Of a stretch of 64,000 nucleotides of DNA, positions 1 through 64,000 are shown piece after piece. The DNA comes from an uncultured Prevotellaceae bacterium. Its GTDB lineage: Bacteria; Bacteroidota; Bacteroidia; Bacteroidales; Bacteroidaceae. The position numbers and the translations under genes are program-made. The DNA lies in the NCBI GenBank assembly GCA_902778255.1, contig CACYXD010000003.1, positions 124,001 to 188,000 on the forward strand, read 5' to 3'. The number at the start of each line of letters is the position of its first letter. Position 1 is the stretch's first letter. The notes below the pieces were generated by a model. That model did no database searches. It was not told the origin of the DNA and saw nothing but the letters and a program-made list of their open reading frames with translations.

Positions 1-939
1 GAAGGTCTTTGACACGTAGGTACGGCTGTAACCACAGCCATTGACCACGTTCTCAATCTTCAGGTGCGGGTTCAGGTATGCCTGCTGTTGGTTCACATAT
101 TCATCAATGAACTTGGCAATCTTGTTCATGCGATCCTCCATGATGCTCTTGCTTTCAAAGGAGTCTTCGTAGGTTGCTGTGCTCTCTTCTTCTCTTCCTG
201 GTAAGATGGCCGCTCTGCGCCATGCGGGCATCACGGTGATGAGCAGTATGATGTTCATGACCGACAGCACCAGGTTCATCCAGAACATCACATTGCGGCC
301 ATCGGTGAAAAAGTCGGAGATGAATCCTGCCCAAAGGAATGGGGTGAAGAATACAGGAGCCAGCCAAACGCGATGGGCATAGCTGCTGGGAAAGTCTTCT
401 GGGTTGGAGTAGGTCTCGTCGCTGGCCTGATGCATCCATTTCCATACCTGCCACATGGCAACGGCGCAATAGCACATCATCAGTATGCTGATGGCCGCTG
501 CAATCCACAGATAGAACTGCCCGCCCCATTTGTCGGGCTGCAGGATAGAGCCAGGTATCCATGCATTGATGATGAGTGGTGTCATGGTTAAAGCTACTAT
601 AGCACCAGCCAACCAAGTGACGCCTTTCCATTGGTTCCACTGCTTCACACTTCCAAAAAAACAAAACAGCAACATACCGCAATAGAAATAATAGGTGACG
701 GGGAAATAGCATTTCCACAGTAGCCATGCATTTTCGTCCTTAGGGTTGAATATATAGGGTATGAGAATGGATGACAACAAGTAAACGATGGCTTGAGCTT
801 TCCTATCAGGCCATATATATTCGTGTGACTCCTTGGGCTTATCGCACGTATGGAACCACCTCACGGCAGAAAAGATGTAACATGTCGCAATATATACTAT
901 GGCTGATAGCCCCCAATAGTAATATGCTTCTTGAATCAT
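1..939 (-). CDS. Membrane-anchored AraC-type helix-turn-helix regulator (3' part missing)
   Basis: The reading frame opens with ATG (MIQEAYYYWGLSAIVYIATC) and stays open for 313 codons to the window edge, so the C-terminus lies outside. Several hydrophobic stretches fill the first ~240 residues (for example around 60-75, 95-130, 150-165 and 205-235), suggesting a multi-pass inner-membrane sensor part. After a charged linker, the last ~35 residues (YLNPHLKIENVVNGCGYSRT, then YVSKTF) match the start of an AraC-type DNA-binding domain as found in Bacteroidota membrane regulators. Inference: it senses something at the membrane and controls transcription directly. The ligand and targets cannot be read from the sequence. 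Confidence 0.75.
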   Translation of the reverse strand, partial: MIQEAYYYWGLSAIVYIATCYIFSAVRWFHTCDKPKESHEYIWPDRKAQAIVYLLSSILIPYIFNPKDENAWLLWKCYFPVTYYFYCGMLLFCFFGSVKQWNQWKGVTWLAGAIVALTMTPLIINAWIPGSILQPDKWGGQFYLWIAAAISILMMCYCAVAMWQVWKWMHQASDETYSNPEDFPSSYAHRVWLAPVFFTPFLWAGFISDFFTDGRNVMFWMNLVLSVMNIILLITVMPAWRRAAILPGREEESTATYEDSFESKSIMEDRMNKIAKFIDEYVNQQQAYLNPHLKIENVVNGCGYSRTYVSKTF

Positions 940-971
940 GGTTTTGGCTACTAATTATTCTAAATCCGCTG

Positions 972-979
972 CAAAATTA
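972..979 (-). promoter_or_regulatory. -7 promoter element for the membrane AraC-type regulator
   Basis: The minus strand reads TAATTTTG, a match to the Bacteroidota -7 consensus TAnnTTTG, 33 bp before the ATG. No clear TTTG lies at the expected -33 position. Confidence 0.5.
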
Positions 980-1098
980 GGAAAAAGATTGCAATAATTG
1001 TACTTTTTTACATGTTTTTTTGTGTTATTTCAATATTTCTCTTGCACCAAGGCTATCAATGTTGTGTTATTGAAACACTATAGAAGTGAAATAATCAC

Positions 1099-1106
1099 TA
1101 CTTTTG
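1099..1106 (+). promoter_or_regulatory. -7 promoter element of a candidate small RNA
   Basis: TACTTTTG matches TAnnTTTG on the plus strand. No plus-strand gene follows before the terminator at 1226-1259, so the transcript would be short and probably non-coding. The -33 element is weak. Confidence 0.45.
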
Positions 1107-1111
1107 CAATC

Positions 1112-1259
1112 GAAAAAAGACGAATAATGATTAATCAATCAAAACCAACAGAACGATATTAATCAACCAGGAACCTGAATAGCTTTATTAATTGAATCGT
1201 AAACTTAACCATTAGTTTACTGAAGGCCGGTCACTTACTGATGACCGGCTTTTGTTGTT
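1112..1259 (+). ncRNA. Candidate small RNA between a promoter and an intrinsic terminator
   Basis: A plus-strand -7 element (1099-1106) and a strong rho-independent terminator (1226-1259) bracket about 145 bases that contain only an 11-codon ORF (starting MINQSK at 1128). A second small hairpin, GTAAACT (1199-1205) paired with AGTTTAC (1214-1220), sits just before the terminator. Neighbouring genes on both sides run on the minus strand, so the terminator does not serve them. The build resembles the candidate at 52493-52638. The 5' end is estimated from the promoter. I do not recognise a known RNA family. Confidence 0.4.
1226..1259 (+). terminator. Rho-independent terminator
   Basis: Arms GCCGGTCA (1226-1233) and TGACCGGC (1242-1249) pair perfectly over an 8-base loop and are followed by TTTTGTTGTT. 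The minus-strand side lacks a T-run, so it works for a plus-strand transcript. Confidence 0.75.
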
Positions 1260-1271
1260 CTCTGTGATCCT

Positions 1272-1658
1272 CTATTCCTCTTTTCTCTTGAATGATATGC
1301 CTTCATAGAGGGGTTGCCGGCCGTTGCGACTCTCGGGGATGAAATGCAGCCGGACAGCGCGGATATGCTTCTGAGGATCGAATTCTTCAGGACTACTCAC
1401 GGGCTTTCCCTCTATCTCGAGTTTCAAGCGGCCCAAGTGGTTCAGACGCACAATTCTTCCGTCTTTCAGATAGTTGCAGAGCACATCCTCCAGCTCGCTC
1501 AATACGGCCAGTACGTCAGAGCGTTTCAGCGTGCAGTTCTCCTGAATCTTAGACGCAATTTCTTCAGTGTCCACCACGTCGGAGTGGCAAACACGGGCTA
1601 CATACATACCCGCTGAGGGCAGAATAGGACTCTTTTGCTTCTTCAAAGTATAAATCAT
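1272..1658 (-). CDS. HU-family DNA-binding protein
   Basis: A 128-residue protein of the HU/IHF-like type found in Bacteroidota, with the family pattern of an N-terminal helical part (DTEEIASKIQ, then LKRSDVLAVLSELEDVLCNY) and a strand segment (GRIVRLNHLGRLKLEIEG) before the DNA-contacting arm region. The C-terminal stretch (HIRAVRLHFIPE) is the usual end of this HU-like domain. It is longer than the ~90 residues of classical HU because of extensions at both ends. It probably acts as a nucleoid or regulatory DNA-binding protein; the target is unknown. It is a single gene with its own promoter at 1773-1780, and its ~100-base leader contains three phased repeats. Confidence 0.8.
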   Translation of the reverse strand: MIYTLKKQKSPILPSAGMYVARVCHSDVVDTEEIASKIQENCTLKRSDVLAVLSELEDVLCNYLKDGRIVRLNHLGRLKLEIEGKPVSSPEEFDPQKHIRAVRLHFIPESRNGRQPLYEGISFKRKEE

Positions 1659-1685
1659 GAGTTCAATGGTATAATGTTTGAAATT

Positions 1686-1747
1686 AAATTTTGGCCATTA
1701 TTTTTTGAATTTTGGCCAAAATTTATAGAATTCTGGCCAAAATTTAT
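1686..1747. repeat. Three 21-bp phased TTTTGGCCA repeats in the HU gene leader
   Basis: TTGGCCA (1691), TTGGCCA (1712) and CTGGCCA (1733) recur at exactly 21-bp intervals, each in the context AATTTTGGCCAAAATTTAT. The core TTTTGGCCAAAA is itself palindromic. The array lies between the -7 element and the ATG of the HU-like gene, so it would be transcribed in that gene's leader. It also reads as FWPKF-type peptides in both directions, which I take as a by-product of the repeat. Confidence 0.7.
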
Positions 1748-1772
1748 TTTTAAGGCTTTTGCTTATCAACTG

Positions 1773-1803
1773 CAAAGATACAAAAAGTTGAAGGCAAATG
1801 CAA
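1773..1803 (-). promoter_or_regulatory. Promoter of the HU-like gene
   Basis: The minus strand reads TATCTTTG at 1780-1773 (consensus -7) with TTG at 1803-1801, a 20-bp gap. This predicts a leader of about 105 bases that includes the repeat array. Confidence 0.5.
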
Positions 1804-1844
1804 GTGTTTTGAATGAAAAAAGGGCGAGATTTTTTTTGTATCGC

Positions 1845-1875
1845 TTGGTGGTTCGGATTTTTTGTCGTATCTTTG
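1845..1875 (+). promoter_or_regulatory. Promoter of the secreted-protein cassette
   Basis: TATCTTTG (1868-1875) is a perfect -7 element with TTG at 1845-1847, a 20-bp gap. The first gene starts 60 bp downstream, and no further promoter or terminator is obvious up to 6172, so the group may be one transcript. Confidence 0.6.
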
Positions 1876-1935
1876 CCCCTGTGCATTTCGGTGCACACAA
1901 AAGCAAGAATACTAACCAATACAACTATAAAGCTA

Positions 1936-2613
1936 ATGAAAAAGATGAAATTACTATTGCTTTGCCTCATGGCAGGTGTCATGGGCGCCAAGGCGCAAAT
2001 GGGTTATCAGATTTCCTTGTTGAACACGGCTACAGGCGAGCCTCGTGCCAATGAGACGGTGACTGTGAGTGTATCGCTCTCAAACAATGCCAATGAGGTA
2101 TTCTATACAGAGACGAAGTCAGCAACGACCAATGACTTTGGTGTCCTTTCCCTCTCCATTGGCAATGCCGATACGTTTAAAAATGTTGATTTCTCTAAGA
2201 TGCCTTTTTTTATTGAAGTAACTGCTAACGGCGTATCTATAGGAAAGAGCCAGATTCTCAGTGTACCTGTGGCAGAGGTGGCGAAGCAATTGGCACCGAA
2301 AGACAAGAACTTAATTGTGGGGACATGGTGCCCAGAAGACATTGTCCTCAATCCTCAGAATGCATCGAAAGATGGTTATGAAACCTATACATTCGTTGAT
2401 GATAATACATGCCGAATAGATTGTTATGAGTATTCGTATGAAAATGGATCATTTTATATAAAAACAAATGCCGTTGTCAATTATATTGTAGAAGGAACTA
2501 ATGTGTTTGTTTTGGTTTATTCTAGTTTAGGCTATTTTCGTGACGGCTTTACCTTGTTTAAATATTTTGAGGGCTCATTGCTAACACAATATCAAAAATA
2601 TCTTAGGCTATGA
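1936..2613 (+). CDS. Secreted protein: Bacteroidota N-terminal beta domain plus lipocalin-like C-terminus (copy 1)
   Basis: A 225-residue protein. The start is set at the ATG that opens a clear signal peptide (MKKMKLLLLCLMAGVMGAKA), rather than an upstream in-frame ATG at 1813 that would precede the promoter. Residues ~21-125 (YQISLLNTATGEPRANETV ... IGKSQILSVPVAEVAK) match the pattern of the small domain at the N-terminus of many secreted Bacteroidota proteins, usually written NYQAVVRDASG...LLSVPYALYAK. From ~130 on, LIVGTW followed by strand-like repeats resembles a lipocalin-like beta-barrel. The first half is nearly identical to the gene at 2866; the second half is unrelated in sequence. 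The stop overlaps the next start (ATGA). Function unknown; exported. Confidence 0.75.
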   Translation: MKKMKLLLLCLMAGVMGAKAQMGYQISLLNTATGEPRANETVTVSVSLSNNANEVFYTETKSATTNDFGVLSLSIGNADTFKNVDFSKMPFFIEVTANGVSIGKSQILSVPVAEVAKQLAPKDKNLIVGTWCPEDIVLNPQNASKDGYETYTFVDDNTCRIDCYEYSYENGSFYIKTNAVVNYIVEGTNVFVLVYSSLGYFRDGFTLFKYFEGSLLTQYQKYLRL

Positions 2614-2783
2614 AACGATACAGAATAATATTTCAAATAGCCTGTTTGCTTCTTGCAACCAATGTATTTGCTGAGGGCGAACGGTGCCTTTGCGTGTTGC
2701 TAAAGTCAGGCACGATGATTCAGTTGCCCGTCAGCGAGCAGCCGAAGGTTATATTCGACGGTACGGTGATGTGTGTATTGTAA
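2610..2783 (+). pseudogene. Truncated copy of the 148-residue partner protein
   Basis: The frame starts MKRYRIIFQIACLL and matches the gene at 3594 almost residue for residue for ~52 residues (through FDGTVM). It then departs and stops after 57 codons (VMCVL, stop), losing about 90 residues including the C-terminal tail. The ATGA overlap with the preceding stop is kept. The simplest reading is that one unit of the tandem duplication ended inside this gene, leaving a broken copy. It could still encode a short secreted peptide. Confidence 0.7.
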
Positions 2784-2865
2784 AGACCTGCGTTTCTCTT
2801 TCGCCGAGAGGTATTGTACAGAGATTCCATTGAAAATAATACTAACCAATAAAACAAGTGAGCTA

Positions 2866-3537
2866 ATGAAAAAGATGAAATTACTATTGCTTTGCCTCAT
2901 GGCATTTGTCATGGGTGCGAAGGCACAAATGGGTTATCAGATTTCCTTGTTGAACACGGCTACGGGTGAGCCTCGCGCCAATGAGACGGTAACGGTGAGT
3001 GTGTCGCTGTCGAACAATGATAATGAGGTATTCTATTCAGAGACGAAGTCGGCCACGACCAATGACTTTGGTGTACTCTCCCTCTCTATTGGCAATGCCG
3101 ATACGTTCAAAGATGTGGATCTATCAAAGATGCCGTTCTTCATCGAGGTTACTGCTAATGGTGTAATGATTGGCAAGAGTCAGATGCTTAGTGTGCCTGT
3201 GGCAGAAGTGGCGAAACGAGTTGCGCCAATAGATAAAAACTTGATTTTGGGATCATGGAAGAGAGAGTTTAATAATTATTATGACATTTACACTTTTCAT
3301 CCAGATGGTACGGTAACTTATGTGAGTAATGAGGATGATACTTATGATACTGAAGAAGTGATAAGTCACTATTATGAAATAGAAGGGAATAACATCTATG
3401 TATTCAAAGAATTTTCCTTTTATTCGAATTATTCGAATCCTTTTACTACATTATCTACATTTCGATATAGTAATGGCTTCCTTTGGAATAGCCAAGGAGA
3501 AAGAACTAAATATTTTCATGTTCAGGTGGATTTGTAG
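2866..3537 (+). CDS. Secreted protein: Bacteroidota N-terminal beta domain plus lipocalin-like C-terminus (copy 2)
   Basis: A 223-residue paralogue of the gene at 1936. The signal peptide (MKKMKLLLLCLMAFVMGAKA) and the next ~105 residues differ from copy 1 at only about ten positions. From LILGSW (about residue 126) onward, the sequence diverges completely (KREFNNYYDIYTFHPDGTVT against copy 1), although both keep the GxW plus FxxDxT pattern of lipocalin-like domains. The chosen ATG aligns with that of copy 1. The flanking motif AATACTAACCAAT occurs upstream of both copies (1908 and 2838) and may mark the edge of the duplicated unit. Role unknown. Confidence 0.75.
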   Translation: MKKMKLLLLCLMAFVMGAKAQMGYQISLLNTATGEPRANETVTVSVSLSNNDNEVFYSETKSATTNDFGVLSLSIGNADTFKDVDLSKMPFFIEVTANGVMIGKSQMLSVPVAEVAKRVAPIDKNLILGSWKREFNNYYDIYTFHPDGTVTYVSNEDDTYDTEEVISHYYEIEGNNIYVFKEFSFYSNYSNPFTTLSTFRYSNGFLWNSQGERTKYFHVQVDL

Positions 3538-3593
3538 TATTTGTTAATTGAATGTTAGAAAATAATTTCCGAACAGAGAAGAATAGACAAAAG

Positions 3594-4040
3594 ATGATAC
3601 GTTACAGAATAATATTTCAAATAGCCTGTTTGCTTATTGCAACCAATGTTATTGCTGAGGGCGAACGGAGCCTTTGCGTGTTGCTAAAGTCAGGCACAAT
3701 GATTCAGTTGCCCGTGAGCGAGCAGCCGAAAATAGTGTTTGACGGCACGGTGATGCGCGTGGGCGATGGCGATTACCAAATAGAGAATGTGCGCAAGTGG
3801 ATGATTGGCGACCCTGAAAAAATTGCGCAGGGCGTGGAGAATGCACAGACGCAGAAGAGCATAGAGTATAAAGACGGTGTGCTGGTCGTGGGTGATGCAC
3901 AGGACATTCATGTGTATAATGCGGCAGGCGTTGAGATGCCAGTAAATATCAAGGACGGAAAGATAAACATGTTGGCATGGCCGCAAGATGTCTATCTGAT
4001 CAAGGCTGGTAAGGAAACCTTTAAAATCAGGAAGCGATGA
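3594..4040 (+). CDS. Small secreted protein with sorting-tail-like C-terminus
   Basis: A 148-residue protein. The start MIRYRIIFQIACLLIATNVIA is chosen because it aligns with the truncated paralogue at 2610 and gives a signal peptide; an in-frame ATG at 3552 lies upstream. The middle (MIQLPVSEQPKIVFDGTVM, then DYQIENVRKWMIGD) is a pattern common in short secreted Prevotella and Bacteroides proteins. The last ~45 residues (IHVYNAAGVEMP ... DVYLIKAGKETFKIRKR) have the form of a type A C-terminal sorting domain ending in a basic tail. It overlaps the next gene by 4 bp, which suggests translational coupling. Function unknown. Confidence 0.7.
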   Translation: MIRYRIIFQIACLLIATNVIAEGERSLCVLLKSGTMIQLPVSEQPKIVFDGTVMRVGDGDYQIENVRKWMIGDPEKIAQGVENAQTQKSIEYKDGVLVVGDAQDIHVYNAAGVEMPVNIKDGKINMLAWPQDVYLIKAGKETFKIRKR

Positions 4041-6172
4041 AACGATTACACTTATTTATTGTTATGTGCCTGCTTAGCCTAACATCGGGCTTGCAGGCTC
4101 AAGAACAGGCAGATCCTGGCGAACAACTACTGGTGTTCCGCAATACGGGTGTAGTCGATTTGCTCTACACCAACGAGGTGGACAGTATCCTGACTAATGA
4201 CTCCACCCAGGTATTCTATGCCAAAGATACAGTTCTCGTGGTTCCTATTGCTGAACTGGACAGCGTGGCAGTGGGAAGCAGGAACGAAATGAAGTTTCAT
4301 GATGGCGTAAAAGAACTGAAGAAAACCGAAGACCTGCCTTGGATTATCCGCTTTGACGGTCAGTCTATCTATTATAGGCTTGATACGCCAACAAGCATTT
4401 TGCCTGTAGTAGGCATGAAACTGTTCTACGGCATAGAGGAACAATTGACAGAAAATACCGTATTCCCCTTTGGCCTGAGTGTGAAGGTGACCAATGTCAC
4501 GAAACTGTCGGAAGAAATACGTGTTGATGTAGAGTTGATTCGTCTGAACGAAATCTTTGAACGTCTTTTCCTTGCAGGTTCCTTCAGCGGTTCCGCTCCT
4601 ATGATGACGAATTCCCGACAGGTTATACGTCGTGCTCCTGTTCACTCCACCCTTGACCTCGGATATGAAATTGATGTGGAAAACGTGGGAAGTATTGGCG
4701 TAAACGGCAATCTGGAAATAAAAGGCGATGCCGTCATCAGTATGAATCCTTTCCATAACCGCAGTCATGCCGACCTGATTCTTTCATACGGATTTGGGAC
4801 TGACGTGAAACTGGAAGCACAGGAAAATGCCAGATATCATTTCGAGGAATTAGGACGAGATATCCGCATAGGTACTTTTTATGGGCTACTGAATCTTGAT
4901 GCGGCTATAGGTGCCTTTGCAGATTTGAGTGCAGAATTGAATCTGGATATAGGCATTCAGCGCACATATCATCGCAGGCTCCTATGGGACAGAAATGGCG
5001 ATGAGAGTACCTTTGAGTTTCGGGAGGTAAAAACCAATGAGCCATATACTGACGAGGCGAAGATAGACTTGACACTTAAAGGAGAATTGTTCTTCGGTCC
5101 CGTTGTCAAGATTGACTTTGCTACGATTGGCGACCTCGTAGGTGCACGTGCCAAGGTGAAGGTAGGTCCGAAGATAGAAGGAACTATTAGCTTGGGTATG
5201 CTACAGGATATGCGCAATTACCAGTCAGAATTCTATGGTAACGCAACGCTGAACCTATGCAGTCAGGTAGCAGTAGAGGGTTTCGTTATCAATAGGCATA
5301 ACCTTGTTTGGGGCAAGGTGGATGAACACAAGATATTCAATGTTGCATTTAACTTTGGTGAGCATGAATGGAAATTATTCCCAGACTACACCCAGAGTAA
5401 CGCTACCGCTACGACTATGCCAACGACGAAGGAAGTTAAGACAGATATCGCTACAGCTATAGAGGAGCCAACCCCAACAGATATTGAGACGGGGTTCGAA
5501 ATCGTTGATCCGCAAGGCGAAGTGGTCGATAGCATATTCGTAGGCACCATAGAGGCAGAGCCTGAGGATACCACGGTGGCACAGACGTTTGATGCGGAGA
5601 TAATTTTGCCATCAACCATCAAGCAGGAGAACCTAGAGGGCTACACCATGCGCCCCATCTTCCGCTATGCAGGCTATACCATCAGCGCTGCTCCCGTAGG
5701 AATCAGAAAAGACGCGCAGCTGCAGTCGTACTCAGCAACGCAGACCAACGGAGCAATGACGTTTATCGGCAATAGTCCTTTCCTTGGTTCTGTCGTGAAG
5801 GACAGCACGCTTTATCAGGTGGGGCTGTATTTACCCGTACCCCTAAAGAACAATGTCTATCAGCAGGGGAAAGACCGCAGGATCATTATTGGTACACCGA
5901 TTGACGACTATCGTAGCAGCTTGCTCATTGGCACTTGGATGGGAAAAGTGAACGGTGAGGACGTAACGCTTGTCTTCAATGAAGATGAGACGGGCGAATT
6001 CAACAAGGTCGCTTTTGACTATGAACTGAACAATCCACAAAGTGGTGATTTAGTTCTGAAGTTTGACAATGGTGAACCCATGATTCTCCGCTTGTTATCC
6101 GTTTCAGAAGTAGAACTGAAACTGAGGGATAAGCGTGACAAGGAACAGACCGTCTGGACCTTGACCAGATAG
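4037..6172 (+). CDS. Large secreted protein of unknown function with lipocalin-like C-terminus
   Basis: A 711-residue protein starting MKRLHLFIVMCLLSLTSGLQA, a clear signal peptide. Residues ~30-95 (LLVFRNTGVVDLLYTNEVDS, then VPIAELDSVAVGSRNEMKF) repeat the short IDSI/ELDSV style seen at the N-terminus of secreted Prevotella proteins. The central ~400 residues are rich in alternating hydrophobic residues and look like beta structure. The final ~85 residues (LLIGTWMGKVNGEDVTLVF, then TVWTLTR) resemble a lipocalin-like domain, as in the genes at 1936 and 2866. No catalytic motif was recognised. Translational coupling to 3594-4040 suggests the products act together on the outer surface. Confidence 0.65.
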   Translation: MKRLHLFIVMCLLSLTSGLQAQEQADPGEQLLVFRNTGVVDLLYTNEVDSILTNDSTQVFYAKDTVLVVPIAELDSVAVGSRNEMKFHDGVKELKKTEDLPWIIRFDGQSIYYRLDTPTSILPVVGMKLFYGIEEQLTENTVFPFGLSVKVTNVTKLSEEIRVDVELIRLNEIFERLFLAGSFSGSAPMMTNSRQVIRRAPVHSTLDLGYEIDVENVGSIGVNGNLEIKGDAVISMNPFHNRSHADLILSYGFGTDVKLEAQENARYHFEELGRDIRIGTFYGLLNLDAAIGAFADLSAELNLDIGIQRTYHRRLLWDRNGDESTFEFREVKTNEPYTDEAKIDLTLKGELFFGPVVKIDFATIGDLVGARAKVKVGPKIEGTISLGMLQDMRNYQSEFYGNATLNLCSQVAVEGFVINRHNLVWGKVDEHKIFNVAFNFGEHEWKLFPDYTQSNATATTMPTTKEVKTDIATAIEEPTPTDIETGFEIVDPQGEVVDSIFVGTIEAEPEDTTVAQTFDAEIILPSTIKQENLEGYTMRPIFRYAGYTISAAPVGIRKDAQLQSYSATQTNGAMTFIGNSPFLGSVVKDSTLYQVGLYLPVPLKNNVYQQGKDRRIIIGTPIDDYRSSLLIGTWMGKVNGEDVTLVFNEDETGEFNKVAFDYELNNPQSGDLVLKFDNGEPMILRLLSVSEVELKLRDKRDKEQTVWTLTR

Positions 6173-6210
6173 CGGAATTCAGCGAATTTATGCTGTTATA
6201 AGGACAAAAA

Positions 6211-6248
6211 ACTCCCGACAGTCGTGCGTGATTGTCGGGAGTTTTTGT
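6211..6248 (+). terminator. Rho-independent terminator of the secreted-protein cassette
   Basis: ACTCCCGACA (6211-6220) pairs with TGTCGGGAGT (6233-6242) over a 12-base loop, followed by TTTTTG. Confidence 0.8.
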
Positions 6249-6353
6249 TAGTAGAGTATATCGCTACGGAAAACATTAGGTCATCTAAAGATTGCTAATT
6301 TTCCAATGCTAGCCATGTGACTATCGGTCGGACACGGATTTTTTTGCCATTTT

Positions 6354-6385
6354 TTTGGAAGTTCCGATTTTATTTCTTATCTTTG
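6354..6385 (+). promoter_or_regulatory. Promoter of the C10 protease gene
   Basis: TTTG (6354-6357) and TATCTTTG (6378-6385) are separated by the ideal 20 bp. The predicted leader is about 165 bases. Confidence 0.65.
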
Positions 6386-6559
6386 CCCCCGAGAGTGGGT
6401 AATCGTCCATGAAGGTACTTCGTTAGTGGAAGAAGAATTCGCTCGGCAGAAGAAGCGTTATGCTCCAAACTTGCTTGATGAGATTCTAGGGAATTTTCAG
6501 AAGCAAGGCTAATAACCTATAAACAAACTAGTGGAATAACGAATAATATTTACAAGTCT
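6386..6559 (+). other. Leader of the C10 protease gene with a coding-like remnant
   Basis: In one frame this leader reads HEGTSLVEEEFARQKKRYAP and then NLLDEILGNFQKQG before a stop near 6512. It has no start codon inside the transcript except an internal GTG. The composition looks like protein rather than random AT-rich spacer, so it may be the tail of a lost gene. I do not recognise the family. The rest of the 6249-6559 gap shows nothing beyond the promoter. Confidence 0.3.
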
Positions 6560-9500
6560 ATGAGAAGGTTTTTATTTTTATGCTTGTCCTTTACATTTCT
6601 GATGATAGGAGGAAACCTCTGGGCACAGAAAATTTCTATGGATGATGCGAAACAGCGAGCGTTGCAGTTTTTTGCGAAATCATCAACATTAAGTAAAGGA
6701 AAAAAGAAAGTACCCCGAAAGAATCCGCGGATGGTGACTGCTTTGAGTAGTGATGCTTATTATATATTCAATGATGAGTCTAATGGTGGTTTCGTGGTCG
6801 TTTCGGGCGACAGTCGTACCAGATCTATATTAGGCTTTAGTGAAAGTGGAACTTTTGATGCTACCGCCATGCCAGCCAATATGTATGCATGGCTACAGGG
6901 CTACGCTGATGAAATCTCATGGCTGCAGCGGCAAGACGAGGATGGGCGGTTTGCTATGGCCACAGTTTCGAATCAGGTTTCTGATTCGGAGAGACTCCCC
7001 ATAGCTCCCCTTGTTACAACGACATGGAATCAAGGAGTACCATATAATAATAAAACGCCCCAGTATAAGAGCGGCAGCTACTACTATAGGTCGGCTACAG
7101 GTTGTGTGGCAACGGCAATGGCCCAAGTCATGAAGTTCCATCAATGGCCACAGGCTGAAACCGCAGTCATTCCTGGATACACGACCTCGTCATATAATAT
7201 GAGTTTATCTTCTCTCGCGGCTACTACCTTCAACTGGGAAAAAATGAGAGACAGTTATTCCGATGACTATACCACGGAAGAGGCTGATGCTGTTGCTACG
7301 CTGATGAAATACTGCGGCTGGTCCGTTATGATGGATTATGGTCCACAGTCTGGTTCCCGCACCGACCTTGTTGCTGATGCGCTCAAGTATTATTTTGATT
7401 ATGATTCTATTACGACGCAATATGTCTCCCGCAGTTACTACACTTATTCCAAGTGGGTTGACTTGATTTATCATGAACTGAAGAACAGCCGCCCGGTAGT
7501 CTATGGCGGACAGTCGTCTGGCGGTGGTCATGAGTTCGTTTGCGATGGCTATGTTTATGAGGACAGTACAGACTTTTTCCACATCAACTGGGGATGGGGT
7601 GGCGTGAGCGATGATTATTTCGTACTTTCTGCCTTGGACCCCGAAAAGCAGGGTATTGGTGGTAGTACGTCAGCTGATGGCTTTCATTATGGGCAGGATG
7701 CCGTTATTGGTATTCAGAAACCTTCTGAAGGCGGTACGGTGGCAGACATCGCACCAAATGTCCTTGATCTCACGTTGAACGCCATGAATCTAAGCAGCGA
7801 TACCGTTTTTATGGGCGAGTTGGTGTCTATCACACTGAATATCACCAATAATAGCGCAGACGACTATGATGGTGATATATATTTAGGCCTAAAAACAATT
7901 TATAACGGACAGTCCAGTTACTCTTTATTGGAAGGCAGTGACTTCTCTATTCCTGCCGGACAGACGAAAGATTGTGTCTTTACATATCGGCCAGAAACGT
8001 ATGGTGTCATGAATTTTGTGCTTTATTTGCCCAATACCATAGGCTCTTATACTACTGATGGGGAAGTTGCAGCCACGCTTACAGTCCTTAAGAGAGAAAC
8101 AAACATCTATGTGCCGGTGTATGGCTCGTATTGTGATGAATATATTAGAAGTCAATTCATTGTCCCTGCTGCGGATTTGAAAGAAATCCTTTATGCGCAA
8201 ATCAATGGAATGACGTTTTCTTCTTCACTGTCGTCTGTCGGCTGGGGGGAAGCTGAATTCGATGTATATCTGAGTGAAGTGGGCGATACATCCTTTTCTG
8301 ACACCACCTTATATGCTTGGTCTTTATTAGAGAGAGTTTATGCTGGCAATCTTTCTGTTAATGATTATCAGATGAAGATTGACTTTGATGTGCCTTATCA
8401 ATATATGGGTAAAAACCTTTTGGTAGGTATCAGACAAACAAAATCGGGTGATTATGCTCAAAGTAAATGGTATGGTATGAGTGCTATAGGTGCCTCTTTG
8501 GGCGGGCGTGAATCGAAAATTCAGATATATGATTTTTTGCCTGCTGTTGTTTTCGATACTACTCCTGACGTTGCTCCAGTTGGCTTCGCCACAGATGTTA
8601 CGATTGACTATGCGGGTGGACAGGAGGCGACTGTGACATGGACGTGCGATGTCGCCGCATGCGACATCTGTTTGAACGACTCCTTGATAGAAAACGTCAG
8701 CAGCCCCTATAAACTGACAGGTCTTGAATATGCCACGAGTTATATTGTGAAGGTGCGTGGCAGAACGGATAATGAGGCTAGCCGATGGTCAATACCTGTG
8801 AGATTCAACACCGAACTGGCTGAGGAATACTGTCAGATTACGTTAACGCTTACTGATACGTATGGTGATGGATGGAGTGGTAACGCCATCAAAATTGTGG
8901 ATGCGTTGAGTGGTATTGAAATTGGCACATATACCAATGAGAACCTTAATGAGACCAAGGGCTTTTCTGAGAATGAGCAGAATATTCATTTAGTGCGGGT
9001 GCCCAGCGGTAGGGACATTCAGTTCCTATGGGTAGCAGGAAGTTATAGTAGTATTCCATCTGAATGTATGTGGTCTGTCTCTGATGTCAATGATGAGGTT
9101 CTTTTTTCAGGAAAAGGTTCCAATTCGTTAACTACTGGTGATATTCTGTTTACTTATCATGTAGATTGTACGGTAACACCGTGGAGAAGCCCCTCAAATC
9201 TCATTGTAAAGGAGATTGGTTCGCACAGCGTGGTGTTAGAATGGACAGAAAACAGTCTTGTTCCTGCTACCGAATGGGTGGTGGCCTATAAGACCGATAG
9301 CATGGATAGCTATGAAGAAGTCACAACCAGTAATAATCCTTTTACGTTGGAAGGTCTAAAGGATGAGACAACGTACATGGTTAAGGTGAAACCCGCTACG
9401 GATGAGGTGGAAAAATGGAGTGATCTGGTCTATTTTACTACAGAAGTCATATGTCCTATCCCCGTTATTGTTGACGTAACTCCAGCCCCGACAAAGGCCA

Positions 9501-12500
9501 CTATTTCTTGGACTGGCAATGGTGATGTTTACAATGTGCGTTATAGAAGGGCAACTTCTGTACCTGTTGTTTTCAGTGATGACTTTGAGAATGGACTCGG
9601 TCAGTGGACTATATATACTGAGGGTGAGGCTCCGCAAACAGATGGATGGGTGTCGAATTCTTCTTCTGCGCATAGCGGAACCCATTCTGCCATAGCATGG
9701 AGTTGGAAAAGCTTAACTACCTATAATGCAGACAACTGGCTTGTCACGCCACAGGTGGCTTTTGGAAATGAACTGAGATTCTGGGTGCGTACAAGGATGG
9801 CTTATCCTGATAGTTGTGAGGTCCTTCTCTCTACTACGGGCAATGTCATTGAGAACTTTACAGATACATTACGGGCAATGGGTGCGGCATCGGATAACAA
9901 CGACTGGACGGAAATCAATATAGACCTTAGTCGTTATACTGGGCAGCAGGGGTACATTGCCATTCATCATGTGAGTAGCGACTGCTTCAGTCTTGAAATA
10001 GATGATTTTGCCATTTATGGCGAGGCTGATACGGTAGAATGGACGAATGCGTCAACTGAAGAAACGAGCATTGAGTTGACAGGGCTTTCTCCTGAGACTA
10101 CATACGAATTTCAGATGCAGGCAGTTAACTCGGAAGGTAGTTCAAAATGGACGGACTTGCATTATTTCACCACCATGGTCAAGAATCCTCTGCCCGTCAA
10201 TATTCACTCAGACTTAATGGCCGATGGTGCGACACTGAGATGGACGGGTTATGGTGATAGTTATAACGTTCAATACCGGACAACGGCTAATGATGATGTG
10301 CTCTTCTTCGAGGATTTTGAGGAACTCAAGGGCTCTTCTCTACCAGAAGGTTGGACCACTATTGATAATGATGGCGACGGAAATAACTGGTTCCTTTTCA
10401 CGCCGAGTGATATTATTGATATTAATGATATTAAAGGTGTTCCTACTGTTATGGGTAGGAGTTGTGTCACATCGGCCAGTTACAATAAATCTGCTCTTAC
10501 GCCAGACAACTGGCTCATTACGCCGCTCCTCAATCTTCAGGGGACCATGCGTGTATATCTGAGATCGCAGGACCCAGAATGGCCAGTCGAAAATTTTGCC
10601 ATATACCTCTCTACTTCGGGTACTTCTGTTGAGGATTTTTCTACAGAACTGGTGCCAGAAACTACTGCTACTAGCAACTATGTGGCATATACCGCAGACC
10701 TGAGCGCTTATGATGGACGGCAGGGATACATTGCCATCCGTCACTTTAATAGCACAGATCAATTCCGCCTAAATGTTGATAACTTCGGTCTTTATGGAAC
10801 ATCATCTGCTCCCGCTGGGGAGTGGCAAGAAATTACTGTCACCGATACAGTAGCTACGCTGAGCGGCCTGCCGACTAATAATGGATACGAATATCGCATA
10901 CGCAGTATTGTAGACGGAGAGCCAGGCGAATGGACCGAGAGTGGGGAATTCGCTTTGATCACCCTTCGTGACGAGGGTGTAAACAGCAAGATGATTATCA
11001 ATAATCAGGGAAAGAAGGCTCACGTAACCCTTGCGGGACGTACGCTTAAGAAAGACAAAAATTGGAATACGATTACCTTACCTTTTAATTTGACACTAGA
11101 GGGGAGTAGTTTAGATGGCGCTGTGGCTAAGACGCTTAACAAAGCTACCATGGACGCTTCTTGTGTGACTATGACTTTCAGTGACTCGCTGACATATATT
11201 CAAGCTGGTGTGCCATATTTTGTAAAGTGGGATGAAGGCGAGGATATTGTGAATCCTGTATTTTCGAATGTCGTTATCTGTTCAAAAGAAGGTCGTCACC
11301 TCAGTTACGCAATGGGCAATGTGAAGTTTGTTGGTAACTATGATGCTTTCAGTGTTGACACGCTGGTTAATAATGGTATTTATTATATGGCTGGTCGTGG
11401 TATAATGAGACATGCGGACAATGGTTATGTACAGAAAGCCTGTCAGGCATACCTGGAATTCTCAGATGAAGCGACAAAACGATGGCTAACGATAGATTTA
11501 GACGATCCCATGCCATTGGGAACCATCACAGGCAAGAATTACACCCGTGAGTATGGCGATGTTAATCCTGTGTTTGAGTTTACAACTGAGGGCATCACGC
11601 TTGAGGGTACCCCTGAGATTTTCTGTGAAGCAACAGCTACATCTCCAGTAGGTACCTATGACATCATTCTGAGAAAGGGAACTGTTGAAAATTATTATAA
11701 TGTGAAGTGCTTGATGGGTACGCTAACCATCACCAAGGCTCCTCTGACTATTGCCGCAGGCACCTATACGAAGGAGCAGTGGGAGGAGATGCCCGAGTTC
11801 ACCCTGACCTACACGGGCTTCAAGAACAATGAGACGGAAGATGTGCTGATCAAACAGCCGACGGTGAGTTGTGAGGCAACCGTGGAGAGTGCACCTGGTG
11901 AGTACCCTGTTACTGTGTCTGGTGCCAAGGCTCAGAACTATGACATCAGCTATACAAACGGAAAACTGACTGTGTTAGAGGGTCCAGAGCCTTACGCCGC
12001 ACTAAGCAATGGCAATACCGTGCTGACTTTCTACTATGATAAGAAGAAGGAAGAGCGACACGGTATGAACATCGGCCCGTTTAACCCTGACTTTTTTGTT
12101 TGGGATGATGAACGAGGATGGGGCGATGTTGCCTCACTCATTAAGCGTGTAGTATTCGACAAGACATTTGCTGAGTATAAGGGTGTGACAAGTATTGCAT
12201 CATGGTTCAATGGTTGTGAAAAACTTACTACTATTGATGGCATAGCAAACCTGAACACTTCGAATGTGACCGATATGTCTTTTGTGTTCGATGGTTGCTC
12301 TTCTCTGACTCGTCTTGACTTGAGTAACTTTAATACTTCGAATGTGACCGATATGACTTTTATGTTCAGAGGTTGCTCTTCTCTGACTCGTCTTGATATA
12401 AGTAGCTTTAATACTTCGAAAGTGACCAACATGGGCTGGATGTTTTTAGGTTGCTCTTGTCTGACAAGTCTAGACTTGAGTAGCTATAACACCTTGAATC

Positions 12501-13498
12501 TGACCGCTATGAATGGCCTGTTCAAGGAGTGCTCTTCTTTGACGAGTCTTGATTTGAGTAGCTTTGATACTTCGAATGTGACCGAAATGATAGACGTGTT
12601 CTATGGTTGCTCTTCTCTGACGAATCTTGATTTGAGCAACTTTTGTACTTCGAATGTGACCAACATGTATGCAATGTTCTCTGGTTGTTCTTCTTTGACG
12701 CGTCTTGATGTGAGTAGCTTTAATACTTCGAATGTGACCAACATGTATGCAATGTTCTCTGGTTGCTCTTCTCTGACTCGTCTTGATGTGAGTAGCTTTA
12801 ATACTTCGAATGTGACCTACATGGGCTGGATGTTCTCTGGTTGCTCTTCTCTGACTCGTCTTGACTTGAGTAGCTTTAATACTTCGAATGTGACCGACAT
12901 GGATGGCATGTTCTCTGATTGCTCTTCTCTGACTCGTCTTGACTTGAGTAGCTTTAATACTTCGAATGTGACCGACATGTACTGGATGTTCTCTGGCTGC
13001 TCTTCTCTAACGAGTCTTGATGTGAGTAACTTTAATACTTCGAATGTGACTAGCATGTGGTATATGTTCAAGAAGTGCTCTTCTCTGCCGAGTCTTGATT
13101 TAAGTAGCTTTAATACTTCGAATGTGACCGACATGGGGGAAATGTTCTTCGGATGTTCGGCTCTGGAAGCAATCTACGTCGGAGAAAAATGGAGCACTAA
13201 GGATGTGACTAATAGTGAGGGCATGTTTACAGGCTGCACCAAATTGGTGGGCGGTATGGGAACAGCGTATTCCAGTGCTCATACCGATGCAACCTACGCC
13301 CGTATTGATGGTGGTACGAAAGCTCCTGGCTATTTCACGGAATATAATTCGACAGGAATTACCGATATTCTTGCCAGCGGCGAGCCTTTCGATGTCTATA
13401 CCATAAACGGACAGATGGTTCGCAGCCACGTAACGTCGCTGAAAGGATTGTCCAAAGGCATTTATATGGTGAAGGGCAAAAAGATAATAGTGAAGTAA
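6560..13498 (+). CDS. C10-family (streptopain-like) cysteine protease fused to adhesin-like, MBG and BspA repeat modules
   Basis: A 2312-residue secreted protein. Residues 1-22 are a signal peptide. Residues ~23-115 look like the Spi/C10 propeptide (AYYIFNDESNGGFVVVSGD). The protease domain spans ~145-390, with catalytic Cys182 (SATGCVATAMAQVMKFHQWP), His324 (GGGHEFVCDGY) and the HINWGWGG motif at 341-348. Then follow Ig/FN3-like segments, a TLTDTYGDGWSGNAI segment near 765, two cleaved-adhesin-like modules (~1005-1150 and ~1250-1415, FENGLGQW and DNWLVTP / DNWLITP), two MBG-like modules (~1650-1805), about twelve 26-residue BspA-type repeats (~1884-2197, SSLTRLDLSSFNTSNVTDM) and a C-terminal sorting tail (GIYMVKGKKIIVK). 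It probably acts at the cell surface as protease plus adhesin. C10 relatives are usually 400-900 residues, so the length and the BspA fusion are unusual. Confidence 0.85.
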   Translation: MRRFLFLCLSFTFLMIGGNLWAQKISMDDAKQRALQFFAKSSTLSKGKKKVPRKNPRMVTALSSDAYYIFNDESNGGFVVVSGDSRTRSILGFSESGTFDATAMPANMYAWLQGYADEISWLQRQDEDGRFAMATVSNQVSDSERLPIAPLVTTTWNQGVPYNNKTPQYKSGSYYYRSATGCVATAMAQVMKFHQWPQAETAVIPGYTTSSYNMSLSSLAATTFNWEKMRDSYSDDYTTEEADAVATLMKYCGWSVMMDYGPQSGSRTDLVADALKYYFDYDSITTQYVSRSYYTYSKWVDLIYHELKNSRPVVYGGQSSGGGHEFVCDGYVYEDSTDFFHINWGWGGVSDDYFVLSALDPEKQGIGGSTSADGFHYGQDAVIGIQKPSEGGTVADIAPNVLDLTLNAMNLSSDTVFMGELVSITLNITNNSADDYDGDIYLGLKTIYNGQSSYSLLEGSDFSIPAGQTKDCVFTYRPETYGVMNFVLYLPNTIGSYTTDGEVAATLTVLKRETNIYVPVYGSYCDEYIRSQFIVPAADLKEILYAQINGMTFSSSLSSVGWGEAEFDVYLSEVGDTSFSDTTLYAWSLLERVYAGNLSVNDYQMKIDFDVPYQYMGKNLLVGIRQTKSGDYAQSKWYGMSAIGASLGGRESKIQIYDFLPAVVFDTTPDVAPVGFATDVTIDYAGGQEATVTWTCDVAACDICLNDSLIENVSSPYKLTGLEYATSYIVKVRGRTDNEASRWSIPVRFNTELAEEYCQITLTLTDTYGDGWSGNAIKIVDALSGIEIGTYTNENLNETKGFSENEQNIHLVRVPSGRDIQFLWVAGSYSSIPSECMWSVSDVNDEVLFSGKGSNSLTTGDILFTYHVDCTVTPWRSPSNLIVKEIGSHSVVLEWTENSLVPATEWVVAYKTDSMDSYEEVTTSNNPFTLEGLKDETTYMVKVKPATDEVEKWSDLVYFTTEVICPIPVIVDVTPAPTKATISWTGNGDVYNVRYRRATSVPVVFSDDFENGLGQWTIYTEGEAPQTDGWVSNSSSAHSGTHSAIAWSWKSLTTYNADNWLVTPQVAFGNELRFWVRTRMAYPDSCEVLLSTTGNVIENFTDTLRAMGAASDNNDWTEINIDLSRYTGQQGYIAIHHVSSDCFSLEIDDFAIYGEADTVEWTNASTEETSIELTGLSPETTYEFQMQAVNSEGSSKWTDLHYFTTMVKNPLPVNIHSDLMADGATLRWTGYGDSYNVQYRTTANDDVLFFEDFEELKGSSLPEGWTTIDNDGDGNNWFLFTPSDIIDINDIKGVPTVMGRSCVTSASYNKSALTPDNWLITPLLNLQGTMRVYLRSQDPEWPVENFAIYLSTSGTSVEDFSTELVPETTATSNYVAYTADLSAYDGRQGYIAIRHFNSTDQFRLNVDNFGLYGTSSAPAGEWQEITVTDTVATLSGLPTNNGYEYRIRSIVDGEPGEWTESGEFALITLRDEGVNSKMIINNQGKKAHVTLAGRTLKKDKNWNTITLPFNLTLEGSSLDGAVAKTLNKATMDASCVTMTFSDSLTYIQAGVPYFVKWDEGEDIVNPVFSNVVICSKEGRHLSYAMGNVKFVGNYDAFSVDTLVNNGIYYMAGRGIMRHADNGYVQKACQAYLEFSDEATKRWLTIDLDDPMPLGTITGKNYTREYGDVNPVFEFTTEGITLEGTPEIFCEATATSPVGTYDIILRKGTVENYYNVKCLMGTLTITKAPLTIAAGTYTKEQWEEMPEFTLTYTGFKNNETEDVLIKQPTVSCEATVESAPGEYPVTVSGAKAQNYDISYTNGKLTVLEGPEPYAALSNGNTVLTFYYDKKKEERHGMNIGPFNPDFFVWDDERGWGDVASLIKRVVFDKTFAEYKGVTSIASWFNGCEKLTTIDGIANLNTSNVTDMSFVFDGCSSLTRLDLSNFNTSNVTDMTFMFRGCSSLTRLDISSFNTSKVTNMGWMFLGCSCLTSLDLSSYNTLNLTAMNGLFKECSSLTSLDLSSFDTSNVTEMIDVFYGCSSLTNLDLSNFCTSNVTNMYAMFSGCSSLTRLDVSSFNTSNVTNMYAMFSGCSSLTRLDVSSFNTSNVTYMGWMFSGCSSLTRLDLSSFNTSNVTDMDGMFSDCSSLTRLDLSSFNTSNVTDMYWMFSGCSSLTSLDVSNFNTSNVTSMWYMFKKCSSLPSLDLSSFNTSNVTDMGEMFFGCSALEAIYVGEKWSTKDVTNSEGMFTGCTKLVGGMGTAYSSAHTDATYARIDGGTKAPGYFTEYNSTGITDILASGEPFDVYTINGQMVRSHVTSLKGLSKGIYMVKGKKIIVK
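12212..13150 (+). repeat. Twelve tandem 78-bp BspA-type repeats inside the protease gene
   Basis: Starts of the GGTTGCTC-type motif fall at 12293, 12371, 12449, 12527, 12605, 12683, 12761, 12839, 12917, 12995 and 13073, exactly 78 bp (26 codons) apart, with a slightly longer first unit at 12212. The core CTTTAATACTTCGAATGTGA is unchanged in most units. Such DNA-level identity suggests recent expansion by slippage or unequal exchange, so copy number may vary between strains. Confidence 0.9.
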
Positions 13499-13500
13499 AA

Positions 13501-13540
13501 AAGATTGCTGTCCATAAAAAGCGGGCAGCAATCTTTTTAT
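13501..13540. terminator. Bidirectional terminator between the protease gene and folK
   Basis: AAGATTGCTGTCC (13501-13513) pairs with GGGCAGCAATCTT (13523-13535), nearly perfectly. T-runs follow on the plus strand, and an A-run precedes, giving T's on the minus strand. It serves the converging genes ending at 13498 and 13571. Confidence 0.8.
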
Positions 13541-13570
13541 GTGTCATCAACTTCCTTTATGATGATGCTT

Positions 13571-14026
13571 TCATTCTCTTATCTCGTTGAGCGGAATCAT
13601 GACAAACGGACGCTCGTGCATCAGGGGGTGGGGGATTTTGAGGTCGGGCTCATCGATATGAAGATCGTCGAAAAGCAGGATGTCGATATCGATGGGACGA
13701 TCGTGGTAGATAGGTGATGGGTGATTGGAGCTGGGCGATGGGCGGTCGGTAGCGTGGACTTCAGTTTTACCGAGCTGGTGCTCAATGTGCTGGTTGGCTT
13801 TTAAAACCTGATGAGGCGAAAGAGGGGTCTCTACGAGGATGACGGCATTGACAAACTGATTCTCGGACTCATAGCCCCAGGGTTCGGAATAGAAAAGAGC
13901 AGACTGGCGCACCACGGTGCCAATCTGCTCGTTTATCAGTGAGATTGCTTTACGCAGGGTCTCTTCCTTGTCGCCCAAATTAGACCCAAGGCCCAGATAC
14001 ACCTGATGCAAATTCTCAATGCTCAA
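13571..14026 (-). CDS. folK: 6-hydroxymethyl-7,8-dihydropterin pyrophosphokinase
   Basis: A ~151-residue protein matching FolK, which transfers pyrophosphate from ATP to 6-hydroxymethyldihydropterin in cytoplasmic folate synthesis. The family signatures are YLGLGSNLGDKEETL at the N-terminus, EPWGYESENQFVNAVI in the middle and DRPIDIDILLFDD followed by IPHPLMHERPFVMIPL. A low-complexity SPSSNHPSP insert sits just before the DRPIDIDILLF motif. The longest frame opens with TTG inside AATTG-rich intergenic repeat DNA, so the true start may be a later TTG (14011) or GTG (14002). It is the last gene of the ftsX-uppP-truB-queA-folK operon, 10 bp after queA. Confidence 0.9.
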   Translation of the reverse strand: MSIENLHQVYLGLGSNLGDKEETLRKAISLINEQIGTVVRQSALFYSEPWGYESENQFVNAVILVETPLSPHQVLKANQHIEHQLGKTEVHATDRPSPSSNHPSPIYHDRPIDIDILLFDDLHIDEPDLKIPHPLMHERPFVMIPLNEIRE

Positions 14027-14036
14027 TTCTTAATTC

Positions 14037-15179
14037 TTAATCATCAACAACCAGCATGGCATCACCGTAGCAGCCGAACTTGAAGTCGTTTTTCAGGGCA
14101 AGCTTATAGGCCTCGACGGTGAGGTCGTAGCCGGCAAAGGCGGCGGTGGCCATCATCATGGTTGACTCGGGATGATAGAAGTTGGTGATGATGGTGTCGG
14201 CCAGTCCGAAGTCGTAGGGCGGGAAGATGAACTTATTGGTCCATCCGTCGAATTCCTTCAACAGACCATCGGTACCTACGGCTGACTCTGTGGCACGCAT
14301 GGTGCTGATGCCCACAGCGCAGATATGATGACCATCCTGCTTGGCTTGGTTCACAATCTGGCAGGTCTCAGGACCGATGAACATCTGTTCGGAGTTCATC
14401 TTGTGCTTGGTCAGGTCTTCCACCTCGATGGGGTCGAATGATCCCAGGCTGCAGTGAACGGTGAGGTAGGCGAACTGATAACCGCGAATCTCCATCATCT
14501 TCATCAGCTCACGACTGAAATGAAGACCGGTAGAGGGGGCGGTGACGGCACCTTCATTCTTGGCAAAGATGGTCTGGAACTGCTCCATATCGTCGGGCTC
14601 GGCCTTGCGGCGGTCAACGATATAGCGGGGCAATGGGGCTTCGCCAAGCGAGAATAGCTCGCGCTTGAACTCATCGTGAGGACAGTCGTAGAGGAAACGC
14701 AGGGTGCGTCCGCGACTGGTGGTGTTGTCGATAACCTCAGCCACCATCGGCCCTTCACCGTCGAAGAACAGTTTGTTGCCAATACGTATCTTGCGGGCAG
14801 GCTCTACCAGTACGTCCCACAGACGCAGCTCTTCGTTGAGCTCACGGAGCAGGAATACCTCGATCTGGGCATCGGTCTTCTCCTTGGTGCCATAGAGACG
14901 GGCGGGGAATACCTTTGTGTCGTTGAATATAAAAGTGTCGCCCTCATTGAAATAGTCAAGGAGGTTGCGGAAGGTCATGGGCTCTGTGGTGTCGTTGCCT
15001 TCGGCATCTTTCTTGAAAATGTCTATCTTCTCACTCTTCCTGTGGACAACCATCAGTTTGCACTGGTCGCGGTTATAGACGCGGTCAATGGTGCCGTCTT
15101 CGTTTTCGAATTTACGATGAGGCGGATAGAGGGCAATCTGTTCCTCTGGGAGTTTGAATTTGAATTGTGATAGTTTCAT
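14037..15179 (-). CDS. queA: tRNA preQ1(34) S-adenosylmethionine ribosyltransferase-isomerase
   Basis: A 380-residue cytoplasmic enzyme of queuosine synthesis that moves the ribosyl part of S-adenosylmethionine onto preQ1 at tRNA position 34. Family features visible are LSQFKFKLPEEQIALYPPH at the start, FIFNDTKVFPARLYGTK, the GAVTAPSTGLHFSRELM motif, and HCSLGSFDPIEVEDLTKHKM followed by NFYHPESTMMM. Length is normal, and the ATG start gives the usual N-terminus. The 80-bp gap to truB is AT-rich and holds two near-copies of ACAATAACTTTTTT. Confidence 0.95.
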   Translation of the reverse strand: MKLSQFKFKLPEEQIALYPPHRKFENEDGTIDRVYNRDQCKLMVVHRKSEKIDIFKKDAEGNDTTEPMTFRNLLDYFNEGDTFIFNDTKVFPARLYGTKEKTDAQIEVFLLRELNEELRLWDVLVEPARKIRIGNKLFFDGEGPMVAEVIDNTTSRGRTLRFLYDCPHDEFKRELFSLGEAPLPRYIVDRRKAEPDDMEQFQTIFAKNEGAVTAPSTGLHFSRELMKMMEIRGYQFAYLTVHCSLGSFDPIEVEDLTKHKMNSEQMFIGPETCQIVNQAKQDGHHICAVGISTMRATESAVGTDGLLKEFDGWTNKFIFPPYDFGLADTIITNFYHPESTMMMATAAFAGYDLTVEAYKLALKNDFKFGCYGDAMLVVDD

Positions 15180-15259
15180 ATTTTATACAATAACTTTTTT
15201 ACACAATAACTTTTTTCTTTAAGACACAGTAACATAATAACATTTTATTTGTTAATGCG

Positions 15260-15967
15260 TTAATCTGTCTTTATTGATAATTTGTCTTCCAGCCAGGCTG
15301 GGAATTCATCGAGCGTCAGGCAATCCTCGATGCGGATATCGCCAAGACGGGTGCGGCAGAGAGCAGTGAGAAAGGCTCCGCTGCCAAGGGCTTCGCCGAT
15401 GTCGCGGGCCAATGAACGAATATAGGTACCCTTGCCGCAACTCACGCGGATGCTCATCTGCATGGTGGCGGGGGTGAAATCGGTCAACTCTATCTCGTCG
15501 ATATGGATGGGCTTGGCTTTCAGTTCGGCCTCACTGCCCTGACGGGCCAGTTTGTAGGCACGGTGGCCATCGACCATCACGGCGGAATAGATAGGGGGCA
15601 CCTGCTGGATGTCGCCAACGAAAGTGGGGAGCACACGCTCTATGAGTTCGCGGGTGATATGGCGGGTGGGGTAGGTCATATCGACTGTATGCTCACGGTC
15701 GTAGCTTGGAGTGGTGGCCCCCAGTTGCAGGGTAGCCGTATATTCCTTAGAGGTCAGTTGCAGCGATTCTATGCGTTTCGTGGCCTTGCCAGTGCAGAGA
15801 ATCAGTACACCAGTAGCCAGTGGATCGAGGGTGCCGGCGTGACCCGTCTTCAGGCGCTTCACATGGAGTGCTTTCGACAAGCGGGTGCGGACATAAGCCA
15901 ACGCACCGAATGACGACATCCGGTAGGGCTTGTTGATATAGATGAATTCTCCCTCTTGAAAGTTCAT
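15260..15967 (-). CDS. truB: tRNA pseudouridine(55) synthase
   Basis: A 235-residue TruB that makes pseudouridine 55 in the T-loop of tRNAs. The catalytic Asp48 lies in TGHAGTLDPLATGVL. Other family motifs are INKPYRMSSFGALAYVR at the N-terminus, STPSYD-like TTPSYDREH, QVPPIYSAVMVDGHRAYKLAR and VSCGKGTYIRSLARDIGEAL. Length fits the short Bacteroidota form without a PUA domain. Its start codon directly follows the uppP stop with no spacer, implying translational coupling. Confidence 0.95.
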   Translation of the reverse strand: MNFQEGEFIYINKPYRMSSFGALAYVRTRLSKALHVKRLKTGHAGTLDPLATGVLILCTGKATKRIESLQLTSKEYTATLQLGATTPSYDREHTVDMTYPTRHITRELIERVLPTFVGDIQQVPPIYSAVMVDGHRAYKLARQGSEAELKAKPIHIDEIELTDFTPATMQMSIRVSCGKGTYIRSLARDIGEALGSGAFLTALCRTRLGDIRIEDCLTLDEFPAWLEDKLSIKTD

Positions 15968-16825
15968 TTAATCGACCATAGCAAGTGAATGTCCTGTCAG
16001 CAGCAGGATGATAATGATGCCGCCAACGATAATTCGGTAGATTCCGAATGCCTTGAAACCATATTTGGTAAGGAAAGCTACAAACCATTTCATGGCAAGC
16101 AATGCCACAATAAATGCCACTACGCAACCCAATATCAGCATAGTGATGTTGTGGGGAGTAGCCCATGCAGTATCCTCCTTCAGCAAATCAAGCAGGTCAA
16201 GCAGCGTGGCACCAGCCATAGTGGGTACAGCCAGGAAAAACGAGAACTCAGCTGCACGCTGGCGTGTCAAACCTTGCGTCATACCGCCCACGATGGTAGC
16301 CATCGAACGCGATACGCCAGGAATGACAGAGATACACTGATATAGACCTATGTTGAATGCCCGTTTCTCATTGAGTTTTGTGGCATCAGTACCTTTGTTG
16401 AACAATTTGTCGCAGAACAGCATGAAAACACCTCCCACGACCAGCATAATTGCAACTACCTCTACGCTATCGAGCAGCCAATCGAGTAATCCTGATTTCT
16501 TTGCGGCAAGGCCGATGACTACGGCAGGCAGGACACCAACGATGAGCAACCAGTAAAAATAATACTTGTGCTTCAACTTCTGGAACATAGAACTGCCTTC
16601 TGGTGCAGGCGTATTGTCAAACTGAAAGAAACGCTTCCAGTATAAACATACTACCGATAGTATCGCTCCAAACTGGATAATAAAAGTAAAAGCGTGGACG
16701 AATGGGTCGCCCTGGGGCACGTTCAGCAGGTTCTGTGTGATAATCATATGGCCTGTTGACGATACAGGCAGAAACTCCGTGAGTCCCTCTACGATGGCAA
16801 TAATAATTGTCTCTATCCAATCCAT
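15968..16825 (-). CDS. uppP: Undecaprenyl-diphosphatase
   Basis: A 285-residue polytopic membrane protein of the BacA/UppP family, which dephosphorylates undecaprenyl diphosphate to recycle the lipid carrier of peptidoglycan and surface glycan synthesis; overexpression gives bacitracin resistance. Both family motifs are present: EGLTEFLPVSSTGHMII near the N-terminus and PGVSRSMATIVGG near residue 165. About seven to eight hydrophobic segments are visible. It lies in an operon with ftsX and a DUF3098 protein, fitting a cell-envelope role. Confidence 0.95.
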   Translation of the reverse strand: MDWIETIIIAIVEGLTEFLPVSSTGHMIITQNLLNVPQGDPFVHAFTFIIQFGAILSVVCLYWKRFFQFDNTPAPEGSSMFQKLKHKYYFYWLLIVGVLPAVVIGLAAKKSGLLDWLLDSVEVVAIMLVVGGVFMLFCDKLFNKGTDATKLNEKRAFNIGLYQCISVIPGVSRSMATIVGGMTQGLTRQRAAEFSFFLAVPTMAGATLLDLLDLLKEDTAWATPHNITMLILGCVVAFIVALLAMKWFVAFLTKYGFKAFGIYRIIVGGIIIILLLTGHSLAMVD

Positions 16826-16830
16826 ACTGA

Positions 16831-17052
16831 TTATTTACTCTTGTGCACAACGGCATAAATCATTGAAACAAAGCCGAAAAGGCATACCAACGGAGCAACC
16901 TTTATGCGGCGTGCACTGAAAATATCGGGATTGTAGGCTTGGTCGGTAGAACCGTCACCTGCCATCAGAATAAAACCGATGATGACAATAGCCATGCCAA
17001 TAGCCAAAAGGATGAAATTCATCCGTCCAAATGCAAAGTCTCTCTTATCCAT
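16831..17052 (-). CDS. DUF3098 family small membrane protein
   Basis: A 73-residue protein with two hydrophobic helices (LLAIGMAIVIIGFILMAGD and VAPLVCLFGFVSMIYAVV) joined by a polar loop (FSARRIKVAP). This is the form of DUF3098, a Bacteroidota membrane protein typically found between ftsX and uppP, as here. The spacing of 5 bp to uppP supports co-transcription. The function is unknown; the conserved neighbourhood suggests a link to cell division or envelope assembly. Confidence 0.85.
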   Translation of the reverse strand: MDKRDFAFGRMNFILLAIGMAIVIIGFILMAGDGSTDQAYNPDIFSARRIKVAPLVCLFGFVSMIYAVVHKSK

Positions 17053-17121
17053 TTGTTTTAATGCTTAATTCTTAATTCCTAATCGGCAAAGCCGACAACT
17101 CTTAATTCTTAAATCTAAACT
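17053..17121. repeat. Intergenic hairpin repeat (TTAATTCTTAA flanks, CGGCAAAGCCG centre)
   Basis: Copies of TTAATTCTTAATT flank a small palindrome, ATCGGCAAAGCCGACA. On the opposite strand this reads AATTAAGAG...TCGGCTTTGCCGA...GAATTAAGAATTAAG, very like the spacer at 50551-50635. It lies between ftsX and the DUF3098 gene inside an operon, so it is transcribed. Confidence 0.55.
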
Positions 17122-18000
17122 CTAAATTTTATAGAGTTCGCCTGCCGTCATGCGCAGGAACTTGTTGACCGACAGCAGCGTGCAGAATACCGTGATGGCA
17201 AAGCCAAAAGCAAAGATGGCTGCGGCCGTGATAACCAGTTCGTGCCATGTCATAATCTCGTCAATATATGGCATATAAGGCATCAGACCATAGATAACTC
17301 CTCCTAACAACAGACAGGTAAGTATGGCTGAGATAAGTCCCACAACGATGGCCTGCTTTAGGAATGGGCGTCGGATGAAGCCCCATGAGGCTCCCACCAA
17401 CTTCATTGTGTGGATGGTGAACCGACGTGAATAGATGCTTAACTGAATGGAGTTGCTAATCAGCGTATAGCAGATAAAAATAAGCAAAGCAGCTAATACC
17501 AGCAGGGTCACGTTGACAGGCTCCAGCAGATGGTTCATGCTCTCAATCTCGTCCTTGGTATAAGCTACTTCTACTACACGCTTGTCCTTTCTCAGATTCT
17601 CGGAAATACGTTTTAGCGAGTCGGTATTGGCATAGTCGGCCTCCATTTTTACTGACAGTTCTGCAGAAAAGGGATTGCATCCAGTAAACTCCATTGGGTC
17701 AACGCCCATCTCGGTAGTAGCCATTTTTAGCGCATCCTCGCTGCTGATATAAACGACATCACGGGCATAGGCCTCTTTGCGAATAGTGTTACCAAGTGAT
17801 TTCCCATTCTCTTGCGAAACCGTGTCGCCAAGAATGACGCTTATCTCCACGTTTTCACGCAGACTCTTTTGTAAATTATGAGTTGTCAGCACAGATAGCA
17901 TAACAAATCCCAATAATGTCAGCACCATAGTTGTGCTAATACAGAGAGTGATCATTTGCAATCCGTGCCTGCGCTTCTCCAGATTCCTACTCTTTCTCAT
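17122..18000 (-). CDS. ftsX: Cell division ABC-transporter-like permease FtsX
   Basis: A 292-residue inner-membrane protein of the FtsX family, which with the ATPase FtsE links division to peptidoglycan hydrolase activation. A first membrane helix lies near residues 20-40 (ITLCISTTMVLTLLGFVML). An extracytoplasmic loop of ~120 residues follows, including the typical ISSEDALKMATTEMG and FTGCNPFSAELSVKM. Three further helices fill the second half, with the conserved SIQLSIYSRRFTIHTMKLVG region between. No ftsE is adjacent, so it must be elsewhere. It heads the operon; a promoter lies at 18043-18073. Confidence 0.92.
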   Translation of the reverse strand: MRKSRNLEKRRHGLQMITLCISTTMVLTLLGFVMLSVLTTHNLQKSLRENVEISVILGDTVSQENGKSLGNTIRKEAYARDVVYISSEDALKMATTEMGVDPMEFTGCNPFSAELSVKMEADYANTDSLKRISENLRKDKRVVEVAYTKDEIESMNHLLEPVNVTLLVLAALLIFICYTLISNSIQLSIYSRRFTIHTMKLVGASWGFIRRPFLKQAIVVGLISAILTCLLLGGVIYGLMPYMPYIDEIMTWHELVITAAAIFAFGFAITVFCTLLSVNKFLRMTAGELYKI

Positions 18001-18042
18001 TTTTGACAGAGCCTAATAAGGCAAATTCTTAAAATAATTCTG

Positions 18043-18073
18043 CAAAGGTACGATAAATTGATAGAACGTCAAA
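18043..18073 (-). promoter_or_regulatory. Promoter of the ftsX-folK operon
   Basis: The minus strand shows TACCTTTG (18050-18043) and TTTG (18073-18070) with a 19-bp gap, close to the Bacteroidota consensus; the ATG is 42 bp downstream. Confidence 0.65.
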
Positions 18074-18176
18074 ACGTTTTAAGAATTATTTGCAAAATGA
18101 TTTTGATATGTATTAGTTTTTTGAGGACGGGCTAAAATATTTCTGTTTTGAGTGCCTGTAATTCATATTTCTTTTG

Positions 18177-18184
18177 TACCTTTG
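18177..18184 (+). promoter_or_regulatory. -7 promoter element of the purH-mre operon
   Basis: TACCTTTG matches the -7 consensus, 34 bp before the purH ATG. A TTTG at 18147-18150 is 26 bp away, longer than usual, so the -33 assignment is uncertain. Confidence 0.6.
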
Positions 18185-18218
18185 CAACCCCAAAAGTAAT
18201 CAATAAATATAAATAGGT

Positions 18219-18812
18219 ATGGCTGAAGCTAAAAAGATTAAGACAGCATTGATTTCCGTGTTCCATAAGGATGGACTGGATGAGTTGCTGAAAAAGTTGA
18301 ACGCAGAAGGCGTTAAGTTCTTGTCAACTGGTGGCACCCAGAAGTTTATTGAGGAGCAGGGGTATCCTTGTCAGAAGGTAGAGGACGTGACGACGTATCC
18401 CTCTATCCTTGGCGGTCGTGTGAAGACCTTGCATCCGAAAGTGTTTGGAGGAATCTTGGGCCGTCGCGACAATGAAGGCGACCGTGAGCAAATGGCAAAA
18501 TACGAGATTCCTGAAATTGACCTTGTGATCGTTGACTTGTATCCTTTCGAGCAGACGGTGGCAAGCGGTGCTAACGAGGCTGACATCATTGAGAAGATTG
18601 ATATTGGCGGTATCTCGTTGATTCGTGCTGGAGCCAAGAACTTCAAGGATGTGGTCATCGTGCCTTCAAAGGCTGAGTATGGCGTACTGCTTGATATCTT
18701 GAACAAGAAAGGTGCTCAGACTGACATTGAGGACCGCAAGATGTTTGCTGCCCGTGCATTTGGTGTGAGCAGTCATTACGACACAGCCATTCACGGTTGG
18801 TTTACAAAATAA
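18219..18812 (+). CDS. purH: IMP cyclohydrolase, stand-alone N-terminal domain of PurH
   Basis: A 197-residue protein matching only the MGS-like IMP cyclohydrolase domain of PurH, which closes the purine ring from FAICAR to IMP. Family stretches include ALISVFHKDGLDELLKKL, FLSTGGTQKFIEEQG, GGRVKTLHPKVFGGILGRR, VVDLYPFEQTV and KIDIGGISLIRAGAKNFKDV. The usual bifunctional enzyme is ~510 residues; here the frame ends with a normal stop after FTK, and mreB follows 34 bp later. The AICAR formyltransferase domain is therefore absent and must be supplied by another gene. It opens the rod-shape operon. Confidence 0.9.
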   Translation: MAEAKKIKTALISVFHKDGLDELLKKLNAEGVKFLSTGGTQKFIEEQGYPCQKVEDVTTYPSILGGRVKTLHPKVFGGILGRRDNEGDREQMAKYEIPEIDLVIVDLYPFEQTVASGANEADIIEKIDIGGISLIRAGAKNFKDVVIVPSKAEYGVLLDILNKKGAQTDIEDRKMFAARAFGVSSHYDTAIHGWFTK

Positions 18813-18846
18813 ATTGTAAATCGTAAATTGTAAAAAGTAAATTTGA

Positions 18847-19869
18847 ATGGGATTTTTCAGTTTTAGACAAGAATTGGCCATGGACTTGGGTACGGCCAAC
18901 ACAATCATAATCAGTGATGACAAGATTGTGGTGGATGAGCCGTCGGTCGTGGCATTGGATCGTCGGACCGACAAGATGATTGCAGTCGGTCAGATGGCCA
19001 AGATGATGTATGAAAAGACGCACGACAATATCCGCACCATCCGTCCGTTGCGTGACGGCGTGATTGCCGACTTCTCTGCCTGTGAGCAGATGATGCGCGG
19101 CTTAATCAAGATGGTGCATACTGGCCATCATTTCTTCTCACCGTCATTGCGTATGGTGATTGGTGTGCCCAGCGGTTCTACTGAGGTGGAACTGCGTGCC
19201 GTTCGTGACTCTGCTGAGCACGCTGACGGTCGTGATGTCTATCTGATTTACGAACCAATGGCTGCTGCTATAGGTATCGGAATCGACGTGCTGGCAGCTG
19301 AGGGTAATATGATTGTGGATATCGGTGGCGGCTCTACTGAGATTGCCGTTATTTCCCTGGGAGGCATCGTGTTGAATAATTCCATCCGTACTGCCGGTGA
19401 CGACCTGACCGCTGATATTCAGGAATATATGTCTCGTCAGCATAACGTGAAGGTTTCCGAGCGTATGGCTGAGCGTATCAAGATTAACGTTGGTTCTGCA
19501 TTGACCGATCTTGGCGATGAGGGTCCCGATGACTATGTGGTACATGGACCTAACCGTATCACTGCGCTACCTATGGAAGTACCTGTGTGCTATCAGGAGA
19601 TTGCCCATTGTCTGGATAAGACGATAGCGAAGATTGAAAATGCTGTGCTCTCGGCTCTGGAGAATACACCTCCTGAACTATATGCCGACATTGTGAAGAA
19701 TGGTATTTATCTGAGTGGTGGCGGTGCTTTGCTACGCGGTCTTGATAAGCGTTTGGAGGATAAGATCAACATTGAGTTCCATGTCCCAGAGGATCCTTTG
19801 CATTCAGTGGCAAAGGGTGCTGGTATCGCACTGAAGAATATCGATCGCTTTACATTCCTAAAGAGATAG
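18847..19869 (+). CDS. mreB: Rod shape-determining actin homologue MreB
   Basis: A 340-residue bacterial actin that forms membrane-associated filaments guiding lateral wall synthesis. The phosphate-1 motif DLGTANTIIISDDKIVVDEP, the VIGVPSGSTEVELRAVRDSA region, the phosphate-2 motif IVDIGGGSTEIAVISLGG and the adenosine motif GIYLSGGGALLRGL are all present. Length is normal. The spacer to purH is made of ATTGTAAATCGTAAATTG-type simple repeat. It is followed 1 bp later by mreC. Confidence 0.97.
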   Translation: MGFFSFRQELAMDLGTANTIIISDDKIVVDEPSVVALDRRTDKMIAVGQMAKMMYEKTHDNIRTIRPLRDGVIADFSACEQMMRGLIKMVHTGHHFFSPSLRMVIGVPSGSTEVELRAVRDSAEHADGRDVYLIYEPMAAAIGIGIDVLAAEGNMIVDIGGGSTEIAVISLGGIVLNNSIRTAGDDLTADIQEYMSRQHNVKVSERMAERIKINVGSALTDLGDEGPDDYVVHGPNRITALPMEVPVCYQEIAHCLDKTIAKIENAVLSALENTPPELYADIVKNGIYLSGGGALLRGLDKRLEDKINIEFHVPEDPLHSVAKGAGIALKNIDRFTFLKR

Positions 19870-19870
19870 A

Positions 19871-20728
19871 ATGCACAATCTGCTGGCATTCTTGGTCAAG
19901 TACAACCACTGGTTCGTCTTCCTTTTATTGGAGGTGGCCAGTGGTATGATGCTGTTTAAGTACAACAGCTATCAGGGCAGCACGTGGGTATCGTCGGCCA
20001 ACTACGTGGTGGGTACTGTCTATGAATGGCAGTCGGATGTTGAGAAATTCTTCTCTTTGGCATTACAGAACGAACAATTGTCGCGTCGCAACCTCTACCT
20101 GGAACATGAGGTGGGCATTCTGCGTGATCGTTTGGCTGAGGCCACAGCTGACACGTCGGCCCAGGAGTATTCGGAACTGCAGATGCTGAGCCAATATCAG
20201 ATGATCTCTGCAAAAGTAGTGAGCAACTCGGTAACCCTGCCTAATAATTTGATAACGATCAATAGAGGGAGGGCTGATGGCATTGAGTCGGATATGGGTG
20301 TTGCCTGTGGTAATGGCCTTGTAGGCGTGGTCTATCTGGCAAGTGAGCATTATGCTGTTGTAATACCAGTCCTAAATGTTCATTCTCATATCAGTGTGAC
20401 GATCCGTGGACGTGGATATTTTGGCTATATGACTTGGAGTGGTGGCAGCCCGGTAGAGGCTTATGTGGAAGATGTTCCCCGCCATGCTCAATTCGAGGTG
20501 GGCGACTGGGTTGAGACCAGTGGCTATTCCTCCATCTTTCCTTCGGGAATTACCGTGGGAAAGATTACAGAGATCAGCGATTCTGAGGATGGCTTGTCCT
20601 ATCGGCTGAAGATACACCTGTCAACCGATTTCGCTAATCTGCGTGATGTGTGCGTGATAACCGAGCGTGGCTTTGCCGAGCGTTTGCATCTGCTTGATGC
20701 TGCAAATGACTCTTTGACGATAAGATAA
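19871..20728 (+). CDS. mreC: Rod shape-determining protein MreC
   Basis: A 285-residue MreC, an inner-membrane protein whose periplasmic part scaffolds MreB, PBP2 and RodA. One membrane helix lies near residues 12-30 (HWFVFLLLEVASGMMLF). A coiled-coil region (~60-95, LQNEQLSRRNLYLEHEVGIL) is followed by the beta-rich core (VVSNSVTLPNNLITINRG and GDWVETSGYSSIFPSGITVG). Order and length are typical for Bacteroidota. Confidence 0.95.
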   Translation: MHNLLAFLVKYNHWFVFLLLEVASGMMLFKYNSYQGSTWVSSANYVVGTVYEWQSDVEKFFSLALQNEQLSRRNLYLEHEVGILRDRLAEATADTSAQEYSELQMLSQYQMISAKVVSNSVTLPNNLITINRGRADGIESDMGVACGNGLVGVVYLASEHYAVVIPVLNVHSHISVTIRGRGYFGYMTWSGGSPVEAYVEDVPRHAQFEVGDWVETSGYSSIFPSGITVGKITEISDSEDGLSYRLKIHLSTDFANLRDVCVITERGFAERLHLLDAANDSLTIR

Positions 20729-20741
20729 TGTAGGGGTAGCT

Positions 20742-21239
20742 ATGATGATGGATGTCTTAAAACGGTTGCTGTTGATGCTTGTGTTCACCTTAGCCCATGC
20801 CTTGGTGTTCCATCGTATCCATGTGTTTCATGTTGCTACGCCTTTATTCTATGTCTATTTCGTTCTGCTGTTCCCCCGTAGTTACCCTCGCTGGTCTATG
20901 TTGCTATGGTGTTTTTTTATGGGACTTGTCATCGATATGTTCTCCAATACCCCAGGTGTAGCTTCTGCTTCTATGACGCTCGTTGGGGCGCTGCAGCCAG
21001 TTTTTCTCTCTTTCTTCCAACCTCGTGATGCAGAAGAAAATATGCCAGTCTCAGCAGCGACACTTGGTTTTGGCAAGTACTCTGCCATGGTCTTGATGCT
21101 TACCTCAGTCTATTGTATGATGTTCTTTACGTTGGAATCGTTTAGTTTCTTTGACTGGATTTATTGGTTGGAGAGCATTCTGGGTTCTACTCTTCTCACA
21201 TCTTGTTTGATTCTTGCATTTGAGGGCTTTAGAAAATAG
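20742..21239 (+). CDS. mreD: Rod shape-determining protein MreD
   Basis: A 165-residue polytopic membrane protein in the normal mreD position. About five to six hydrophobic helices can be seen (for example LLLMLVFTLAHALVFHRI and PLFYVYFVLLFPRSYPRW). MreD connects the Mre filament with the elongation synthases. The start may be any of two adjacent in-frame ATGs (ATGATGATG); the first is given. Confidence 0.92.
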   Translation: MMMDVLKRLLLMLVFTLAHALVFHRIHVFHVATPLFYVYFVLLFPRSYPRWSMLLWCFFMGLVIDMFSNTPGVASASMTLVGALQPVFLSFFQPRDAEENMPVSAATLGFGKYSAMVLMLTSVYCMMFFTLESFSFFDWIYWLESILGSTLLTSCLILAFEGFRK

Positions 21240-21248
21240 TCATTGCGT

Positions 21249-23099
21249 GTGAAAAATTACGGGCTGGAGAATCGACGGTTTGTGATAGGTGGCGTGGCAG
21301 TATTGATTGTCACAATCTATATTGTACGGCTGTTTACACTTCAGCTGATGAGCGATGACTATAAGAAGAATGCTGACTCTAATGCTTTCCTGAAGAAGAT
21401 TGATTATCCCTCTCGTGGCATTATTACCGATCGTCAGGGTAAACTGCTGGTTTATAACCAGCCAGCCTATGATATCATGGTGGTGATGAACGAGGCTAAG
21501 GACCATTTGGATACACTTGACTTCTGCAGTTTGTTGGGCATCACCAGAAAAGAATTCGACGAGCGTATGTCAACCATCAAGGATCGTTCGAAGAATCCCG
21601 GTTATTCACGATTCACCCAACAGATGTTTCTGAGTCAGCTCTCTGATCGTGACTTCAGTGTGTTGCAGGAAAAGATGTATCGCTTTCCAGGCTTTTATTT
21701 TCAGAAACGTAGTATCCGCCAATATGAATATCCTTATGCAGCGCATGTCTTGGGCGATGTGGCTGAGGTTTCACCTGCAGATATCAAGGAAGACGATTAT
21801 TATCAGTCGGGCGACTATATCGGAAAACTTGGCGTGGAGCGTTTCTATGAGAAATATCTTCGTGGTGAAAAGGGAGTACAGATATTGCTGCGTGATGCTC
21901 GCGGTCGTATTCAAGGCAGTTATAAAAATGGCGAATTAGACCGTCCACCGGTGCCTGGTAAGAATCTGAAACTGGGTATTGATGTGGAATTGCAGGCCTT
22001 AGGTGAACAGCTGCTTGAAGGAAAGATGGGCTCTATCGTTGCGATAGAACCCAAGACGGGTGAGGTGCTCTGTATGGTGAGCGCCCCAGGTTATGATCCT
22101 CGTATGATGGTTGGCCGCCAGCGCTCTAAGAGTCACCGTCTGTTGGGACAGGATCCCTGGAAACCATTGCTCAACCGTTCGATTATGGGTACCTATCCTC
22201 CAGGTTCTACCTTCAAGACGACGCAGGCTCTGACCTTTATGACAGAGGGAGTTATTACCTCTGAGACACCTTATCCTTGTTATCATGGCTTTATTTTTAA
22301 GGGCCTCCGCGTTGGTTGCCATGGTCATCCATCCCCCTTACCTCTGGTTCCAGCCATCGCCACATCGTGTAATGGCTATTTCTGTTGGGGACTCTACTAT
22401 ATGATGGGTAATCGACGTAAGTATTCTACCGTACAGACTGCCATGGACACTTGGCGTGATTATATGGTTTCTATGGGATTCGGCTATCCTTTAGGCATTG
22501 ATTTGCCAGGTGAGAAGCGTGGTCTGATTCCCAATGCCAAATTCTACGATAAAGCCTACAAAGGCTCATGGAACGGATTGACCATCATCTCCATATCTAT
22601 AGGACAGGGTGAGGTGACGGCAACTCCACTACAGATAGCCAATTTAGGGGCAACGATTGCCAACCGTGGTTTCTTTATCACACCACATGTGGTGAAAGAG
22701 ATAGAGGATGGCGATCTTGACACACTCTACACACAGCGGCGTTATACGAAGGCCGGTCGGGATGCTTATGACCAAGTTGTTCGAGGAATGCGTCAGGCTG
22801 TGCTGAATGGAACGTGTCATGCTTTGGCTACTTATGACTTTATGGCCTGTGGAAAAACGGGTACGGCCCAGAATCGTGGGCAGGACCATTCCGTTTTCAT
22901 GGGCTTTGCACCAATGGATGATCCGAAAATAGCTGTTTCTGTCTATGTGGAGAATGGCGGCTGGGGTGCTACCTTTGGTGTGCCTATTGGTGGGTTGATA
23001 ATGGAAAAATATTTGAAAGGTGAACTTTCAGAAGCCTCGTTGGCGAGGGCCAAGGAAATTCAAGGTAAACGCATCAACTATGGAACAGCTGACAGATAG
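21249..23099 (+). CDS. mrdA: Penicillin-binding protein 2 (elongasome transpeptidase)
   Basis: A 616-residue class B penicillin-binding protein that cross-links peptidoglycan during elongation. A membrane anchor lies near the start (GGVAVLIVTIYIVRLFTLQL). A dimerisation/pedestal domain follows (SRGIITDRQGKLLVYNQPAY). The transpeptidase domain carries the nucleophile Ser320 in YPPGSTFKTTQAL, the SxN-like TSCNGYF and the CGKTGTAQN motif. The GTG at 21249 is chosen because it gives MKNYGLENRRFVIGG, the usual Bacteroidales N-terminus; a TTG two codons earlier is the alternative. Its 3' end overlaps rodA by 20 bp. Confidence 0.93.
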   Translation: MKNYGLENRRFVIGGVAVLIVTIYIVRLFTLQLMSDDYKKNADSNAFLKKIDYPSRGIITDRQGKLLVYNQPAYDIMVVMNEAKDHLDTLDFCSLLGITRKEFDERMSTIKDRSKNPGYSRFTQQMFLSQLSDRDFSVLQEKMYRFPGFYFQKRSIRQYEYPYAAHVLGDVAEVSPADIKEDDYYQSGDYIGKLGVERFYEKYLRGEKGVQILLRDARGRIQGSYKNGELDRPPVPGKNLKLGIDVELQALGEQLLEGKMGSIVAIEPKTGEVLCMVSAPGYDPRMMVGRQRSKSHRLLGQDPWKPLLNRSIMGTYPPGSTFKTTQALTFMTEGVITSETPYPCYHGFIFKGLRVGCHGHPSPLPLVPAIATSCNGYFCWGLYYMMGNRRKYSTVQTAMDTWRDYMVSMGFGYPLGIDLPGEKRGLIPNAKFYDKAYKGSWNGLTIISISIGQGEVTATPLQIANLGATIANRGFFITPHVVKEIEDGDLDTLYTQRRYTKAGRDAYDQVVRGMRQAVLNGTCHALATYDFMACGKTGTAQNRGQDHSVFMGFAPMDDPKIAVSVYVENGGWGATFGVPIGGLIMEKYLKGELSEASLARAKEIQGKRINYGTADR

Positions 23100-24549
23100 G
23101 AAGCAAGGCGTGATACGCTCTATTGACTGGTGGACGGTGGCAATCTATGTGGCTCTGCTCACGTTCGGATGGCTCAGTGTGTGCGGAGCCAGTTATACCT
23201 ATGGCGATACGGATATCTTCTCGTTGTCGGCACGTTCGGGTATGCAGATTGTGTGGATAGGCACTTCCCTGATGCTGGCTACCATACTGCTGTTGCTTGA
23301 TGACCGCCTCTATGATACGTTTGCATACGTTATATTCGGCGCTCTTCTTCTTCTTCTGTTTGCCACCATCTTCAACCCCCACAGTATCAAAGGCTCGCGG
23401 TCGTGGCTGGTATTGGGCCCTCTACGATTGCAGCCGGCAGAGTTCGCGAAGTTTGCTACAGCGTTGGCACTCGCCAAGTTTATGGGGCGCTATGGGTATG
23501 ACATCAGTAAGACCCGTGATTTCCTGAAAACTATGCTCATCGTGCTCCTGCCCATGCTGTTTATCGTCATGCAGCGTGAGACAGGCTCGGCTCTTGTCTA
23601 CCTGTCGTTTTTCCTAATGTTCTATCGTGAGGGTATGACTGGCAGCGTGCTTTTCACAGGAGTGGCTATGGTTCTTTATTTTGTGATAGGCATCCGATTT
23701 GCAGAATCACCAATGTGGTACACACCTACGTCAGTGGGACATTTTATTGTTTCCTTGCTCATACAGATATTCTCGTCGGTGATGATAGGGGTTTATTGCC
23801 GTGACTGGCAGAAAGCCTTAATGTGTCTCGCAGTGTGTCTGGGAGTCACAGTTGTATGTGTCCTCTTCTCGCTCTATGTGATACCTTTTGATTTGTTCTG
23901 GGTTCAGGTGTCTCTTTGTGTGCTGTTAATAGGCTATTGTCTATGGCAAGCCATACGCACGCGTGTACATAATTATTTTTGGATTATGGGATTTGTGCTT
24001 GGATCGCTTGTCTTTTTCAACTCAGCCGACTATGCCTTGAATCATGTGCTGGAGAAACACCAACGTACGCGTATCTATGTCTTGTTGGGGATGGAAGAGG
24101 ATTTGAGGGGTGCGGGCTATAATGTACATCAGAGTGAGATCGCTATCGGTTCAGGTGGCCTGGAAGGCAAGGGCTTTTTGAACGGTACTCAGACTAAACT
24201 GAAATATGTGCCTGAGCAGGATACCGACTTTATTTTCTGTACCGTTGGTGAAGAAGAGGGCTTTATTGGCGCAGCTGGTGTACTCTTGCTGTTCCTAGCT
24301 TTGATCTTGAGGCTGATACATTTGGCAGAGCGCCAACCAACAGCATTTGGACGTGTATATGGCTATTGTGTGTTGTCAGTGTTTCTCTTCCATGTTGCCA
24401 TCAATGTGGGGATGGTTTTAGGATTGGCACCTGTCATAGGCATACCGTTGCCATTCTTCTCATACGGAGGCTCTTCACTGTGGGGCTTCACGCTCCTGCT
24501 GTTTATCTTTCTGCGTATTGATGCAGGACGTTATGTGCTGAACAATTAA
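23080..24549 (+). CDS. rodA: Rod shape-determining SEDS glycosyltransferase RodA
   Basis: A 489-residue SEDS protein that polymerises lipid II and works with PBP2. The start (MEQLTDRKQGVIRSIDWWTV) lies inside mrdA, an overlap of 20 bp. About ten hydrophobic helices are visible. Signatures include SIKGSRSWLVLGPLRLQPAE (with FAKFATALALAKF after it), the GSGGLEGKGFLNGTQTKLKY loop, VPEQDTDFIFCTVGEEEGF, and the C-terminal GIPLPFFSYGGSSLWGF. It is longer than the ~370-residue E. coli form, from an extended membrane region at ~190-330, as is common in Bacteroidota. It meets gldH head to tail with no spacer. Confidence 0.95.
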   Translation: MEQLTDRKQGVIRSIDWWTVAIYVALLTFGWLSVCGASYTYGDTDIFSLSARSGMQIVWIGTSLMLATILLLLDDRLYDTFAYVIFGALLLLLFATIFNPHSIKGSRSWLVLGPLRLQPAEFAKFATALALAKFMGRYGYDISKTRDFLKTMLIVLLPMLFIVMQRETGSALVYLSFFLMFYREGMTGSVLFTGVAMVLYFVIGIRFAESPMWYTPTSVGHFIVSLLIQIFSSVMIGVYCRDWQKALMCLAVCLGVTVVCVLFSLYVIPFDLFWVQVSLCVLLIGYCLWQAIRTRVHNYFWIMGFVLGSLVFFNSADYALNHVLEKHQRTRIYVLLGMEEDLRGAGYNVHQSEIAIGSGGLEGKGFLNGTQTKLKYVPEQDTDFIFCTVGEEEGFIGAAGVLLLFLALILRLIHLAERQPTAFGRVYGYCVLSVFLFHVAINVGMVLGLAPVIGIPLPFFSYGGSSLWGFTLLLFIFLRIDAGRYVLNN

Positions 24550-25020
24550 TTATTCTGTCAGTTTCTTAAGTGTAAATCCAATATCTGTGATGCCTGGCAG
24601 CATCTCCCGGCTCATGTGGTGACATATGCTGACATTCAGCGTGTCGCCAGCTTGTAGGTGGACTGTCGTAAGTGGTATGTCAATCTGATGGATGCTTGTA
24701 CCACTGCCTTTCAGTATCCCTTTCTCACCAACTATCTCGCAATTAATGGTGTCAACTCTGTTTGGCTCTTGTGTGCTTTTCTTTTGGTTGACTATCAATG
24801 TCAGGTTGCGATATGGATAGGTTCCTATGGCACGTAGTCCTAAGGTCTCTGCATACTGCCCTTCTTCTGCATAAGGAATCATAAAGCAGATGGTATCATG
24901 ACGCTCCCATCCATCAGTATCGATGGGTTCGTAGTGACTGTAAATAATCTGGCGGTTGCAACTGGTCAGTGTCAGCGCAACCGCCATAATTGTATAGATG
25001 CTATTCCTTAGTAGGCTCAT
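24550..25020 (-). CDS. gldH: GldH-type lipoprotein
   Basis: A 156-residue protein with a lipoprotein signal peptide and lipobox ending at Cys21 (TLTSCNRQ). The rest (YSHYEPIDTDGWERHDTICF, then YRNLTLIVNQKK and LPGITDIGFTLKKL) follows the pattern of GldH, known from gliding motility and type IX secretion in Bacteroidota but also present in non-gliding members. The start MSLLRNSIYTIMAVALTL is chosen because it gives the signal peptide; the upstream in-frame ATGs lie in ricT. It overlaps the ricT end by 20 bp, so the two are coupled. The role here is inferred: envelope or secretion accessory. Confidence 0.8.
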   Translation of the reverse strand: MSLLRNSIYTIMAVALTLTSCNRQIIYSHYEPIDTDGWERHDTICFMIPYAEEGQYAETLGLRAIGTYPYRNLTLIVNQKKSTQEPNRVDTINCEIVGEKGILKGSGTSIHQIDIPLTTVHLQAGDTLNVSICHHMSREMLPGITDIGFTLKKLTE

Positions 25021-26158
25021 TCTTTTGCTCATTCCTTGGCTCCTGAGGCTTTCTCTTCTTTTTCTTTTTCTTCTTCGCCTTGTCGAATCGGTGGATATCA
25101 TCGCCAGCCAACAAGTCAACGGGTTGATTCTCTTGTTCGCGTTTTTTCTTCTCCTCGTCTGGTTGCAGATCTCCAGGCTTTTCGCCCCGACGGTTCATCT
25201 CAATAATTTCCTTGGCCCGTTCAGCTGTGATCGTCTCCAGGTTTGCAGCTATACGCTTGTCGGTAGAGTAGGTGACGAGACCAGCCAGGATGTCGGCCTT
25301 GAAATAGAAATAGTCAGAGTCGAGTGTCTGCAGTACGATTTCGCGATTGGGTAACTTTTTGCCAGCCTCCATATAGTCATCGACCTCGTAGTTCAGACAG
25401 CACTTCAGTTTTGCACACATACCAGCCAGCTTTTGCGGATTCAGCGAGATATCCTGATAGCGGGCGGCACCAGTGCTTACGGAAACGAAGTTCTTCATCC
25501 ATGTGGCGCAGCAGAGTTCGCGTCCGCAGGGGCCTGTTCCGCCAATACGTCCAGCTTCTTGACGGGCACCAATCTGTTTCATCTCAATGCGCACATGGAA
25601 AGCAGCGGCCAAGTCTTTAATCAACTGACGAAAATCCACACGCTCATCGGCAATATAGTAGAAGATGGCTTTCTGACCATCGCCCTGATACTCTACGTCA
25701 CCAATCTTCATGTCCAACCCCAGTTTCTTGGCTATCTCACGACTCTCAATCATGGTCTCATGCTCGCGGGCTTTTGCCTCGTGGTATTTATCCATATCTA
25801 CCTGCCTGGCCAGACGGTAGATGCGCTTGATGTCGTCAGCACTCTTCAGGTTGGCTTTCTTGATCTGCAGATTCACCAGTCGTCCTGTCAGGGTAACTAC
25901 ACCAATGTCGTGGCCAGGACTGGCTTCAACAGCGACAATATCACCTTTTTTCAGCGGCAGGTTGTTGACGTTGTGGTAGTAGCCTTTACGTGTGTGCTTG
26001 AACTGTACTTCCACTAAATCGGTTGTCTCAGCATTCCCAGGTACGTCGGCCAACCAGTCGTAGGTGTTCAACTGCCTGTCTTGTCGGCCTACAGCGGCTC
26101 GGCAAAGCCCTCGATCACAGCCGGTTCTTATCTCGTATGTCCTCTGTTTCTCTTCCAT
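25001..26158 (-). CDS. ricT: PSP1-domain protein, RicT-like
   Basis: A 385-residue protein with the PSP1 core (VEVQFKHTRKGYYHNVNNLP ... LKKGDIVAVE) and the long form's Cys-rich region (GPCGRELCCATWMKNF and MCAKLKCCLNYEVDDYME), which in RicT of Bacillus joins an iron-sulfur Ric complex affecting RNA processing. The C-terminal ~80 residues are highly charged and lysine-rich (KKKKKKKRKPQEPRNEQKNE), likely disordered and nucleic-acid binding. The gene order holB-ricT-gldH is typical of Bacteroidales. The exact role in this phylum is not known. Confidence 0.85.
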   Translation of the reverse strand: MEEKQRTYEIRTGCDRGLCRAAVGRQDRQLNTYDWLADVPGNAETTDLVEVQFKHTRKGYYHNVNNLPLKKGDIVAVEASPGHDIGVVTLTGRLVNLQIKKANLKSADDIKRIYRLARQVDMDKYHEAKAREHETMIESREIAKKLGLDMKIGDVEYQGDGQKAIFYYIADERVDFRQLIKDLAAAFHVRIEMKQIGARQEAGRIGGTGPCGRELCCATWMKNFVSVSTGAARYQDISLNPQKLAGMCAKLKCCLNYEVDDYMEAGKKLPNREIVLQTLDSDYFYFKADILAGLVTYSTDKRIAANLETITAERAKEIIEMNRRGEKPGDLQPDEEKKKREQENQPVDLLAGDDIHRFDKAKKKKKKKRKPQEPRNEQKNEPTKE

Positions 26159-26167
26159 CTATTTGTT

Positions 26168-27268
26168 TTATTTTTGAATAAGCAATACAATCATTTGTAG
26201 TGAAAAATCGAAGAACACAATCTTCGCGTTTGCGTTCTGTCCGATGTCACGTATGGCCTTGTTTGCCAGGTCGTACAACTGCAGTATGTTTGCCTCATTG
26301 ATGAAACGGGCAAAGTTCTTTGCAAAGTTCTCTTCTTCTCTGGTCATATACACCAGTTCCGGCTGGTGGAAGTTGCTCATGAAGTTCTCGCGTAGCATTC
26401 GCAGGAAGAACTGCAGAAACCGTTTCTGCTTCTCGCGTCCGAACCCAGCCATTGTCTCGCTCCATTTCCGTAGGTCACGTACCTTTCGTTGGTAAGCCAG
26501 TCGCATCAGCATGATGAAAAGATCAAGGAACTGCTCGTTTTCCGACCCAGCTTGCAGGGCTTCCATCGCTTTAAGCCAAGAACCGTTGGCCAGTCGGCTG
26601 ATGCGTTGCGCAGAGTCTTCATCAATGCCTCTTCTCTCAATCAGCGCCTGACGGATGATCTCATCCGGAATCTTTTTGATATCAATGCGCTGAACACGAC
26701 TGCGGATGGTTTCCAGCAGTTTGTCGGGCTCTTCGCATACCATCAGGAATACAGTCTGAGAAGGTGGTTCCTCTATGAGCTTTAGCAGTTTGTTGGCACA
26801 TTCTATGTTCATGCGCTCAGGTAGCCAGATGATACTCACCTTATAACCACCTTGGCTGGACTTTAGCGAGAGTTTACGCACCAAATCATCGCTCTCACCT
26901 GCTGTGATGATAGCTTGCTGGTTCTCAGCACCGATAGCTGTGAGCCATTGATCCAGTGTAAAATAGGCTCCCTGCATGATAAGCTCATGCCACTCGCGGG
27001 CGAAATCATCGCTTACGGGCTTGTGGTCGGCACTCATTGAAGGCAGTTTGATGGTGGGGTAGGTGAAATGCAGGTCGGGATGCTCCAGCTTTTGCACCAT
27101 CGCATTATCTTCCCCCAGCAGATAGGACGCGAAAGCTACGGCAATAGCCATCTTTCCGCTACCCGTAGGGCCACAGAGCATCATTGCATGTGGCAGACGA
27201 TCTTCTTTGACCATCTGCACTAAGCGCTCCTGCACCTCTTCCTGTCCTATAACCTCACTAAACTTCAA
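26168..27268 (-). CDS. holB: DNA polymerase III delta' subunit
   Basis: A 366-residue clamp-loader subunit. The N-terminus KFSEVIGQEEVQERLVQMV leads to a Walker A (GPTGSGKMAIAVAFASYLLG), and NIECANKLLKLIEEPPSQTV with FLMVCEEPDKLLETIRSRVQ corresponds to the sensor-1/SRC-like region. The zinc-binding cysteines of DnaX are absent, as expected for delta'. The only start that fits is TTG, since an in-frame stop lies just upstream inside AATTC-type spacer DNA. The 34-bp spacer to metF carries the common TTAATTCTTAA repeat. Confidence 0.9.
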   Translation of the reverse strand: MKFSEVIGQEEVQERLVQMVKEDRLPHAMMLCGPTGSGKMAIAVAFASYLLGEDNAMVQKLEHPDLHFTYPTIKLPSMSADHKPVSDDFAREWHELIMQGAYFTLDQWLTAIGAENQQAIITAGESDDLVRKLSLKSSQGGYKVSIIWLPERMNIECANKLLKLIEEPPSQTVFLMVCEEPDKLLETIRSRVQRIDIKKIPDEIIRQALIERRGIDEDSAQRISRLANGSWLKAMEALQAGSENEQFLDLFIMLMRLAYQRKVRDLRKWSETMAGFGREKQKRFLQFFLRMLRENFMSNFHQPELVYMTREEENFAKNFARFINEANILQLYDLANKAIRDIGQNANAKIVFFDFSLQMIVLLIQK

Positions 27269-27301
27269 TGCTTAATTCTTAAATTGATAGCAACTATCAT
27301 C

Positions 27302-28261
27302 TTAACTTCTTAACTCCTTTACAATCTCCACCACAGAATCTACTGCTCCGACGGTATAGAAGTGGATGTCGTTGACACCGTGTGCATAGAGCTCACGGCA
27401 TTGCTGTATAGTCCACTCAATGCCCAGTTGACGGGCGTCAGCATCGGTCTTGCATTTCACGATTTTGCGAGCCAGTGCCTCAGGAATGTCGCAATGGAAG
27501 GTGCGTGGCACCACGCTGAGCTGGCTCAGCTTTGCCAAGGGCTTGATACCAGGTATGATGGGGATGGTGATACCCATCTGACGAGCCTTCTCTACAAAAG
27601 CGAAATATTTTTCGTTGTCGTAGAACAACTGTGTCACAGCATATTGCGCACCTAAATCCTGCTTCTCCTTCAGGTACTGCATGTCCATCTCCAGATTAGG
27701 TGCTTCCTCGTGCTTCTCTGGATAGCAGGCCACACCAATGTCGAACTTCGCCCCAGGGTTCTTAATAGGCTCGCCATTGGCAAAGAAACCCTCGTTGAAA
27801 CGCTGCACTTGCCTAATCAGATCAGTGGTGTGGGCATGACCGCCTGGGGTAGGAGTGAACACACGGTCTTCCTTCGCCTTGTCGCCGCGTAGCAGCAACA
27901 GGTCGGTGATGCCCAAGAACTGCAGGTCCAGCAGTTCATACTCAATATCTTCTATCGTTACACCACTACAGATAATATGTGGTTGCACGGGTACATGAAA
28001 CTTGTATTGGATGGCTGCGGCTACGGCTATGGTGCCAGGACGTAGGCGCATACGCTGACGCTCGAAGCGCCCATCGCCTAGTTCTTTATATACGTACTCG
28101 CTATGATGCGTGGTGATATTGATGAAAGCAGGATTCAGTTTACAAAGCTTTTCGATGTCGGCAAAAAGCTTATCTGTGCCAGTCCCTTTCAAAGGGGGCA
28201 GCACCTCGAACGAGAACTGATGCTCGTTACTGTTTTTGGTTATCAGGTTTGCTACGGCCAT
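27302..28261 (-). CDS. metF: Methylenetetrahydrofolate reductase
   Basis: A 319-residue flavoenzyme that reduces 5,10-methylene- to 5-methyl-tetrahydrofolate for methionine synthesis. Family motifs include FSFEVLPPLKGT, NITTHHSEYVY, DLLLLRGDKA, FDIGVACYPEKHEEAP, QLFYDNEKYF and PIIPGIKPL. The ATG at 28261 gives the normal N-terminus; the frame runs open for another 137 codons upstream, but that stretch overlaps the promoter and the divergent rhomboid gene and has no family similarity. The predicted transcription start is only a few bases before this ATG. It heads the metF-holB-ricT-gldH operon. Confidence 0.93.
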   Translation of the reverse strand: MAVANLITKNSNEHQFSFEVLPPLKGTGTDKLFADIEKLCKLNPAFINITTHHSEYVYKELGDGRFERQRMRLRPGTIAVAAAIQYKFHVPVQPHIICSGVTIEDIEYELLDLQFLGITDLLLLRGDKAKEDRVFTPTPGGHAHTTDLIRQVQRFNEGFFANGEPIKNPGAKFDIGVACYPEKHEEAPNLEMDMQYLKEKQDLGAQYAVTQLFYDNEKYFAFVEKARQMGITIPIIPGIKPLAKLSQLSVVPRTFHCDIPEALARKIVKCKTDADARQLGIEWTIQQCRELYAHGVNDIHFYTVGAVDSVVEIVKELRS

Positions 28262-28270
28262 AATTGCCGA

Positions 28271-28278
28271 CAAAGGTA
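28271..28278 (-). promoter_or_regulatory. -7 promoter element of metF
   Basis: TACCTTTG on the minus strand, only 9 bp before the metF ATG. A TTG lies at 28303-28301, 22 bp further up. If used, the transcript would be leaderless or nearly so. Confidence 0.55.
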
Positions 28279-28331
28279 CGAAAAAAAACTTAAATGGCAG
28301 CAAGAAACAACTGATTTTTCTGATGATAAGC

Positions 28332-28362
28332 TTTGGCAATAAGAAAAATCTTATTACTTTTG
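28332..28362 (+). promoter_or_regulatory. Promoter of the rhomboid gene
   Basis: TTTG (28332-28335) and TACTTTTG (28355-28362) are 19 bp apart, with the ATG 28 bp downstream. Confidence 0.6.
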
Positions 28363-28390
28363 CCTTGAAAAAGCGTATATCTTTTTTGTT

Positions 28391-30055
28391 ATGAGTAAGA
28401 AAAAGAATAAAATGAAAGGAACAGGCAAAGCCTATCCAAAGAAGCCGATAATAGATGCTGAGAGGCAGCGCCACAACAATAAGTATATCGCTGTGCTGTA
28501 TATCCTGACATCTGCTGTGGTGCTCTCTTTCGTTTGGGGAGTGATTCGTTGGGGATGGATATCCCTTGACATACTGCCAAATACAAAGTCGTATGTCCCT
28601 GATTACGCTGTTCCTGGTTTGTTTGCAATCCTTCATCTGTATCTTTGTCGTCATTTTATTGCGGCTCTTCATGATAAGATTGAGGGTTATATTTGGGGAG
28701 CGATGTTTATTTTTTCCACAGCCCTTTTCTCATCAACGTCTCTGTATGTAGAAAAACTGAAGGCAAAGAGTGCAACGGTTGATTCTGTTGAGGAACTGAA
28801 AACGATAAACGTGAATGAGATTGATTATGTGAAGATACACCAACTGTCTGGAGAAGACTTGAATAACGCGTTGTATGGTTTCTTTGTAGGTACGACCAAA
28901 CGTGAAAAACGTCACGGTAGTGACATTGTGTATATAATGTATGAGGCTTGTGGTTTGAAAAATGATCCCCACACATATATTTGCAACGAGCACTCTGCGA
29001 AGCATGATTATACTCATGCATCGGAATCACAGTTGGAAAGATGGTTTTATGACATCAAGGATACTTATCTGGGCTCCTTGTTTAAGGAGACTATGAATGA
29101 CCATTACTTAAAGCCTCTTAATCAAAGAGATGAAATAGAGGGTTATCAGCGTGCTGTTGAAAACTCTATGAAAACAAAGATAAATTGGATTGAAGACAAA
29201 AGTTATACTATTTATAAGGTCTTAAACGGCAAAGACCCGATGGATGCAGACTTTAATGCCTTTGTCTGGCTCCTTACGCTGTCGTTAGGTGGTAGCATTT
29301 TGTTCTTTGTGTTTTGGATTTCATATATCAGGCAAGAGTTCGATGAGTCTGTGAGTGAACATCCTGGCCTACTTGTCGTTTCTCGTACCATGATAGACGA
29401 AGTCAAAACACACGGATTAGTCAAGTTGGAGTTCTTGTTGCTTTGGCTCTTGCCGGCTGTAATGATTTTTGTGCTTGCCCTGATGGCGATAAATGGCTAT
29501 AGTCTTGATAGCAGTAACAGGCAGCTGATGATAGCCTGGGGCGCGTTGTCGAATGTGGATGTGTTGGTGCATCATGAATGGTGGCGTCTAATCACCTATG
29601 GATTCCTGCACGACGGATTGTTCCATATTGTTGGAAATCTTTTTATGTATGTTGTTTGTGCAGTTGTGCTGTCGTCATCAGGACATAGGCCCTATAGAAT
29701 TGTTGCCGTTTTTTTGTTATCGACAGTCTTGTCTGGAATGTGCATCCTGTTCCTTTGTAATCCTCATGCTATGACAGTAGGCGCATCGGGAGGCGTTTTC
29801 GGTATGTTGTCATTCTGGTTCGCTGATGCATTAAGAGCCCATTTTGTTAAGAAAGATCAGCCGATAGAGACGAAGAAGGAAACGAAAAATGCGTTTGACG
29901 ATTATGGCTTCCTTGCACCAGGCTTTTTCCTTGGTCTAAACATCTTCACGAGCTTTCAGAATGGCGTTAGCCTCAGTGGACATATCGGTGGCGCTTTGGC
30001 CGGCATTCTTATATTTGCTCTGCAGTATGTCTATATGGATTTGCGGAAGCTATAA
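28391..30055 (+). CDS. Rhomboid intramembrane serine protease with long N-terminal region
   Basis: A 554-residue membrane protein. The C-terminal ~200 residues form a rhomboid core: HHEWWRLITYGFLHDGLFHI with GNLFMYV in the second helix, catalytic Ser466 in GASGGVFG, and catalytic His531 in SGHIGGALAG. Rhomboids cleave substrates inside the membrane. The N-terminal ~350 residues are unusual: a basic start (MSKKKNKMKGTGK), two to three hydrophobic helices in residues ~35-120, a charged ~170-residue domain and further helices near 295 and 355. I do not recognise this N-terminal part. It is a single gene between a divergent metF and a convergent GH51 gene. Confidence 0.85.
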   Translation: MSKKKNKMKGTGKAYPKKPIIDAERQRHNNKYIAVLYILTSAVVLSFVWGVIRWGWISLDILPNTKSYVPDYAVPGLFAILHLYLCRHFIAALHDKIEGYIWGAMFIFSTALFSSTSLYVEKLKAKSATVDSVEELKTINVNEIDYVKIHQLSGEDLNNALYGFFVGTTKREKRHGSDIVYIMYEACGLKNDPHTYICNEHSAKHDYTHASESQLERWFYDIKDTYLGSLFKETMNDHYLKPLNQRDEIEGYQRAVENSMKTKINWIEDKSYTIYKVLNGKDPMDADFNAFVWLLTLSLGGSILFFVFWISYIRQEFDESVSEHPGLLVVSRTMIDEVKTHGLVKLEFLLLWLLPAVMIFVLALMAINGYSLDSSNRQLMIAWGALSNVDVLVHHEWWRLITYGFLHDGLFHIVGNLFMYVVCAVVLSSSGHRPYRIVAVFLLSTVLSGMCILFLCNPHAMTVGASGGVFGMLSFWFADALRAHFVKKDQPIETKKETKNAFDDYGFLAPGFFLGLNIFTSFQNGVSLSGHIGGALAGILIFALQYVYMDLRKL

Positions 30056-30060
30056 AAACG

Positions 30061-30102
30061 AGCCTCCAACTATTGTGTGTGAATAGCTGGAGGCTTGTTT
30101 TA
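30061..30102. terminator. Bidirectional terminator
   Basis: AGCCTCCAACTATT (30061-30074) pairs with AATAGCTGGAGGCT (30082-30095) with one wobble. TTGTTTTAT follows on the plus strand and CGTTTTTATAG on the minus strand, serving both converging genes. Confidence 0.8.
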
Positions 30103-30115
30103 TAGGTGTTTATAC

Positions 30116-32128
30116 TTACTTCTTGATTTTGTAAATACGGAACGACATAGCGGGTAGATTGTCGTTGAGTACCGTCTGCTTCTTGTCGGCAGAGCATGGT
30201 AGAGTGCCGGGTTTTGGTATAATCTTCTCCGGCTGATCCAGTGTATTCTCATCGTCCATCGAACCGTTCCAACTCAGTGTCAGGATTTCAGCTGTGCGCT
30301 CGCCCTTGATGCCCTGAAGGTTGAGGGTGATGGGCTGTGCCTGCTTGGACGTATTTACCACCTTGACGATAATTTCCCCTGTAGCCTTATCAAATACGCT
30401 TGAAGCAAAGAGGCCATCCTGTCCGTCCTGACCAGCAACAGGCTTCTTGTTCATAGTGAGTGAGAGGACGTTGGTTCCCTTGTTCATAGCAAACATCTGC
30501 TGTACATAGTAACTGACAGACTTGAATGAGCGCAGGTTGTCGTACCAGATGGCATCAGGACGCCACTGCCAACCTTCAACATGGGCGAAGAGAGGAGCGT
30601 AGGTAGCCATGTGTACGAGGTCGGCATTACGCTCGATACCCGTCATATGGGCTGCTTCGTAGAGAGAAGTCTCATAGTGGTTCCATTTCTTACCGCGTCC
30701 ATGGCAGGCATATTCTCCTGCAAACACACGGGGACCCTTACGGTCGTAGGCGTCATAGCGCAGGCCGTGGCTCAGGAACCACTCCTCGTTGCGGTAGTAG
30801 TGCTCGTCATAGAGGTCAACCTTCAGCTCCTTCATGCGGGGCTGCAACAGGTCGAAGTCCCAGCCCTCAGAGTTGGGACCAGTGGTGCCGATGAGTTTGA
30901 TGTCAGGATATTCCTCTCGTATTCCTTCCATGAACTTCTTCAGACGTGAGGTGAAGACGGGACCGTAGCCACCATGCTTCTCGTCATAGTCCCACTGTTC
31001 GTTACCTACTCCGAGGAACTTCAGGTTGAATGGCTCTGGGTGTCCCATCTCAGCACGTACCTTACCCCATTCGGAATCCACGGGACCATTGGCAAACTCA
31101 ATGAGGTCGAGGGCGTCGTCAATGTAGTCATCAAGATCGTCAAGTGCAACGTGTACGCCTGGTTTGGTGGGGTCTGGGTTCTGGAACTGGCAGCTCAGAC
31201 CGCATGAGATAACTGGGAGCGGCTCGCAACCAAAGTCCTCGCAGAGCTGGAAGAACTCAAAGAAGCCCAGTCCGTAGCTCTGGTAGTAGTTGGGGAAGTA
31301 ACGTCCTGTAAAGGTGTAGTGCCAGCGGTTCTCGTTCAGGGGGCGGTTCTCAACGGGCCCCACGCTGTTCTTCCAATTATAGCGTGTCTCCAGGTCGGTA
31401 CCTTCCACGATACAACCGCCAGGGAAGCGGAATACGCCGGGATGCATATCGTTCAAGGCCTGTGCCAAGTCCTGACGCATACCATTCTCACGGCCTTTCC
31501 ATGTCTTAACAGGGAAAAGTGATATGTGCTCAACGTCTGTAGTGGCTTTGCTGTCGCCCCACACACGAAGATGTGCTTTTGCAAAGGTGCGCTTGGGCTT
31601 AATGATGGTTGTGTATTTCTTCCATTCCTTGCCGTTCACCTCTACGCTGGCGTTGCCTAATTTCTGGTCATCACTCATGGTGGCGTTGTCAACGAGGTCT
31701 ATCCATAGTTTGGCTTTGCCACCATTTGGTACACGTGCCCATACAGAGAAGCGGTACTCCTCGCCGCCTTTCACACCGATGCCGAAGAATCCATGGCTTT
31801 CAATCATTGTGTGCTTGTCGTTATGACCGGCAGGAGCCATACGAACGTAGTGGGGGTTCCTGTCGAAGGGACCATCGTCCTTCAATGTTACCTTACCCGA
31901 AGTATCCCATCCAGCAAAAGCATTGGGGAATTCAAACGAACGGTTCATAATCAGTTCTGCATAGAGACCACCGTCAGCCGCATAGTTGATGTCTTCAAAG
32001 AAAATGCCATACATGGTTGACTGTACTGGTGCTCCCAACTTCTTGGCGTTTACGTCCATCACATGTTGAGCCTGTGTCGAGAGTGATGCTGAGAAAGCCA
32101 ATGCTAAAGAATAAAGTTTCAGATTCAT
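30116..32128 (-). CDS. GH51-type alpha-L-arabinofuranosidase, secreted
   Basis: A 670-residue protein with a signal peptide (MNLKLYSLALAFSASLSTQA). The opening (YGIFFEDINYAADGGLYAEL, then IMNRSFEF) and a carbohydrate-binding-like insert (~70-195) match long GH51 arabinofuranosidases. The acid/base Glu377 lies in GVGNEQWDYDEKHGG and the nucleophile Glu472 in VFAGEYACHGRG. The final ~170 residues form the C-terminal beta domain (SVFDKATGEIIVKVVNTSKQ). It releases terminal arabinose from arabinan or arabinoxylan, most likely in the periplasm or outside. It is a stand-alone gene with its own promoter, about 3.7 kb from the SusCD locus and on the other strand. Confidence 0.9.
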   Translation of the reverse strand: MNLKLYSLALAFSASLSTQAQHVMDVNAKKLGAPVQSTMYGIFFEDINYAADGGLYAELIMNRSFEFPNAFAGWDTSGKVTLKDDGPFDRNPHYVRMAPAGHNDKHTMIESHGFFGIGVKGGEEYRFSVWARVPNGGKAKLWIDLVDNATMSDDQKLGNASVEVNGKEWKKYTTIIKPKRTFAKAHLRVWGDSKATTDVEHISLFPVKTWKGRENGMRQDLAQALNDMHPGVFRFPGGCIVEGTDLETRYNWKNSVGPVENRPLNENRWHYTFTGRYFPNYYQSYGLGFFEFFQLCEDFGCEPLPVISCGLSCQFQNPDPTKPGVHVALDDLDDYIDDALDLIEFANGPVDSEWGKVRAEMGHPEPFNLKFLGVGNEQWDYDEKHGGYGPVFTSRLKKFMEGIREEYPDIKLIGTTGPNSEGWDFDLLQPRMKELKVDLYDEHYYRNEEWFLSHGLRYDAYDRKGPRVFAGEYACHGRGKKWNHYETSLYEAAHMTGIERNADLVHMATYAPLFAHVEGWQWRPDAIWYDNLRSFKSVSYYVQQMFAMNKGTNVLSLTMNKKPVAGQDGQDGLFASSVFDKATGEIIVKVVNTSKQAQPITLNLQGIKGERTAEILTLSWNGSMDDENTLDQPEKIIPKPGTLPCSADKKQTVLNDNLPAMSFRIYKIKK

Positions 32129-32166
32129 TAGTAATCGATTTTAATTAGTATTCATTTCTTATCGTG

Positions 32167-32198
32167 CAAAATTAGTTAAAAGTTATCAAAGATGCAAA
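32167..32198 (-). promoter_or_regulatory. Promoter of the arabinofuranosidase gene
   Basis: TAATTTTG (32174-32167) and TTTG (32198-32195) with a 20-bp gap on the minus strand. It faces the response-regulator promoter across a short shared region. Confidence 0.6.
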
Positions 32199-32217
32199 TT
32201 ATCTCAGCAAAAATGCT

Positions 32218-32225
32218 TACTTTTG
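32218..32225 (+). promoter_or_regulatory. -7 promoter element of the receiver-domain gene
   Basis: TACTTTTG, 31 bp before the ATG; no good -33 element. Confidence 0.5.
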
Positions 32226-32256
32226 TAACTCTTTAACGAACTAAACATATTCAAAG

Positions 32257-32613
32257 ATGAAAAGAATTTTAGTGGCTGAGGACAATGACAGTAACTATAT
32301 CCTGATGACTTATGTCCTGAAACGCTCATATGAGTTTGAGCGTGCCAAGAATGGTCAGGAGGCAGTAGATATGGCGCTGAAAGGCGGTTTTGACTTGGTA
32401 CTGATGGATATTAAAATGCCTGTCATGGATGGACTGGAGGCTACGAAGGCTATCAAGGAAAAGATGCCGGAGTTGCCAGTAGTAGCACTTACAGCTAACG
32501 CCTTCGATAGTGACAGGCAGTTGGCACTTGAAGTGGGATGCGATGATTTCCTGACCAAGCCCATCAGCAGCGTCAAATGTTTGGAGACCATCGAGAAGTA
32601 TATAGGGAAATAG
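32257..32613 (+). CDS. Single-domain response regulator (receiver only)
   Basis: A 118-residue CheY-like receiver with the acidic pocket Glu8/Asp9, phosphoacceptor Asp51 (DLVLMDIKMPVMDG), the Thr/Ala switch region ALTANAF and Lys101 in FLTKPIS. There is no output domain, so it must signal through protein contacts. The close resemblance of VALTANAFDSDRQLALEVGC to receivers of hybrid kinases suggests a phosphorelay partner. No histidine kinase is adjacent. It is followed 1 bp later by a TonB-like gene. Confidence 0.9.
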   Translation: MKRILVAEDNDSNYILMTYVLKRSYEFERAKNGQEAVDMALKGGFDLVLMDIKMPVMDGLEATKAIKEKMPELPVVALTANAFDSDRQLALEVGCDDFLTKPISSVKCLETIEKYIGK

Positions 32614-32614
32614 A

Positions 32615-33307
32615 GTGGAAGTCAAGAAGAGCAGGAAAGCGGATTTGGAGCATGGGCGCATTCGCCGGTTCCTGTTGGGACTGCTGGTCGCACTGACTTG
32701 TTTTATCGCGGCCTTGGAATTCCCGTTCCCTGCTGATGACCCTTTGGACGACCCTGATTTGCTGGAACAGTTTTCGATGGACGAGGAATTGTCGTCCTTG
32801 ATGCGTCCGGAAAACGAACTGGTATTGGCGCCTAAAGTGGAGCCAGAACCTACCAAGAAGCTCGTGGTAAAAGAGGAGGAAGAGCAGGAAACAAATCCCT
32901 TGGACGATGACGAACCTGTAGAAACCGACATGAATAGCGACATGAGCGCTATGGAGGAAGAGCTAGAACCGCCTGCTCCTCAAGACGACGATGTAGTGAG
33001 TTTCCGCGTGGTTGAGGATTTGCCGCAGTTTCCTGGCGGACCAGTAGAGATGATGAAATGGTTGCAGCGCAATCTGAAATATCCGTCAATCATTCAGGAA
33101 CGTAAGATTCAAGGTAAGGTGGTGGCAGAGTTTATCGTCAATAAAGATGGCTCTGTGACTGATGTAAAGGTGGTCAAGTCACTCAATCCACATTGTGACC
33201 GCGAGGTATTGCGTGTGCTCCGTATGATGCCCCGCTGGACAGCAGGCATTCAGAACGACGAGCCCTGTCGCACCAAGGTCTGCATCCCCGTAGTATTCAA
33301 ACTTTAA
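32615..33307 (+). CDS. TonB-like energy transducer
   Basis: A 230-residue protein with a GTG start, a single membrane anchor near residues 18-40 (FLLGLLVALTCFIAALEF), a long acidic and proline-containing periplasmic stretch (~45-130) and a C-terminal TonB domain (LPQFPGGPVEMMKWLQRNLK, then YPSIIQERKIQGKVVAEFIV, and VCIPVVFKL). TonB proteins pass proton-motive energy to SusC-type receptors. The linker is acidic instead of the classical Pro-Lys type. The exbBD genes are not in the window. It probably shares a transcript with the receiver gene before it and the genes after it. Confidence 0.85.
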   Translation: MEVKKSRKADLEHGRIRRFLLGLLVALTCFIAALEFPFPADDPLDDPDLLEQFSMDEELSSLMRPENELVLAPKVEPEPTKKLVVKEEEEQETNPLDDDEPVETDMNSDMSAMEEELEPPAPQDDDVVSFRVVEDLPQFPGGPVEMMKWLQRNLKYPSIIQERKIQGKVVAEFIVNKDGSVTDVKVVKSLNPHCDREVLRVLRMMPRWTAGIQNDEPCRTKVCIPVVFKL

Positions 33308-33328
33308 ACAGTAAACGGTAAACAAAAT

Positions 33329-34303
33329 ATGACAAAGTCAGACGAAATCTTGAGAATTGTGAACGAGGGACTCGACACCCTTCTGTATGACAGAAAGCCA
33401 GCATCGCTCTACGAACCTATCCGCTATGTGCTCTCATTGGGCGGCAAGCGTATCCGTCCGGTGTTGATGTTGCTGGGTTATAACCTGTTCAAGGAACATC
33501 CCGAAGATATCCTGATGCCAGCTTTGGGACTGGAGACGTATCATAACTATACCCTGCTTCACGATGACCTGATGGACAATGCTGATGTGCGGCGAGGACA
33601 GCCTACCGTCCATAAGAAATGGGATGACAATACGGCTATCCTTTCAGGCGACTCCATGCTGGTGCTGGCCTATCAGCGTGTGGCTCAGTGTGATCCTGTC
33701 CACCTGCCTCAGGTGCTTAGTCTGTTTACTGAGACAGCCCTTGAGATTGGTGAGGGTCAGCAGTTTGATATGGACTTCGAGACACGCAATGATGTGACGG
33801 AGGACGAATATATTGAGATGATACGCCTCAAGACCAGCGTACTGCTGGCTTGTGCCTTGAAGATAGGTGCTATTCTGGGTGATGCCTCTAAGGAGGATGC
33901 CGACCTGCTCTATCAGTTTGGCGAGAAGATAGGACTTGCGTTCCAACTGCAAGATGATATGCTTGATGTATATGGCGATCCGAAAGTCTTTGGAAAGGCT
34001 ATCGGTGGCGATATCACCTCTAATAAGAAAACCTATATGCTTATCAATGCCGTGAATCGTGCCAATGCCGAGCAGCGTGCCGAACTGATGCGCTGGATTG
34101 AGGCTAAGGAGTTCAATCGTGCTGAGAAAGTGGCTGCCGTTACCCGTCTGTATGACGAGATAGGCATCCGTCAGCTCTGCGAGGAAAAGATTAACTTCTA
34201 CTTCGAGCAGGGTAAGCAGCTGCTCGAAAAGATCAGCGTGTCTGCAGAGCGTAAGGAAGAACTTCGTCAATATACCAATGCCATGATGCATAGGGAGAAG
34301 TGA
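33329..34303 (+). CDS. Polyprenyl (trans-isoprenyl) diphosphate synthase
   Basis: A 324-residue isoprenyl chain-elongating enzyme. The first Asp-rich motif DDLMD (79-83, in LLHDDLMDNADVRRGQPTVH) and the second LQDDMLDVYGD (209-213) bind magnesium and the substrates, and GGKRIRP (~38-44) is the IPP-binding signature. Chain length cannot be set with certainty. Bulky aromatic residues before the first motif (ETYHNYTLLHDD) suggest a short- to medium-chain product. It sits 21 bp after the TonB-like gene and 3 bp before the TatD gene. Confidence 0.88.
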   Translation: MTKSDEILRIVNEGLDTLLYDRKPASLYEPIRYVLSLGGKRIRPVLMLLGYNLFKEHPEDILMPALGLETYHNYTLLHDDLMDNADVRRGQPTVHKKWDDNTAILSGDSMLVLAYQRVAQCDPVHLPQVLSLFTETALEIGEGQQFDMDFETRNDVTEDEYIEMIRLKTSVLLACALKIGAILGDASKEDADLLYQFGEKIGLAFQLQDDMLDVYGDPKVFGKAIGGDITSNKKTYMLINAVNRANAEQRAELMRWIEAKEFNRAEKVAAVTRLYDEIGIRQLCEEKINFYFEQGKQLLEKISVSAERKEELRQYTNAMMHREK

Positions 34304-34306
34304 TAG

Positions 34307-35107
34307 ATGAAAGAGTTGATTAGTTTTGTCGACACTCATTGTCACTTGGATGGTGAGGAGTTCGATGACGATAGGGCAGAGGTGATGCGGCGTGCCCGTG
34401 AAGCAGGCTGTAAGGCCATCTTCCTGCCAGCCATCGATCTTACCACTTCTCAATGTGTCTTGACTCTTTCTCAAAAGTATCCAGATTTTCTCTTTCCTAT
34501 GGTGGGCCTTCATCCTGAGGAGGTTCGTGCCGACTGGCGTGAACAGCTGTCTCGGATAAAGGAACTCATCCTTCATCCTTCCTCCCTCAACCCTCTTATC
34601 GCCATTGGCGAAGTTGGTCTTGACTTCTATTGGAGCCGTGAGTTCGAGCAGGAACAGTTGGGGGCTTTCGAAGAACAGGTCCGTTGGTCTGTAGAGACGC
34701 GGTTGCCCTTGATGATTCATTGTCGCAAGGCGCAAAACGAGATGGTACATATATTAAAGAGGTACGCGAAGGGATTGCCTGGTGGTGTGTTCCATTGCTT
34801 CACGGGTAATGAGATAGAGGCTACCGAACTGCTTCAGTTCGAGCGTTTCGTGCTAGGTGTTGGTGGCGTATCTACGTTTAAGAAGAGTCATCTGCCCCAG
34901 GTGCTCCCAGCAGTAGTGCCTCTTGACCGCCTTGTTCTTGAGACCGATGCCCCCTATATGGCCCCTGTGCCTATGCGTGGTCAGCGCAACGAGTCCGCCT
35001 ATATCCGCTATGTCATCACCCGCTTGGCTGAGGCTTATGGCGTGAGTGAGGAGATTCTTTGCCAGCGAACGAATGAAAATGTGGAAAAAGTTTTTGCAAT
35101 TCAATAA
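34307..35107 (+). CDS. TatD-family metal-dependent hydrolase
   Basis: A 266-residue TIM-barrel metal hydrolase of the TatD DNase family. Metal ligands are visible in FVDTHCHLDGEEFDDD, the Glu of AIGEVGLDFYWS, MIHCRKAQNE, GGVFHCFTGN and LETDAPYMAPVPMRG. Family members act as 3'-5' exonucleases or D-aminoacyl hydrolases. The promoter of the downstream tRNA gene lies across its last codons. Confidence 0.92.
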   Translation: MKELISFVDTHCHLDGEEFDDDRAEVMRRAREAGCKAIFLPAIDLTTSQCVLTLSQKYPDFLFPMVGLHPEEVRADWREQLSRIKELILHPSSLNPLIAIGEVGLDFYWSREFEQEQLGAFEEQVRWSVETRLPLMIHCRKAQNEMVHILKRYAKGLPGGVFHCFTGNEIEATELLQFERFVLGVGGVSTFKKSHLPQVLPAVVPLDRLVLETDAPYMAPVPMRGQRNESAYIRYVITRLAEAYGVSEEILCQRTNENVEKVFAIQ

Positions 35108-35122
35108 TTATTTGTAATTTTG
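35093..35122 (+). promoter_or_regulatory. Promoter of tRNA-Ser
   Basis: TTTG (35093-35096, inside the tatD end) and TAATTTTG (35115-35122) with an 18-bp gap. The mature tRNA begins 13 bp later. Confidence 0.6.
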
Positions 35123-35135
35123 CAGTCGCAAATTT

Positions 35136-35223
35136 GGAGAGGTGCTCGAGTGGTTGAAGAGGCACGCCTGGAAAGCGTGTAACCGGCAAAACCGGTTCGC
35201 AGGTTCGAATCCTGTTCTCTCCG
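35136..35223 (+). tRNA. tRNA-Ser (anticodon GGA)
   Basis: An 88-base class II tRNA. The acceptor stem GGAGAGG pairs with TCTCTCC followed by G73; the anticodon loop CTGGAAA in CACGCCTGGAAAGCGTG gives GGA. A long variable arm (AACCGGCAAAACCGGTTC region) and the T-arm AGGTTCGAATCCT are present. CCA is not encoded. It is immediately followed by tandem repeats that each end in a copy of its last 12 bases. Confidence 0.95.
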
Positions 35224-35502
35224 CAGGTGAAATAGGTTCAAAGCTCCGAGGGAAAACCTCGGGGCTTTCTGTTCTCTCCGCAGGTGAAATAGGTTCAAAG
35301 CTCCGAGGGAAAACCTCGGGGCTTTCTGTTCTCTCCGCAGGTGAAATAGGTTCAAAGCTCTGAGGAAAAACCTCGGGGCTTTCTGTTCTCTCCGCAGGTG
35401 AAATAGGTTCAAAACTCCGAGGGAAAACCTCGGGGCTTTCTGTTCTCTCCGCAGGATTCAAAGCTCCGAGGTAAAGCCTCGGGGCTTTGTTGTTCTCTCC
35501 GC
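35224..35502 (+). repeat. About five tandem 57-bp units, each a terminator hairpin plus tRNA 3' end
   Basis: Units begin with CAGG at 35224, 35281, 35338, 35395 and 35452, exactly 57 bp apart; the fifth is shorter and more diverged. Each contains AAAGCTCCGAGG paired with CCTCGGGGCTTT (a GA-rich loop between them) followed by a T-rich stretch, so each is a terminator. Each ends with CTGTTCTCTCCG, identical to the last 12 bases of the tRNA-Ser. The period is divisible by three, which creates long false reading frames on both strands. Confidence 0.9.
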
Positions 35503-35530
35503 GAAGCAAGCAAACCATAAGTAAAAGAAT

Positions 35531-35553
35531 CATTCCCACGTTGGGAATGTTTT
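35531..35553 (+). terminator. Further intrinsic terminator-like hairpin
   Basis: CATTCCCA (35531-35538) pairs with TGGGAATG (35542-35549) over a 3-base loop, followed by TTTTG. It may be a last stop for the tRNA transcript. Confidence 0.5.
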
Positions 35554-35657
35554 GTGACAATACGTCATGGCAAACTGAAACGGGGAGGAATGAAGGGATA
35601 ATAAGGGAGGAATAAAGGATGGAAAAGCGTTTCTCCTATGCTATATTCTCTTTGATG

Positions 35658-35690
35658 CAACAAAAAGAAAAGCATATGAGACATTCTTTA
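35658..35690 (+). promoter_or_regulatory. Copy 1 of the GAGACA box, upstream of the SusCD locus
   Basis: CAACAAAAAGAAAAGCATAT followed by GAGACATTCTTTA matches the boxes at 52423, 56988 and 59731 (16 of 20 bases against the 56988 copy, then GAGACA). Unlike the others, no -7 element lies 36 bp after GAGACA; the nearest is at 35755, 77 bp away. The rest of the 35554-35825 gap shows nothing else clear. Confidence 0.5.
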
Positions 35691-35754
35691 GTGGCTGTGG
35701 ACGTAAAGGAAAGCCCCTCGGACATGCCGAAAAGTTTCTTTTACATTTATTATG

Positions 35755-35762
35755 TAATTTTG
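35755..35762 (+). promoter_or_regulatory. -7 promoter element of the FAS1-SusCD operon
   Basis: TAATTTTG, 63 bp before the first lipoprotein gene. No clear TTTG at the -33 position. Downstream genes to 52360 share short spacers (9-85 bp) without terminators. Confidence 0.5.
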
Positions 35763-35825
35763 CAACCGATATTAGGCTAACCGAATAATATTGAAAGCAA
35801 AATAAAAACCAAAAACAACAAACGA

Positions 35826-38477
35826 ATGAAAAGCAAAAGACTGCTAGACCTAAAAAGGTCGCTTGCAAAGCAAGATTTCTGGAGCTGGAGCCGCCTGCGG
35901 CTTTCGGCTGTATGCTTGGCGCTGGCTGGTATGGGCGGGTTTGTTTCCTGTTCGGAGTACGACTTGGATGAGGAGACCCCTGCGGGTTGGGATCGTAGCA
36001 TCTATAGTTGGCTTAACGAACAAGGAAACTTTACCACCATGGTGAAGTTGATTGATGACCTGAACTATAGCGAGGTGCTGGCAAAGACAGGTTCGAAGAC
36101 GCTATTTGCTGCTGATGATGCCGCTTTTGAGCGTTTCTTCAAAAACAACTCTTGGGGAGTGAGGAAGTATGAGGACTTAAACACGACTCAGAAGCGTAAG
36201 CTGTTGTTTGGTGCGATGATCAACAACAGTTATCAGGTGCAGGCACTTTCTAGTACACCGAATGCCAGCGGAACCCCTGTCGAGGGTGATGCTATGCGTC
36301 GTTATTCTGCCCTTGAGCCTTTTGATAATATGCAGCTGATGAAAAAAACTGCTATCCCCAATACGGATTATTGGGGAATGTATCAAGGACGTGACTCGCT
36401 AGTAGTGCTTCATGATGCCACTGAGGTTCCTATGATCCACTTCATTGAGCGCCATATGGCCAACAAGCAGATAACCAACGACGACTATGATTTCCTGTAT
36501 AATAACACAACGCACCGCCAAAGCGGCGATGCCTCGGTGAACGGTGCGCAGATCATAGAGCAGAATATCCGTTGCTTGAATGGCTTTGTCAATCGTATGA
36601 GCGAGGTGGTGACACCATTGCCTAATATGGCTGACATCATTATGAGCAAACCCAACACGACTCAATTTGCCCATCTGCTGAACCGCTATTCGGTGCTCGA
36701 TTGGTTGGGTGATGACGTGAAAGACTCGTATAATGCCTCTCAAGGCACGAATGTGGACTCCGTGTTCGAGTTGCGCTATTTCTCAGAGCGCTCTCAGGGT
36801 GGGAAGGCATTTACCAGTTCTCATAACCAGTTGTGCGAGTCGTTTGGTTCTTTGCCCTATGATCCAGGATGGAACAGCTATTTCGTGCCCTCGAACATCT
36901 CGGAGGAAACAGCTATGTTGCAGGATATGGCTGTGATGCTTGTGCCTTCCGATGATGCACTTAATTATTATTGGCAAGAGGGTGCCGGTGCTTCTCTGCG
37001 TAAGAGTTTCGGTTCTTGGGACAATGTGCCATACAGCACGTTGACCGAGTTTATGAAAGCCAATATGCTGACTTCGCTTGTGGGCAGTGTTCCCAGTAAG
37101 TTCCAGTATATCATGAACGATGCCGCTGATCCACTGGGTATTGAGAAGAAAGATGTGGATTCTGTTTGGCTGGCCTGCAATGGTGCTATCTATCTGACTA
37201 ATCGCGTGTTTACCCCGACCTCGTTTGTCAGCGTGATGTATCCCACCGTGGTAGATCAGAATATGTCGATTATGCTGTGGGCTATCCAGAAGCTGAACTA
37301 TCAGGCATTTCTGAATTCGCTGAATACGCGTTACAGCTTCTTCCTGCCTTCGAACAATGCCTTGTTGGAGTATGTCGATCCCTGTTCGTATGGCAGAAAT
37401 CCGAAACAGTTGCTTCGTTTCCATTATGACTCTGAACGGACGGACAATGAAGTCTATGCCAGTATTCACAATATTGATCCGGAAACCGGAATGGCAGGCG
37501 ACTCTATTGGCGTTTATGAAAATACCAACGGTCTGAACCTTGATCTCAACCCTATTCTCAACCGTTTGTATAATATTCTGGACGACCATGTCGTGATTGG
37601 CGATGTGGAGGATGGTCATGAATATTATCGTACGAAGGGCGGTTCTATTCTTCGCGTGAACCATGTTGAGCTTGGTGATAAAGGCATGGAGGTAGAGGGT
37701 ACCCGTCAAATCAATGGCGAGACCCCATCCGTACCCATTGACTTTGTATATGACCAGACAAAAGGCGGTAATGGTAAGAGCTATATCCTGGAGCAGGGCC
37801 CTGTATTGGGAACCCGCCAGACCGTTGTCGATATCCTGAAGGGACATTCAGAGTTCAGCCGCTTCTACAGTCTGCTGGCTAACAGCGATATTTTGGTATC
37901 AATGTATGACAAGAAGTATGCAGTCAGCGGTGACTGGTGTTTTGGCGTGTTCAATAATTACCATTATACCGTTTACGTGCCCACCAATGAGAGTATCGAC
38001 GCCCTGATAGCCAGCCAGAAACTGCATACATGGGATGATGTGGCAGCACTGGATACAACAGTTGCTGAGCAGCATCAGTTGTATGATCAGTATGTCGGCG
38101 AGATTAATGCTTTCCTCCGTTATCATATTCAGGATAATGCCGTAATGATCAACGGCAACAATACGACAGGCCTGGATGAATTTGATGAGAATGGCAATTT
38201 TAGTACATCTTATGAAACTGCCTACTTGGCTACTGAGGGAACCAAGAAGGTCTTCAAGACGTTGAATGTGACGACTGACAAGCAGGGCAGTAAGATTCAG
38301 ATAAAAGACCAGGCAGGAAACACCCGCAGGGTGATGACCGAGAAAGAAGGTCTGTATAATCTGATGGCACGTGAGTTTACCTATGGTCAGCAGAAAAAGA
38401 ATGATGCGACGATAATCCACAACTCTTCGTCGGCAGTCATTCATCTGATTGACGGACCGCTTTTGATTGAGAATTGA
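35826..38477 (+). CDS. FAS1 (fasciclin)-domain surface lipoprotein 1
   Basis: An 883-residue predicted lipoprotein: a long basic N-region, then a hydrophobic stretch and a lipobox ending at Cys42 (GGFVSCSEYD). FAS1-type patterns recur: MVKLIDDLNYSEVLAKTGSK then TLFAADDAAFERFF near residue 70; MSIMLWAIQKLNYQAFLNSL then YSFFLPSNNALLEYV near 480; and YTVYVPTNESIDALI near 720. FAS1 domains are adhesion or ligand-binding folds. As first gene of the operon before a SusC/SusD pair, it is likely a surface-exposed binding lipoprotein. The extended N-region contains small palindromes (CTTGCAAAGCAAG, AGCCGCCTGCGGCT). The ligand is unknown. Confidence 0.75.
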   Translation: MKSKRLLDLKRSLAKQDFWSWSRLRLSAVCLALAGMGGFVSCSEYDLDEETPAGWDRSIYSWLNEQGNFTTMVKLIDDLNYSEVLAKTGSKTLFAADDAAFERFFKNNSWGVRKYEDLNTTQKRKLLFGAMINNSYQVQALSSTPNASGTPVEGDAMRRYSALEPFDNMQLMKKTAIPNTDYWGMYQGRDSLVVLHDATEVPMIHFIERHMANKQITNDDYDFLYNNTTHRQSGDASVNGAQIIEQNIRCLNGFVNRMSEVVTPLPNMADIIMSKPNTTQFAHLLNRYSVLDWLGDDVKDSYNASQGTNVDSVFELRYFSERSQGGKAFTSSHNQLCESFGSLPYDPGWNSYFVPSNISEETAMLQDMAVMLVPSDDALNYYWQEGAGASLRKSFGSWDNVPYSTLTEFMKANMLTSLVGSVPSKFQYIMNDAADPLGIEKKDVDSVWLACNGAIYLTNRVFTPTSFVSVMYPTVVDQNMSIMLWAIQKLNYQAFLNSLNTRYSFFLPSNNALLEYVDPCSYGRNPKQLLRFHYDSERTDNEVYASIHNIDPETGMAGDSIGVYENTNGLNLDLNPILNRLYNILDDHVVIGDVEDGHEYYRTKGGSILRVNHVELGDKGMEVEGTRQINGETPSVPIDFVYDQTKGGNGKSYILEQGPVLGTRQTVVDILKGHSEFSRFYSLLANSDILVSMYDKKYAVSGDWCFGVFNNYHYTVYVPTNESIDALIASQKLHTWDDVAALDTTVAEQHQLYDQYVGEINAFLRYHIQDNAVMINGNNTTGLDEFDENGNFSTSYETAYLATEGTKKVFKTLNVTTDKQGSKIQIKDQAGNTRRVMTEKEGLYNLMAREFTYGQQKKNDATIIHNSSSAVIHLIDGPLLIEN

Positions 38478-38496
38478 AAATTGAGAATTGAAAATT

Positions 38497-41400
38497 ATGA
38501 ATACAATAAAACAATTATTCCGTAGTGGAGGTTGGACTAAAAGATGTTGGGTTGTAGCATTCTGTCTGCAATTCTCCATCTTCATTTTTCAATCTTCAGT
38601 ATGTTATGCACAGAAGGCAGGCGATATCATCAGCGGAACGGTAAGCGATGCTTTCGGTCCTGTGATGCAGGCCAATGTGGTCGAGATAGACGGTGCCAAC
38701 CGTATCGTTGCAGCTTGTCTGACAGACATGAATGGTAACTTCTCTTTCAAGTTGAAGAATCCAAAAGATAAGCTAAAAGTCTCTTATGTAGGTTGCAAGA
38801 CGCAGATCCTGCCTTTTAATAAGACCCATTATGCCATTAAACTGGTGGACCAGACCACGCTGACCGATGTGGTTGTTACGGCAAAAAAGAAGGCTGGCGG
38901 TTCCGGTCTGCAGATTCCCGTCAAGGAAATATCTTCTGCCCGACAGAGTATTGACATGAAGGAGTTCGAGGGATTGTCTGTGACCACCGTAGACGAGGCC
39001 CTGCAGGGACGTATTGCAGGTCTGGATATTGTGGCCAACTCAGGTAACCTGGGGAGTGGCACAAGTATGCGTCTGCGTGGTGTGTCAAGTATCAATGGCA
39101 GCAGTGAGCCGCTTATCGTAGTTGATGGTAACGTATGGCAGAGTGGTGCAACGTCCGATTTCGACTTCCAGTCGGCCAATGACGAGAAGTTTGCCGAGCT
39201 GCTGAATGTGAACCCAGAGGATATCGAGAGCATCGCTGTGTTGAAAGATGCTGCCGCAACTGCCATCTGGGGCTCTCAGGGTGCCAATGGTGTGATTGAG
39301 ATTAAGACCAAGCGTGGTGCACGTGGTAATACGCGCGTTACCTATAGTTTCCGTCTGACAGGCACCTATCAGCCCAACGGTATGAAGCTGCTCAATGGTG
39401 ATGAATACACCATGTTGCTCAAGGAAGAATACTTCAATCCGCACATGGATCCCAATGCCAGCGATGATATCAATGAGATCAATTACGTCTCAGGTGGTAA
39501 GTTCTCTGAATACCAGATGTATAACAATAATACCGACTGGGTGGACGCTGTGAAGAAGACTGGTTGGCGCCAGAACCACTATGTAGCCCTGAGCGGTGGT
39601 GGTGAGAAGGCCAATTTCCGAATTGCAGCCGGTTACGACCACGAGACAGGTTCTATCATCAAGCAGCAGCTGGACCGTTTCACTACCCGTGTGGCCCTTG
39701 ATTATTTCGTTTCTGACCGTATCAAGATTGCCACCAATGTGGCCTTGACCTATACAGATAATCAGAAAAACTATGCCGATCTGCTCTCTGTGGCCTATCG
39801 TCGAATGCCAAACCTGAGCATCTATGAAGAGGACAAGCAGGGTAACTCCCTTGGTGTTTTCTATAATATGCTGTCTTCCTCAAATAAGGTGTTCGAGGAT
39901 AACCAGTTCAAGGATTACAACCCCATTGCCCTGGCTTATTTGGCTAAGAACGAGGAGACCAGCTATAATATCGAGCCGGAGTTCAAGCTGAACTATGAAC
40001 TGATGGGTATTGAAGACGAGAAGACGCGCCTAACTTATGAGGGAAAGATCGTGTTCAACATCTTCAACCGCTATAATGATATGTTCCGTCCATCGGAACT
40101 GAGCACAGGCGGATGGAGCAGCAAAGATGCCAACCTGGCTACCAACAATGCCTATAAGAGTCTGGGCATCACGACAACCCACACGCTGACCTTTGTGCCT
40201 CAGTTCCGCAATAAGGACCACTCGCTAATGATGATGCTTCGCGGACAGTTGGTCAAGGGTACAAGCACCACTCAGAATACTAGTGAGTACGGCTTGCCTT
40301 CAGGTACTATCCGTTCGGCCAGTGCAGCTGGTATCATCTCGTCTTTCAGTTCGTCGCCAGGTCAGTGGCGCAGCCTGTATTTCACCTATTCTGCCCACTA
40401 TGCGTATAAGGGCCGCTATATTGCCGACTTCTCTGTACGTCGAGATGGTAGCACGAAGTTTGGTGACGATCAGCGTTGGGGTAATTTCCCTGCCTTGTCA
40501 GGAAAATGGATTATGAGCGATGAGCCTTGGTTCAAGAAAGGCCTCCCCTTCGTATCTATGTTTGCCGCCCGTTTGGGTTGGGGTATTGTGGGTAACCAGC
40601 CTGGTGGCGAGGGCCTGTTCTACAGCAAATATGCCAGTGGCAAGGGCTATATTGGTAATAGCTCGGCCTATCAGAAGAATATCCAGCTGAAGAAGTTGAA
40701 GTGGGAACAGAAGGAGACCATCAACGCAGGTATTGATTTCGGCTTCTTCAACGACCTGATCAACGGTAATGTGGAGGTCTATCGCCAGAAGACTACCGAC
40801 CTGCTCATGGGTAACCGCGCCCTGCCTTCCAGTTCTGGTTTTGCCTCGATGGACTATCAGAACGTAGGTGCCATGGAGAATGTGGGTTGGGAGTTCAACC
40901 TCAATGGCAACCGTATCATCAAGGCGGGTAAGTTCTCTGTCGATTTCAATATCACCTTTGCCAACAACCGCAACAAAATTACCGAGATGGATGAGACTGT
41001 GTTGGCCTCGCTCAACAGCGATTTTGACAAGAAGAATGGCAGCTACCTTTCACGCGTGGAGCTGAACCGTCCCTTGGGTGGTATCTATGGCTTCCGTTAT
41101 CTGGGTGTCTATCAGTACAGCAAGTACTCTGAGACCGAGGTTCCTGGCGTGAGCGGTCCTAATGCGCCTGTGGCACGTGATAAGGACGGCAATGTCATCG
41201 TTGATAACTATGGTCGTACGAAACCCGTGAGATTCTGCTATACGGGTATTGATGAAGATGAGAAAGAATTCAAGGGTGGTGATGCCATCTATGAGGATAT
41301 CAACCACGATGGTCAGATCAACGAACTCGACATCGTCTATCTGGGCTCTTCTCTGCCTAAATTTACTGGCGGTTTCGGCTTCAAACTCCATTTCGGACGT

Positions 41401-41844
41401 CTGACTTGGAACAACCAGTTCAACTTCCGTTATGGCAACAAGATTATCAACAAGGCACGTATGAATGCTGAGAATATGTATTCTAATAACAACCAGAGTC
41501 GTGCCGTGCTGTGGCGCTGGCGTGTAGAGGGCGACAATGCACCTATCCCGCGCGCGTTATATAATTATGGTTATAACTGGTTGGGTAGCGACCGCTTTGT
41601 TGAGGATGGCTCATTTATCCGCCTGAACTACACTCAGCTCAGCTATGCACTGCCTTCTAAGATGCTCAAGCGATGGGGCCTCAGCCAGTTGAGCCTTTAT
41701 GTCTCTGCCAACAACCTGTTTGTGTTGACTAAGTATTCCGGTGCCGACCCCGAAGTGGGTTATGGTGGCTATGGTATCGTGTCTGATAATGCCCAGACAC
41801 CACGTGCCAAGTCGTTTACCGGTGGTGTTACCATATCATTCTAA
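38497..41844 (+). CDS. SusC/RagA-type TonB-dependent outer-membrane transporter 1
   Basis: A 1115-residue protein. The signal peptide (MNTIKQLFRSGGWTKRCWVV, ending CYAQ) is followed by a carboxypeptidase-regulatory-like domain (GTVSDAFGPVMQANVVEIDG). The TonB-box/plug region follows (LTDVVVTAKKK ... TVDEALQGRIAGLDIVANSG, then SMRLRGVSSI), and then a 22-strand-type beta-barrel ending in VTISF with terminal Phe. ATG 38497 is preferred over a TTG nine bases earlier. SusC proteins import oligosaccharides or peptides with SusD as lid. It is paired with the SusD gene 23 bp downstream. The spacer before it is AATTGAGAATTGAAAATT-type repeat. Confidence 0.93.
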   Translation: MNTIKQLFRSGGWTKRCWVVAFCLQFSIFIFQSSVCYAQKAGDIISGTVSDAFGPVMQANVVEIDGANRIVAACLTDMNGNFSFKLKNPKDKLKVSYVGCKTQILPFNKTHYAIKLVDQTTLTDVVVTAKKKAGGSGLQIPVKEISSARQSIDMKEFEGLSVTTVDEALQGRIAGLDIVANSGNLGSGTSMRLRGVSSINGSSEPLIVVDGNVWQSGATSDFDFQSANDEKFAELLNVNPEDIESIAVLKDAAATAIWGSQGANGVIEIKTKRGARGNTRVTYSFRLTGTYQPNGMKLLNGDEYTMLLKEEYFNPHMDPNASDDINEINYVSGGKFSEYQMYNNNTDWVDAVKKTGWRQNHYVALSGGGEKANFRIAAGYDHETGSIIKQQLDRFTTRVALDYFVSDRIKIATNVALTYTDNQKNYADLLSVAYRRMPNLSIYEEDKQGNSLGVFYNMLSSSNKVFEDNQFKDYNPIALAYLAKNEETSYNIEPEFKLNYELMGIEDEKTRLTYEGKIVFNIFNRYNDMFRPSELSTGGWSSKDANLATNNAYKSLGITTTHTLTFVPQFRNKDHSLMMMLRGQLVKGTSTTQNTSEYGLPSGTIRSASAAGIISSFSSSPGQWRSLYFTYSAHYAYKGRYIADFSVRRDGSTKFGDDQRWGNFPALSGKWIMSDEPWFKKGLPFVSMFAARLGWGIVGNQPGGEGLFYSKYASGKGYIGNSSAYQKNIQLKKLKWEQKETINAGIDFGFFNDLINGNVEVYRQKTTDLLMGNRALPSSSGFASMDYQNVGAMENVGWEFNLNGNRIIKAGKFSVDFNITFANNRNKITEMDETVLASLNSDFDKKNGSYLSRVELNRPLGGIYGFRYLGVYQYSKYSETEVPGVSGPNAPVARDKDGNVIVDNYGRTKPVRFCYTGIDEDEKEFKGGDAIYEDINHDGQINELDIVYLGSSLPKFTGGFGFKLHFGRLTWNNQFNFRYGNKIINKARMNAENMYSNNNQSRAVLWRWRVEGDNAPIPRALYNYGYNWLGSDRFVEDGSFIRLNYTQLSYALPSKMLKRWGLSQLSLYVSANNLFVLTKYSGADPEVGYGGYGIVSDNAQTPRAKSFTGGVTISF

Positions 41845-41867
41845 TTGATAATTGAAAATAGATAATT

Positions 41868-43580
41868 ATGATTACCAAAAACATAAAACATAACATGGTT
41901 GTTCTTGCAATGGGCTGTGGTGTTGCTTTTACGACAGTCGGCTGCAACGACTTTCTCGATGTGCTGCCATTGAATGAAGTGGTGCTCGAGAACTACTGGA
42001 CCAAGAAAAGTGATGTGACTAGTGTGCTGATGGGATGTTATGAGAGTCTGGCGGCTGGCGAAAGTGTCACCCGTATGGGACTTTGGGGCGAGGTGCGCTC
42101 CGATAATGTCAAGATGGGTAACTCTTCGTCTCAGGATCTGGAACAGATGCTCAAAGAGAATATCCTGCCCACCAATAACTATTGTAACTGGACAGCATTC
42201 TATCAGACCATCAACCGTTGTAATACGGTTATACACTATGCGCCTCAGGTGCAGGCGATAGACCCTAACTATACGCAGGCGGAGATGAAGGCCAATATTG
42301 CTGAGGCTACCTTTATCCGTTCGCTGTGCTATTTCTACCTGATTCGTACGTTCCGCGACGTGCCTTTCACCCGCAAGCCCAGTATTGACGATACCGAGGA
42401 ATATCGTATTCCCGCTGACTCGTTCAACGTGGTGCTTGGCAATATCATTGCTGACATGGAGGCTGTGAAGGACGATGCACAGATGTATTTCCGCAAGCCC
42501 AAATCCGACTCAAATGTCAGAGACGCTGCTGAACTCGAAAACACAGCTCGCGTCACTCGTCCCGCTATGTATGCGCTTCTTGCCGACCTCTATCTGTGGA
42601 AGGGCGATTGGGATAAGTGTATAGCCAGCTGCGACTATGTCATCAGTTTCAAGCAGGAAGAGTATGACAAGTTGTTGAAACGTCGTTTGCAGAACGAGGT
42701 ACAGCTGTTTAATGATATCCCCCTCTATCTTGAGGAGATAAGTAGTATTTCGGGCTATGCCTATAATGCCATCTTCGGACAGGGCAACTCGTTTGAGAGT
42801 ATCTTTGAGATTACCTATGACAATTCCAATAGCTCTAATCCCACAAACTCCTATGTCGGTTCTTTCTATAGTCATAGAAACAACAATGCACTGACCAGTG
42901 GTAACCTTGTGACCGTGGAGGAGTTCTACAAGGGACTGCCTCAGAAGAAGACCGACCTCTTTGATACGAAAGACTGTCGTGCCTATGAGAACATCTACGA
43001 GAATGGCAAGTCTTATTGGATTGCCAAGTATTCTTCTCAAAGCACCAGGATTGAAAAGACTACGTCAACCTGGCGACCAGCCTATAGCTGGCGTTCTTCC
43101 GATTTTGCGTCTTGGATCATCTATCGTCTCACCGATGTGATGCTGATGAAGGCCGAGGCCTTGGTAGAGCAGGGTAGCGACAAGTATCAGGATGCTTTCG
43201 ATCTGGTGAATGCAGTGAACAGGCGCGCCGTAAACTCCAAGACTCCAGGAACGGGCGAAGTGCTGACGTTTGCCGATTTCAAGAACTCGTTGGATGACAT
43301 GAGAACCCTGGTGATGGACGAGCGTCATCGTGAACTGATGTTCGAGGGCAAGCGTTGGTATGACCTAGTGCGCATGGCTCGCCGTACGGGCAGTACCAAG
43401 AGCCTGGCTAAGACCGTCACACAGAAGCAGTTGACCAATATCGGTGGTATCCAGATTCGTCTGGCCGATCCTAATGCGCTCTATTTCCCCTATTTCCGCA
43501 ATGAGCTGAAGGTCAATCCGTACTTGAAACAGAATCCCGCCTATAACACTGGTGGCGATGATGATCTGGAGAAGAACTAA
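41868..43580 (+). CDS. SusD/RagB-type surface lipoprotein 1
   Basis: A 570-residue lipoprotein (lipobox Cys26, TTVGCNDF) with the SusD fold signatures: CNDFLDVLPLNEVVLENYWT at the mature N-terminus, the helical TPR-like AEATFIRSLCYFYLIRTFRD, VPFTRKPSIDDTEEYRIPAD, ALLADLYLWKGDWDKCIASC, and the C-terminal MDERHRELMFEGKRWYDLVR. It caps the partner SusC and binds the ligand. Its signal peptide (MITKNIKHNMVVLAMGCG) is closely related to that of the FAS1 gene at 45621. Confidence 0.93.
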   Translation: MITKNIKHNMVVLAMGCGVAFTTVGCNDFLDVLPLNEVVLENYWTKKSDVTSVLMGCYESLAAGESVTRMGLWGEVRSDNVKMGNSSSQDLEQMLKENILPTNNYCNWTAFYQTINRCNTVIHYAPQVQAIDPNYTQAEMKANIAEATFIRSLCYFYLIRTFRDVPFTRKPSIDDTEEYRIPADSFNVVLGNIIADMEAVKDDAQMYFRKPKSDSNVRDAAELENTARVTRPAMYALLADLYLWKGDWDKCIASCDYVISFKQEEYDKLLKRRLQNEVQLFNDIPLYLEEISSISGYAYNAIFGQGNSFESIFEITYDNSNSSNPTNSYVGSFYSHRNNNALTSGNLVTVEEFYKGLPQKKTDLFDTKDCRAYENIYENGKSYWIAKYSSQSTRIEKTTSTWRPAYSWRSSDFASWIIYRLTDVMLMKAEALVEQGSDKYQDAFDLVNAVNRRAVNSKTPGTGEVLTFADFKNSLDDMRTLVMDERHRELMFEGKRWYDLVRMARRTGSTKSLAKTVTQKQLTNIGGIQIRLADPNALYFPYFRNELKVNPYLKQNPAYNTGGDDDLEKN

Positions 43581-43609
43581 GATTAATGGTTTATTGATAA
43601 TTGATAATT

Positions 43610-45583
43610 ATGGAAAAGATAAATATTTTCAGAAACAAATGGCTGATGGCTGTTCTCTGTTGTCTCTTGACGATGGGAGCAGGGTTGACCTCATGTAGCG
43701 ATGATGACAGTGATGCACCGCTGACCTTCTATTCCTCCGTACGTCTTACGGCTGCAGAGTTTATTGAGGCCGATCAAGAGCGCTTCAGCGATTTCAAGAC
43801 CATTCTGGAGCGAGGCAACTACCTGGGTATGCTGAAGAGCTATGGTCACTACACGGTGTTCGCTCCCACCAATGATGCCATCCAGCAGTATCTGAAGGAG
43901 CATGGTTATGCATCACTCGATGACCTGCCTACAGAGATGTGTGACACCCTGTCGCGTACGCATATTGTCAACGACAAGGCTTATTTCACAACAGATATGG
44001 GTAATGACGTGTCTCCTGTTAATATGAACGATAACTATATTAATATTAAGGCCGACAGTGATGCCGTTAATAATAACGCGCTGGTATTCTATGTCAATGA
44101 AGATTCACGCCTGATTCAGCGCGACGACTCGGTGACCAACGGTGTGGTGCATGTCGTCGATCATGTCATCAAGACCAGCAGCGACCTGTTGCCTGCCTTG
44201 CTGGAGAAGAATCCAAATCTCTCCCTCTTCTGTCAAGCCCTTCTTATCACCCATATGGCCGATTCGCTGATGAAGTATAAGGATGAAACTTATACCCTTG
44301 ATCCCGACTCAGCCATGTATGGCAATAAGAACATTCAGGTGGTCAACTCTACCGCTGGCGATGGTAGTGGACAGACGACACGAACCTATTACCCATTGGA
44401 GCATAAATGGATGTTTACGGCCTTTGTTGAGACCGACTCCATCTATAACCTTCATGGTATTAAGACCATTGACGACCTGAAGGCATACGCTAAGTCTGTC
44501 TATGACGAGGCCTATCCTGAGGATGCTGGCAAATACGACGATGATTTCACTGATCGTCGTAATCCGTTGAACCGTTTCATCAGCTATCATCTGATGTATA
44601 GTAAGGGCGATCGTGAATATTGGGTACACTGCACAAAGGAACTCTATGCAACCAAGTTTATCATCTCCGAGTTCGATCCTGAGGAATACTACGAGACCAT
44701 GGCGCCTCATACGTTGATGCGTTTCTGCTGCCCGGGTGAGAATGAGGTTTATATCAACCGTAAGGGTGGCCCTGGCAAGAAGAATGTGGAAGTGCGTGGC
44801 ATTCAGGTGCTGCCAATCAAGGGCGCAGAGTGCAGCAATGGTATCTATCACTACATCGATGATATCCTGTCATACTCCAAGGATGTGCGTACCAATGTAC
44901 TTCTTCGCCGTATTCGTGTTGACAGTAGCACCCTCAGTCCTGAGTTCATGAACAGTGGTGCCCGTTATAAGTATATGGCTGGTGAGCGCATGATGTTTGG
45001 CTATAAGAAAGGTTATCTGGCAAACTTCCAAATGCACAATGCCAATACATTCGTTGGCTGTGGTAACGAGCAGCCAGGCTGGGTTCATTATGAAGGCAGT
45101 GGTGTTTGTATTACTGGCGAGAAGTTTGACGCCTCCGTCAAGTTGCCACCAGTGCCCCGTGATGGAACCTACGAGGTGCGTATCGGTTATTCTCAAGGTA
45201 ACGACCGTGGTATTGCTCAGGTTTATCTTAATAATGAGGCCTGCGGTATTCCTGTCAGTTTCCGTATTCTCGACAGCAATGCCGGTAGGGTAGAGGACAC
45301 TGGCGATGAAGATGAAGACCGTGCTAATGATAAAGCCATGCGTAACCGTGGCTTCATGAAGGCTATGGACAGTTACGGCAGTAGGAGTGACTCCAAGGGT
45401 CTGCGCGATCAGTCTAACACCCTGCGTCGTATCTTGGTGCGTCAGTTTATGCGTGCCGACCAGGACTATTGGCTGCGTTTCCGCCAGATCCTTGATGGTA
45501 AGTCGCTATATATGTCTCTCGACTATGTCGAGCTCTGTCCGAAGGAGGTCTATGACGATCCAGAAGGTGAAGACCGTCACTAA
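43610..45583 (+). CDS. FAS1-domain surface lipoprotein 2
   Basis: A 657-residue predicted lipoprotein; lipobox Cys29 in GLTSCSDDD. A first FAS1-like domain (~45-185) shows FKTILERGNYLGMLKSYGHY then TVFAPTNDAIQQYL, and NGVVHVVDHVI closes it. A second FAS1-like segment (~195-420) ends SNGIYHYIDDILSY. The last ~210 residues (GERMMFGYKKGYLANFQMHN ... TYEVRIGYSQGNDRGIAQVY) look like a beta-sandwich binding module. ATG 43610 is chosen over a TTG three codons upstream in spacer DNA. Its place after SusCD pair 1 suggests an accessory surface glycan- or protein-binding role. Confidence 0.75.
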   Translation: MEKINIFRNKWLMAVLCCLLTMGAGLTSCSDDDSDAPLTFYSSVRLTAAEFIEADQERFSDFKTILERGNYLGMLKSYGHYTVFAPTNDAIQQYLKEHGYASLDDLPTEMCDTLSRTHIVNDKAYFTTDMGNDVSPVNMNDNYINIKADSDAVNNNALVFYVNEDSRLIQRDDSVTNGVVHVVDHVIKTSSDLLPALLEKNPNLSLFCQALLITHMADSLMKYKDETYTLDPDSAMYGNKNIQVVNSTAGDGSGQTTRTYYPLEHKWMFTAFVETDSIYNLHGIKTIDDLKAYAKSVYDEAYPEDAGKYDDDFTDRRNPLNRFISYHLMYSKGDREYWVHCTKELYATKFIISEFDPEEYYETMAPHTLMRFCCPGENEVYINRKGGPGKKNVEVRGIQVLPIKGAECSNGIYHYIDDILSYSKDVRTNVLLRRIRVDSSTLSPEFMNSGARYKYMAGERMMFGYKKGYLANFQMHNANTFVGCGNEQPGWVHYEGSGVCITGEKFDASVKLPPVPRDGTYEVRIGYSQGNDRGIAQVYLNNEACGIPVSFRILDSNAGRVEDTGDEDEDRANDKAMRNRGFMKAMDSYGSRSDSKGLRDQSNTLRRILVRQFMRADQDYWLRFRQILDGKSLYMSLDYVELCPKEVYDDPEGEDRH

Positions 45584-45620
45584 TTGAGAATTGAAAATTG
45601 AGAATTGAAAATTGAAGATT

Positions 45621-47279
45621 ATGATTACCGATAACATCAAACATTATCTCCTGGCGCTCTGTGTGGGCTGTGGCTCCGCTGCTTCCTTCACGGCCTGTAG
45701 CGAGTGGGACGAGCATTATGAGGACCCAGTCACTCAGGCAAACAGTAGTCTGACCCTTTGGCAGACCATCCAGCAGCATCCGGAACTGAGTGACTTTAGT
45801 GAGGTGCTCAGCAATACCATGTTGCTTAAACAGCATAAAAAGACGGATGTGAGCTATGCTGACATGCTCAATGGCTCACAGTCATTCACCGTTTTCGCTC
45901 CTGTCAATGGCTCTTTCGACAAGGATGCATTAATCAGTCAGCTTGCAACCGATAGTGGCGACTCTGCCGTGATACGCTCGTTTGTAGGCAACCACCTGTC
46001 GTATGGCCCGACCAGCAGTGTTGCCACGCCGACGGAATTCTTCCTGCTCAATACCAAGCGTGCCACTGTAGGCAATGGCAAGGTGCTTGGCTCTACTGTC
46101 AAGGAAGAGAACCTGAGTGCAAAAGGTGGTTTGCTCCATATCCTTGAGCGCCCCTTGCCCTATCGCTATAATATCTATGAAACACTGCTCAACGACAGCC
46201 GCTTTACGACATTGGGTCAGCTGCTCAACAGCTACGACAAGGATGAGTTCAGTCCTTCTCAGTCAATACCTGGCGGAATGGTCGATGGCGAGCAGGTCTA
46301 TATTGACTCCGTCTTCAACGAGACCAATATCATGCTTGATCGAGTAGGAAAGATTGCTGCTGAGGACTCTGCCTTTATCATGGTGGTGCCCACTGCTACG
46401 GAATGGGAGCGTGTCTGGGCAGAGGCTCAGAAGTGCTATCATTTTGTTCCGAGCCTCGAAGGTGCTGACTCTCTGCAGCGTTTCTGGGCAGCTTACTCCT
46501 TGTTCAGCGATGCTATCTTCAGTCGTAAGATACAAAGTAGTCCCGAGGATTCGCTGATTACCTATAATTATACGAAGCGTTATCCGAAGTATCACGTGTT
46601 CCATAAGCCTTTCGACGAGGGTGGTATCCTCTATGGCGCCACTCCCGAGGAATACAGCAATGGTACGCTCTACGTCACAGATCATTGGCCTTTTGCGCCC
46701 GAGACCACTTTCCAGCGCGAGATCAAGGTTGAGGCCGAGAATACCGCCAATGTCATCAGTAAGAATTCGAATTGTAATGATGAGATATATACGCATATTG
46801 CCGATAGCGTGTCGGAGAGTGGCTATTTATATCTCAAGCCCATTACAGCAAGTGACTGGGAAATGACCTTCAATCTGCAGGATGTATTGTCTGGTACCTA
46901 TGATATCTGTGCTATCATCTTGCCTGTTACCGTTGCTAATCCTGTGGCCACAACCCACCATCCTTGTAAGTTCAGGGCTACGCTCGCTTATGTCGATGAG
47001 AAGGGAGCCAGCAAGACTCTAAAATGCACGAATCCTAACCCTGTTACTACTGATAAGAAAGAATATATCGCAGACTCTCTATGTGTTGACACGGTGGTGA
47101 TTGTCGAGAATTTCACGTTCCCTGCCACCAATTACGATCAGAAGAGCATTCAGTTCTCGCTAAAGATAGGTAGCTCTGTCTTGAATAGCGAGATGATAGA
47201 AACCGCTCCGAAGAAATATACGCGTGATATGTTACTCGACTGTATTTATCTGCGTCCGAAGAAAAGGGTAGAGGAGTAG
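45621..47279 (+). CDS. FAS1-domain surface lipoprotein 3
   Basis: A 552-residue predicted lipoprotein; lipobox Cys26 in SFTACSEW. The FAS1-like region covers ~45-190 (LWQTIQQHPELSDFSEVLSN, YADMLNGSQSFTVFAPVNGS, then KGGLLHILERPLPYRYNI). A second half-domain follows (~190-340), and a C-terminal beta-rich module (~375-550, REIKVEAENTANVISKNSNC). The domain order mirrors the previous gene, so the pair probably arose by old duplication. ATG 45621 is chosen; a TTG lies three codons upstream in AATTG-repeat spacer. The signal peptide nearly copies that of the SusD gene at 41868. Confidence 0.75.
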   Translation: MITDNIKHYLLALCVGCGSAASFTACSEWDEHYEDPVTQANSSLTLWQTIQQHPELSDFSEVLSNTMLLKQHKKTDVSYADMLNGSQSFTVFAPVNGSFDKDALISQLATDSGDSAVIRSFVGNHLSYGPTSSVATPTEFFLLNTKRATVGNGKVLGSTVKEENLSAKGGLLHILERPLPYRYNIYETLLNDSRFTTLGQLLNSYDKDEFSPSQSIPGGMVDGEQVYIDSVFNETNIMLDRVGKIAAEDSAFIMVVPTATEWERVWAEAQKCYHFVPSLEGADSLQRFWAAYSLFSDAIFSRKIQSSPEDSLITYNYTKRYPKYHVFHKPFDEGGILYGATPEEYSNGTLYVTDHWPFAPETTFQREIKVEAENTANVISKNSNCNDEIYTHIADSVSESGYLYLKPITASDWEMTFNLQDVLSGTYDICAIILPVTVANPVATTHHPCKFRATLAYVDEKGASKTLKCTNPNPVTTDKKEYIADSLCVDTVVIVENFTFPATNYDQKSIQFSLKIGSSVLNSEMIETAPKKYTRDMLLDCIYLRPKKRVEE

Positions 47280-47307
47280 AAAGGTGAATAAGTAAAAACG
47301 AAGAATT

Positions 47308-50300
47308 ATGAATACAATAAAGCAATTTTTCCGTAGTGGAGATTGGACGAAAAGATGTTTGGTTGTGGCATTTTGCCTGCAATTCTCCATCTTCAACTTC
47401 TCATCTTCAATATGCTATGCGCAGGTTCAGCTGAAGACGGTAAGCGGTTATGTGACTGATGCCGCTACAGGACTCCCCCTTGCGGGTGTGCTCGTTGAGG
47501 CCTACGGTAACCAGAAATACACCGCCATGACCGACGAGAGGGGAGCCTACGAGTTGAAGGTGCCTGAGTATGTGAGCAGTTTGGGTATGCGTGTTGAGGG
47601 CTATCAGTTCCAGCAGAAAGCTATCCGTCAGGATATCGACAAGACCAATGCCGAGCTTTATCCTGCCACGTTCTCACCTGTCTATGAGCGTTCCACCCAG
47701 TCGTTTGTCAGTCGTCGTGCCGATAATTTCGACAATACGGCACAGGTGAGCATTGATCCTTTGGTGGCCGAACAGTTGGGCGCTGATATCCATTCCGTGA
47801 CCCGTAGTGGTCAGTTGGGTATTGGCAACACCATGTTCATCGGCGGTCTCACCAGTCTGCAGGCCAATGCACAGCCATTGGTGGTCATCGATGGTGTCAT
47901 CACCGACATGCAGATTGACCGTCAGATGCTCCACGAGGGCTATTTCAATAATATCCTGGCCAACCTCAATGTCAACGACATCGAGAGTGTCACCGTTCTG
48001 AAAAACGGTACTGCCCTCTATGGCTCCAAGGCTGCTGGTGGCGTGTTGCTCATCAAGACCAAGCGCAACCGTTCAATGGCTACCAAGATTGACGTGAATA
48101 TCAACGGCCAGTTCATGCTGACACCCCGTCTGCCTAAGATGATGGGTGCTGAGGACTATCGTCTCTATGCCACTGAGATGCTCTCTGGACTGACGTCCGA
48201 CCTCAGCAAGATGGAGTTTATCTCCAACGATCGCTCCGTACCTTATTATTATAATACCTATCATAATAATACCGATTGGACCGATGAGGTGTATCACAAC
48301 ACCTTTGTCTCCAACTATGGCATCAACGTACAGGGTGGTGACGATGTGGCCAACTACAACCTCTCGGTAGGTTATTCCTTTGGTGATGCTACGTTGCGCG
48401 GCAATGATTTCTCGCGTTTCAATATGCGACTCAACACCGATATCCATGTGTTCAAGGGACTTGACGTGCGTTTCGATGCCGCCTATAGCGATGTCACCCG
48501 TGACCTGCGCGATGATGGCGCTGCTGCCGACCTATCTTTCGGTACGGTCACGTCACCAGGTTTCCTCTCGCTCATCAAATCTCCTTTCCTGGCTCCCTAT
48601 GCTTATGACAACAATGGTAATCCCAGCCATTATCTGGCTGCTGCCGATGATTATGCCATCAAGGCTTTTGAGAACGACGGTTCTGTCTACCAGAATGCCG
48701 TGCGCCTGGCCAACCCCTTGGGTATCCTGCAACTCGGTGATGGCGAGAACCGCAACCAGGCAGGCAACCGTATGGTGACCTTCAGCATCACCCCTAAGTA
48801 TCAGTTCAACTCCCATCTCTCTCTGCAGGAACATTTCAATTTCACGCTGGTCAATACCAACGAGAACTATTACCTGCCTCTTGAGGGCACGCCTCCTTTC
48901 CGCCTGTTATCTACCAGTAATATCCAGGTTGAAAACATGGCTCAGAGTATGGCTGCCCGTCAGAACTCCATTATGAGCGACACCCGTTTGATGTGGAACA
49001 ATCGTTATGGTGCTCATAAGATTGATGTCTTTGGTGGTGTGCGTTATCAGAACAGTAAGTATAAGATGACGGCCCAGCGTGGCTACAATACTGGTAACGA
49101 TTTGTATCCCACCACGGGCAGTGCCAACAACTACCGTTCTACCTGGGGCGATGACGACAAGACCATCAACCTCGCATGGTATGCCCAGGCCGACTATAAC
49201 TGGGGCGAGAAATACTATCTTGAGGCAGGCCTCTCTGCCGAGACCAGTTCACGTATCGGTGAGGATGCCGACGGTTTGAAGCTTGGTGGCGTGGTATGGG
49301 GCCTCTTCCCCAGTGTCAATGCCGCTTGGGTGCTCAGCAACGAGAAATGGCTGGCCGATGTCAAGGGTATCGACTATCTGCGCCTGAATGTGGGCTTCGA
49401 TGTGACAGGTAATGACAATATCGACTACACCGCGTCTAAGACCTATTTCGTGGCCAACAATATGCTCTCTCAGAAGGTTGACGGCAAGTCCATCGGAAAT
49501 ATCGGCAACACCTCGTTGGCATGGGAGATCACCAATCGTCTGACTTTGGGCCTTGAGGGCAACTTCATGAACAACCGTCTGAATGCCCATGTCAATTATT
49601 TCAAGGGCTGGACCAAGAACCTGCTCACCCTTCGTCAGCTGGCATGGACCAGCGGTCTGGCCGAGAGCTGGAGCAATGATGGTAAGCTCGAGAACGAGGG
49701 CTTCGAGGTGGGCTTTGGTGCTAAGGTGCTCAACCTGAAAGACTTCACTTGGGAGGTGGGTGCGTCTGCCGGGCACTATGTCAATAAGATTACGGCCCTG
49801 CCCAACAACGACCGCTCCTTTGAGACCGAGGCTTATGGCGCTACTATCCTGTCTCAGGTAGGCTCGGCTGCCGGTGTGTTCTATGGCTATAAGACCAATG
49901 GTGTCTATACCACTCAGGCTGCTGCCGATGCAGATGGCCTTTATCAGGTCGATGAGCGTGGTCAGCGTGAGTATTTCGCTGCCGGTGATATGCGCTTCGT
50001 CGATAAGAACGGCGACGGCGTTATCGACAAGAACGACCGCTTCATCATCGGTGATCCCAATCCCGATGTCTATGGTAATATCTATACCCGCCTGAATTGG
50101 AAGCAGTGGACACTTGGTGCCACCTTCCGCTATTCTCTTGGCAATGATGTGTATAACTACCAGCGCTCACTACTTGAGGGCGGTTCTCGCTTCTACAACC
50201 AGACCACAGCCATGCTGGCACGCTGGACTGCAGAGGGACAGCAGACCTCTATACCTCATATCACCTATGGTGACCCCATGGGCAATGCCCGCTTCAGCGA

Positions 50301-50550
50301 CCGTTGGATTGAAGATGGCAGCTACCTGCGCCTGAGCAATGTCACGCTGAGCTATGCCATCCCCATCCGCAGCACCTATCTGCAGGGCATCACATTGTGG
50401 GGTGGTGCTTATAACCTCTTCACGCTGACTCGTTACCTGGGCAGTGATCCCGATTGTGGCGTTGGCGGCAGTGTGCTCGCACAGGGTATCGATCGTGGTC
50501 TCCTGTCCAGCTCGCGCTCGTTTGCACTGGGTGTGAAGGTTAATCTCTAA
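47308..50550 (+). CDS. SusC/RagA-type TonB-dependent outer-membrane transporter 2
   Basis: A 1080-residue protein whose signal peptide (MNTIKQFFRSGDWTKRCLVV) is nearly that of SusC 1. An N-terminal regulatory-like domain (SGYVTDAATGLPLAGVLVEA) and a plug (IGNTMFIGGLTSLQANAQPL then VVIDGVI) are followed by a barrel ending SFALGVKVNL. The mature protein is only distantly related to SusC 1. Its plug lacks the usual LRG motif (reads MFIGGL) and no clear TonB box was found. It is paired with the SusD gene at 50636. Confidence 0.9.
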   Translation: MNTIKQFFRSGDWTKRCLVVAFCLQFSIFNFSSSICYAQVQLKTVSGYVTDAATGLPLAGVLVEAYGNQKYTAMTDERGAYELKVPEYVSSLGMRVEGYQFQQKAIRQDIDKTNAELYPATFSPVYERSTQSFVSRRADNFDNTAQVSIDPLVAEQLGADIHSVTRSGQLGIGNTMFIGGLTSLQANAQPLVVIDGVITDMQIDRQMLHEGYFNNILANLNVNDIESVTVLKNGTALYGSKAAGGVLLIKTKRNRSMATKIDVNINGQFMLTPRLPKMMGAEDYRLYATEMLSGLTSDLSKMEFISNDRSVPYYYNTYHNNTDWTDEVYHNTFVSNYGINVQGGDDVANYNLSVGYSFGDATLRGNDFSRFNMRLNTDIHVFKGLDVRFDAAYSDVTRDLRDDGAAADLSFGTVTSPGFLSLIKSPFLAPYAYDNNGNPSHYLAAADDYAIKAFENDGSVYQNAVRLANPLGILQLGDGENRNQAGNRMVTFSITPKYQFNSHLSLQEHFNFTLVNTNENYYLPLEGTPPFRLLSTSNIQVENMAQSMAARQNSIMSDTRLMWNNRYGAHKIDVFGGVRYQNSKYKMTAQRGYNTGNDLYPTTGSANNYRSTWGDDDKTINLAWYAQADYNWGEKYYLEAGLSAETSSRIGEDADGLKLGGVVWGLFPSVNAAWVLSNEKWLADVKGIDYLRLNVGFDVTGNDNIDYTASKTYFVANNMLSQKVDGKSIGNIGNTSLAWEITNRLTLGLEGNFMNNRLNAHVNYFKGWTKNLLTLRQLAWTSGLAESWSNDGKLENEGFEVGFGAKVLNLKDFTWEVGASAGHYVNKITALPNNDRSFETEAYGATILSQVGSAAGVFYGYKTNGVYTTQAAADADGLYQVDERGQREYFAAGDMRFVDKNGDGVIDKNDRFIIGDPNPDVYGNIYTRLNWKQWTLGATFRYSLGNDVYNYQRSLLEGGSRFYNQTTAMLARWTAEGQQTSIPHITYGDPMGNARFSDRWIEDGSYLRLSNVTLSYAIPIRSTYLQGITLWGGAYNLFTLTRYLGSDPDCGVGGSVLAQGIDRGLLSSSRSFALGVKVNL

Positions 50551-50635
50551 ATGAATTAAGAATTTAGAATTAAGAGTTAAGAGGTATCGGCTTTTAGCCG
50601 AGTAAGAATTAAGAATTATATATAGGATACCGATT
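50551..50635. repeat. Intergenic hairpin repeat between SusC 2 and SusD 2
   Basis: AATTAAGAATTTAGAATTAA and AAGAATTAAGAATTA flank a small palindrome (TCGGCTTTTAGCCGA). The layout matches the repeat at 17053-17121 read on the other strand. Confidence 0.55.
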
Positions 50636-52360
50636 ATGAAACGAAATAAATTATTCATCCTTTCAGTGCTGGCAGTAGCCTTCTCGCTGACGAGTTGTTC
50701 CGATCTGCTCGAGACCGACAGCGAATTGGTGGAGTTTCAGAAGGACAACCACCTGGATTCACCTACTGATACAGTCTATAGCGTGATGGGCATCATCTAT
50801 AAGATGCAGACTATTGCCGATCGTACCGTGCTGCTCGGTGAACTGCGTGGCGACCTGACCACGACAACGACTTATGCCAGTCAGGACTTGAAGGACATCA
50901 CCAATTTTGACATCGATGCCGACAATGCCTATAATCGCATCAGCGACTATTATGCCGTGATCAACAACTGCAACTATTACCTTGCTAATGTCAACAAGGA
51001 CCTGGTACGCCACGACCGTACGGTGTTTGAGCATGAATATGCGGCTGTCAAGGGCTTCCGTGCCTGGACCTATCTGCAGTTGGCATTAGTCTATGGCAAC
51101 GTGCCTCTGATCACCGAGCCCCTTCTCACCGAGGAGGCTTCTCAAGCAGCTATGCAGCAGACACCGCAGAATATCAAGGCTATCTGCAACTATTTCATCG
51201 ACGACCTCAAGCCATATGTTGACACCCCGTTGCCCGACTATGGACTGATTGATGACAATAATACGAAGAAATTCTTCATCCCTGTGCGTGCGCTGCTGGG
51301 TGATTTGTGCCTGTGGGCAGAACGCTATACAGAGGCAGCCCAGTATTATCACGACTTCCTCGCCATGCGTACGGCTCCAGTCTATACCAACATGTCGCGT
51401 GCAGAGTGGACAGATACTGAGACCAGGCGTTTTTCTTCCACATATTCTTCGCTCTCCTATGTGATGGAGCGTAAAGTGGATAATAGCGAATGCCTGTGCT
51501 TTATCCCGATGGAGAGTGGCGAGGTCTATGGTGTGAAGAGCCAACTCAATGATCTTTTCAATTCTACCAGCCTTAATCAGATGTATGCCAAGGTGATGCC
51601 TACTGAGCAGAACTATCAGCTGTCGTCAAAGTACAACTATTGTTATCTGACCTACAAGGGAACAGGTGATAATAGGGTCGTTGACGATACGCTGTATGCC
51701 GAGCGTGATAACCTTAACGACAGAAAGAATTGTGGCGACCTGCGCTTTGGCACCATCTATTCCTTGAGATTATCGGGCGAGCAGCGCTTCTCCCGTACCT
51801 CCAACGAAGATCAGACTATCCGCAAGTACAACTCTGCTTCTGCCGGTGTGATGATCTATCGTACCAATATGGTCTATCTGCGCTATGCTGAGGCCCTCAA
51901 CCGCGCGGGTTATCCGCAGTCGGCCTTTGCAGTACTGAAATACGGCCTCTATCGTGATATCGTGGCAACGAAGATTAGTGAACCTGAGCGTACCAATGCC
52001 TCGGCGCTGATTACGTTTGATCCCGTCTATTTCACGTCTAAGAACACCCAGGGCATCCATACCCGTGGTTGTGGCGATGCCGATTGCGACACTACCTACT
52101 GTATCACGCTGCCAGCCACCGCCGCAGGTACCCTGCAGGACTCTATCGACGTGGTCGAAGACATGATTATCGACGAGATGGCACTCGAGGGTGCTTTCGA
52201 GGGCTATCGCTACTACGACCTGATGCGCGTGGCTCTTCGTCGCAACGATAATGCCTATCTGGCCGATCCTATTTCCCGCCGTTTTGGCGATGCTAATATC
52301 AATACTGAGCTAAAGAGCAAGTTGATGATCCGTGATAATTGGTATCTTCCCAAGCCCTGA
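50636..52360 (+). CDS. SusD/RagB-type surface lipoprotein 2
   Basis: A 574-residue lipoprotein; lipobox Cys21 in SLTSCSDLLE. SusD features include CSDLLETDSELVEFQ, AVKGFRAWTYLQLALVYGNV then PLITEPLLTEE, PVRALLGDLCLWAERYTEAA, NMVYLRYAEALNRAGYPQSA and the C-terminal EDMIIDEMALEGAFEGYRYY then DLMRVALRRND. It is more diverged from SusD 1 than a recent duplicate would be. It is the last gene of the operon; the next 357 bases hold regulatory signals only. Confidence 0.92.
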   Translation: MKRNKLFILSVLAVAFSLTSCSDLLETDSELVEFQKDNHLDSPTDTVYSVMGIIYKMQTIADRTVLLGELRGDLTTTTTYASQDLKDITNFDIDADNAYNRISDYYAVINNCNYYLANVNKDLVRHDRTVFEHEYAAVKGFRAWTYLQLALVYGNVPLITEPLLTEEASQAAMQQTPQNIKAICNYFIDDLKPYVDTPLPDYGLIDDNNTKKFFIPVRALLGDLCLWAERYTEAAQYYHDFLAMRTAPVYTNMSRAEWTDTETRRFSSTYSSLSYVMERKVDNSECLCFIPMESGEVYGVKSQLNDLFNSTSLNQMYAKVMPTEQNYQLSSKYNYCYLTYKGTGDNRVVDDTLYAERDNLNDRKNCGDLRFGTIYSLRLSGEQRFSRTSNEDQTIRKYNSASAGVMIYRTNMVYLRYAEALNRAGYPQSAFAVLKYGLYRDIVATKISEPERTNASALITFDPVYFTSKNTQGIHTRGCGDADCDTTYCITLPATAAGTLQDSIDVVEDMIIDEMALEGAFEGYRYYDLMRVALRRNDNAYLADPISRRFGDANINTELKSKLMIRDNWYLPKP

Positions 52361-52422
52361 TTATTCAATTTTGTATCTATCACTTATAAAAAAGTTTCAT
52401 TTCACGATAAAAATGCGACTTT

Positions 52423-52486
52423 GTTCAAAAAGAAAAAGTAACGAGACATATATTATAATACGTTTCATAAAATGTTTATAATTTTG
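52423..52486 (+). promoter_or_regulatory. Copy 2 of the GAGACA box with its -7 element
   Basis: GTTCAAAAAGAAAAAGTAAC (52423-52442) precedes GAGACATATATTATA; TAATTTTG lies at 52479-52486, exactly 36 bp after the G of GAGACA. The -33 position reads ATAA instead of TTTG, suggesting dependence on an activator. Degenerate TATCAC / TTTCAC motifs 22 bp apart occur upstream (52378, 52400). Confidence 0.55.
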
Positions 52487-52492
52487 CATCGT

Positions 52493-52638
52493 CGGAAGAC
52501 AAAAGTTTAGTTTGAAAGAAGTAATGATTCATTTTATAGTTATAGTTAGTAGTTGGATTTTAGTTTTGTAGTATATTAGTTAAAAACTAATGCAAACGGT
52601 TGCCTGTATGAGAATATCGGCAACCGTTTTGTTTTATT
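52493..52638 (+). ncRNA. Candidate small RNA or regulatory leader upstream of the hybrid regulator gene
   Basis: A promoter (TAATTTTG, 52479-52486) and a strong terminator (52594-52638) bracket ~145 bases that contain only a 15-codon ORF (starting MIHFIV at 52525). A small hairpin ATTAGT/ACTAAT (52575-52591) precedes the terminator, as in the candidate at 1112-1259. The regulator gene at 52718 has its own promoter at 52674, so this can be a separate RNA. Alternatively, read-through could make it an attenuator. The 5' end is estimated. Confidence 0.45.
52594..52638 (+). terminator. Rho-independent terminator
   Basis: AAACGGTTGCC (52594-52604) pairs perfectly with GGCAACCGTTT (52619-52629) over a 14-base loop, followed by TTTTGTTTTATT. 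Confidence 0.8.
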
Positions 52639-52673
52639 AACATTATGAAAGGGATGTTTTCTCTCCTTTTTTG

Positions 52674-52681
52674 TAATTTTG
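52674..52681 (+). promoter_or_regulatory. -7 promoter element of the hybrid regulator gene
   Basis: TAATTTTG, 36 bp before the ATG. No good -33 motif. Confidence 0.55.
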
Positions 52682-52717
52682 CAGTTGAAAACCAAAAACG
52701 CTTACTATAACGACTAT

Positions 52718-55700
52718 ATGAAACGCACTATATTGGTATTACTACTCACAGCCATAACCTTTGTTTATGGCTATGCACAGACGGGGCATTTTATCTCTGC
52801 CGACCGTTTTTCCAGCAGTCTTATTTCTGAAATGTGTCAGGATTACGACGGTTCTGTGTGGATAGGTACCGATTATGGACTGAACCGTTTCGATGGCTAT
52901 CGTTTCCAGACATTTCTCCACGACGATGCCGACTCTACCTCCCTGCAGGTCAATGTTATCGTATCGCTGATGGTCGATCGCAAAGGTCGCCTCTGGGTGG
53001 GTACTAACCGTGGTCTCGACCGTTTCGATGCCGCCAAGGAGTCATTCGTTCATTATCCCTTCCCCAATGGTGTGCATCCCCGTGTGGCCAGTATCTGCCA
53101 GCGTAAGGATGGTACCATCCTGGTGGGCACGGCAGGCTATGGTATCTACTATCTGAATGCCGAAGAAAAATTGACAGACTATAATATTGATCGTAGCGAA
53201 CAGTATTTTAGTCGTGTTTTCGAGGATAGCAAGGGGCGCCTCTGGAAGACTGGCTTTGATGAGCAGATCGTGATGCGAGAAGGCAACAAACTGACGCGTT
53301 TCAAGTCTGAGGTAGGTAATCCCCAGAGTATCGTGGAGTGTGACGGCGAGATTTTCATTCTTGGTCTGCATGGCCTGATGAGCTATCGAGATGGCAAGAT
53401 GAGTGCGACCGATGCCGACCTTAGTGCAGCCTCGTCGTGTGATGCTATCTTCGACAATGCCTCTATCAATGAATCAGATGTTATTTATATAGGTACGCGA
53501 GGCGACGGTTTGTTCCGCCTGCCCGTCAAGGGCTCGCGCCGTCTTGAGCGTGTTGATATCGATGCCAACGGCATTGACGTGAACACTGCCAAGATTGTCA
53601 ACGTCATGTTCGACCGCAATGGTAATATGTGGCTGGGCTGCCACCGCAAGGGCGTGGTACTTATGCCCATGCGCCCCATGCCCTTCCGCAACTGGAGCTT
53701 CCTGTCTCAGGGCGTCACCTTGGGCTCTACTATCTCTTCTATATGCGAGGGCGATAATGGCATGATGTGGTGCACGGTTCAGGGTGTGGGTGTCTATGGC
53801 TTCAACCCTGAGGGACATGTGGTGGCTCATCCTGCCGCCCCTGATGCCGTGGAGTTTATCTTCCGCGATCGTCAGCAGCGTTTCTGGGTGGGCACCGACG
53901 AGGGACTTTTCGCCTATGACCCGCTCACGGGGAAGTATCAGCGTAAGGTTACCTTTGAATGCGACAGGTTTAATGATATGACCAGCGATAGTGATGGACG
54001 TATCTATATCTCCACCTATTCGCGTGGCTTCTGTATCTATGATCCCCAGACGGGCAGTCTGCGCAACTATAACTTCTCGCAGACCGACTCTGTCAAGGGT
54101 ACCCTCTGCAACAACTGGATTCAGGGCATGGCCTCCGATGCCAAGGGCTATATCTGGATGGCCACCGCTTCGGGTATCTCGTGTTTCGATCCTCGTACCG
54201 AGAGCTTCCGTTCTCAGGGCTGGGAGCGTATGCTCGATGGCATCGTTTGCTTCGATGTGTGCGAACTGCATCATGGCACGCTGCCCGATGGTCGCTCGCT
54301 CAACGGCTTTATCGCCATTGGTACTGAGCAGGGCCTCTATCTCTACGACCCGCAGACCCGCCGTGCCGACCGTTTCCCTGGCAGCAATCAGCTGAACAAC
54401 AAGACCATCTGCTATATCGTGCAGGCTAATAATGGTGACCTCTGGTGCTCCACCTCCGATGGTATCTGGCAGTATCGCAACGAGGGCCATGCCTTCTTCG
54501 GCTATGTGGGCGTCAGCGGACTGACCCAGAAGGAGTTCCTTTATGGCATAGGCCTTCATACCGACGACGACCGTATCTTCTTTGGTCATAGTGATGGTCT
54601 CACCTCGTTCCAACCTCAGGATGTCAATGTGGACTCACGCCAGTTGGATCCTCTGCAGCTTACGGGTGTCTTCGTAGGTAGCACAGCCATTACCAGCGAG
54701 ACGGTGCTCAATGGCGTGCGTGTCACCGATAGGCCCGTCAAGGAGAGTACCTACTTTACGCTAAGCTATCTGGACCATACCATCACGCTGGGCTTCTCGC
54801 AGATGAACTTCGACAACCCCCGCAACGTGGTGTTTGAATACCGTATCAACAATGGTGACTGGATTACCAACCCGATGGGTGTCAACGAGATCACGTTGAG
54901 CCACCTCCAGCCCGGTACCTATCGCATTGAGGTGCGTGGTATGCTGGGCAATGCCTATACGCCAGGGAAGGTGGTGGTCATCACTATGCGTGCCCCCTGG
55001 TATCGCACCATGCTGGCCTATTTCCTCTATTTCCTCGTGCTGGTATCGCTGGCTATCTATGTCTTTGTCACCTATCGCCGCCGTGCTGCCGAGCAGATGA
55101 ACGAAGAGAAGATGAAGTTCCTCATCAACGCCACCCACGACATCCGCTCGCCGCTGACGCTGATAATGAGCCCGTTGGCCAGCCTGAAGCGCCGTCTCGC
55201 CAGCGAGGAGCAGGATAAGTCCAGCGAGTCGATGCGCGACATTGATACCATTGAGCATAATGCCAACCGTATCCTGAACCTGGTCAACCAGATTCTCGAC
55301 GTGCGTAAGATTGACAAGCAGCAGCTGCATCTCCATTGTCAGCAGACAGAGATGGTGGCCTTCGTCAAGGGCATCTCTAAGATGTTTGAATATACTGCCC
55401 AGGAGCGTGACATCACCTTCCGCTTCCAGCATGACGACGAGCAGCTCGAGGCATGGATCGACCGCAGCCAGTTTGACAAGGTGGTCACCAATCTGCTCTC
55501 CAATGCCTTTAAGTATAGCTTTGATGGCGGCAGTATCGAGATCAGCCTGTCGCATGACGACAGCCAATTCAAGATCCAGGTCATCGACAATGGCGTGGGA
55601 CTTGATGCCGACAGTCTGAAGCATATCTTCGACCGCTTCTATCAGGGCACCAACTCCTATCGTCTCCATGTTGATGGCACGGGCATCGGGTTGAACCTCT

Positions 55701-56662
55701 GTAAGATGATTGTCGATATGCATCATGGCACTATCACCGCCCGCAACAACGAGAGCGGAAAGGGCTCTGTATTCGAGGTCACGCTGCCATTAGGCAACTC
55801 GCATCTGGCAGAAAACGAGATAGAGCAGGAACCGTCTGCCGTCACCCAACAACCATCACCCACCACCCACCACCCAGCAACCAACAAGCGCCGTGTGCTC
55901 GTGGTCGATGACGATGAGGAGATCTGTCGCTATGTGTCCAGCGAGTTGGGCCGTTACTATAAGTTCACCACCATGCCTAATGGTAAGGAGGGACTGAAGG
56001 AACTGCTCACCAACGACTACGACCTGGTGGTCAGCGACGTGATGATGCCTGAGATGGATGGCTTCACCATGCTCCGCATGATCAAGACCAATGCTAATAT
56101 CTCCCATGTGCCCGTAGTAATGCTTACATCGAAGGCCGATGTGGCCAACCGCCTTGAGGGCTTGGAGCGTGGTGCCGATGCTTTCCTCGCCAAGCCGTTC
56201 GACATGGAGGAGCTCCACATGGTGATCGAGAACCTGATCCAGAGCCGCCAGCGCCTGAAGGGTAAGTACAGCGGCGCACAGCAGCAGGTCGATAAGCTGG
56301 AGCTGCCCGAGGTGAAGGGCAATGACGAAATGCTCATGGAGCGTATCATGAAGTCGGTCAACAAGAACTTGTCAAACAGCGACTTCAACGTGGATATGCT
56401 CACCCAGGAGGTAGGTATCAGCCGTGCCCAGCTGCATCGTAAGATGAAGGAGATGACAGGTATCTCCACCTCCGAGTTTATCCGCAACATCCGCTTGGAG
56501 CAGGCTGCCCGCCTGCTGCGCGAGCAGAAGGTCAACGTCACTCAGGTGGCCTACACCGTGGGCTTCTCAAACTTGGCCCATTTCTCTACCATCTTCCGTA
56601 AGCACTTTGGTGTGTCTCCCTCGGAGTATGCTGAAAGGGAAGGCGAGGGTAGCGAAAAGTAA
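52718..56662 (+). CDS. Hybrid two-component system regulator (sensor kinase, receiver and AraC domain in one chain)
   Basis: A 1314-residue inner-membrane regulator of the type that controls polysaccharide-utilisation loci. After a signal peptide or anchor (MKRTILVLLLTAITFVYGYA), residues ~25-630 form a two-component-regulator propeller of WIGTDYGLNRFDGYRF-type repeats, followed by a Y_Y_Y-like domain (~680-745, VVFEYRINNGDWITNP) and a membrane helix (~758-780). The kinase has His807 (ATHDIRSPLTLIMSPLASLK), then NLLSNAFKYSFDGG, DNGVGLD and GTGIGLNLCKM. The receiver phosphoacceptor is Asp1107 (LVVSDVMMPEMDGF). The C-terminal AraC domain ends FSNLAHFSTIFRKHFGVSPS. The start at MKR gives the signal peptide. 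It probably senses the imported ligand in the periplasm and activates the adjacent locus. Confidence 0.93.
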   Translation: MKRTILVLLLTAITFVYGYAQTGHFISADRFSSSLISEMCQDYDGSVWIGTDYGLNRFDGYRFQTFLHDDADSTSLQVNVIVSLMVDRKGRLWVGTNRGLDRFDAAKESFVHYPFPNGVHPRVASICQRKDGTILVGTAGYGIYYLNAEEKLTDYNIDRSEQYFSRVFEDSKGRLWKTGFDEQIVMREGNKLTRFKSEVGNPQSIVECDGEIFILGLHGLMSYRDGKMSATDADLSAASSCDAIFDNASINESDVIYIGTRGDGLFRLPVKGSRRLERVDIDANGIDVNTAKIVNVMFDRNGNMWLGCHRKGVVLMPMRPMPFRNWSFLSQGVTLGSTISSICEGDNGMMWCTVQGVGVYGFNPEGHVVAHPAAPDAVEFIFRDRQQRFWVGTDEGLFAYDPLTGKYQRKVTFECDRFNDMTSDSDGRIYISTYSRGFCIYDPQTGSLRNYNFSQTDSVKGTLCNNWIQGMASDAKGYIWMATASGISCFDPRTESFRSQGWERMLDGIVCFDVCELHHGTLPDGRSLNGFIAIGTEQGLYLYDPQTRRADRFPGSNQLNNKTICYIVQANNGDLWCSTSDGIWQYRNEGHAFFGYVGVSGLTQKEFLYGIGLHTDDDRIFFGHSDGLTSFQPQDVNVDSRQLDPLQLTGVFVGSTAITSETVLNGVRVTDRPVKESTYFTLSYLDHTITLGFSQMNFDNPRNVVFEYRINNGDWITNPMGVNEITLSHLQPGTYRIEVRGMLGNAYTPGKVVVITMRAPWYRTMLAYFLYFLVLVSLAIYVFVTYRRRAAEQMNEEKMKFLINATHDIRSPLTLIMSPLASLKRRLASEEQDKSSESMRDIDTIEHNANRILNLVNQILDVRKIDKQQLHLHCQQTEMVAFVKGISKMFEYTAQERDITFRFQHDDEQLEAWIDRSQFDKVVTNLLSNAFKYSFDGGSIEISLSHDDSQFKIQVIDNGVGLDADSLKHIFDRFYQGTNSYRLHVDGTGIGLNLCKMIVDMHHGTITARNNESGKGSVFEVTLPLGNSHLAENEIEQEPSAVTQQPSPTTHHPATNKRRVLVVDDDEEICRYVSSELGRYYKFTTMPNGKEGLKELLTNDYDLVVSDVMMPEMDGFTMLRMIKTNANISHVPVVMLTSKADVANRLEGLERGADAFLAKPFDMEELHMVIENLIQSRQRLKGKYSGAQQQVDKLELPEVKGNDEMLMERIMKSVNKNLSNSDFNVDMLTQEVGISRAQLHRKMKEMTGISTSEFIRNIRLEQAARLLREQKVNVTQVAYTVGFSNLAHFSTIFRKHFGVSPSEYAEREGEGSEK

Positions 56663-56683
56663 ATTATAAAAGAATACTGAATG

Positions 56684-56725
56684 AAGGATGGTGTTTCGAT
56701 TAATGAAATGCCATCCTTTATTATT
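56684..56725 (+). terminator. Rho-independent terminator of the hybrid regulator gene
   Basis: AAGGATGG (56684-56691) and CCATCCTT (56711-56718), with inner TTTC/GAAA pairing, followed by TATTATT. Confidence 0.7.
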
Positions 56726-56922
56726 CTACAATGCACTTTTGGGAAAACAATTATGAACAATGAGAAATAATTACGTTCAACAATGACCAATAATTTTTTT
56801 TTCTTATTGTTGGATTAAATTCTTTCCTATTCTTGCAAATTGTTTTCTTGTATCAGCGGCGATTACACGAACTTTTTTGTTTTGTTTTTATGTCTTTAAA
56901 AAGATTTGTTTTCATGTGATTC

Positions 56923-57051
56923 TGTCTTAAAATACCCTTACTTTATCTCTTAAAACCCTTGGTTTGTCTTGGTTTTTCTTTCGTGCTGAACAAAAATAAA
57001 AGTCTATGAGACAAATATTATAGTTCCTTTGCGCAAATTGCTGTACTTTTG
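56923..57051 (+). promoter_or_regulatory. Complex promoter: three 21-bp direct repeats, copy 3 of the GAGACA box, -7 element
   Basis: TGTCTTAAAATACCCTTA (56923), TATCTCTTAAAACCCTT (56944) and TGTCTTGG (56965) recur every 21 bp. The box follows 23 bp later: GAACAAAAATAAAAGTCTAT (56988-57007), then GAGACAAATATTATAG. TACTTTTG lies at 57044-57051, exactly 36 bp after the start of GAGACA. The -33 position reads ATAG, not TTTG. The 21-bp spacing is what AraC-type half-sites commonly use. The rest of the 56726-57090 gap is AT-rich with nothing else clear. Confidence 0.6.
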
Positions 57052-57090
57052 CACCCAAAATATATATTATTAATCAAATTTTACCTAAAA

Positions 57091-59124
57091 ATGAAAAAAC
57101 TAACAAAAATGATGCTCGTCCTTGCCCTGCTGGTCGTAGGAGTAGGGGGAGCAAAAGGCGTAACGTTAAACGCCTCGTTCCAGACACCAGCTTCTAATGC
57201 TTCATGGAATGCTGGTACAAACACTTACACATGGACAGGTAGCACTAATAACCTGATGACTATGTTTTCATTCTCTAAAGGAGAACTAGCCATGTATAGT
57301 AAAATTCATTTGGAGGTTGCCCAATCAACTCACCATAACTTTAGATTCACTTTAATGAATGGTAGTACAAAGTTAGGTGAAGTCGTATGTTGGAGCTCAG
57401 GTACGAAAGACATTACTTTTGCTACTCATGAAAATACAAAGAATGTTGATTTGTCTCAGGTGACAGATATCGCTTTTGGTGGTTCTGAAGATCCTGGTAC
57501 GGGTAATAGTTTTTCTTGTGTATTGACAAATGTCTATCTTGAGGGACCTGCAACTGGATATGAAGTGGAATATGAGGCTGGTACTCCTCTTTCTTTGGCA
57601 TCGGTTGTAAGTGGTAGTACTTTGGTTACTATTGGAGCAGCAGATGAGTCAATTCTTTATGGAAAGACTAGTGATAACCAAATTTATAGAGCTGCAATAA
57701 ATAATGCAATGGCTTTGGTATCTGGAGCAGGTAGCAGTAACTCTACTTATCAATTCCGCATAATAGAGGCAACAGACGATGGGTTGGTTTATCCTGCTGG
57801 TGTCACCACTTTATATCGTATAAAGGCCTTTAAGGGTGATGGCACTACGCCTTATACGGGACCAGGATGGAATGGAGGACAGAGTTACTATCTTCAGGAT
57901 ATTGGATGGACATATAATGTTTCAGATGGAACAGCAACTGATCAGGCAAATTTCTTTGCAATTGCCCCTGTTCCTGAAAAAGATAATACCTACAAGATAA
58001 CTTCCTATAAGAAGGATGGAACAAAAGTACATGATAATATTTATGAAAAGTCAGAATGGTTCTTCTATGTTTTAGGTGAGACTATTGTTCCGGAAAAGAA
58101 AGTTGTTGCTGCTAATGACAATATTTTCGCTATGAGTAAATTCTCAGAAGGAAAATGGACCTTTGCTGATCCCGTTAGTCTTTATGATTGGGATTATCTT
58201 GTCATTGCAACCGAGAATACTGCAGCCAATGTTAGCCATCAAATTATATTGAAAGACGAAAGCGGTAAGACTGTTGGAGGTGATGCTTATAAAGGAGAAG
58301 CTGTTGGCACTGGAGCAGGTATGTGGCTTGACTATTGGAATAGTCAGAATATAATTGCAATTGATTTAAACCAGTTGCGTAGAGCTAATGGATTGGATGT
58401 ATTTAAGATTAAGTCTTTGGAAATTACAGGCGATATTAAACCTTCTGTAGTTTATTTGACAGATTATGCCAATGCAAAGATTACAAATCGTGGACGTTGG
58501 ACATTGTATGTTGAAGGAGATGTTGTTCGTTCATATTCTGCTACTGATAAATTTGGCACGATTTGTTTGCCATATAAGGCTTCGTATGCTGGTGCAAAAT
58601 TATATGAAATTACCGGAGGTGGAAGTTATGGCATATCATTGGAAAAAGTTGCAGGTCTTCTGGAACCAGGAAAGGCATATTTCTATATGTCATCTGATGA
58701 AAATGGTCAAGATAATGGAAACACGGTACGCAATGTCCATTTCTTCCGTGCTGACAATGATACTTATGATGCCTCTGACCCCGTTCCCAACAACGGTCTG
58801 ATTGGTACTTTCTCAGCTATTACCGCTCCTGCTAGTTCTGATGTTTACGTGCTGAGCAACAATAGACTTTATGATACAGAGGGTTCTACTGTTACTATTG
58901 GTGCCAACAAGGCATATATCGATATGTCTCAGGTTCCTACAGGTGGTGGTGCAGCTCGTGACATCATGCTGTACTTCGGCGATGCCGACGAGACCACTGG
59001 TATTGCAGATATGAGCAGCCAGAAGGCAGATGTAAAAGCTATCTACAACCTGCAGGGTCAGCGTGTGAACCGCCTACAGAAGGGTCTGAACATCGTCAAT
59101 GGTAAAAAGGTATTGATGAAGTAA
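57091..59124 (+). CDS. Secreted protein with C-terminal sorting tail, unknown function
   Basis: A 677-residue protein; the ATG is chosen for the signal peptide MKKLTKMMLVLALLVVGVGG. Residues ~28-165 form a beta-rich domain (NNLMTMFSFSKGELAMYSKI, then HLEVAQSTHHNFRFTLMNG) like carbohydrate-binding or jelly-roll modules. A middle region is rich in aromatic and acidic residues. The region after ~480 (FGTICLPYKASYAGAKLYEI and ALTAP-like SAITAPASSDVYVLSNNRLY) is a common secreted Prevotella module. The C-terminus (AIYNLQGQRVNRLQKGLNIV, then NGKKVLMK) is a type A sorting tail. No catalytic motif was recognised. The gene is more AT-rich than the SusCD genes before it. Confidence 0.7.
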   Translation: MKKLTKMMLVLALLVVGVGGAKGVTLNASFQTPASNASWNAGTNTYTWTGSTNNLMTMFSFSKGELAMYSKIHLEVAQSTHHNFRFTLMNGSTKLGEVVCWSSGTKDITFATHENTKNVDLSQVTDIAFGGSEDPGTGNSFSCVLTNVYLEGPATGYEVEYEAGTPLSLASVVSGSTLVTIGAADESILYGKTSDNQIYRAAINNAMALVSGAGSSNSTYQFRIIEATDDGLVYPAGVTTLYRIKAFKGDGTTPYTGPGWNGGQSYYLQDIGWTYNVSDGTATDQANFFAIAPVPEKDNTYKITSYKKDGTKVHDNIYEKSEWFFYVLGETIVPEKKVVAANDNIFAMSKFSEGKWTFADPVSLYDWDYLVIATENTAANVSHQIILKDESGKTVGGDAYKGEAVGTGAGMWLDYWNSQNIIAIDLNQLRRANGLDVFKIKSLEITGDIKPSVVYLTDYANAKITNRGRWTLYVEGDVVRSYSATDKFGTICLPYKASYAGAKLYEITGGGSYGISLEKVAGLLEPGKAYFYMSSDENGQDNGNTVRNVHFFRADNDTYDASDPVPNNGLIGTFSAITAPASSDVYVLSNNRLYDTEGSTVTIGANKAYIDMSQVPTGGGAARDIMLYFGDADETTGIADMSSQKADVKAIYNLQGQRVNRLQKGLNIVNGKKVLMK

Positions 59125-59176
59125 TTATTAATTCGTGATTTAAAGTATTCACATTATTCAAATTTGATTCGAAAAT

Positions 59177-59350
59177 ATGAAAAAGATATATCAAAAGCCA
59201 CTGATTGAAGACTTGGAAGTCTTGGGCAATGACATGATTTGTACCTCGCTTGAAAAAGGCGGTAATGCCGGTACGAGTGGCGTTACTGAAGGCGATGCCC
59301 GTTTCTTTGACGGTGAAGACCTGTGGTTCGACGAGGATCTCGGGGAGTAA
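59177..59350 (+). CDS. 57-residue acidic peptide of the MKKIYxKP type
   Basis: A short complete frame (MKKIYQKPLIEDLEVLGNDM start, stop at 59350) 52 bp after the secreted-protein gene and before its terminator, so probably in the same transcript. It has no signal peptide. The N-terminus is basic (KKIYQKP), the middle is Gly-rich (GGNAGTSGVTEGD) and the end is strongly acidic (DGEDLWFDEDLGE). Short proteins of this style, starting MKKxYxKP, are frequent in Prevotella and Bacteroides and lack a known function. A ribosomally made peptide precursor is one possibility, but no modifying enzyme is nearby. Confidence 0.6.
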   Translation: MKKIYQKPLIEDLEVLGNDMICTSLEKGGNAGTSGVTEGDARFFDGEDLWFDEDLGE

Positions 59351-59391
59351 TAGCCCGACATGTAAAGTCGTATATACATTATTTATATATA

Positions 59392-59428
59392 AAAGGGACA
59401 TGCCATACGCAAATGGCGTGTCCTTTTT
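59392..59428 (+). terminator. Rho-independent terminator
   Basis: AAAGGGACATGCCAT (59392-59406) pairs with ATGGCGTGTCCTTTT (59413-59427) with two wobbles, ending in a T-run. Confidence 0.8.
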
Positions 59429-59558
59429 GCGTTTTATGCTGTTTTAGGTTGCGTTTAAGGCTGTTTCACGTTGCGTTTGAGCCTATTTCATGATGCGTTT
59501 GAGGCTGTTTCGCATCCTATTTCAGCCTATTTCATGATGCGTTTTAGCCTCGTTTGTA
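59427..59558. repeat. Six imperfect 22-bp tandem repeats, intergenic
   Basis: Units of the form TTGCGTTTGAGGCTGTTTCA begin at 59427, 59449, 59471, 59493, 59515 and 59537, exactly 22 bp apart, with the fifth most diverged. They follow the terminator and precede the next promoter complex. They encode no protein. Confidence 0.7.
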
Positions 59559-59666
59559 AGAAAGATCAAATTTGTACCTTTTTTTTGCTGCGTACTACAC
59601 GTTTTTTGTTATTATGTTCTTGCGTCCCTTCGGTAGCAAGCGTCTCCTTACGTCGCCGAGCGATTG

Positions 59667-59794
59667 TGTCTTTAAAAACTGTTACTCTGTCTTAGAAAAC
59701 CCTAATTCTGTCTCTCTTTTTTAGCGTTTTGAACAAAAAAGAAAGTCTATGAGACAAATTTTATGGTATGTTTGATTGATTCCCTTTATCTTTG
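59667..59794 (+). promoter_or_regulatory. Complex promoter: three 21-bp direct repeats, copy 4 of the GAGACA box, -7 element
   Basis: TGTCTTTAAAAACTGTTA (59667), TGTCTTAGAAAACCCTAA (59688) and TGTCTCTC (59709) recur every 21 bp. The box GAACAAAAAAGAAAGTCTAT starts 22 bp later (59731-59750), followed by GAGACAAATTTTATGG. TATCTTTG lies at 59787-59794, 36 bp after the start of GAGACA. The -33 position reads ATGG. The layout copies that at 56923-57051. The rest of the gap, 59559-59666, shows nothing clear. Confidence 0.6.
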
Positions 59795-59852
59795 CACCCA
59801 AAATCGAAAATTATTTATTTATTAACTAACATTTTTTATTAACTTAAAACTT

Positions 59853-62800
59853 ATGAACATGAAAAAATCTTACATGTTGCTGCTGGCACTGCTGCTGACC
59901 GTCATGGGTACATCGGTTGCTTCAGCTAAGATTTATCGAACTACGCTCGATAAGTCGATGTTTAAGGCATGGACATCTGCAGACCCCGGGGCTACCGTCG
60001 TGGAGAACCCTGAGGCAATTGATGTCACGGATGCAAATCCGGAAGGAACCAAGTTCGCTTGTGACTACGTTCTGTATCAGGCACTTGGTGACTGGTCTGG
60101 TATTTATGGTAGCACTGCAGCTTACTATCTGTGGTATGCCGACCTGACTGGCACACAGAAGATCTACTTCACTGGTACCCCAGGTCTTCATTTCTTTGTA
60201 CAGTTCAACCGTGTGGCTCCTGAAGAGGGCGCTTCTGATACTCACGGTGGCGCTATGACTCAGGAAGAACTGACCATCGGTGATGACGGTACAGTTGTTT
60301 ACGACTGCTCTAAAATGGAGTATGTACACCTTAACTGTATTAAGACAAAGAGTGCAGGAATTAAAGGTGGCGTTATCAAGAGCATCAAGATCGAAGGTAC
60401 TGTTGAGCCAGTTGTTGGTATCAAGAGCGTGATCAACAATGGTGATGCTGAGGGCGATGACCTCGCAAGCTTCCCCGTTTCTTTGGATGGTCCTAACAAT
60501 GATAACACTGCTAATGATCTCCCCGAGGTTGTTGCAGGTGAGGGCGTTGATGGCAGCAAGTGCTTTAAGGTAACTGCTTTCGAAACTCCTACTGAGGTCT
60601 GGCACACCCAGTTCTATATCAAGGCTGACGAGGTGATGGCAAAAGGTGCTAAGTGGAAGCTGAAGATGGCTATCAAGGCCAGCAAGCAGAGTCAGGTTAC
60701 TACTTCTGCACAGGCTCAGCCCCGTACATGGAAGGGCGGTATGATCAATGAGTTTACCGTATATACTGATTGGAAAGAGTACACATGGTCTGGTGAAATC
60801 GGCGTTGATGATTTCCAGAGCATCGCTTTTGACTTGAATAATGGTGAGGAGCGTAATGAAGCTGGCGACGGTTGGAAGCCAGGTAATGGCGGCACAGAGT
60901 TCTTCTTCGATAACATCGAGTTCGGTTACGACCTCGGTGGTGACAGCCCTGTTGAAAACTTCCAGGCTCTCTTCGATGGCGATGTTATTCGTCTTGACAT
61001 GACAAGCTTTACCAATATCAAGGATTTGGTTAAGGCTGCTCCTGGTGGTAAGTTCCTGTTGTTCCCCGCTGGTACCTTTACTGTAAAGGTTGATGACGAA
61101 GCAAAGGAAGTTGACGCTGCTGCTGCTTATGATGATGGTCAGATATATATCTGGATCAATGGTCGTATGGACGAGGATTCTAAGGTGGAGGTTGCTTTCA
61201 ACAATCCCGAGGCTGCTGAAACTCATCTGAAGTTCGTTGGTGGTGAGTTCGATGGTCAGGACATCCCTGCTTTCGCTGCTCTTATTAGTTCTTACCGCGA
61301 TGGTGCTGGTAATGGTAAGGTGTCTCCTTCATTCGCTCTGCCTACTGTAATCGGTTGCGATCCTGAGGCTGGCTCATTCAACCTGCCTAAGACCTTGAAT
61401 ACCTTCGTGGTATCATTCGACAACCCCATTAACCCTACAGCTCTGACTGCTAAGCTGGGTGCTGAGGCTCTGACAGTAAATGTATCTGCTGATAATAAGG
61501 TGGCTACTCTGACCCGTACAGCAGCTACCGAGCTGAATGGCACTCGCGAACTGATTCTTGAGCATATCAAGGCTGTTGCAGGTCTTGGTGAAGAAAGTTC
61601 TGATACTATTAAGTTTAGCTTTGGCCCTGTTAATGCAGAAGAGGGCGTTGAACTGATTTATGCAGCTAACTTCACTGAAAGTGGTGATGACAATAAGGCT
61701 GCTGGTTGGAAAGTAAATAAGGATGGTGGCGAAGAGTTGCAGGATGCTAATACTGGTGCTGGTTGCCGTCTGATGCATGGCCAGACCGCTTTTGCTGCCG
61801 ACATCCTTTATCTTGCTCAGCGCGAGAGCAATCCTCGTTGTCCTAACGGTGTTGCCCTGTATGGTATCGTTGAAAATTACGCTTTGACTTTGGCTGCAAA
61901 GACATATCACTTGTCTTTGGATGCCTCTAAGTGGGACCGTGACAACGATCGTACCCTGTTGGTTCAGGTTCTTCCTTTGACTGCTGTGAATACTGAGAGC
62001 GGTGCAGTTACAGACGAGACCGCTATCTTGGCTCAGGAGCGTAAGGCTATTACTCCTACGTTGGCTTCTAAGGAGGCTATCCACTTCGATATTGCATTCA
62101 CTGTAGAAACTGCTGGTGATTATGTGATTCGTATGGTCCCTGGTGACGCTAATGGTAATCCTAACGGATATGCTGATGGTTGCGCTATCGGTAATGTGAA
62201 GGTTGAGTACATCCCCGATGTAATGGGTATCGTAGAGACTCAGGCTCTGAATGAGGCTCTGAATAAAGCAAAGGCAACTCTGGAAACCGTTAGCGAGAAT
62301 ACTCGTTATGCTGGTGCTGATCAGAATAATCTGAGTGCTTATATTCAGGATGTTGAGACCAACATGGCTGGATACACCGCTCCTTCTGTATATGCTGCAA
62401 AGACTGAAGGACTCGGTGCTGCAGAAAAAGCTCTGAACGAGCACAAGTCTGCTTGCGACACCTACGACGAGAACATCAAGAAGGTGATCAACGTTGTTGC
62501 TGACAAGGCTGATACCAAGTTCAAGAATTCACCTGTTTATGCTGACATCAAGGCTGTTGCCGAGAAGTATCATGGCACCATCGAGAAGACCGTGACTCCT
62601 CCTGAAGTTGAAGGTGATGACTCTGTGGTTGTTGTTAAGTACAGCTTCGATCTGCTGACAGATAACGACTCTCTGGCTGCTGCCAACACTGAGCTGACAA
62701 GTGCTGCTGCTCTGGGTGACAACTTCTTCACTGAGGTTGCTCTCGATGCTGACATCCAGCAGGGTAACTGCGGTATCGCCGTTCTTACTGAGCGTCTGCG

Positions 62801-63809
62801 TCTGGGTGCCCGCACTCTGATGTCTCTGGGCGTATCTGCTGACGATGAGATGATTAAGCGCGTTCAGAACGCTATGACCGACGATGATGATCTGGCTGAT
62901 GAAATCAAGAAGCGTATCACTGGCATGATCTATGACTCACTGTCAGTTGCTGAGCCTACGCTCTTCGATCCTACTGAGGAAGATTTGGAGGCTGGTATCG
63001 AGACAGGCCGTGCATACGATATGACCGTGTTCCTCAAGAACCCGAACATCTATGCTGTTGACGGTACAAAGGATCTTTCTGAGGAGAATGTTCCTGGTTG
63101 GAAATATCCTCAAGGAAATCCCGGTAAGTTTACTGCTTGGGGTGCTCGTAACGTGGCTGGTCTGCCTGAGGACTGCGCATTCACAACATGGTTTGGCACT
63201 AACCGTATGGAACAAACCATCACCGACCTGCCTGTAGGTCTCTACATTGTATCGCTCTGCGGTTCTGACTGGTCTAACCAGGCTGGTAATTCAGACAATC
63301 CTCACGATGTAAACGGCTTCGTATATTGCAAGCTTTCTGACACTCCTGAAGTTGAAGAGGGTGAGGAAGAGGATAAAGAACTGCACTTCGCTGCTACCAG
63401 AACTATCGTTTATGGTGGTCAGTACAACATGGATCACGCTATCAACCTGGGTGTTGAAGAGGTAATCGATGATGAGACTGGTTTCGTTAAGACTACTGAT
63501 GATGACGATGCTGAGGTATTCGGTATTCCTGTAGTTGATGGATTCCTGACACTCGGTATCCAGTTCGCTGGTGATGCTCAGTATTTCTTCCAGCACGCTC
63601 GTCTGACCCTGATCGGTGCAGCTGAGAACTTCGACTATGAGAAGGCTAAGACTGGCATCGAGGCTACACCTGCTCCTGCAAAGGTACGCGCTATCCAGGT
63701 TTACGACCTGAACGGCCGCCGCATGATCAAGACTCACAAGGGTCTGCAGATTGTGAAGAAGCAGATGACCGACGGCACTGTACGTGTTGAGAAGGTTGTA
63801 GTGAAGTAA
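59853..63809 (+). CDS. Very large secreted protein with sorting tail, unknown function
   Basis: A 1318-residue protein. Signal peptide MNMKKSYMLLLALLLTVMGT, cut near ASAK. Residues ~25-185 and ~195-365 form two beta-rich segments; the second (AEGDDLASFPVSLDGPNND ... EFFFDNIEFGYDLGG) resembles carbohydrate-binding modules of the CBM4/CBM9 kind. An Ig-like segment follows (~505-590, NTFVVSFDNPINPTALTAKL), then a jelly-roll-like segment, a helical region (~795-1000) with FIVAR-like helices (LNEALNKAKATLETVSENTR) and a further beta domain (ETGRAYDMTVFLKNPNIYAV). The C-terminal tail IQVYDLNGRRMIKTHKGLQI then VEKVVVK is a type A sorting signal. No catalytic residues were identified. It is strongly acidic overall. 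A surface binding or structural role is inferred. Confidence 0.7.
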   Translation: MNMKKSYMLLLALLLTVMGTSVASAKIYRTTLDKSMFKAWTSADPGATVVENPEAIDVTDANPEGTKFACDYVLYQALGDWSGIYGSTAAYYLWYADLTGTQKIYFTGTPGLHFFVQFNRVAPEEGASDTHGGAMTQEELTIGDDGTVVYDCSKMEYVHLNCIKTKSAGIKGGVIKSIKIEGTVEPVVGIKSVINNGDAEGDDLASFPVSLDGPNNDNTANDLPEVVAGEGVDGSKCFKVTAFETPTEVWHTQFYIKADEVMAKGAKWKLKMAIKASKQSQVTTSAQAQPRTWKGGMINEFTVYTDWKEYTWSGEIGVDDFQSIAFDLNNGEERNEAGDGWKPGNGGTEFFFDNIEFGYDLGGDSPVENFQALFDGDVIRLDMTSFTNIKDLVKAAPGGKFLLFPAGTFTVKVDDEAKEVDAAAAYDDGQIYIWINGRMDEDSKVEVAFNNPEAAETHLKFVGGEFDGQDIPAFAALISSYRDGAGNGKVSPSFALPTVIGCDPEAGSFNLPKTLNTFVVSFDNPINPTALTAKLGAEALTVNVSADNKVATLTRTAATELNGTRELILEHIKAVAGLGEESSDTIKFSFGPVNAEEGVELIYAANFTESGDDNKAAGWKVNKDGGEELQDANTGAGCRLMHGQTAFAADILYLAQRESNPRCPNGVALYGIVENYALTLAAKTYHLSLDASKWDRDNDRTLLVQVLPLTAVNTESGAVTDETAILAQERKAITPTLASKEAIHFDIAFTVETAGDYVIRMVPGDANGNPNGYADGCAIGNVKVEYIPDVMGIVETQALNEALNKAKATLETVSENTRYAGADQNNLSAYIQDVETNMAGYTAPSVYAAKTEGLGAAEKALNEHKSACDTYDENIKKVINVVADKADTKFKNSPVYADIKAVAEKYHGTIEKTVTPPEVEGDDSVVVVKYSFDLLTDNDSLAAANTELTSAAALGDNFFTEVALDADIQQGNCGIAVLTERLRLGARTLMSLGVSADDEMIKRVQNAMTDDDDLADEIKKRITGMIYDSLSVAEPTLFDPTEEDLEAGIETGRAYDMTVFLKNPNIYAVDGTKDLSEENVPGWKYPQGNPGKFTAWGARNVAGLPEDCAFTTWFGTNRMEQTITDLPVGLYIVSLCGSDWSNQAGNSDNPHDVNGFVYCKLSDTPEVEEGEEEDKELHFAATRTIVYGGQYNMDHAINLGVEEVIDDETGFVKTTDDDDAEVFGIPVVDGFLTLGIQFAGDAQYFFQHARLTLIGAAENFDYEKAKTGIEATPAPAKVRAIQVYDLNGRRMIKTHKGLQIVKKQMTDGTVRVEKVVVK

Positions 63810-63831
63810 TTCACAGAAACAATAATAATCC

Positions 63832-63868
63832 AAGGAGGTGTGCCTAAAATGGCGCACCTCCTTTAGTT
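63832..63868 (+). terminator. Rho-independent terminator
   Basis: AAGGAGGTGTGCC (63832-63844) pairs with GGCGCACCTCCTT (63851-63863) with one wobble; the tail TAGTTTA is short. Confidence 0.7.
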
Positions 63869-63891
63869 TATGAAACAAATTGAAAGGGAAA

Positions 63892-63936
63892 CGAAACATT
63901 CATCTGCGAATGTTTCGTTTCTTTTTATTACCTTTG
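63892..63936 (+). promoter_or_regulatory. Perfect 10-bp inverted repeat and -7 element before the last gene
   Basis: CGAAACATTC (63892-63901) and GAATGTTTCG (63908-63917) form a perfect hairpin followed by TTTCTTTTTATT. TACCTTTG (63929-63936) is a good -7 element 11 bp after it. The hairpin could be a second terminator or an operator. A weak GAGACA-box match (AAACAAATTGAAAGGGAAAC, then GAAACA) sits exactly 36 bp before the -7 element. Confidence 0.5.
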
Positions 63937-63966
63937 CACGCAGTAAAGAGTAAAAACCCAAAACGA

Positions 63967-64000
63967 ATGAAAAAACTGTTACTTACCTTAGCCGCAGCGC
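63967..64000 (+). CDS. Start of a secreted protein (cut by the window end)
   Basis: ATG followed by KKLLLTLAAA, the beginning of a signal peptide, 30 bp after the -7 element. Only 11 codons are visible, so nothing can be said of the function. Confidence 0.55.
   Translation, partial: MKKLLLTLAAA

Follow-up and report, generated by a model that had tools for sequence, protein, structure and literature searches.

Fixed-geometry promoters and a predicted small RNA beside a hybrid two-component regulator in a SusCD locus of an uncultured Prevotellaceae bacterium

Among the PUL regulators of Bacteroides, the hybrid two-component regulators (HTCS) form a major class (PMC11253607). The HTCS motifs of Bacteroides thetaiotaomicron are reported to be direct repeats with a mean distance of 21 bp, located before PUL genes and near an HTCS gene (Ravcheev et al. 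2013, PMC3878776), and the small RNAs FopS and GibS of the same species target PUL or sugar genes, base-pairing close to the start codon, FopS representing a 14-member family that targets SusC messages (PMC11697453, PMC7366714). A further type, exemplified by DonS, comprises short regulatory antisense RNAs that are encoded in PULs, divergent from and antisense to susC (PMC7366714, PMC10994844).

The locus described here shares with the B. thetaiotaomicron motifs the two-site direct repeat of about 21 bp, the association with PUL genes and the proximity of an HTCS gene; it differs in genus and sequence, its sites stand at a fixed distance from the −7 element, and its presumed targets include a short RNA. 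The RNA, here predicted, resembles FopS and GibS, as these are described, in its presumed action on a PUL gene and in its predicted pairing near a start codon; in contrast to the FopS family, it occurs as one copy per genome (two in one genome), beside the HTCS that it matches. No sequence relation to FopS or GibS reached Rfam thresholds (GibS scored 19.7 bits against a gathering score of 115). With the reported DonS type it has in common that it is short, PUL-encoded and, by prediction, regulatory, but the DonS RNAs are divergent and antisense to susC, whereas this one is co-oriented and has its match in the HTCS leader.

The window, that is, the whole 64,000-nt stretch analyzed (positions 124,001–188,000 of contig CACYXD010000003.1, assembly GCA_902778255.1), belongs to a 3.5-Mb genome and was compared with 398 genomes drawn from the same genus; the cross-species counts below are all inflated by shared ancestry. 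Sensor, kinase, receiver and AraC-type domains lie in a single HTCS gene inside the locus (Pfam), among the following genes:

35826–52360, + strand: gene run of fasciclin, SusC, SusD, fasciclin, fasciclin, SusC and SusD (Pfam)
52718–56662, + strand: HTCS, with Reg_prop, Y_Y_Y, HisKA, HATPase_c, Response_reg and HTH_18 domains (Pfam)
57091–59124, + strand: gene downstream of promoter 2, product probably secreted, without Pfam match
59853–63809, + strand: gene downstream of promoter 3, product probably secreted, without Pfam match
From 63967: GH43 gene after promoter 5, then GH5-GH43 and GH97 past the window end

Promoters with a fixed spacing

Candidate promoters were scored with a matrix built from the promoters of 31 relatives, the window being left out:

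52423–52486, + strand: promoter 1, predicted to drive the RNA; box (GAGACA 52443), −7 element TAATTTTG at 52479; score 49.4
56988–57051, + strand: promoter 2; box (GAGACA 57008), TACTTTTG at 57044; score 42.3
59731–59794, + strand: promoter 3; box (GAGACA 59751), TATCTTTG at 59787; score 34.8
35658–35683, + strand: upstream strong box of the SusCD operon (GAGACA 35678); score −3.6
35719–35762, + strand: promoter 4 proper; GGACAT 35719, TAATTTTG at 35755, 36 bp apart; score 12.5
63873–63936, + strand: promoter 5; weak box (GAAACA 63893), TACCTTTG at 63929; score 23.6

The first-pass annotation of this DNA had placed GAGACA exactly 36 bp upstream of TAnnTTTG at three boxes, and this is the arrangement at 52443, 57008 and 59751; GAGACA-N30-TAnnTTTG occurs three times on the + strand of the window and not at all on the − strand. 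The weak fifth copy that it had reported at 63873 with the same spacing also holds up, and there the direct repeat is kept too (63893), with the correction that promoter 5 overlaps an RNA hairpin of 19 pairs (63883–63926). Reading 63873 as a terminator hairpin only was dropped, given a separate hairpin at 63832–63863, the retained repeat and spacing, and a GH43-led run downstream. Before the SusCD operon, the strong copy that had been noted at 35658 is present, but it has no −7 element 36 bp downstream of 35678; the fixed-geometry site, which had been missed, is 35719, with the strong box 41 bp, or about four helical turns, upstream of it. Half-sites in this region lie at 35659, 35680, 35700 and 35721, spaced 21, 20 and 21 bp apart.

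In the matrix scan, the top five sites were 52443, 57008, 59751, 63893 and 35719; the best score after these was 2.5, the minus strand did not exceed 1.9, and ten block shuffles peaked at −3.9 (32-row matrix, window included). A genome search with the 23-mer box pattern returned four near-exact copies (0–1 mismatch), all inside the locus. At up to three mismatches it returned 32 matches, compared with 38 for the reversed-pattern control, so the weaker matches are background. The pattern GARACA-N18..42-TAnnTTTG had 41 matches in the genome, 14 of them with N30; since the reversed pattern gave 30 matches over all spacings pooled but none at N30, the excess is confined to a single spacing.

Among relatives, the exact geometry of box and −7 element before the RNA is kept in 32 of 47 loci; nine of the 47 have no box upstream of the RNA, two of these being at contig ends. 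In 25 of 37 loci, compared with 17 of 679 control windows, a further box lies within 1 kb downstream of the HTCS gene. ACR stands exactly 21 bp upstream of ACA in 24 of the 32 related promoters (at most 9 of 32 at any other offset from 12 to 29), the same repeat length as published for the Bacteroides HTCS motifs; in whole-profile self-similarity of the box, the 21-bp offset was not singled out (−8.3, against −7.4 at offset 16). The sigma-ABfr −7 element TAnnTTTG is present at the window sites and in the related promoters, while the −33 TTTG is absent, as had been observed in the window, from 32 of 32 related promoters, which fits activator dependence. The box would be an activator site made up of a pair of half-sites, with the cores ACR and ACA, at a distance of 21 bp; the proximal one, always 36 bp from the −7 element that follows it, would substitute for the missing −33 element. 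The earlier proposal of activator-dependent promoters gains from the one spacing that stands out genome-wide, the missing −33 element and the conserved geometry, and the boxes very probably mark such a promoter class.

A predicted RNA upstream of the HTCS gene

Between the promoter at 52423 and the HTCS gene lies a predicted terminated RNA, about 150 nt long, which this promoter would transcribe and which had been overlooked:

52488–52637, + strand: conserved predicted RNA, ends approximate, start from sequence only
52674–52681, + strand: −7 element of the HTCS gene's own promoter, downstream of the RNA terminator

The RNA consists of a 5′ part, a small hairpin (52575–52591), a terminator hairpin (~52594–52629) and a T-run. 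BLAST yielded 53 places, of which 47 were taken as real; the other six (L193–L195, L202–L204) lack the terminator loop, were judged spurious and were excluded from later counts. L200 lacks the exact loop pattern; it was accepted by eye and is not in the 46-row alignment A3. The HTCS gene was in the fetched DNA at 41 of the 47 places; L173, L183, L192 and L199 are cut by contig ends, and L158 and L191 have the DNA yet no HTCS gene nearby.

A covariance model, trained on most of the genomes in which it was counted, detected the family in 55 of the 398 genomes at ≥48 bits. The RNA is found in 47 of 49 genomes with an HTCS match of at least 830 bits (on the same contig in 41 of the 47) and in 8 of the 349 others. 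Model matches scoring under 47 bits were regarded as uncertain; among these, G156, G195 and G259 lie upstream of HTCS paralogues and resemble the terminator part alone. Compensated changes are seen in 8 of the 13 predicted terminator pairs. With a promoter, an intrinsic terminator and a conserved structure recognizable in the sequence, and the box missing at the nine loci noted above, the element is likely to encode an independent small RNA. Rfam 15 gave no gathering-score match over the RNA in the window or at L033–L035, where the only match was a tRNA at 35136–35223, and none in 20 of the 30 loci L125–L154. Neither the RNA family nor an RNA acting on an HTCS message was found in searches of open-licence PMC papers or, for the RNA, in Rfam, and the family is apparently undescribed.

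Complementarity to the HTCS start region

Pairing was evaluated by ungapped stacking runs; RNAduplex with long loops had proved a poor statistic (24 of 41 loci at ≤10 of 200 shuffles). The RNA is predicted to pair with the HTCS start region at ≤ −17 kcal/mol in 30 of 41 loci, whereas five shifted positions gave 0–2 of 41 and the opposite strand 0 of 41, and cognate RNA-HTCS pairs beat permuted ones (0 of 10,000 permutations did as well). All seven occurrences of TTACCATAACTATG in 26 genomes are at an HTCS start. Nine of the 41 loci miss the 3-of-300 shuffle level, three of eight further loci fail the pairing test, and of 170 other start regions, 11 equal the cognate one in pairing strength; at L157 the chosen HTCS start may be wrong (an in-frame ATG lies further upstream). 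In the window itself, the pairing spans 8 bp and is no better than chance (69 of 300 shuffles equal or better), 37 of 40 non-cognate RNAs pair with the window's HTCS equally well or better, and of 19 start regions none stands out as a target, fas2 at 43601 coming first (9 of 200 shuffles). These comparisons lean toward functional anti-HTCS pairing in the RNA family; for the window's own strain, such a function is doubtful.

The RNA might instead be just the conserved 3′ end, a terminator, of the susCD operon, with the HTCS-leader match as a low-complexity by-product. Similar terminator loops do follow other genes without the remaining RNA (L246, L253–L255), seven loci have the RNA 56–165 nt after a susD hit with no box, and the RNA has an AT-rich, repetitive sequence. 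Against this stand the contrast between the start region and the shifted positions and the loci L163, L187, L206 and L262, which pair through letters outside the common loop; this reading is unlikely. Slightly less probable is a regulated HTCS leader, in which the terminator would sometimes be read through and the leader would fold onto the HTCS start region: the RNA adjoins the HTCS gene in the same orientation, mostly with 70–230 nt between, and the complementary stretch precedes the start region on the same strand, so that the two could pair within a single transcript, but all 41 loci have a TAnnTTTG no more than 120 nt from the HTCS start, accompanied in 21 by a TTTG near −33, and the strong terminator stem is preserved by its compensated changes.

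The activator and a possible feedback loop

The first-pass annotation had proposed that the regulator is the HTCS encoded at 52718, and this is supported by association: the box accompanies homologues of the gene, recurs after it and carries the 21-bp direct repeat of the published Bacteroides HTCS motifs. We infer that the HTCS binds the boxes, and it is probably the activator. Binding by a different regulator (another HTCS or an AraC-type protein) is improbable, for while GARACA also precedes a −7 element by exactly 36 bp at 10 genome places outside the locus, so that several related regulators may have the bare core in common, the full box at 0–1 mismatch is restricted to this locus and, in relatives, travels with homologues of this HTCS, both upstream and downstream of the gene.

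With the HTCS as activator, its glycan, once sensed, would induce the SusCD operon, the two probably secreted proteins, the glycoside hydrolases and the short terminated RNA, the HTCS itself being transcribed from its own promoter 3′ of the RNA. Given its complementarity to the start-codon region of the HTCS message in most relatives examined, the RNA, once made on activation, would inhibit HTCS translation and thereby feed back negatively on the sensor. Enteric bacteria have RNAs that are activated by a regulator and in turn repress it, for example OmrA/OmrB and ompR. The logic proposed here is the same, a regulator turning on an RNA that represses the regulator's message; the RNA and the regulator are unrelated to those, and here sensor, kinase and DNA-binding domain form one protein.

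Taken as a whole, HTCS-activated boxes that include an RNA feeding back on the HTCS are a fairly likely explanation of this locus. Evidence from sequence leaves evenly balanced the wider proposal of a PUL small RNA family in Prevotella-like bacteria that a hybrid two-component sensor would switch on through a fixed-geometry promoter and that would repress translation of the sensor by start-codon pairing, RNA and leader co-evolving through seed changes. With a fixed promoter geometry, regulons could be predicted from sequence, and the RNA's match to the HTCS leader opens feedback on a sugar sensor to direct testing. If the proposal is true, RNA-based negative feedback would operate inside individual sugar-uptake loci.

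Promoter boxes at a fixed distance from the -7 element

The locus comprises a run of genes encoding fasciclin, SusC, SusD, fasciclin, fasciclin, SusC and SusD, followed by a hybrid two-component regulator (HTCS), as assigned with Pfam, where the two proteins encoded downstream of the HTCS (57091 and 59853) had no match. The genes from 63967 onward encode GH43, GH5 plus GH43, and GH97, and thus the weak fifth site precedes glycoside hydrolases.

Features of the window
35136-35223: tRNA gene (Rfam), immediately before the promoter of the SusCD operon
35658 and 35719: boxes before the SusCD operon
52423, plus strand: box of promoter 1, before the RNA
52488-52637: predicted terminated small RNA
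52718-56662, plus strand: HTCS gene
56988, plus strand: box of promoter 2, before gene 57091
59731, plus strand: box of promoter 3, before gene 59853
63873: weak box of promoter 5, before gene 63967

The first-pass annotation had proposed boxes at 35658, 52423, 56988, 59731 and 63873, all but the first separated by 36 bp (an N30 gap after the hexamer) from the -7 element TAnnTTTG, as marks of activator-dependent promoters with the HTCS as candidate regulator, and all five boxes were found at these positions; GAGACA-N30-TAnnTTTG occurs three times on the plus strand of the window and never on the minus strand. With the gap left free between 18 and 42 in the window's own genome, GAAACA produced 29 matches and GAGACA 12, with a gap of exactly 30 in 9 and 5, so that one spacing holds 14 of 41 matches versus about 1.1 per other spacing (Poisson, 2e-11). 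The reversed control, pooled over all spacings, yielded 21 and 9 matches, respectively, and the excess is therefore confined to the one spacing.

The long box pattern matched four places in the 3.5-Mb genome at up to one mismatch, all inside this locus, and 32 at up to three mismatches, versus 38 for the reversed pattern. A rival explanation is that the box is bound by another regulator; occurrence before hundreds of unrelated genes, which the annotation had named as the sign of such a site or of a general promoter feature, was not observed in this genome: the full box is confined to the locus, and its bare core at the exact spacing appears 14 times (reversed control, 0). Ten of these core sites lie outside the locus, with an open frame shortly downstream in eight and none in two (fetched DNA); by eye, most of the eight frames have a beginning typical of exported proteins, and the frame on contig C16 encodes a protein similar to the 57091 product. 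The C16 site (659-702, L280), GAGACA-N30-TACCTTTG with a second GAGACA 22 bp upstream, precedes this 57091-like protein and is possibly a distant regulon member.

A matrix built from 31 relatives ranked five window sites at the top (next candidate, 2.5), among them 35719, which the annotation had omitted. Upstream of the SusCD operon, half-sites lie at 35659, 35680, 35700 and 35721 (spacings of 21, 20 and 21 bp), and the last of them keeps the distance to the -7 element seen in the other promoters. In 24 of 32 related promoters, an ACR precedes the ACA of GARACA by exactly 21 bp (other offsets from 12 to 29, at most 9), resembling the HTCS motifs of Bacteroides thetaiotaomicron, described in passages of PMC3878776 as direct repeats at an average distance of 21 bp. 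TTTG at -33 is present in 0 of the 32, in agreement with the annotated lack of this element. Passages of PMC7366714 place the sigma-ABfr elements TAnnTTTG and TTTG at -7 and about -33, respectively, and report that no -33 motif was found for Flavobacterium johnsoniae, so that its absence alone is weak evidence. In 25 of 37 loci, the 1 kb downstream of the HTCS stop contains a further box; control windows, some of them possibly with real sites, contain one in 17 of 679 cases.

Repeats of TGTC, which reads GACA on the minus strand, immediately precede promoter 2 (56891-56968) and promoter 3 (59667-59712). Those at 59667, 59688 and 59709 are exactly 21 bp apart, the sole such triple in the window for spacings of 10-39; such repeats were not seen before the matching promoter in related loci L155 or L156. 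At three GAAACA-N30-TAnnTTTG sites (window 63883-63926, L281 and L282, the last two by eye), a hairpin-like inverted repeat separates the box from the -7 element.

A predicted RNA accompanying the regulator gene

HTCS relatives come from Prevotella and Prevotellaceae genomes, among others (best 80 of at least 591). In three related loci (L033, L034 and L035), the box with its spacing precedes a conserved stretch ending in an intrinsic terminator, followed by the HTCS with its own promoter; a rival reading of this arrangement is that the RNA is a leader attenuator. BLAST with the conserved stretch hit 53 places in 51 of 398 same-genus genomes; the 52 places outside the window's own genome were fetched, 6 of the 53 were spurious, and 47 were kept. 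Exact GARACA-N30-TAnnTTTG lies upstream of the RNA in 32 of the 47, a version with one hexamer mismatch in 6, and none in 9, of which two are at contig ends and seven have a susD hit 56-165 nt upstream. In these seven loci (L173, L178, L181, L183, L187, L199 and L206), the RNA might be like a 3'-UTR product, and a further rival holds that it is a mere conserved 3' end. In L172 and L197, a fasciclin/SusC operon diverges from the RNA and HTCS, with a weaker minus-strand box between them (20.4 and 23.0).

Many copies of the predicted RNA have a TAGTTAGTAGTT-rich 5' part, then TTAGTTATGGTAAAACTAA within a small hairpin, and a GTATGNGAATAT-like loop on the terminator hairpin. From 46 rows, RNAalifold predicted the terminator alone, with compensated changes in 8 of 13 pairs. 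A covariance model of these rows (at least 48 bits; model E-values are rough) found 56 places in 55 of the 398 genomes, and three genomes from other genera, among 301 at the family level, at 53-55 bits. No Rfam match at the gathering score covers the RNA; under lax limits, GibS and Bacteroides-1 reached about 20 bits, far under their thresholds.

HTCS N-terminal matches of 830 bits or more were obtained in 49 genomes, and all of these except G007 and G022 have the predicted RNA. In the 47 that do, the RNA and that HTCS share a contig in 41 and lie on different contigs in 6 (G096, G103, G264, G312, G343 and G382). Many of the genomes compared are incomplete assemblies. The RNA also occurs in 8 of the other 349 genomes; their HTCS has 46-48% identity and adjoins the RNA in seven, and in G138 the two are on separate contigs. 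This co-occurrence (Fisher, 4e-50) was counted from tables and ignores ancestry and model training; shared ancestry inflates counts across species.

Terminators with the same type of loop (GTATGNGAA...) precede HTCS paralogues or follow another operon in L253-L255 (G156, G259 and G195) and L246, without the box or the remaining RNA; by eye, L246 has the terminator with little else. The loop may thus be a wider 3'-end element.

Predicted pairing of the RNA with the HTCS start region

Many HTCS start regions contain TTTTACCATAACTATG, complementary to the RNA loop. In a set of 26 genomes, of which 20 had a BLAST hit with the RNA and 6 had none, TTACCATAACTATG was found 7 times, always at the HTCS start. 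In 32 of 41 loci, no more than 3 of 300 shuffles equalled the ungapped pairing between the RNA and the HTCS start region; 11 of 170 other start regions pair equally well. Pairing of -17 kcal/mol or better was found in 30 of 41 loci, versus 2, 1, 1, 0 and 1 at five shifted positions and 0 on the opposite strand. Cognate pairs averaged -18.1 versus -16.2 when permuted (0 of 10,000 permutations), but related species have both partners in common. In L163, L187 and L206, pairing involves letters other than the common loop, as does a 17-bp run in L262, outside the training set. Five of eight loci outside that set reached the 3-of-300 level and three missed it; L292, among the five, seems close to one of the loci used for training. 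In the window, the TGGT of the common loop is missing from the RNA and ACCATAAC from the HTCS leader, leaving 8 bp, no better than chance. Support for the proposed feedback therefore comes from the relatives.

Under the best reading, HTCS-driven activation with RNA feedback, the HTCS, once active upon sensing its glycan, would bind the repeat as a dimer and recruit polymerase to promoters that lack a -33 element. We infer this binding, the existence of the RNA and the repression from sequence. Activation would raise expression of uptake and hydrolase genes along with the putative RNA. By covering the start codon of the HTCS, this RNA would repress the regulator in most of the species examined.
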